Below, piece after piece: positions 1-21,094 of a DNA stretch of 21,094 bases. The translations under genes and the position numbers were made by a program. Positions within the stretch are counted from its first letter, which is position 1; each line of letters starts with the position of its first letter. Source of the DNA: a virus; IMG/VR virus record IMGVR_UViG_3300043015_000642, positions 1 to 21,094 of that record; one strand, given 5' to 3'. A model generated the notes under the pieces. The model made no database searches and was not told the origin of the DNA. It saw only the letters and a list, made by a program, of their open reading frames with translations.

Positions 1-759
1 GATGCACATGGATGGGGTGATCACTCAGGATTATACTTACCTATTGGTGGAGGTACAATTACAGGAGATTTAGTTGTTGGTGGTGGAGACTTAACAATTA
101 GTAAGGACGGTAACTACTCAACAATCACATTCCCCGCACAAACTAATGACGCGGGATTCATTAGACATTATGAATCAAATAACACCGCAAGGATGGAATT
201 CTCGGTGTCTGATGATTCAGGTACAACCGATCAATTCCACTTCGGTTACAGTGGTGATTTAGATAGATTTATTATTTACTCTAATGGTAGTTTCTTATCA
301 CGAGGTTCAGGTACCATTACAGGTTCTCTTGGTTTACAAGGTGACTTAGATATGTCCGCAGGTACAACAGCAACACTTGCTGGTATCTCGGGTACAGACC
401 AAATGGTGGAGAATAATTATGGAGCATATTTACATTTAGGTGGGTGGGCCGTAGGTAGAACGGATTCAACCGCTGTCTTAGTAAACACGGCGTATAGAGC
501 GGATTACGCAACGAGTCTGTTCGATATGAATATCAGTAGATTCACTAATGATTCGGAATATGCGTTAAGAAAATCAACAACTTTCACGAACACCGTAGCA
601 GTATCATTTACTCACGAGATTGGACACGATAATGTGATCGTACAAGTTTACGATGGTAATGGAGATCTGTTCTTCCCATCAAGAGTCAATGTTCAGGGTG
701 GAGTTGTTGAAGTTAATTTTGAGGTAGCAAGATCAGGTAGATTAGTAGTAGTCGGATAA
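1..759 (+). CDS. Tail-fibre-like virion protein, C-terminal part (5' truncated)
   Basis: The reading frame is open from base 1 to the stop at 757-759 (252 residues), so the gene begins before the window; an internal ATG at 193 is not its start. The first residues, DAHGWGDHSGLYLP followed by GGGTITGDLVV, match the short beta-repeat units common in phage tail fibres and other trimeric adhesins. Further gly/ser/thr-rich strands follow. The C-terminal 60 residues (SFTHEIGHDNVIVQVYDGNG onward) look like the compact beta-sandwich that closes many phage fibre proteins. No catalytic motif is visible. It is followed after 11 bases by three virion-type paralogs in the same direction, which suits a late structural operon. 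Tail fibre is an inference from repeat style and context; a baseplate-attached structural protein is the main alternative. Confidence 0.72.
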   Translation, partial: DAHGWGDHSGLYLPIGGGTITGDLVVGGGDLTISKDGNYSTITFPAQTNDAGFIRHYESNNTARMEFSVSDDSGTTDQFHFGYSGDLDRFIIYSNGSFLSRGSGTITGSLGLQGDLDMSAGTTATLAGISGTDQMVENNYGAYLHLGGWAVGRTDSTAVLVNTAYRADYATSLFDMNISRFTNDSEYALRKSTTFTNTVAVSFTHEIGHDNVIVQVYDGNGDLFFPSRVNVQGGVVEVNFEVARSGRLVVVG

Positions 760-770
760 AAGGAAAATGT

Positions 771-1916
771 ATGTTAAGAGAAAATGTTATAGTAAGTGGT
801 TCGTTAGATGTACAAAGCGGGCAGTTCATAATACCAAGAGGACCGAGGGCGAATAGACCTTCGAGTCCTGAGGTTGGTTCTTTATATCTTGAAGAGTCAC
901 CAAGTGGTAGTTTTGTTGTAACATACACAGGATCATCTAACGATGATGGTGGATGGGAACCCGTAGGTTCACAGAACACGGATAGAACCGCATTCAAGTA
1001 TAGAAACATCATCAACTACTCATACTTAGCGGGTGGATATAAATCTTCATCTCCATGGAAGAATGTCCATAGGGCAACACACGCAACCGATCAAACGGTT
1101 CACATTGGTGAACTTATGGATTATCCCGCATCGTACACATCCGGTGCGTGTAGTAAATCCATATTATTTATATGGTCATCTAATAGTGATGGTGCATGGA
1201 AATCAGCAACACAAGTACACGGAACACATACAACAGGTATTCATATGGTTAATGAAACAGCATATGCTCACCAAACGAAATGGGATTTACTGAATGAAAG
1301 AGATGATCCGGGTACTTTATTTAAGGAGACGGAATTTGCATACATATTTGGTGGATCAGTGGCGGCAGTTGAAAAGTTTAACTTAACTAACGAGTCTATG
1401 TATACTACTTACTACCCAAGTGGAACGGGACCTTATACAACCACAACAACATCTATTACGAGTACCCTTGGTGCTTCGGGATTTTCGGATGAGAATTATG
1501 GTTATGGATATGGTTCTGAGAGTGGTAATAAATGTCACTTTGCAACCGATACTTTCGAAACAAGAGCATCATCATGGGCATCAAGTGGACAACAGAAAGG
1601 GATTAGTTCTAAAGTGGGTAAAGGGTACTGTGGTAATGAAGGTACCTACCAAGGAGGATACAACCTTAGAAGATGGGATGCATTTACTGAAACGAATATT
1701 GGTAACGTACCTAAACCAAGACCTAATTGTGGGGAAGAGAACTTCTCCATGGGACAAGACTTCCAATACATGTTAGCATGTTATGGGGATAGTCAACAAA
1801 ATAACGATAGTTGGAAATTTACATATTCAACCGACACGGGAGTTTTAAATCCCGCGGGGTTAGCACCGGGTGTTAATGCGGGTGCGTCCTCAGGTCATTG
1901 TGGTTGGAGAAATTAA
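771..1916 (+). CDS. Tandem virion-type paralog A (putative fibre tip or adhesin)
   Basis: First of three consecutive homologous genes (381 residues). The N-terminal region has the ENVIVSGSLDV strand, then RPSSPEVGSLYLEE and a YTGSSNDDGGWEPV segment, a style seen in phage fibre N-terminal domains. The body holds blocks shared with the next two genes: YSYLAGGYKSSSPWKNVH (83-100), HIGELMDYPASYTSGAC, a kelch-like AYIFGGSVAAVEKFNLT, QQKGISSKVGKGY, GYNLRRWD, GEENFSMGQD and a C-terminal SSGHCGWRN. Cysteines in TSGAC and GHCGWR are kept in all three copies and might pair. This copy has extra cysteines (NKCHF, GYCGNE, PNCGEE, LACYG). I recall SSPWKNV-type structural proteins from marine T4-like phages, but could not search. 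AAAGGAAAA before the ATG is one of the few plausible ribosome sites here. Receptor binding is inferred from position. Confidence 0.7.
   Translation: MLRENVIVSGSLDVQSGQFIIPRGPRANRPSSPEVGSLYLEESPSGSFVVTYTGSSNDDGGWEPVGSQNTDRTAFKYRNIINYSYLAGGYKSSSPWKNVHRATHATDQTVHIGELMDYPASYTSGACSKSILFIWSSNSDGAWKSATQVHGTHTTGIHMVNETAYAHQTKWDLLNERDDPGTLFKETEFAYIFGGSVAAVEKFNLTNESMYTTYYPSGTGPYTTTTTSITSTLGASGFSDENYGYGYGSESGNKCHFATDTFETRASSWASSGQQKGISSKVGKGYCGNEGTYQGGYNLRRWDAFTETNIGNVPKPRPNCGEENFSMGQDFQYMLACYGDSQQNNDSWKFTYSTDTGVLNPAGLAPGVNAGASSGHCGWRN
1020..1063 (+). repeat. 44-nt exact direct repeat, copy 1 (in paralog A)
   Basis: These 44 bases, coding for SYLAGGYKSSSPWKN, recur without a mismatch at 2181-2224 in paralog B. 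The next base on each side differs. Paralog C encodes nearly the same peptide with several synonymous changes, so protein constraint alone does not explain the identity. A recent gene conversion or recombination tract between A and B is the simplest reading. Confidence 0.85.
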
Positions 1917-1928
1917 GTATTTATAGAT

Positions 1929-3041
1929 ATGTTATTCGAAAATTTAGAAATAAGTGGATCATTAAGAGGAGAAGGTAACGACTTTAAAATGCCGAAAGGT
2001 GCGAAAGGAGATCGACCATCATCACCTGAAACAGGATCACTCTATTTAGAGGAAGCCACATCAGGTAGTTTCCTTATGGTATATACAGGTATTTCTAATA
2101 ATGATAGTGGTTGGGAAAGAGTTTCACACCAATCGAATTTCGGGAAGACGGCATTTAAATATAGACATGTAATTGCCTATTCATACTTAGCGGGTGGATA
2201 TAAATCTTCATCTCCATGGAAGAACGCACACAAGACCGTTAATGCCACAGATCAAACTTCACACATTGGTGAATTATTAGACTACCCAGCATCTTATACT
2301 TCAGGAGCATGTAGTCGATTTACATTTTTTATGTGGTCTGTAAATGATGATGGTGCTTGGAAGAGTGCGTCTAACATCCATGGAACATATACATCAGCAA
2401 TCAATATGTTTAACGACACTAATCTTGCTCATGATGCGAAGTTCGATACTAATATTGCAAGAAGTGATTTAGGTACGATGTTTAAAGAACAAGAATACGC
2501 CTACCTATTTAGTGGTGGGTCTGCAACGGTAGAGATATTTGATTTAACTAATGAAAGTTTGATGACACTATATACGTTATCAACTATAAACGGTAGTGAT
2601 GGAGGGAGTGCGTTCTCAGATGAACATTATGGTTATGGATGGACCTCGAGTTCGGGGGTTAAACTAAACTTTGCAACAGAAACATTTGCAACATCACCTC
2701 ATTGGTCAGCCCATTCACAACAAAAGGGTATCTCATCAAAATTAGGTAAAGGTTATGCGGGAAATGAAGGTTCATATTCAGGAGGATATAACCTAAGAAG
2801 ATGGAGTAATCAAACAGATACTAACCTTGGTAATGTGGCTAAACCCGATGGTAACTGTGGTGAAGAAAACTTTACTATGGGTCAGGATTGGCAATATATG
2901 TTAGGTAATTATAATGGTGCGCAAAATAATAATAGTTGGAAATTCACATATGCGACCGATACGGGTGTACTAAACCCTTCAGGTTTATCACCGGGAGTTA
3001 ACGCTGGTACATCATCAGGTCATTGTGGTTGGAGAGATTAA
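1929..3041 (+). CDS. Tandem virion-type paralog B (putative fibre tip or adhesin)
   Basis: Second of the three tandem genes (370 residues), 12 bases after A and 10 before C. It keeps the same order of blocks: ENLEISGSLRG, RPSSPETGSLYLEEATSGSF, a YTGISNNDSGWERV segment, YSYLAGGYKSSSPWKNAH, HIGELLDYPASYTSGAC, kelch-like AYLFSGGSATVEIFDLT, FSDEHYGYG, QQKGISSKLGKGYAGNEG, GYNLRRWS, GEENFTMGQDWQYMLGNY, FTYATDTGVLNPSGLSPGVN and GHCGWRD. By eye well over half of aligned residues agree with A and C. Differences concentrate between the blocks, around residues 150-180 and 205-245, as expected for exposed loops on a conserved scaffold. No ribosome site is evident before the ATG. Role as a receptor-binding or decoration protein is inferred; no enzyme motif is seen. 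Confidence 0.7.
   Translation: MLFENLEISGSLRGEGNDFKMPKGAKGDRPSSPETGSLYLEEATSGSFLMVYTGISNNDSGWERVSHQSNFGKTAFKYRHVIAYSYLAGGYKSSSPWKNAHKTVNATDQTSHIGELLDYPASYTSGACSRFTFFMWSVNDDGAWKSASNIHGTYTSAINMFNDTNLAHDAKFDTNIARSDLGTMFKEQEYAYLFSGGSATVEIFDLTNESLMTLYTLSTINGSDGGSAFSDEHYGYGWTSSSGVKLNFATETFATSPHWSAHSQQKGISSKLGKGYAGNEGSYSGGYNLRRWSNQTDTNLGNVAKPDGNCGEENFTMGQDWQYMLGNYNGAQNNNSWKFTYATDTGVLNPSGLSPGVNAGTSSGHCGWRD
2181..2224 (+). repeat. 44-nt exact direct repeat, copy 2 (in paralog B)
   Basis: Second copy of the exact 44-base match to 1020-1063. It sits at the homologous codons of paralog B. The homologous stretch of paralog C, starting near 3303, has several silent substitutions. Confidence 0.85.
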
Positions 3042-3051
3042 AATTTAAGAT

Positions 3052-4167
3052 ATGATATACGAAAACATGTCCGTTAGTGGATCGTTAAAGGTGGATAAGG
3101 TCACTGCAAGACCTCCGAAAGGTTCTGCTGCGAATAGACCCACGAATCCACTCTCAGGATCTATGTATTTAGAGACATCTGATGTGCATACGAGTTATTT
3201 GATGATATATACGGGTGTAAGTAATATCGACGGAGGATGGGAAAGAGTTGCTGCACAACAAAATATGGCGACAGGTTTTAAATTTAGACAAATCATCAAC
3301 TACTCTTACATAGCCGGTGGATATAAGAGTTCGTCACCATGGAAGAATGTTCATAAATCAACTAACTCCACAGATCAAACATACCACATTGGTGAGTTAT
3401 TAGATTACCCGGCGAACTATACCTCAGGGGCGTGTAATCTTAGAATATTTTTTATGTGGTCGGTGAATACAGATGGTGCCCATAAAGGACCAACGTCCAT
3501 ACATAGTACCACCACATCGGCGGTTAATATGTTCACAGATACCAATTACGCACACCAATCACAACATGATATACAATATACAAGATCGGATTGTGGTACT
3601 GTTCATAAAGAACATGATTTTGCATGGATCTTTGGTGGTAATAGAACTGAGGTGGATAAGTTTAACTTAAGTAGTGAAACAAGAATATTAAACTACGGTG
3701 TGACTTCGATTAGTAGTGGTGGGGGTGTAAGTGCATTCTCAGATGAGAATAATGGTTATATACACTCCGATGGTGGTAATAGAAAAATGAATTTTACCAC
3801 AGAAACCATTAGTACCTCCTCTACTGCATGGGCAGCACACGGACAACAAAAAGGTATTTCATCTAAAGTATCAAAAGGTTATGCGGGTAATGAAGGTTCA
3901 TACAATGGCGGTTATAACCTAAGAAGGTGGGATTTAACTACCGACACCAATGTGGGTAATATTGCTAAGATCCAAGGAAACACAGGTGAAGAGAACTTCA
4001 CTATGGGACAAGATCATCAGTATATGTTAGGTAACTATAATGGTGTTCAGAATAATGACACTTGGAAATTATTTTATTATACTGACACGGGTATTTTTAA
4101 CCCAACAGGTTTACAACCCGCGGTTAATGGTGGAACATCTTCAGGACACTGTGGGTGGAGGGAATAA
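3052..4167 (+). CDS. Tandem virion-type paralog C (putative fibre tip or adhesin)
   Basis: Third and most diverged copy (371 residues). It carries the same scaffold: ENMSVSGSLKV, RPTNPLSGSMYLE, YTGVSNIDGGWERV, YSYIAGGYKSSSPWKNVH, HIGELLDYPANYTSGAC, kelch-like AWIFGGNRTEVDKFNLS, FSDENNGYI, QQKGISSKVSKGYAGNEG, GYNLRRWD, GEENFTMGQDHQYMLGNY and GHCGWRE. It lacks the extra cysteines of copy A and has its own in SDCGTVH. The N-terminal 30 residues differ most (KVTARPPKGSAANRP), which may reflect a different attachment partner. It ends the structural block: an 82-base gap with an inverted repeat and promoter candidate follows. Function is inferred from tandem position beside a fibre gene. Confidence 0.7.
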   Translation: MIYENMSVSGSLKVDKVTARPPKGSAANRPTNPLSGSMYLETSDVHTSYLMIYTGVSNIDGGWERVAAQQNMATGFKFRQIINYSYIAGGYKSSSPWKNVHKSTNSTDQTYHIGELLDYPANYTSGACNLRIFFMWSVNTDGAHKGPTSIHSTTTSAVNMFTDTNYAHQSQHDIQYTRSDCGTVHKEHDFAWIFGGNRTEVDKFNLSSETRILNYGVTSISSGGGVSAFSDENNGYIHSDGGNRKMNFTTETISTSSTAWAAHGQQKGISSKVSKGYAGNEGSYNGGYNLRRWDLTTDTNVGNIAKIQGNTGEENFTMGQDHQYMLGNYNGVQNNDTWKLFYYTDTGIFNPTGLQPAVNGGTSSGHCGWRE

Positions 4168-4183
4168 TATAGATCATTTAAAC

Positions 4184-4199
4184 GATATTTTAAAATATC
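4184..4199. repeat. 16-bp perfect palindrome
   Basis: GATATTTTAAAATATC reads the same on both strands. It lies in the gap between paralog C and the next gene, upstream of a TATATT element. No T-run follows, so it is not a convincing terminator; an operator is possible. Confidence 0.5.
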
Positions 4200-4201
4200 A
4201 C

Positions 4202-4230
4202 TTCATTAAAAGATAATTTTTACGTATATT
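4202..4230 (+). promoter_or_regulatory. Candidate promoter before the gene at 4250
   Basis: TATATT at 4225-4230 lies 19 bases before the ATG at 4250 and matches the -10 of stronger promoters in this window (8465, 10457, 19489). The hexamer 17 bases upstream, TTCATT at 4202-4207, matches TTGACA poorly, so this is a weaker call resting on the shared -10, its position and a change of gene type here. Confidence 0.4.
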
Positions 4231-4249
4231 ATAGATAAAATATAGAAAT

Positions 4250-5014
4250 ATGTCAGAAGGTTATACCTACAGTAAAGAATCGGGATTAAAAGACGAAATG
4301 AGTAAAAAATTACTCGATATCGCAGAGGGGGTATCATTCGCACTTCCTAAGTATAAAGCGGATAATTTTGTCGGTGGGGCACAAATCACACCATACGCAA
4401 AATTAAAACAATGGTTACTTGAGTTAAGAGGTAGAGAAGACATTGTGGAACACTTAGAGTATACGGTTCGTAAACAAGAATTAGAGATACAAATACAAGA
4501 AGAAAGTAAAGAATTTTTAACCGACTCTAAAAGAAAACAATTGGTTGATCTAACTATTGCGGATATGAAGATCGACCTGAGAAAGTTCCAAAGAAACCTA
4601 AAAGATGCCCACATTGAAAGACAAGGTTTTATAGATCTAATTAAAGACTTCTTAGAGAGTGATGATGCGAAACTACCTGACGGTGGTAACCTGATTGATG
4701 TTATTGGTAATAAAGAATTAGAACATAAATACGAACACGAATATTGGACTGTTCGTATGGCTAAACAGGCGATGTTGGATATGGTTTCTTATGGTAGAAT
4801 TGGAACAGGTAATTTAGATTCGATTCTTATGATGTCACCTGACCAACAAAAGGATGTTTTATCACTTGCTTCATCTTACACAGTATTTATTGATAAGAAT
4901 ATTAATCAATTAATGTCGAACGCATCTGTAAATAACTTCTCCATTGAAGAATCATTGAGAAAACAATTAAAGTTGGGTGAGGCAGATAAACCTGATACTG
5001 AAAAATTATTATAA
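4250..5014 (+). CDS. Unrecognised phage protein, partly coiled coil (254 aa)
   Basis: I do not recognise the family with certainty. Residues about 60-130 are rich in E, K, L and Q with heptad-like spacing and are probably a long helix or coiled coil. The stretch around 165-205 (YWTVRMAKQAMLDMVSYGRIGTGNLDSILMMSPDQQ) is the most family-like part and recalls hypothetical proteins of marine T4-like phages, which is memory rather than evidence. There is no signal peptide, membrane segment or cysteine cluster. Its stop and the next ATG share one base (TAATG at 5012-5016), so the two are co-translated. Position after the virion genes suggests a structural or assembly role, unproven. Confidence 0.7.
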   Translation: MSEGYTYSKESGLKDEMSKKLLDIAEGVSFALPKYKADNFVGGAQITPYAKLKQWLLELRGREDIVEHLEYTVRKQELEIQIQEESKEFLTDSKRKQLVDLTIADMKIDLRKFQRNLKDAHIERQGFIDLIKDFLESDDAKLPDGGNLIDVIGNKELEHKYEHEYWTVRMAKQAMLDMVSYGRIGTGNLDSILMMSPDQQKDVLSLASSYTVFIDKNINQLMSNASVNNFSIEESLRKQLKLGEADKPDTEKLL

Positions 5015-5754
5015 TGAAACACATTCTTTTTAAAATGAGGGGGGAAGTTCCCGGATACATAAGAGTCATCGGTTCGTATATGAATTACTACTATGGTAGA
5101 ATTGAGGATGTATACGATGACATGAGATTACAACTTAATGAATTAAATGCGGTAGTTATCCCTGAGGAAGTTGGTAATGGTTATATTTTCGCCGACATAT
5201 ACTTAGATTATGTTAGTGTAAGAACTAATTCATCTATGATGGATGAGATTCCCGTCTTGGCACAATCTTCAGAGACTGAAGAAGAAAAAGTTAGGTACAC
5301 ATTGACCGAGAATGATAGATCTGCGGGTGTGGAATTTAACAAAGCCGTACTCTTAAAAGTTATCGCTGATAGATTTTCTGAAAGACATAAGGATCTTATG
5401 GTTGACACATCCAAACTCGAAAAAGATACGTGGGAAGAACAAAAAAGAGAAGCACTCGGATACCAATCAGACAATACGTACCCAACACCTGTTATTGATA
5501 TTTTATCTCAGGGAAGAAACATAGATAAATCGACATTCATTCAAAAGATTATTGATAACGTAAACACATACAATACCAAATTAGCCAACTTACTTTTAGA
5601 ACAACAACTATTAGAACAAAGAGTAAAGGATTGTGTGACCCTCGCCGACTGTCATAGACTTAAACATGAGAAATTTGGTGTTGCGATGAGTAAACAACAG
5701 AAGGAAGATGAGAATGTCGAATCTACACCACTTACACTGAAAATGGATTTCTAA
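5014..5754 (+). CDS. Unrecognised phage protein (246 aa)
   Basis: Starts in a one-base TAATG overlap with the previous gene. The N-terminal part (residues 1-75) is compact and mixed alpha/beta, with PGYIRVIGSYMNYYYGRIED. The centre (85-160) is acidic and charged. Residues about 165-215 (DKSTFIQKIIDNVNTYNTKL then LLLEQQLLEQRVKDC) look like a helix pair or coiled coil, and the C-terminus is charged. No known domain, signal or catalytic motif was found. The translational coupling suggests it partners the 254-residue protein. It is followed after 10 bases by the radical SAM gene, so transcription may run on into that cassette. Confidence 0.68.
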   Translation: MKHILFKMRGEVPGYIRVIGSYMNYYYGRIEDVYDDMRLQLNELNAVVIPEEVGNGYIFADIYLDYVSVRTNSSMMDEIPVLAQSSETEEEKVRYTLTENDRSAGVEFNKAVLLKVIADRFSERHKDLMVDTSKLEKDTWEEQKREALGYQSDNTYPTPVIDILSQGRNIDKSTFIQKIIDNVNTYNTKLANLLLEQQLLEQRVKDCVTLADCHRLKHEKFGVAMSKQQKEDENVESTPLTLKMDF

Positions 5755-5764
5755 AAATAAATAA

Positions 5765-6763
5765 ATGAATTTAGCAATAAATGGTACATGTGCTAAAGGT
5801 TGTTCATTTTGTTTTACCAAAGAAGACGCAAGGTTAAAACATACCCTTGGTGAAATGACAATAAAAAAGGTCGGGGAACTCCTCGACCATTTTGATGTTG
5901 AGGGTGCGGGTGAAGAAGTTACCATATTAGGTGGGGAACCAACACAACATTCAAATTTTACAGGTATTGTTGATTATATAATATCAAGAGGTCATAAGAT
6001 TAATTTAGTCAGTAATCTTTTATTTGGTAAAAGAACCTTAGACTACATCACATCTAACATTAGACATATAAGGTGGGTTCTACCTAACGGTGCGGAGTTG
6101 AATGAAAAGAATAGAATGAACCTATTCAAAAAGAATTACTTATCCCTCTATACTGCATACGCAAACACATGGACTTTTAGAGATAATGCGAGGTTATTTA
6201 TTGCAATTACTCTGTCGAGTGATTGGAAGGAAAGGAAGATGTTTGAGTATGTTAAATGGTTACACAGTGAATTGGGTGGTAGACTAAATGCAATTAGGTT
6301 AGGTGTTGACCTTACAGATACTTACATGGTTAATAATAAAGAGTTGGGTAGTGAAATCACTAAGATCTTAAAATTTGCCAAGTATAATAACATCCAAGTA
6401 GTTTCCGATTGTCAGATACCCCCATGTATGTGGGAAGGAAAAACCAAAGAGTCAATTATTGAAAACTCAATGGGGTTTGCAACTTTCAAAGTACCGGGTT
6501 ATGACACGATATGTGGTTTTATGCCCTTAGATATATTCCCTAATGGTAGTTCAATACATTGTTACCCTTTACAGGATAAATTAAAGATAGATAATGTCTT
6601 GAATATCAAAGGGGAAAATAGTATATTATCATTGAGAGATGAGTTCGATAAACTCTACGAAGAGAATCATAAAAATTATACCCTCCCAAAGGACTGTTTA
6701 GAATGTGTCTTCTACAAGACCGAGTGTAATGGGATATGTGGGGGATGTTTAGAAGGTGAGTAA
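5765..6763 (+). CDS. Radical SAM/SPASM domain protein
   Basis: 332 residues. C9-x3-C13-x2-C16 near the N-terminus is the radical SAM [4Fe-4S] motif and GGEPT (56-60) is the SAM-binding GGE motif. The C-terminus holds a full seven-cysteine SPASM pattern: C250-x10-G-x4-C266, then C311-x2-C314-x6-C321-x3-C325-x2-C328, which in the family binds two auxiliary [4Fe-4S] clusters. Established SPASM enzymes modify peptides or proteins (RiPP maturases, sulfatase-maturing enzymes); some act on small molecules. The protein is slightly shorter than many members, with the radical SAM motif almost at residue 1, so the usual N-terminal extension is absent. It overlaps the U32-type gene by 8 bases and the methyltransferase follows, forming a cassette. 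No RiPP precursor was recognised. The substrate is unknown; a virion or host-surface protein is conceivable. Confidence 0.9.
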   Translation: MNLAINGTCAKGCSFCFTKEDARLKHTLGEMTIKKVGELLDHFDVEGAGEEVTILGGEPTQHSNFTGIVDYIISRGHKINLVSNLLFGKRTLDYITSNIRHIRWVLPNGAELNEKNRMNLFKKNYLSLYTAYANTWTFRDNARLFIAITLSSDWKERKMFEYVKWLHSELGGRLNAIRLGVDLTDTYMVNNKELGSEITKILKFAKYNNIQVVSDCQIPPCMWEGKTKESIIENSMGFATFKVPGYDTICGFMPLDIFPNGSSIHCYPLQDKLKIDNVLNIKGENSILSLRDEFDKLYEENHKNYTLPKDCLECVFYKTECNGICGGCLEGE

Positions 6764-7796
6764 AATATTTTCAATACCGTTAAATCCGATGTTGACTGAA
6801 CAGGCGTTCAATCACATTTTTTATCCCTTTCTTGAAAAGAATAAGGAGTGGATATACGATATCTATTTTACATGTAGGATACCTCCTTTCACCCAAGATG
6901 CGATGGGTTCAGTTATACTACCTGAATTTGAAGATGCGGTATTCGAAAACGCAATGGTGATACAGGAACGTTTAGGGATACGAGTAAGCGCCACTTTCAA
7001 TAATTTTAATGTCTCTCCCAAATACGATAACTACAAACTCTTTGTAGATAACTTAAGACCACTTTATGAAAAAGGTTTAAGATCTATGACCATACCTCAT
7101 GGTCATTGGGTTGCAATGGGTTTGAAGAACGAGTTTCCGGAAATGGAAATAAAGAACACAATCTTAAGGAAAGTGGCCACCGCTCAGGACTTTTGGTATA
7201 ACGCAGAACAAGGTTTTGACTACATCAACGTAGATAGAATACTCATGAGGGATGAGGAGGAACTAAAGAATATTAGACGTGCTCAATTAATGTTCCAACA
7301 GAAACACGGTAGGTATGTAAAGATCGCCCTACTAACCAATGAAGGGTGTTTGGGTAGATGTCCTGTAATGGATGAACATTACTCTTATAATAACCTTAGA
7401 CAACCTAATGAGTTGCCTTACTTTCATCACGAGATTTCTAAAGTCACATGTGAGTATAAATGGGAAAACGAGATTGATGCATTTATGTTTAAGACCGCAA
7501 CAATCCCCCCATTCAAAGAAGAGTTTGATGAATTCCTAAACCACGTAGACGTATTTAAAATGCATGGTAGAGATAGTTTTGATAGATTAAACGAAACTAT
7601 GGAGATTGTGGAATCATATGTTGCGGGTAGAGAGGTGTTATCAGAAACATCTAAAACATATTTGGATGGTATTCCATTTGAAGAACTTAGGGGTTGGAGA
7701 AAGAAAATTAAGAAATGTAGGTTCCAATGTTGGGATTGTAATTACTGTGACATAGTTGCAGATCACAAGAAAAAGAAACTGTATGGATCTAATTAA
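6756..7796 (+). CDS. U32 peptidase-family-like Fe-S protein
   Basis: 346 residues. The start is GTG inside the end of the radical SAM gene (8-base overlap); the next in-frame ATG, codon 12, would remove the first barrel strand (IFSIPLNP). NEGCLGRCPVMDEHYSYN (195-212) with C198 and C202, C232 (VTCEYK) and VDVFKMHGRDS (264-274) match the layout of U32 proteins, whose GC..RC cysteines and K-x-x-GR segment are conserved. Characterised U32 members such as UbiU/UbiV and RlhA work in O2-independent hydroxylation of ubiquinone or rRNA and bind [4Fe-4S]. A second cluster, C321-x3-C325-x2-C328-x2-C331, sits at the C-terminus and is not part of the core as I know it. Redox or hydroxylation chemistry together with the SPASM enzyme is inferred; protease activity is less likely. 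Confidence 0.78.
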   Translation: MSKIFSIPLNPMLTEQAFNHIFYPFLEKNKEWIYDIYFTCRIPPFTQDAMGSVILPEFEDAVFENAMVIQERLGIRVSATFNNFNVSPKYDNYKLFVDNLRPLYEKGLRSMTIPHGHWVAMGLKNEFPEMEIKNTILRKVATAQDFWYNAEQGFDYINVDRILMRDEEELKNIRRAQLMFQQKHGRYVKIALLTNEGCLGRCPVMDEHYSYNNLRQPNELPYFHHEISKVTCEYKWENEIDAFMFKTATIPPFKEEFDEFLNHVDVFKMHGRDSFDRLNETMEIVESYVAGREVLSETSKTYLDGIPFEELRGWRKKIKKCRFQCWDCNYCDIVADHKKKKLYGSN

Positions 7797-8445
7797 ACAC
7801 ATTGACGATTCTATACATTGGGGAGAAAGAGAAGTCTCAAAACTCACTCAGGACATACTAAACATCCACGGGATTACAAGTAATAAAGTAAGGTCGTTTT
7901 TGAATAACATATGTTCAATAGGTGGGACCTATTTAGAGGTTGGTGTTTTTAGAGGATCAACTTTCTGTTCCGCAATATACGGGAATGATATTCACGCTAT
8001 CGGAATTGATAATTTTGCATCACCTAACCTTACTCCTATGGGGGTAAGTCAAAGATTAGCGTCCTATCTTAAACAGGGTCTCGATATACCACCACAAGAG
8101 GATTTTCTTAATAATGTTAAAAGATTCGGAAACCCCAAAAAATTAGATGTTTATAAAACAGACTACACAACCTTTGATTATACTCAACTACCCAAACTAA
8201 ATATTATTTTCTACGATGGTGACACTCGTTTTCATGATCAATATGTGGTACTTAAAAAGTTAGTTCCATTATTCTCAGATCAAACTATTCTAATAATGGA
8301 TGATTGGAATTGGAACAGTGGTGCGTTAGAGAGGGTTATAGAGGAAGGGGGTTTATACGTTACCCACAAAAGGGAGATTTTCACAAGTGGTGAAAACATG
8401 GATGACTTTTGGAATGGGTTAGGTATATTCTTAATTGAGTCTTGA
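7783..8445 (+). CDS. TylF-like class I SAM-dependent methyltransferase
   Basis: 220 residues from ATG 7783; an upstream TTG at 7756 would add nine residues and is less likely. The start overlaps the U32-type gene by 14 bases. TYLEVGVFRGST (49-60) is the SAM-binding motif I. HAIGIDNFAS follows as motif II, then IIFYDGDTRFHDQ and ILIMDDWNW, a pair of acidic motifs typical of TylF/Methyltransf_24-type O-methyltransferases, where the aspartates often bind a metal and guide sugar or hydroxyl methylation. In context it could methylate a hydroxyl created or exposed by the preceding Fe-S enzymes, or a sugar made by the glycosyltransferase operon downstream. The substrate is not shown by sequence. Its stop overlaps the -35 of the next promoter. 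Confidence 0.82.
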   Translation: MDLIKHIDDSIHWGEREVSKLTQDILNIHGITSNKVRSFLNNICSIGGTYLEVGVFRGSTFCSAIYGNDIHAIGIDNFASPNLTPMGVSQRLASYLKQGLDIPPQEDFLNNVKRFGNPKKLDVYKTDYTTFDYTQLPKLNIIFYDGDTRFHDQYVVLKKLVPLFSDQTILIMDDWNWNSGALERVIEEGGLYVTHKREIFTSGENMDDFWNGLGIFLIES

Positions 8446-8470
8446 TAAAACGAAAGGATTTCGTTATATT
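8442..8470 (+). promoter_or_regulatory. Sigma-70-like promoter for the outer-membrane/permease pair
   Basis: TTGATA (8442-8447), a 17-base spacer and TATATT (8465-8470) predict a start near 8477, about 36 bases before the ATG at 8513. The spacer contains the inverted repeat AACGAAA-GGA-TTTCGTT (8449-8465), so a regulator could bind here. The -35 overlaps the stop codon of the methyltransferase gene. Confidence 0.65.
8449..8465. repeat. Perfect 7-bp inverted repeat inside the promoter spacer
   Basis: AACGAAA, loop GGA, TTTCGTT. It fills the space between the -35 and -10 elements. It may be an operator; it has no T-run of terminator type. Confidence 0.6.
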
Positions 8471-8474
8471 CTCA

Positions 8475-8490
8475 ATGTACTTAGGTACAT
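8475..8490. repeat. Perfect 6-bp inverted repeat at the predicted leader start
   Basis: ATGTAC, loop TTAG, GTACAT. The predicted transcription start (about 8477) falls at its 5' edge, so the RNA would begin with a hairpin, or the DNA palindrome may be an operator. Confidence 0.5.
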
Positions 8491-8512
8491 AATATTTCAT
8501 AAAAAATTTAAA

Positions 8513-9439
8513 ATGAAAAAACAAAGAACACCATCATTTGGGTTGGTGAAATCGTTGGGTACAATCATGAGGTTTGTAACTAACAAAGCAATGTTAATTT
8601 TATTTTTGGTGGTTTTGAGTATACCGAACGTGTATGGTCAATATTCAGGACGAGCCCTAAACAATGGACAACAAGACAGTACAGAGGTTAAGAACCTTAA
8701 AGAAGTCGTTGTCACCGCAAGAAGGTACTCACAATTCGAATTGGTTGGTGAAAACAATCAACCGGCATGGACTTTAGTGAGAAAATTCCCTTCAACAAGA
8801 ACTTACATTATGGTCCCGAAAGGTACGGTGATGTATGAGAAATGGTTTGATATGAGATCCCCAAGGGGAGGTGATCCTACCGAAGTTAGAATGAGAGATG
8901 AGTTTGCCTTTGGTCTTGCAAATAGATTAGAATTAGATTTATATCTACACACAGTTTACAAATCAGGGGGATATGAGTCATCTTTTGGTTTTAGAGGTTT
9001 CTCATGGGAGATCCGATATGCCCTTGCAGAATGGGGTAAGATATGGGGTAACCCGACACTATATTTCGAACACAAACTATTAGATGGTAAGTACCAAGGT
9101 ATTGAACCTAAATTACTTTTGGGTGATAGAGTTGGACAACGAGGTATTTGGGGTGTAAACTTAATCTATGAAGCGTACACTGCACCTACACGGGTGGATC
9201 AGAAAAGAGAATATGCGTATACCGCATCTTACGGTCAAATCATAAATGACGACCTAACTATTGGTGTCTCTAATATGTTTAGACACAACGATGTTGATGG
9301 TTCTAATGAATGGTACATTGGACCCGCGGTTCAGTATAGATTTAATGGTAACGCATACCTAAATTTCGAGTTGTTACCGGGGTTAAATGAGGATGCTAAA
9401 CTTTATAGGAACACAATCATATTTGGATGGAGATTTTAA
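8513..9439 (+). CDS. Outer-membrane beta-barrel protein with TonB-box-like segment
   Basis: 308 residues from ATG 8513; an in-frame TTG at 8435 lies upstream of the predicted transcript start. A second ATG at 8567 (Met19) would give a more classical signal peptide. Residues 20-43 form a Sec signal peptide (MRFVTNKA, a hydrophobic core, then NVYGQ as a type I site). The mature N-terminus has NLKEVVVTARR (61-71), close to the TonB box of Bacteroidota TonB-dependent receptors, yet no plug domain follows. About 215 residues of alternating strands (FAFGLANRLELDLYLHTVYK, YFEHKLLDG, YIGPAVQYRF) end in WRF, the terminal aromatic of barrel proteins. It overlaps the permease gene by 13 bases. It may be a porin for permease substrates, or a decoy that ties up TonB or blocks rival phages. 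Function is inferred. Confidence 0.75.
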   Translation: MKKQRTPSFGLVKSLGTIMRFVTNKAMLILFLVVLSIPNVYGQYSGRALNNGQQDSTEVKNLKEVVVTARRYSQFELVGENNQPAWTLVRKFPSTRTYIMVPKGTVMYEKWFDMRSPRGGDPTEVRMRDEFAFGLANRLELDLYLHTVYKSGGYESSFGFRGFSWEIRYALAEWGKIWGNPTLYFEHKLLDGKYQGIEPKLLLGDRVGQRGIWGVNLIYEAYTAPTRVDQKREYAYTASYGQIINDDLTIGVSNMFRHNDVDGSNEWYIGPAVQYRFNGNAYLNFELLPGLNEDAKLYRNTIIFGWRF

Positions 9440-10431
9440 TTAAAGGACAGCATTTTTTAATATATCTAACATTTATCATGTTCGTGACGGGTATTCTTAA
9501 AGACAAAGGATACCTGTCCGATGTATTCCGTTGGATTGCAAGAAATGTGAAGTCAAAGAAAATGGTAGTCTTTTTCGTATCTCTATTTGGAGGAGTACTA
9601 CCAATACCGGGGAGAGTTGCACTATCTGCAAGTATGTTGAATTCAATAGCACCTATAGATAGAAAAAAGAGAAAGAAGTTTGGTATCATAGATTACTTGG
9701 CAACACACCATTACTATCTGTGGTCACCTCTTGAGAAAACTGTAATCATTCCTATGGCGGTTATCGGGTTTACTTATAAGGAGTTCATGGGTTTAATATG
9801 GCCACTACTTCTCATTAGCGTTCTTTATATTGCATATTACATCATGACATTAAAGGACGATGAGATTGATTTAGAGATAACAGATGAACCTACAGATTGG
9901 AGGAATATCGTATTCGTTGTTATACCTTTCTTAATTACCATTTTGGTATCTTGTTTTACGGATTATTATTTCTTTGCATTTTTCGTCTTCACATTATACC
10001 TAACCCAATACTCCAACAGTTGGAAAAAACTATATGGATATGTGAATGGTGAATTAATTATCATAGTCGGTTTGGTTATTATATTAGGTAACATTGCAAA
10101 CTATTACTACGATGATATCGAAAATTATATCCGACTATACACAGAACCCGAACACATACTTGTGGTTGCGGTTTTAGGTTTCCTTTCTTCATTCTTATTG
10201 GGATCATCCGCTAAGTATGCGAGTATTGTGAGTTTATTAACTGTTGTGTTCGGTGTTGAATATTTTGTTTTATTCTTCACTTTAGAATATTCAGGATATT
10301 TAATATCACCCTCACATAAATGTTTACCCATTGGTCAGAAATATTTTCACACAGGTTTTATGACTTACTTAAAGGCATTAATCATATGGATAGGATTTAT
10401 GGTGACTTATGGTATTATAACAGTGATTTAG
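9427..10431 (+). CDS. DUF401-like inner-membrane permease
   Basis: 334 residues with about nine to ten hydrophobic segments (roughly 9-25, 46-62, 106-136, 160-192, 209-224, 243-258, 265-286, 315-333) and short charged loops. GGVLPIPGRVALSA (55-68) and SGYLISPSHKCL (289-300) are the two half-site motifs expected of DUF401, a family related by fold to anion or dicarboxylate permeases. The pair of re-entrant-like motifs suggests an inverted repeat transporter. The substrate is unknown. The ATG lies within the last codons of the outer-membrane gene, so the two are translated together, which is what an outer/inner membrane uptake or export pair would need. A membrane permease of this size is unusual cargo for a phage. 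Confidence 0.75.
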   Translation: MEILIKGQHFLIYLTFIMFVTGILKDKGYLSDVFRWIARNVKSKKMVVFFVSLFGGVLPIPGRVALSASMLNSIAPIDRKKRKKFGIIDYLATHHYYLWSPLEKTVIIPMAVIGFTYKEFMGLIWPLLLISVLYIAYYIMTLKDDEIDLEITDEPTDWRNIVFVVIPFLITILVSCFTDYYFFAFFVFTLYLTQYSNSWKKLYGYVNGELIIIVGLVIILGNIANYYYDDIENYIRLYTEPEHILVVAVLGFLSSFLLGSSAKYASIVSLLTVVFGVEYFVLFFTLEYSGYLISPSHKCLPIGQKYFHTGFMTYLKALIIWIGFMVTYGIITVI

Positions 10432-10433
10432 AC

Positions 10434-10450
10434 TTGACTTTTTAAGTCAA
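10434..10450. repeat. Perfect 7-bp inverted repeat overlapping the -35
   Basis: TTGACTT, loop TTT, AAGTCAA, directly after the permease stop. It could be a weak terminator stem for the permease transcript, but no U-run follows at once; overlap with the -35 favours an operator. Confidence 0.55.
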
Positions 10451-10462
10451 ATAAAGTATATT
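10434..10462 (+). promoter_or_regulatory. Sigma-70-like promoter before the gene at 10479
   Basis: TTGACT (10434-10439), a 17-base spacer and TATATT (10457-10462) predict a start near 10469, giving a leader of about 10 bases of A-rich sequence before ATG 10479. The -35 is one arm of the inverted repeat TTGACTT-TTT-AAGTCAA (10434-10450), which could be an operator. Confidence 0.7.
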
Positions 10463-10478
10463 TTTAAAAAAAGAAATT

Positions 10479-10925
10479 ATGTCTACAAAATTAACGATCG
10501 ATCAAATTTTGCAGCTTGATGCTGAAATTAACGGGTTCACCAACCCTCAAACAGGTGACGTAGTCTATGAAGGTTTCGTTAAACAACCACTATCAATTCT
10601 ACTCAAGTATGAATTAACTGAATTATCTAACACCCTAAAAGAGGAAAGAGAAAAGGTTGATTCATTAAGAAATGAGTTAATTGAAAAGTATGGTGAAAGT
10701 AACGAAGATGGTAGTATTCAAATCAGTCCGACCATTGAAGAGAAAAAGGGTAAGAAAACTGAAACAGTAAGAAACCCTAAGTATGTGGAGTTCGTTGAAG
10801 AATACAACAAGTTACTTCAAAAAGAAATCGAGGTCTCTCACCCTGAGATTACTAAAGAAGACCTTAAAGATGCGGGTAAAACCAAAGATCAATACAATAT
10901 ATTATTTAAATTGGTTACAGGTTAA
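10479..10925 (+). CDS. Unrecognised charged phage protein (148 aa)
   Basis: Not recognised with certainty. Residues 1-60 include PLSILLKYELTELSNTLKEE, a helix that leads into a charged coiled coil (60-75, EREKVDSLRNELIEKYGE), then an acidic loop with DGSIQI, and a second helical section with YVEFVEEYNKLLQKEIEV. The pattern of two helices around a YGE-DG turn resembles small phage proteins annotated DUF1617 or similar, which is only a resemblance. It has its own promoter with a very short leader. Its stop shares TTAA with the stop of the convergent glycosyltransferase gene, leaving no space for a terminator. Confidence 0.68.
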   Translation: MSTKLTIDQILQLDAEINGFTNPQTGDVVYEGFVKQPLSILLKYELTELSNTLKEEREKVDSLRNELIEKYGESNEDGSIQISPTIEEKKGKKTETVRNPKYVEFVEEYNKLLQKEIEVSHPEITKEDLKDAGKTKDQYNILFKLVTG

Positions 10926-12019
10926 ACCTTATTTCTGATTTCAATCAACAAATTTCCGATTTGATATTCCCCTACTTCGTAGTGTGGGATTGATAATCGG
11001 ATTTTGTTTATAGTATACATATCCTCATCGGTCATGGGGTATGTTTCGTACACCATTACATCGACCATTTCAGGTAAAACAAATTTAGATCTTATATCAT
11101 AATTTGTATTCTGTTGTTCGTTTTTGATGTAGTCTTCAGGTACCTTACCAAGATTAATCTTATCGAAGTAAGGTTCGAGATTGTAAAGTTTACTATCATT
11201 TAGTGTGGTAAGACCCATGTTAAAAGTCTTATAGGTGAATATCTCATCCTCCCAATATCTAAGTTCATTGAACACGGGAATAGGTATACCCCACTTACGT
11301 ATGAAGTTTCTTATGTTTCTGTGCTCACTCAACCTACTTTCATCGGAGCGTAACTCCCTACTTGTTTTAGACACGAAGTGATAGACTACAGCACACTCTG
11401 TAGTTTTAAGGTTATACCCCTTTAGTTTTGCTCTAATTAGGAAGTCATCATCTTCACAAAAGAAGGGATCGAAAGTAAATCCATCGAATAACCCCACATC
11501 CATAAAGACCGACTTATAACCTGACATGAAAAATGTACCACCATCAACTAATACATCATTATGTTTCACCCGATCAACATACTCATTAAACATTGGGTAA
11601 TTGAAATCAAAAAACGATCTACCAAGATCTAACAATACCTTACCGGGTCTTTTATGTCCCTTAAATATTGGGGGTTCAATTGTGGTGTAAGTTAAAAGAG
11701 TCTTTTCATCAATTAGACGAGATAGGTTTTCTAAAAAGTTCTGACCAATAACCATATCATTATGGATTAGAACTAATTTTTCAGTATCTACTAATTTGAT
11801 GGCGGAGTTGTAATTGTCAGAAAAGGTTAGTTTATCATCGTCATGTATAAATGAAAGGTAATCATCCTCTAACGACTGTAACCATTCTAACGTACCATCA
11901 GTTGAACCACCACTACTTATGACCATTGGTGCTTCGGGGTATATATCTCGTATTCTATTATAACAATCTTTTGTGTAGTCTAAATTATTGTAGACTGCAA
12001 GTACTAATGATATATCCAT
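10922..12019 (-). CDS. GT2-type glycosyltransferase with C-terminal extension
   Basis: 365 residues; last gene of the minus-strand glycosylation operon. MDISLVLAVYNNLDYTKDC is the opening strand and helix of a GT-A fold, SSGGSTDGT (35-43) is the nucleotide-sugar loop in the place of the usual D-x-S-x-D, and HND (86-88) is the DxD-type metal site. FCEDDDFLIRAKLKGY (187-202) gives the catalytic ED motif and H214 a possible further metal ligand. About 130 residues beyond the core (DEIFTYKTFNMG onward) are unassigned and might bind acceptor or partners. The start is two bases after the stop of the preceding GT gene. Donor and acceptor cannot be read from sequence. Confidence 0.85.
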   Translation of the reverse strand: MDISLVLAVYNNLDYTKDCYNRIRDIYPEAPMVISSGGSTDGTLEWLQSLEDDYLSFIHDDDKLTFSDNYNSAIKLVDTEKLVLIHNDMVIGQNFLENLSRLIDEKTLLTYTTIEPPIFKGHKRPGKVLLDLGRSFFDFNYPMFNEYVDRVKHNDVLVDGGTFFMSGYKSVFMDVGLFDGFTFDPFFCEDDDFLIRAKLKGYNLKTTECAVVYHFVSKTSRELRSDESRLSEHRNIRNFIRKWGIPIPVFNELRYWEDEIFTYKTFNMGLTTLNDSKLYNLEPYFDKINLGKVPEDYIKNEQQNTNYDIRSKFVLPEMVDVMVYETYPMTDEDMYTINKIRLSIPHYEVGEYQIGNLLIEIRNKV

Positions 12020-12021
12020 AA

Positions 12022-12651
12022 TTATGATTGGAGGTCGTCGTATAGTTTATTTTGTCTCTCCTGTCTTTCGATGGTTTTAGGGTGGATTAGAGAGTAGATC
12101 TCATCCTCAGGTAGGTTGGTGTAGGTATTGAAGTTAACTAACCTCTCATGCACCTTACCGTACCATCTTATTCTACCTTCTTTCTTCCATATACGAGTTT
12201 GGTAATCAGGGAAGTTAACCCAACCTTTTTTATTGGTCCTCCAACCCCACTTTTCCACATGTTCTTCAGTTAGTCCATCAACAGTATTAACTCTCGGAAC
12301 TAAAAACACCTCATTCTTAGGGTTGACCAATATAATCTCAGGTAAGACCCTAATTAAGTTAGGGTGTGGTATTTCATCTGCATCTATTTGGAATATGTAA
12401 TCACCTCTACAGTAATCAATTAAATTATTTTTCCATTCACCGAAATGACCGTCGAAATAACCCCTCCACATTTGGAAGTTCGGTAATTTATTATACCCGA
12501 CCAACCAATCAGCAATTTCTTTGGAACCGTTCTTTTGGTCAAAAAGAACCACAATCTCATCTATCGGTCTTTTGTTCTCCAATAAGAACTTTACGAGTCT
12601 TTGGATTTCCTCAAACTCATTACATACGGTTATTGCGTAACTAATTTTCAT
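12022..12651 (-). CDS. Small GT2-type glycosyltransferase
   Basis: 209 residues, near the minimum for a GT-A domain. KISYAITVCNEFEEIQRLV starts the fold, DQKNGSKE is the donor loop and FQIDADEIP (87-95) contains the D90-x-D92 metal site. The following VPRVNTVDGL, WGWRTNKKGW, YQTRIWKK and WYGKVHERLV resemble LPS-core or SunS-like transferases, where H in KVHE is often conserved. No membrane anchor is present, so it acts in the cytosol or at the membrane face with partners. Its ATG overlaps the epimerase stop by one base (TAATG on the minus strand). The acceptor is unknown. Confidence 0.83.
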   Translation of the reverse strand: MKISYAITVCNEFEEIQRLVKFLLENKRPIDEIVVLFDQKNGSKEIADWLVGYNKLPNFQMWRGYFDGHFGEWKNNLIDYCRGDYIFQIDADEIPHPNLIRVLPEIILVNPKNEVFLVPRVNTVDGLTEEHVEKWGWRTNKKGWVNFPDYQTRIWKKEGRIRWYGKVHERLVNFNTYTNLPEDEIYSLIHPKTIERQERQNKLYDDLQS

Positions 12652-13499
12652 TATAGACTTAAAATATAATCTCTTAATTTGTCTTTAGGTGACCAACCAA
12701 GTCTTTGTAGTGTGTCGTCATTCTCTCTACGAGTTTCGAGATAATTTCCGTTTTGGTTTGGTAAGTTAATCTTTTCTAAATCACCGAATCTCTCTTTAAA
12801 CATCTCAAATACTTCGTTTATTGAATAATTCATACCTGTACCAAGTTCCCACGCTTCATTGTGAGACTCGTTACCCATACCAATCCTAACTAAACCATCT
12901 ACAATATCATCTACGTGGGTAAAGTCTCTACGTTGTTCACCGTCTGAGACAATGGTGATTGGTTTACCTGTTTTGATCTGATGTCTCCAAATCCCGATTA
13001 CCGCGGCCCACTTACCATCAACCAATTCGTTTGGTCCGTAGACATTGTAAAAACGAGCAATCTCGAAGTCACACAAATAAGTTTTCCTATAAAGTCTGAA
13101 AATATCTTCACCGAGTTTTTTGTATGTTGCATAAGGTGAATCTTCGGGGTTGTGCCATTGGGATGATGAACCTGCGTAAACCACTTTAACTTTATGGAAT
13201 TTAGCCCACTCGGCTACGATCTGACAACACTGAGTATTAGACCTAAATGTCTCAACGGGATTATCAAATGATGGTTGTATTCTTGATAATGCAGACAAGT
13301 GGAAACAAAGATCAAATGAACCGTTTAGTTCAAATATGTTTTCCACGTCTGTATAGATATAAGTACAACCCTCCACCTCATATTCTTTTAAACCTGTGGA
13401 TAGGTTATCAATTGATGTGACTGTGTGACCCTCACTAATTAATCTCTTAATTAAATTACTCCCTATAAATCCATTACCACCTGTAACTAATATTTTCAT
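12651..13499 (-). CDS. NAD-dependent nucleotide-sugar epimerase/dehydratase (extended SDR)
   Basis: 282 residues. The N-terminal GGNGFIG (7-13) in MKILVTGGNGFIGSNLI is the NAD-binding glycine motif, SIDNLSTG carries the acidic residue that prefers NAD, and Y123-x3-K127 with the serines at 111-113 forms the catalytic triad. RFYNVYGPNE and RRDFTHVDDIVDGLVR are standard extended-SDR motifs of GalE/WbpP-like 4-epimerases and related dehydratases. It is shorter than typical GalE (about 330), so part of the substrate domain is trimmed. It probably makes the sugar donor used by the four neighbouring transferases. It overlaps the upstream GT4 gene by four bases (ATGA). Which sugar is not determinable here. 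Confidence 0.88.
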   Translation of the reverse strand: MKILVTGGNGFIGSNLIKRLISEGHTVTSIDNLSTGLKEYEVEGCTYIYTDVENIFELNGSFDLCFHLSALSRIQPSFDNPVETFRSNTQCCQIVAEWAKFHKVKVVYAGSSSQWHNPEDSPYATYKKLGEDIFRLYRKTYLCDFEIARFYNVYGPNELVDGKWAAVIGIWRHQIKTGKPITIVSDGEQRRDFTHVDDIVDGLVRIGMGNESHNEAWELGTGMNYSINEVFEMFKERFGDLEKINLPNQNGNYLETRRENDDTLQRLGWSPKDKLRDYILSL

Positions 13500-14764
13500 T
13501 CTTTTTCAACCTTCTTTAATTCGGGTAAAACCAATTTTGTTTTTGTTGGTTTTATCTCCTCTTTTATCGATAAACCTTCAAAAATCATTTTTAAATCTTC
13601 TGTGGTTTTCTCAAGTGAGAAGGATTTTATATTGTCCTCTCTTAATTCTTCCGATCTCTCTAAGAAATCATCGTATTCTTCTCTTACAACTTTTAAAACT
13701 TCGACAACCTCGTTGTAGTTGGCGGTGAACCATTTCGAACTTTTCATTATGAAATCATCACTTGCACTTTCATGTACTTCAGTCAACTTACCACCCAAAA
13801 GAACCGCCTTGTTCATTGGTAGGAAGTCCTTATGTCCTGACCAATTTGAGGCGATGACAGGTTTACCTGACATGGAGAATTCTAATAATGGTCTACCAAA
13901 ACCTTCACCCTTTGTTAATGTTACCATTGTCTTTACCTTAGGGTGATTATACAGATCATTCATTTCCTTATCCGTTAATTGACCGAAAAGTAGGTATATG
14001 GATGGTGGGTTAGAATAAGACTGTGTAATCTGTTGAATTTTTTTTCTGAAGTATTCCCTTTGTTTTATAGAGAAAGTAGCTCCTGAGGTCTTTAAAATCA
14101 ATGCAGGACGATCCTCACCCTCTTTAAAAGACTCACAGAAACATTTAATCAACATACCAACGTCTTTTCTGTCCTGACCGATATCACCTTTTAACCAATG
14201 ACCAACAAAAAGGAATGCAAAATCCTCTTCAATATTTAACTCAAGATCCGATTCCGTTTTATAGTAGGTAGATAGATCAACACCCTCATGTAAAATTTCT
14301 ATGGGTGTGGTTATCCTATGTTGTTTGATTAATTTGCCTGTTACTTTATCGGTTTCATTGTAAACGGTTTGAAGTAAAACATCACGAGAAAAAGTGGATG
14401 TTGTAATTACTTTGTCCATTCTATTAATCCCATCTACCCACGATTTAGGTGCTGCTGTTGTCTCGATACCAGCGGTGATACCTATGTTATATTTTCCTTT
14501 TCTTTGGAATTCGTTTGGTACGGTGACCTGAACATAAATTTCGGGTTGTTCATCTAATGAAGTAACAATACTTGATTCAATCCATTGATGGAACAAATCG
14601 TTTTCAGGATCTAATGCAGTCATTGGAGTATTCCCCCAATTACAACTATCTATTTTAATATCGAATAAATCTAAATCGTATAATGATTTTAGGACATCCC
14701 TTGAATGTGATCCGTAACCACTTAGTGTTTTAATCGGTCCTCTAAATAATAGTGTTCTCTTCAT
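13496..14764 (-). CDS. GT4-family glycosyltransferase (GT-B fold)
   Basis: 422 residues. The C-terminal donor domain has EGFGRPLLE (287-295), the E-x7-E motif of retaining GT4 enzymes, followed by FSMSGKPVIASNWSGHKDFL. The N-terminal acceptor domain starts RTLLFRGPIKTLSGYGSHSRD, with a glycine-rich loop, and includes ITAGIETTAAPKSW. LFVGHWLKGDIGQDRKD marks the inter-domain link. The final 60 residues are charged, with a lysine-rich tail (EEIKPTKTKLVLPELKKVEKE). The start overlaps the previous stop by one base and its stop overlaps the epimerase start by four, so the genes are translationally coupled. Specificity is unknown. Confidence 0.87.
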   Translation of the reverse strand: MKRTLLFRGPIKTLSGYGSHSRDVLKSLYDLDLFDIKIDSCNWGNTPMTALDPENDLFHQWIESSIVTSLDEQPEIYVQVTVPNEFQRKGKYNIGITAGIETTAAPKSWVDGINRMDKVITTSTFSRDVLLQTVYNETDKVTGKLIKQHRITTPIEILHEGVDLSTYYKTESDLELNIEEDFAFLFVGHWLKGDIGQDRKDVGMLIKCFCESFKEGEDRPALILKTSGATFSIKQREYFRKKIQQITQSYSNPPSIYLLFGQLTDKEMNDLYNHPKVKTMVTLTKGEGFGRPLLEFSMSGKPVIASNWSGHKDFLPMNKAVLLGGKLTEVHESASDDFIMKSSKWFTANYNEVVEVLKVVREEYDDFLERSEELREDNIKSFSLEKTTEDLKMIFEGLSIKEEIKPTKTKLVLPELKKVEKE

Positions 14765-16140
14765 TATGTTATTTTATATAAATCAAAATTATTTTTAGGT
14801 TCCCACTTATTAAGTGCGGTTTCAATACCTTTAACCATAGACTCACACATAACTTCACTTGAGAAGTTTTTAATCATGTATTCCCTACCTGAAAGTCCTA
14901 TTTGTTTTCTTTTATCTCTACCCATCTTATGCATTTTTCTAAGTTGGGAAACCACATCATAGTGGTTGATACGATCATCAAAAATATAAGGGGTTGAAGG
15001 AGAACCATTTAATGTTATAGATTTTGGCCAAACAGGTAGAACCCAACTACCCCATGTTAAATTCTTAGGTAGTTTTTGTTCATCATGAAGTGATCCTATT
15101 TTAATGTAATCTTTTTCTTTGATCAATTTTCCGTTCGTCTTAAAACCACATTGATCTTGTAGACCACCGGTAACATTTAAAATTATTGGTGTCCCTGACA
15201 TGACCGACTCGGCGGTTGTTAAACCGAAACCTTCGTTGTTTGCAATGTTAATTGTACAATCAACCATATTATAGATTCTATTTAACTTCTCTTGATCGAA
15301 TTTGTCATTTGTAAATTTCACATCATAGTCAGGACATAGTTCATTCACCACAGCAACTAAGTCAGTACCATTCTTATCTACTGACGCAGTGTGCATCAAC
15401 AACAAACATTTATCTGACTTATCCTTAGATAATGTGTCACAGAACATTTTATAGGAGTATATAACATCCGCCGGTTGTTTCCTCTTAATGTTTCTGTTGT
15501 TATAGAAAAGTATGAAGTCATATTCTTTATCGCCGTGGATATACTTCCTCATTTCCTCATCCTCACCTTCAAGAGGTTTGAAGACGTTTTTGTTGATGCC
15601 ATGAGGGACATAAGATATCTGCCAATCCTTTAGTTGATTATGTGTAGTTTCCCTATTGGTCTTACCAACCCTATGTACGATACCGTAGGTTTGTTTAGAT
15701 ATACAACCTAACCAATCACAAGATTCATAATAATCTCTATTACAATAAGGATCAGGTAAATCATCCCATATGTGGTAATAGAATATAGGTACTCTCTGTC
15801 TTATCTCATGTTCATTATCATACAACCACTGCCAGTAGTGTGGGTCAGTAAAATGTAATATCGCATCAGGTTTTTCACTATCAATAAGTTCTCTTAACCT
15901 TACTATATTCCCATAACCGTTACTCGGGTATATTTTAACATTGGCGTCTTTAATACCTGTCTTCTCCCTAACATCAGCGTTAAGGTCAACTACCTTTCCA
16001 TACTCAGGGTGTTTTATTGCGGCACCTAATTGAACCCAATCAAATTTGTCAACTGTTCCAATTACAATTTCACGAGACATCGTTGCCACTCCCGATGTCA
16101 TTCTCATATCATCAGATAGTAGTAATATCTTCTTCTTCAT
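14764..16140 (-). CDS. GT4-family glycosyltransferase (GT-B fold)
   Basis: 458 residues from ATG 16140; the TTG one codon upstream is less likely. The opening KKKILLLSDDMRMTSGVATM is the first strand and acceptor loop of a GT-B fold. ILHFTDPHYWQWL and PIFYYHIWDDLPDPY are distinctive aromatic motifs of the acceptor domain. VPHGINKNVF is the linker, and NEGFGLTTAE (303-312) with E304 and E312 is the E-x7-E donor site, followed by SVMSGTPIILNVTGGLQDQ. It differs clearly from the second GT4 gene, so this is a pair of distinct enzymes rather than a recent duplicate. The preceding gene ends three bases before the start. Donor and acceptor are not evident; host glycan, virion or DNA are all possible targets. 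Confidence 0.87.
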   Translation of the reverse strand: MKKKILLLSDDMRMTSGVATMSREIVIGTVDKFDWVQLGAAIKHPEYGKVVDLNADVREKTGIKDANVKIYPSNGYGNIVRLRELIDSEKPDAILHFTDPHYWQWLYDNEHEIRQRVPIFYYHIWDDLPDPYCNRDYYESCDWLGCISKQTYGIVHRVGKTNRETTHNQLKDWQISYVPHGINKNVFKPLEGEDEEMRKYIHGDKEYDFILFYNNRNIKRKQPADVIYSYKMFCDTLSKDKSDKCLLLMHTASVDKNGTDLVAVVNELCPDYDVKFTNDKFDQEKLNRIYNMVDCTINIANNEGFGLTTAESVMSGTPIILNVTGGLQDQCGFKTNGKLIKEKDYIKIGSLHDEQKLPKNLTWGSWVLPVWPKSITLNGSPSTPYIFDDRINHYDVVSQLRKMHKMGRDKRKQIGLSGREYMIKNFSSEVMCESMVKGIETALNKWEPKNNFDLYKIT

Positions 16141-16143
16141 CAA

Positions 16144-16347
16144 TTAAAATCTTGATCCACTCACAGCCAAAACGTCGTGATTATCAATCATATCTTTGAA
16201 ATCTTCGTTGGTGTTGTATAGGTCCAACGACCTGTTTACTAATTTTTGGAAATTCACACCATCCGTCTCGATGGTATTGATTCTAAATTGTTTGTACGTA
16301 TTCTCAATCACATTGACTGTGGTGAGTTTTGTTTTTGCTTTACTCAT
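16144..16347 (-). CDS. Ribbon-helix-helix-like small protein (67 aa)
   Basis: First gene of the glycosyltransferase operon. LTTVNVIENTYKQFRIN forms a short strand and helix, and GVNFQKLVNRSLDLYNTNED forms a second helix, the order expected of a ribbon-helix-helix DNA-binding fold such as Arc/CopG. Basic residues cluster at the N-terminus (SKAKTK). It could repress its own operon, or be an unrelated small phage protein. It ends three bases before the first GT4 ATG. A TTGACT-19-TATATT pair on the minus strand (16427 to 16397) is a possible but poorly spaced promoter. Confidence 0.6.
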   Translation of the reverse strand: MSKAKTKLTTVNVIENTYKQFRINTIETDGVNFQKLVNRSLDLYNTNEDFKDMIDNHDVLAVSGSRF

Positions 16348-16385
16348 ATTAGTATATATTTCTATATATATCTTATGATACTAAA

Positions 16386-16416
16386 AATAGCCACTCAATA
16401 TAAATTGGTGGCCATT
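16386..16416 (-). terminator. Hairpin with U-run after the 41-residue gene
   Basis: On the minus strand a 3-bp, 5-bp (GCCAC/GTGGC) and 4-bp (CAAT/ATTG) stem, broken by one mismatch and one bulge, closes a 4-base loop and runs into ATTTTTAG. It lies 27 bases after the stop of the MGCGCKKK gene, so it likely ends that transcript before the glycosyltransferase operon. It also overlaps the possible -10 of that operon (TATATT, 16402 to 16397). Confidence 0.55.
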
Positions 16417-16442
16417 CATAGAGTCAATTCGTGATTCTCGAA

Positions 16443-16568
16443 TTACGAATTCTTAACTTCTTGTACCGTAGCCACGATTGGTTGTGTACTATCCTGTTGG
16501 TTAGTGGTCGTGGTTTGTTGGTTAGTGGTTTGTTGTGTCTGATTTTTCTTTTTGCATCCGCATCCCAT
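16443..16568 (-). CDS. MGCGCKKK short phage protein (41 aa)
   Basis: A 41-residue reading frame starting MGCGCKKKNQTQQTTNQQ and continuing with a Q/T/N-rich stretch, then DSTQPIVATVQEVKNS. Two cysteines and a lysine run at the very N-terminus are the only distinct features. Short proteins with an MGCGCK-type start recur in marine and Bacteroidota phages as I recall, always without known function. No signal peptide precedes the cysteines, so this is not a normal lipoprotein; metal binding or a disulfide is possible. It fills the gap between the glycosyltransferase operon and the divergent plus-strand genes and is followed by a terminator-like hairpin, which supports its being a real gene. Confidence 0.65.
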   Translation of the reverse strand: MGCGCKKKNQTQQTTNQQTTTTNQQDSTQPIVATVQEVKNS

Positions 16569-16593
16569 AATAAAAGTGTTTTAATTATAATTA

Positions 16594-16625
16594 TTTGGTT
16601 TATCAAAAAAAATATTTTATCTTTG
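16594..16625 (+). promoter_or_regulatory. Bacteroidota-type promoter candidate before 16664
   Basis: TTTG (16594-16597) and TATCTTTG (16618-16625) with 20 bases between match the -33 TTTG / -7 TAnnTTTG consensus of Bacteroidota primary sigma factor. It would start transcription near 16632, about 32 bases before ATG 16664. AT-richness makes chance matches likely. Confidence 0.42.
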
Positions 16626-16663
16626 TTAAAGTATAACGAATTTCATTCTTAAAATCAATAGTT

Positions 16664-17041
16664 ATGAGCGAAAAACTCTATGTAAGAAAAGTTGAGAGGT
16701 ATACTCAATGGGAGGCGTCTACTCCTGTGGTGGTAGATATCGAGAAACTCAGAAAGTGTGAACCACCTTATGAAGGCAATTCACATGAAGAACTTTTGGA
16801 ATACCTCCAAGAGAACGTATACAACAATTACGATTGGTACGAAAATGACACTAACAAAGAAGTATACGGTGAAGATGATGCATTTAACTTATCGTTGGAA
16901 GAGTCCGATTCAGAAGTTTACTCAGATAGTCGAGAAAAGTTTGAGGATTCGTGGCTTGAAGTGGGTGTACCTAATGAAGAGTACAGAAAAGTTGGTAGAT
17001 TTGAATCTAAGGCAGATAACATGCCACGTAACGATTGGTAA
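16664..17041 (+). CDS. Unrecognised acidic protein (125 aa)
   Basis: No family recognised. 32 of 125 residues are D or E against 15 K or R, so it is strongly acidic, with many tyrosines and tryptophans (YDWYENDTNKEVYGEDD). The N-terminal 30 residues (KLYVRKVERYTQWEASTPVV) are more ordinary and probably fold as beta strands. First gene of a short operon that ends at the terminator near 17800. Small acidic proteins of this kind are frequent among phage early genes; a DNA mimic or inhibitor is one possibility without direct support. Confidence 0.65.
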   Translation: MSEKLYVRKVERYTQWEASTPVVVDIEKLRKCEPPYEGNSHEELLEYLQENVYNNYDWYENDTNKEVYGEDDAFNLSLEESDSEVYSDSREKFEDSWLEVGVPNEEYRKVGRFESKADNMPRNDW

Positions 17042-17046
17042 TTAAT

Positions 17047-17229
17047 ATGGCAAAAGTAGTAAAAATAGAAACCGATTATCGTTTCTACGAAGCGGAACTA
17101 ACCGATGAACAATTAAAACTCTACAAAGAAGACGAAGATAAGTTTTGGGACGAGTTTTGGGATTGGGATGTTGAATTCGAGTTTACTCGAGATAAAGAAG
17201 GTGGAACCGACTTTCAAATACAAGAATAA
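17047..17229 (+). CDS. Small acidic, aromatic-rich protein (60 aa)
   Basis: ATG 17047 is chosen over a TTG four codons upstream. Of 60 residues 20 are acidic and about 12 aromatic, concentrated in EDEDKFWDEFWDWDVEFEF. The start follows the previous stop by five bases and its own stop abuts the next ATG (TAAATGG). No family recognised. Composition is compatible with a DNA-mimic or protein-binding inhibitor, but could equally be a small edge-strand protein. The charge pattern suggests it binds a basic partner. Confidence 0.62.
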   Translation: MAKVVKIETDYRFYEAELTDEQLKLYKEDEDKFWDEFWDWDVEFEFTRDKEGGTDFQIQE

Positions 17230-17793
17230 ATGGCAAATTATTTAAAATGTGTGGTTGAAGTTCACGGTAACGAGGAAACCATTAAGAAACTTGACGAAAT
17301 GTTATCAACTGTTAAAAACGGTGATGTAACATCTTTCGCACAAACATTCTACGATCAAGTAGATGTTACAGAAAATGACGGTGTTTTAAACACATGGTCA
17401 ATAGATAATTTAGGTCCTAAGTGGACGTACTTAGAAGATATCATAGGTGATGGTAACTTCATTACTATTTCAGCATGGTATCCACCGACTAAGTTCTTTA
17501 CTCATTTGTATAATATGTTGTCTGAAACTGATCCTGACTTATTTATTGAGGTTGAGTATGAAGATGAATCGTATGATCCAATTGGTGCACTTGTGATTAA
17601 AAAAGACAAGGACGGTACACCGTGTATGTGGCAAGAAGAAGATGAAATGGAGGACCCAACCGCCGAAATGGATTGGGATGATGAGGATTATGATGAGACT
17701 CAAGAGAACTTCATGGAATCCATCTATGAACGACAACAGGAGTTGAAGAGGGAGTGTCACGACCTCATCGAGACCGACGGTGAACCAATTTAA
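17230..17793 (+). CDS. YubB/Api92-like (DUF1281-type) ferredoxin-fold protein
   Basis: 187 residues. MANYLKCVVEVHGNEETIKKL is the first strand and helix of the fold, NTWSIDNLGPKW (54-65) and FITISAWYPPTKFFTHLYN (77-95) are the two blocks that mark YubB/Api92-type proteins (W..NLG.KW and T.WSPP...F). A third block, LFIEVEYEDESYDPIGALVI, ends the fold. Residues 135-165 form a very acidic tail (EEDEMEDPTAEMDWDDEDYD). Homologs occur on plasmids, phages and in bacteria without a firm biochemical function. It is the third gene of the acidic operon, directly before a strong terminator. Confidence 0.68.
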   Translation: MANYLKCVVEVHGNEETIKKLDEMLSTVKNGDVTSFAQTFYDQVDVTENDGVLNTWSIDNLGPKWTYLEDIIGDGNFITISAWYPPTKFFTHLYNMLSETDPDLFIEVEYEDESYDPIGALVIKKDKDGTPCMWQEEDEMEDPTAEMDWDDEDYDETQENFMESIYERQQELKRECHDLIETDGEPI

Positions 17794-17798
17794 TTAGA

Positions 17799-17824
17799 AA
17801 CCCTCACGAAAGTGGGGGTTTTTT
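17799..17824 (+). terminator. Rho-independent terminator
   Basis: AACCCTCAC, loop GAAA, GTGGGGGTT gives a 9-bp GC-rich stem with one G-U pair, followed by TTTT (six U in total counting the end of the stem). It starts six bases after the stop at 17791-17793. This is the clearest terminator in the window. Confidence 0.92.
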
Positions 17825-17826
17825 AA

Positions 17827-17848
17827 TTACTAAGATATTTATTAGTAA
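17827..17848. repeat. Perfect 7-bp inverted repeat before 17858
   Basis: TTACTAA, 8-base loop GATATTTA, TTAGTAA. It sits between the terminator and the next ATG where a promoter or operator would be expected. No convincing -35/-10 pair was found. Confidence 0.5.
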
Positions 17849-17857
17849 AAAGATATT

Positions 17858-18400
17858 ATGGCATCGATTAAGTACACATTATACTTTGATGGTTGTGACA
17901 CAACAGTGATCGACAGATTTAAAAGTATATTTGATTATGTTGAGGGTGATAATTCGTTTAAGGGATATTACCAAATAATTAATGATTTGTTTGGTACTAC
18001 CCATTCAGAAGAGAATCATCCCGATCAAGAATGGATAAACAATAATGTTGGTGTATCAACACTTAACGGTAAAATTGAATTTATCGATATCGACAGTGAT
18101 ACTGTATGTTTAACAATCGTTTCACCTAACGAATGTATACCATTTATACAATCCTTAATTCAAGACATCAACTTAAATTATAAAGATGATGTAAGAGTTA
18201 GTGGTGATTACGAATCATTTACTTTTGAAACATGTGGTGTTATAGTTGGTGGGGATAACCGAGAGGTTGTAAAACACGTATTTGATATGACAAATTACGA
18301 TGTTTCGGAAATGGTTGAGAATTCACAGGCACTCATCAATTGGGGATCTGACCTACTCGATTTTAGATCTCTAAAATATACAGAGTTTTTAGCCTCTTAA
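17858..18400 (+). CDS. Unrecognised protein, possibly a diverged YubB-like paralog (180 aa)
   Basis: IKYTLYFDGCDTTVIDRFKS starts with a strand and helix like the preceding gene. EWINNNVGVSTLNGKIEF is in the position of the W..NLGPKW block, LTIVSPNECIPFIQSLIQ in that of T.WSPP...F, and FTFETCGVIVGG in that of the last strand. The similarity is in order and spacing more than residues, so homology is a suggestion. No catalytic motif or signal is seen. Separate transcription is implied by the terminator upstream, and a weak terminator-like hairpin follows the stop. Confidence 0.62.
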   Translation: MASIKYTLYFDGCDTTVIDRFKSIFDYVEGDNSFKGYYQIINDLFGTTHSEENHPDQEWINNNVGVSTLNGKIEFIDIDSDTVCLTIVSPNECIPFIQSLIQDINLNYKDDVRVSGDYESFTFETCGVIVGGDNREVVKHVFDMTNYDVSEMVENSQALINWGSDLLDFRSLKYTEFLAS

Positions 18401-18428
18401 ATTTTATTGGACTTTAAGATTTTTTTTT
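18396..18428 (+). terminator. Weak AT-rich terminator after 18400
   Basis: CTTAAA (18396-18401), an 11-base loop, TTTAAG (18413-18418) and a run of nine T (18420-18428). The stem is only A/T rich with one G-C pair, so strength is doubtful. The loop contains the -35 of the next promoter. Confidence 0.45.
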
Positions 18429-18436
18429 CTTATATT
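18407..18436 (+). promoter_or_regulatory. Sigma-70-like promoter for the DNA methyltransferase gene
   Basis: TTGGAC (18407-18412), an 18-base spacer with a T tract, and TATATT (18431-18436) predict a start near 18443 and a leader of about 19 bases. The same -10 hexamer occurs before four other genes here. Confidence 0.55.
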
Positions 18437-18461
18437 TTAGTAAGTGTCACATCACTACTGA

Positions 18462-19124
18462 ATGATGGAAAAAGAATTTGAAATAGTAAGAACAGTCTAC
18501 AACTCTAACGAAGAGGTTATAACTAATATAATGAACCTCTATGGTATAGAACGATTTGATTTAGATTGTACCTATTCTAAAGGTAAGTTTTGGAAGGGAT
18601 TACCCGACCCAACACATAAGACAGATCTCATTCCACATTTTGACAATGTAAAACAAGCGGATTCCGAAGATCTTCCGTTTGAGGATTCGTCGTTAAATTC
18701 TATTATGTACGATCCCCCATTTATTATTATGGGTAGAGGTAAAAAATACAAACACGATCTTAATGAGAATAACTCTAAGATGGCCAAGAGATTTGAGGGA
18801 TATGGTACATATAACGACCTAACGTCTAATTACTATAACACCCTTAAAGAATTATATCGTATTTGTGATAAAGGTGGTTTTGTTGTCATGAAATGTCAAG
18901 ACACCGTATCGGGAGGAAAACAATACTTTTCGCACGTTCATGTTATGAATATGGCATTAAATGTGGGATTCTATCCTAAGGATTTATTCGTATTAACATC
19001 TAATGTTAGGATGAATTCATTCAATGGAACCAAGTGGAAAAAACAACACCACGCAAGAAAATACCATTCTTACTTTTGGGTCTTCCAAAAAGTTAAACCG
19101 AAATTTAATTACGAATTTGAATAG
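18462..19124 (+). CDS. Orphan DNA methyltransferase (N6/N4 type, DPPF motif)
   Basis: 220 residues; two ATG codons stand in tandem and either may be used. RFDLDCTYSKGKFWKGLPDP (31-50) and ADSEDLPFEDSSLNSIMYDPPF (66-87) are characteristic: the D-P-P-F (84-87) is the catalytic motif IV, which flips and methylates an adenine or cytosine amino group. FVVMKCQDTVSGGK (140-153) is the strand that follows. It is smaller than usual, with no clear target-recognition domain, and no restriction enzyme is adjacent, so it is probably an orphan that protects phage DNA or alters regulation. The 3' end overlaps the convergent DUF192 gene by 16 bases. The recognition site cannot be predicted. Confidence 0.84.
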   Translation: MMEKEFEIVRTVYNSNEEVITNIMNLYGIERFDLDCTYSKGKFWKGLPDPTHKTDLIPHFDNVKQADSEDLPFEDSSLNSIMYDPPFIIMGRGKKYKHDLNENNSKMAKRFEGYGTYNDLTSNYYNTLKELYRICDKGGFVVMKCQDTVSGGKQYFSHVHVMNMALNVGFYPKDLFVLTSNVRMNSFNGTKWKKQHHARKYHSYFWVFQKVKPKFNYEFE

Positions 19125-19453
19125 TAGGGATTGATCTTATCTCCAACTTTGAAATTCTTACATGTACCTGAGGGAAATTCGATAACATGATCCCCAATAC
19201 CTGAATACCTTTCAGGACAATCAATGTCACATGGTTGACAATCGTGATGAATTCTACTTATTCTATTGTTGTTGACAAACATAATATCAAGAGGTATTAA
19301 ACACCTTCTCATCCAAAAACGATGGTGACCTTTACCCATGTTAAAGACCATACAACCATTTAGTTCTTTACGACCCATCATACCCTGTTTTATTTGTTCA
19401 GGTGTTGTCATGTATTCTGCGTCAAATACTTGACCATTTATTAATACTCCCAT
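19109..19453 (-). CDS. DUF192 family protein with extra cysteines
   Basis: 114 residues. AEYMTTPEQIKQGMMGRKEL, MVFNMGKGHHRFWMRRCLIPLDIMFV, GDHVIEFPSGTC and FKVGDKI follow the order of the DUF192 fold, including the FWM..LIPLDI signature. Many cellular DUF192 proteins are exported; this one has no signal peptide. An insertion with C72-x2-C75-x3-C79 (DCQPCDIDCPE) could bind a metal and is not part of the core as I know it. It is a single gene on the minus strand, convergent with the methyltransferase and divergent from the gene at 19503. Biochemical role is unknown. Confidence 0.8.
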   Translation of the reverse strand: MGVLINGQVFDAEYMTTPEQIKQGMMGRKELNGCMVFNMGKGHHRFWMRRCLIPLDIMFVNNNRISRIHHDCQPCDIDCPERYSGIGDHVIEFPSGTCKNFKVGDKINPYYSNS

Positions 19454-19465
19454 ACCAATAATTAT

Positions 19466-19494
19466 TTGACAATGATAATTAATTTCTGTATATT
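19466..19494 (+). promoter_or_regulatory. Consensus sigma-70-like promoter, near-leaderless start
   Basis: TTGACA (19466-19471), exactly 17 bases, TATATT (19489-19494). The predicted start is near 19501, two bases before ATG 19503, so the mRNA would be leaderless or nearly so. The closest match to a textbook promoter in the window. Confidence 0.75.
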
Positions 19495-19502
19495 AAGTAT
19501 TA

Positions 19503-19850
19503 ATGAAAATAAATGATCTTTTGATTGGTATGGGGTTATTCGCGGTAGCACATACCTTAACGTTTTATCAACTTAATGGACAGTTCATATCTAAGTGGTT
19601 TCAGAAGTATGAATGGTTTGTCATTGGGTTCGGTGCGATATTATCTATATTTTATGTATGGGGTACGAGGTATGCGGTTTCAGGTACGGGGGGTTTATTA
19701 TGGCCCGCGAGGTTTATTGGTTTTGGTATTGGGATGCTACTTTATGCGGTGTTAGTCAATTATCATTTTAGTGAGGGTATTAATATGAAAACTATGATAA
19801 GTCTCCTTTTATGTTTAACCCTAATTTGTATTCAGGTTTTTTGGAAATGA
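19503..19850 (+). CDS. Small four-helix membrane protein (115 aa)
   Basis: Four hydrophobic segments at about 5-22, 37-56, 66-87 and 96-113 with short polar loops. The second and third loops carry FQKYEW and GTRYAVSGTGGLLWPARF, where TGGLLWPAR is the most conserved-looking part. No signal peptidase site is visible, so it should stay in the inner membrane. The family is not recognised; similar small four-helix proteins occur as hypothetical genes in large marine phages as I recall. The stop overlaps the next ATG (ATGA, 19847-19850), coupling it to the acetyltransferase gene. Confidence 0.68.
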   Translation: MKINDLLIGMGLFAVAHTLTFYQLNGQFISKWFQKYEWFVIGFGAILSIFYVWGTRYAVSGTGGLLWPARFIGFGIGMLLYAVLVNYHFSEGINMKTMISLLLCLTLICIQVFWK

Positions 19851-20281
19851 AAAAGTGGGTGGTTGACATAACGAACTTTGAGTATACAAAATACAAAGAC
19901 GTACACCAAGTATTAAACCCAAATTATGCAGATCTAAGGAGGGAGATCATGTCCTTTAATGATGAAATTAAATGGGATGGTATGTGGACTCACTACGATG
20001 CCATTGAGAGACTCTCCAAGGGTTGGGTTCTAATCGGATTATTTGTTAACTATCAGATCAAAGGTTGGGTTTGGTTGGACACCAATAAAAATTTATTATG
20101 TAATCTATACGTAAATAAATCATATAGGAATTTTTATAATGCAAAGAAACTCGTATTAACTCTAATGAGGGTTGCTCACGAAATGGGGTTCACTGAACTC
20201 CATACGGAAATTGATACGTGGAATGGTAGAAGTGAATTAATAGCAATAAAAACAGGTTGGAAATTACAGAATGAACATTAA
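19847..20281 (+). CDS. GNAT-fold acetyltransferase-like protein
   Basis: 144 residues from ATG 19847, which forms an ATGA overlap with the previous stop; a farther ATG at 19811 would overlap by 40 bases and is less likely. [20 protein letters not shown] and [20 protein letters not shown] (about 85-105) give the GNAT strands and the N-acyl-CoA-binding turn in degenerate form. [20 protein letters not shown] and [16 protein letters not shown] (125-140) are the helix and the closing N...A...GW motif. The Q/R-x-x-G-x-G/A loop is replaced by [10 protein letters not shown], so acetyl-CoA binding should be tested. It overlaps thyA by 11 bases. The substrate is unknown. Confidence 0.72.
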
Positions 20282-21094
20282 CGAAATTGATAAAAAATAC
20301 CAAGACTTATTAGTTGATATAATAACTAATGGTGAGGATAAAAAGGACAGGACCGGTACAGGTACTCGTTCTGTGTTTGGTCGTCAGATTAGACACGATA
20401 TGAAAGATGGGTTCCCACTTCTCACAACAAAGAAGATGGCAGTCAAAACTATGATGACCGAATTGAAGTGGTTCTTAAAAGGAGACACCAACATCAAATA
20501 TTTGGTGGATAACGGATGTAACATTTGGAATGGTGATGCTTTCAAAAACTATATTAGTAAGACTAACGAGTATAAAGGTAATTGGCCTGATACTATGGAG
20601 GAGTTTATTGAACGAATCAAAACCGATGATGAGTTTGCAGAGAAATGGGGTGAGTTAGGTCCAATTTATGGTAAACAATGGAGAGATTGGACTGAATACT
20701 ATGTTAAGAAATTAAATGGTGGTAATCCTATTATAGTTGAGAGAACTAAAGACCAAATCGAAAACCTTATCAACGACCTTAAAACAAATCCGGATTCTCG
20801 TAGACATTTAGTATCCGCTTGGAATGTTGGTGATATGGATGAAATGGTTCTACCACCGTGTCACTACGGATTCCAAATTTACACAAGGGAATTGAATTTA
20901 GATGAGAGAATAGATTACTATAATGGTGGTTCAGACCCACTTAACAGGTCTTCGGATTATTTTGATTGGCACATGGACGTATACGATGTTCCTAAAAGGG
21001 AGATTTCATTGATGTGGAATCAAAGAAGTGTGGATACTTTTTTAGGGTTACCCTTTAACATTGCATCTTACGCAACACTGTTAATGTTACTTGC
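20271..21094 (+). CDS. thyA: Thymidylate synthase ThyA (3' end cut by window)
   Basis: 274 residues are visible before the window ends. [12 protein letters not shown] (26-37) binds phosphate, and [14 protein letters not shown] (127-140), RR (177-178), [11 protein letters not shown] (194-204) with catalytic C197 and [20 protein letters not shown] (251-270) are the conserved blocks. N263 in FNIASYA is the residue that selects dUMP; dCMP hydroxymethylases usually have aspartate there, so this is a dTMP-making enzyme. An insertion of about 30 residues lies between the active-site strand and QRSVD (around 205-240), longer than in E. coli ThyA. It supports phage DNA synthesis by converting dUMP to dTMP with methylene-tetrahydrofolate. 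It overlaps the preceding GNAT gene by 11 bases. Confidence 0.95.

Follow-up and report, generated by a model that had tools for sequence, protein, structure and literature searches.

The window analysed here, an IMG/VR virus record of 21,094 bases, carries a phage module in which three Kelch-type fibre genes and two small genes are followed by genes for a radical-SAM enzyme, a U32-like protein and a methyltransferase. The reading that we favour, with a probability of roughly 0.45, is a tail-fibre maturation cassette, by which the phage would hydroxylate and then O-methylate the fibre protein that it encodes, the clade of the window adding a radical step. The module and its downstream neighbours comprise the following genes.

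771..1916, plus strand: Kelch-type fibre protein, paralogue 1 (phrog_1417, E = 1.7e-43; homologue of cyanophage GC351)
1929..3041, plus strand: Kelch-type fibre protein, paralogue 2 (AlphaFold model with a Kelch propeller match; fibre-type N-terminus)
3052..4167, plus strand: Kelch-type fibre protein, paralogue 3 (60% identity to paralogue 2)
4250..5014, plus strand: module protein, phrog_1409, equivalent to cyanophage GC353 (E = 1.9e-45; all-or-none with the pair)
5014..5754, plus strand: module protein, phrog_1604, equivalent to cyanophage GC352 (E = 2.4e-26; all-or-none with the pair)
5765..6763, plus strand: radical-SAM enzyme with SPASM-like C-terminal cysteines (PF04055, 39.4 bits; invariant cysteines)
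6756..7796, plus strand: U32-superfamily TIM-barrel protein, probable [4Fe-4S] hydroxylase (fold match to 5D88; hhalign; seven invariant cysteines)
7783..8445, plus strand, alternative TTG start at 7756: class I SAM methyltransferase (PF13578, 23.4 bits; phrog_1458)
8567..9439, plus strand, start taken as ATG 8567: outer-membrane beta-barrel-like protein with signal peptide (PF13557, 20.7 bits, cut-off 22)
9427..10431, plus strand: DUF401-family inner-membrane permease (PF04165, 41.2 bits)

The first-pass annotation had placed three overlapping genes at 5765-8445, and the ORFs 5765-6763, 6756-7796 and 7756/7783-8445 bear this out; when the methyltransferase start is taken as ATG 7783, their successive overlaps are 8 and 14 bases.

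Across a large family of aquatic phages, tail-fibre genes are always accompanied by the hydroxylase-like/methyltransferase pair. In a database of 50,697 GenBank phage records, GC351 (Kelch part), GC352, GC353 and GC354 (the U32-like protein) each matched 123 records, and every one of these sets, compared by counts and organism tallies, split identically into 77 Synechococcus, 38 Cyanophage and 8 Prochlorococcus names. Many of the 123 records are near-identical isolates, and those inspected cover at least seven genera; the carriers P-SSM4, Syn19, S-H25 and S-CAM4 are described isolates. A longer GC351 query matched 142 records, and among the matches listed the weaker ones covered the N-terminal part only. 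Cyanophage S-SM1 has none of GC351-354; its slot between GC347 and denV, which the module occupies in Syn19 and P-SSM4, contains two 2OG oxygenases along with other genes. Taken together, the all-or-none tallies and the S-SM1 slot indicate that the module behaves as a swappable fibre cassette.

All 80 close loci have the Kelch genes, phrog_1409, phrog_1604 and the radical-SAM, U32-like and methyltransferase genes in this order, as far as each contig extends. A wider survey covered 243 loci, with the radical-SAM gene present in 147 (19 non-redundant clusters) and absent from 96 (43 clusters). Its distribution follows the clade of the window exactly: the gene was found at 147 of 147 loci inside and at 0 of 96 outside, where searches by HMM or motif revealed no hidden copy, and no relatives of the protein were found among GenBank phages. 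Wherever it is present, phrog_1604 precedes it and the U32-like gene follows. Two single-sequence scans of viral contigs with the radical-SAM protein returned 80 and 32 loci, and the ones checked all had it at the same position. The U32-like and methyltransferase genes are adjacent at every clade locus whose contig continues. They are fused in 81 of the 96 loci lacking the radical-SAM gene, the remainder being mostly incomplete contigs with one split case (L245), and in 41 of the 43 non-redundant relatives outside the clade. The side-by-side search proposed by the first-pass annotation thus recovered the same three-gene order in 147 loci (19 non-redundant clusters), a recurrence far beyond chance. 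All three genes are under purifying selection, with dN/dS of about 0.01-0.1 for the radical-SAM and U32-like genes. Judged from these sequence patterns, the U32-like protein and the methyltransferase appear to form one functional pair, and the radical-SAM enzyme appears to be a lineage-specific third partner that was not in the ancestral pair.

2OG oxygenase genes occur near 29 of the 43 non-redundant clusters outside the clade and near none of the 19 inside. Outside, at loci lacking the radical-SAM gene, 2OG oxygenases or halogenases often come after the pair. In L241 (8670-13037) and L243 (8632-10786), the fused U32-methyltransferase gene is directly followed by Trp-halogenase and 2OG-oxygenase genes, which in L241 stand ahead of a DUF401 permease. 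L233 (2-7307) has tandem U32 cassettes, with a 2OG oxygenase, a DUF401 gene and a Kelch gene between them.

No named phage system with this combination was found, as had been supposed, but the pair itself has already been catalogued without a function as cyanophage T4-GC 354/PHROG 1458. There the same pair stands beside the same Kelch-type, GC352 and GC353 genes (GC 351-353). The cyanophage version differs in that the pair is fused, the radical-SAM gene is absent, the order of GC352 and GC353 is swapped, 2OG oxygenases often adjoin and the annotation is only hypothetical. The cyanophage halogenase/2OG-oxygenase/methyltransferase clusters (PMC7824862) are also comparable, being composed of tailoring enzymes, and two relatives of the window cassette have Trp halogenases and 2OG oxygenases. 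Those clusters, however, were described as sugar or amino-acid metabolite clusters, whereas the core of the window cassette is a U32-methyltransferase pair tied to fibre genes.

The U32-like protein had no match in Pfam or NCBIfam, and a PDB sequence search gave nothing usable; structure and profile comparison were therefore used. PF01136 gave no match at E = 1 for any of 17 members, all of which thus lie below its cut-off. The AlphaFold model, built from a 32-sequence alignment with many invariant columns, is a TIM barrel (pLDDT 84, pTM 0.85), and its top PDB match is the U32 protein Mk0906 (5D88; E = 2.7e-7), at a modest TM of 0.46/0.62. By hhalign, its profile aligned to L285-L287 with 98.1% probability over 282 columns; these proteins exceed the PF01136 cut-off and also have the C-terminal four-cysteine set. 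Probability was 98.6% against a Desulfobacterota family, and the link to canonical U32 proteins was weak (74.7%). Seven cysteines are invariant in alignment A1 of 17 relatives (C198, C202, C232 and C321-X3-C325-X2-C328-X2-C331), and dN/dS of the gene is 0.012-0.023. We know of no hydroxylase in the U32 subfamily of this protein. The U32 proteins that have been characterised function in O2-independent hydroxylation, and the canonical hydroxylases have the cluster motif CX6CX15CX3/4C (PMC6747719, PMC11574389). This motif is absent from the U32-like protein (alignment A3), which shares with UbiU/UbiV, TrhP and RlhA the TIM-barrel fold, many cysteines and remote profile homology, but has CX3C...C and a C-terminal CX3CX2CX2C instead and falls below Pfam detection. 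The U32 motifs seen in this gene by the first-pass annotation therefore hold at the superfamily level, by fold and profiles, and not for the canonical cysteine spacing. The product of the second gene is best described as a divergent U32-superfamily protein that probably has an Fe-S cluster. The model also resembles the fold of a 'peptidase' of Escherichia phage OLB35 (BFVD A0A3G3MCS7; E = 9e-8), so that this may be another phage carrying a U32 protein.

The methyltransferase matched Methyltransf_24 (PF13578) at 23.4 bits, under the cut-off of 26.3, and the C-terminal half of phrog_1458 at 1.3e-31. Its motifs G-x3-G-x-T, FYDG, DDxN and WNG are invariant in a 33-sequence alignment, both SAM and acidic motifs being conserved, and outside them the sequence varies. 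The class I assignment made earlier is supported by these motifs in 33 relatives, but its TylF-like label is not, as the TylF model gave no match at E = 1.

The radical-SAM protein belongs to its superfamily by a PF04055 match of 39.4 bits (cut-off 29.5). Across 18 relatives, CX3CX2C (C9, C13, C16) is invariant, as are nine further, SPASM-like cysteines: C250-X10-G-X4-C266, C311-X2-C-X6-C-X3-C-X2-C328, C216 and C221. The SPASM pattern consists of CX9-15GX4C, then CX2CX5CX3C plus a last C; in the window protein, CX10GX4C is present and the second part reads CX2CX6CX3CX2C. The Pfam SPASM model (PF13186) had no match in the window record, so that the complete SPASM set reported in the first pass is better called SPASM-like. 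The enzyme resembles radical SAM/SPASM maturases (anSME, peptide maturases) in its CX3CX2C and its CX10GX4C...CX2CX6CX3CX2C tail, and differs from them in having no PDB relative at E = 0.01, no NCBIfam equivalog above cut-off and no precursor peptide gene within the cassette.

Kelch paralogues 1 and 2 share 64% identity. The AlphaFold model of paralogue 2 (33 sequences; pLDDT 84) matched Kelch propellers in a Foldseek search of the PDB (E = 2e-14, TM 0.64/0.82), identifying the fold as Kelch. Its N-terminus has a P-x-G...RP..P..GS motif ahead of the propeller, which we take to be common in phage fibre proteins. The conserved C-terminus SSGHCGWR was considered as a radical-SAM target or modification mark and set aside, since other Kelch segments in the clade are equally conserved. 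The main text of PMC3037559 does not name GC351-354 among the virion proteins found by proteomics.

At least one full-length contig of the clade (the record of L061; E = 1e-63) has a T4-type major capsid gene, and no photosystem gene turned up in ten records. The clade is therefore probably T4-like and probably not a cyanophage lineage. From the style of the outer-membrane protein, the host might be guessed to be a member of the Bacteroidota. The divergent spacer ahead of the gene at 16664 contains TTTG-N20-TATCTTTG (16594-16625), a Bacteroidota-type promoter pattern; its single match in the whole window equals chance expectation, and it was discarded as evidence. An N6/N4 DNA methylase gene lies at 18462-19124 (PF01555, 28.0 bits; phrog_24333, E = 1e-57).

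Bacterial relatives of the U32-like protein have mixed gene contexts. In L155 (1-4352), the relative is flanked by genes for an RTX-type repeat protein and a type I secretion ABC transporter. In the Syntrophaceae loci L156 (7589-13804) and L157 (917-7238), it comes first in a gene run that continues with a second cysteine-rich protein, an acetyltransferase, a membrane protein and the sulfate-activation enzymes CysD and CysNC; upstream in L156 are a sulfotransferase and a Glug-repeat protein. The second cysteine-rich protein was dropped as a candidate, since it shows a short motif match only. Neighbours of the Desulfobacterota relatives L290-L293 included no consistent partner, and the relative in L256 overlaps with the gene of a canonical U32 protein. 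L254-L256 and other Desulfobacterota share a family of about 365 residues with NEGCxxxCPFK...C-terminal four cysteines and no Pfam or NCBIfam model, which has weak matches in about one quarter of 193 genomes of the class.

In tRNA modification, the U32 protein TrhP hydroxylates first and TrmR then O-methylates; some eukaryotes have TrmR joined in one protein to another hydroxylase, YceA/TrhO (PMC6599085). By analogy, the fusion of the U32-like protein with the methyltransferase and the TrhP-TrmR precedent suggest hydroxylation followed by O-methylation. The first-pass annotation had envisaged stepwise action of all three enzymes on a shared target; the fusion and the precedent support this well for the U32-like protein and the methyltransferase, but the radical-SAM enzyme stands outside the ancestral pair. 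Since it is the Kelch module that the pair tracks, and not the DUF401 permease, the likeliest substrate would be the Kelch protein or the two small proteins encoded with it. Of the virion or host molecule named earlier as the target, the virion is favoured, since the pair is all-or-none with the Kelch tail-fibre module. Supporting context is provided by two of three bacterial relatives, one beside the RTX-type protein and secretion transporter (L155) and one near the Glug-repeat protein (L156), and by the 2OG oxygenases or Trp halogenases that adjoin the module in other carriers.

From gene content, linkage, fusion, selection and predicted folds, we infer a substrate, a chemistry and an order of steps. 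The U32-like protein, with a [4Fe-4S] cluster, would hydroxylate a residue of the Kelch protein or of a small module protein without O2. The hydroxyl so formed would be O-methylated by the methyltransferase, which most relatives carry as a fusion with the U32-like protein, and in the clade of the window the radical-SAM enzyme would further alter the same protein, for example by oxidation, cross-linking or C-methylation. The modified fibre tip might then have altered stability or receptor binding, and the DUF401 permease and the outer-membrane protein would be neighbours of separate function. Points against this reading are the missing canonical U32 cysteine spacing, the lack of a known hydroxylase in the subfamily, the absence of GC351-354 from the virion proteins named in the main text of PMC3037559 and the constant DUF401 permease. 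The module genes may also be linked through joint inheritance at one locus, and not by enzymes acting on the Kelch protein.

The main rival assigns the enzymes to the synthesis or decoration of a small molecule or surface glycan, which the DUF401 permease and the outer-membrane protein would move, with the fibre genes as mere neighbours. It owes this rank to the permease, which is always downstream in the clade (43 of 43 loci with enough downstream sequence), and we consider it less likely than fibre maturation. The constant permease suggests a transported small molecule; it also adjoins the fused pair in cyanophage S-H25 and the pair in L233, L238, L240 and L241, and the outer-membrane-type gene that adjoins it in the window is a frequent neighbour (33 of 43 clade loci). 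Yet DUF401 occurs in only 9 phage records against 123 for the pair, which is always with the Kelch module, and in most cyanophages the pair occurs with no such permease gene. Sugar epimerase and glycosyltransferase genes downstream would fit a glycan, but this block (10922-16143, with a nucleotide-sugar epimerase) is on the minus strand and differs among relatives. The cyanophage halogenase/2OG-oxygenase/methyltransferase clusters, too, have been read as halogenated metabolite or capsule decoration (PMC7824862).

Modification of host or phage RNA, with tRNA or rRNA hydroxylated and then O-methylated as by TrhP and TrmR, is improbable. The characterised U32 hydroxylases named in PMC11574389 and PMC6747719 do all have RNA or quinones as substrates, and for tRNA a fusion of hydroxylase and methyltransferase (yceA-trmR) has been reported (PMC6599085), but the U32-like sequence is far from canonical U32 proteins and an RNA target would not explain the all-or-none link with a block-swapped Kelch fibre module. 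We give just as little credence to catalytically dead U32-like and methyltransferase proteins serving as fibre-assembly chaperones or virion parts. Their constant association with fibre genes and the variability of the methyltransferase beyond its motifs would suit such a role; the seven invariant cysteines, the many invariant columns, the invariant SAM-binding motifs and the low dN/dS of the U32-like gene speak against it. Least probable is a RiPP pathway in which the radical-SAM/SPASM enzyme, hydroxylase and methyltransferase mature a short signalling or toxic phage peptide. The SPASM-like cysteines agree with it, but most carriers of the pair have no radical-SAM enzyme, and the precursor peptide that the first-pass annotation had suggested looking for was not found in the cassette, where a 10-base gap after phrog_1604 and then overlaps up to the methyltransferase leave no room for its gene.

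In its full form, namely a dedicated phage Fe-S system that, after translation, hydroxylates the phage's own Kelch receptor-binding fibre protein and O-methylates it, and in one clade also rearranges it by radical chemistry, the fibre-maturation reading is put forward only tentatively. What emerges is a U32 subfamily that differs in its cysteine set and is covered by no Pfam or NCBIfam model; the unannotated GC 354 of many cultured cyanophages becomes an enzyme that can be tested, with a candidate substrate named. If true, the reading would represent the first case of U32-type chemistry in a virus and the first in which a U32 protein is known to act on a protein, and would link Fe-S hydroxylation to phage host recognition, suggesting that phages chemically finish their own host-binding proteins.
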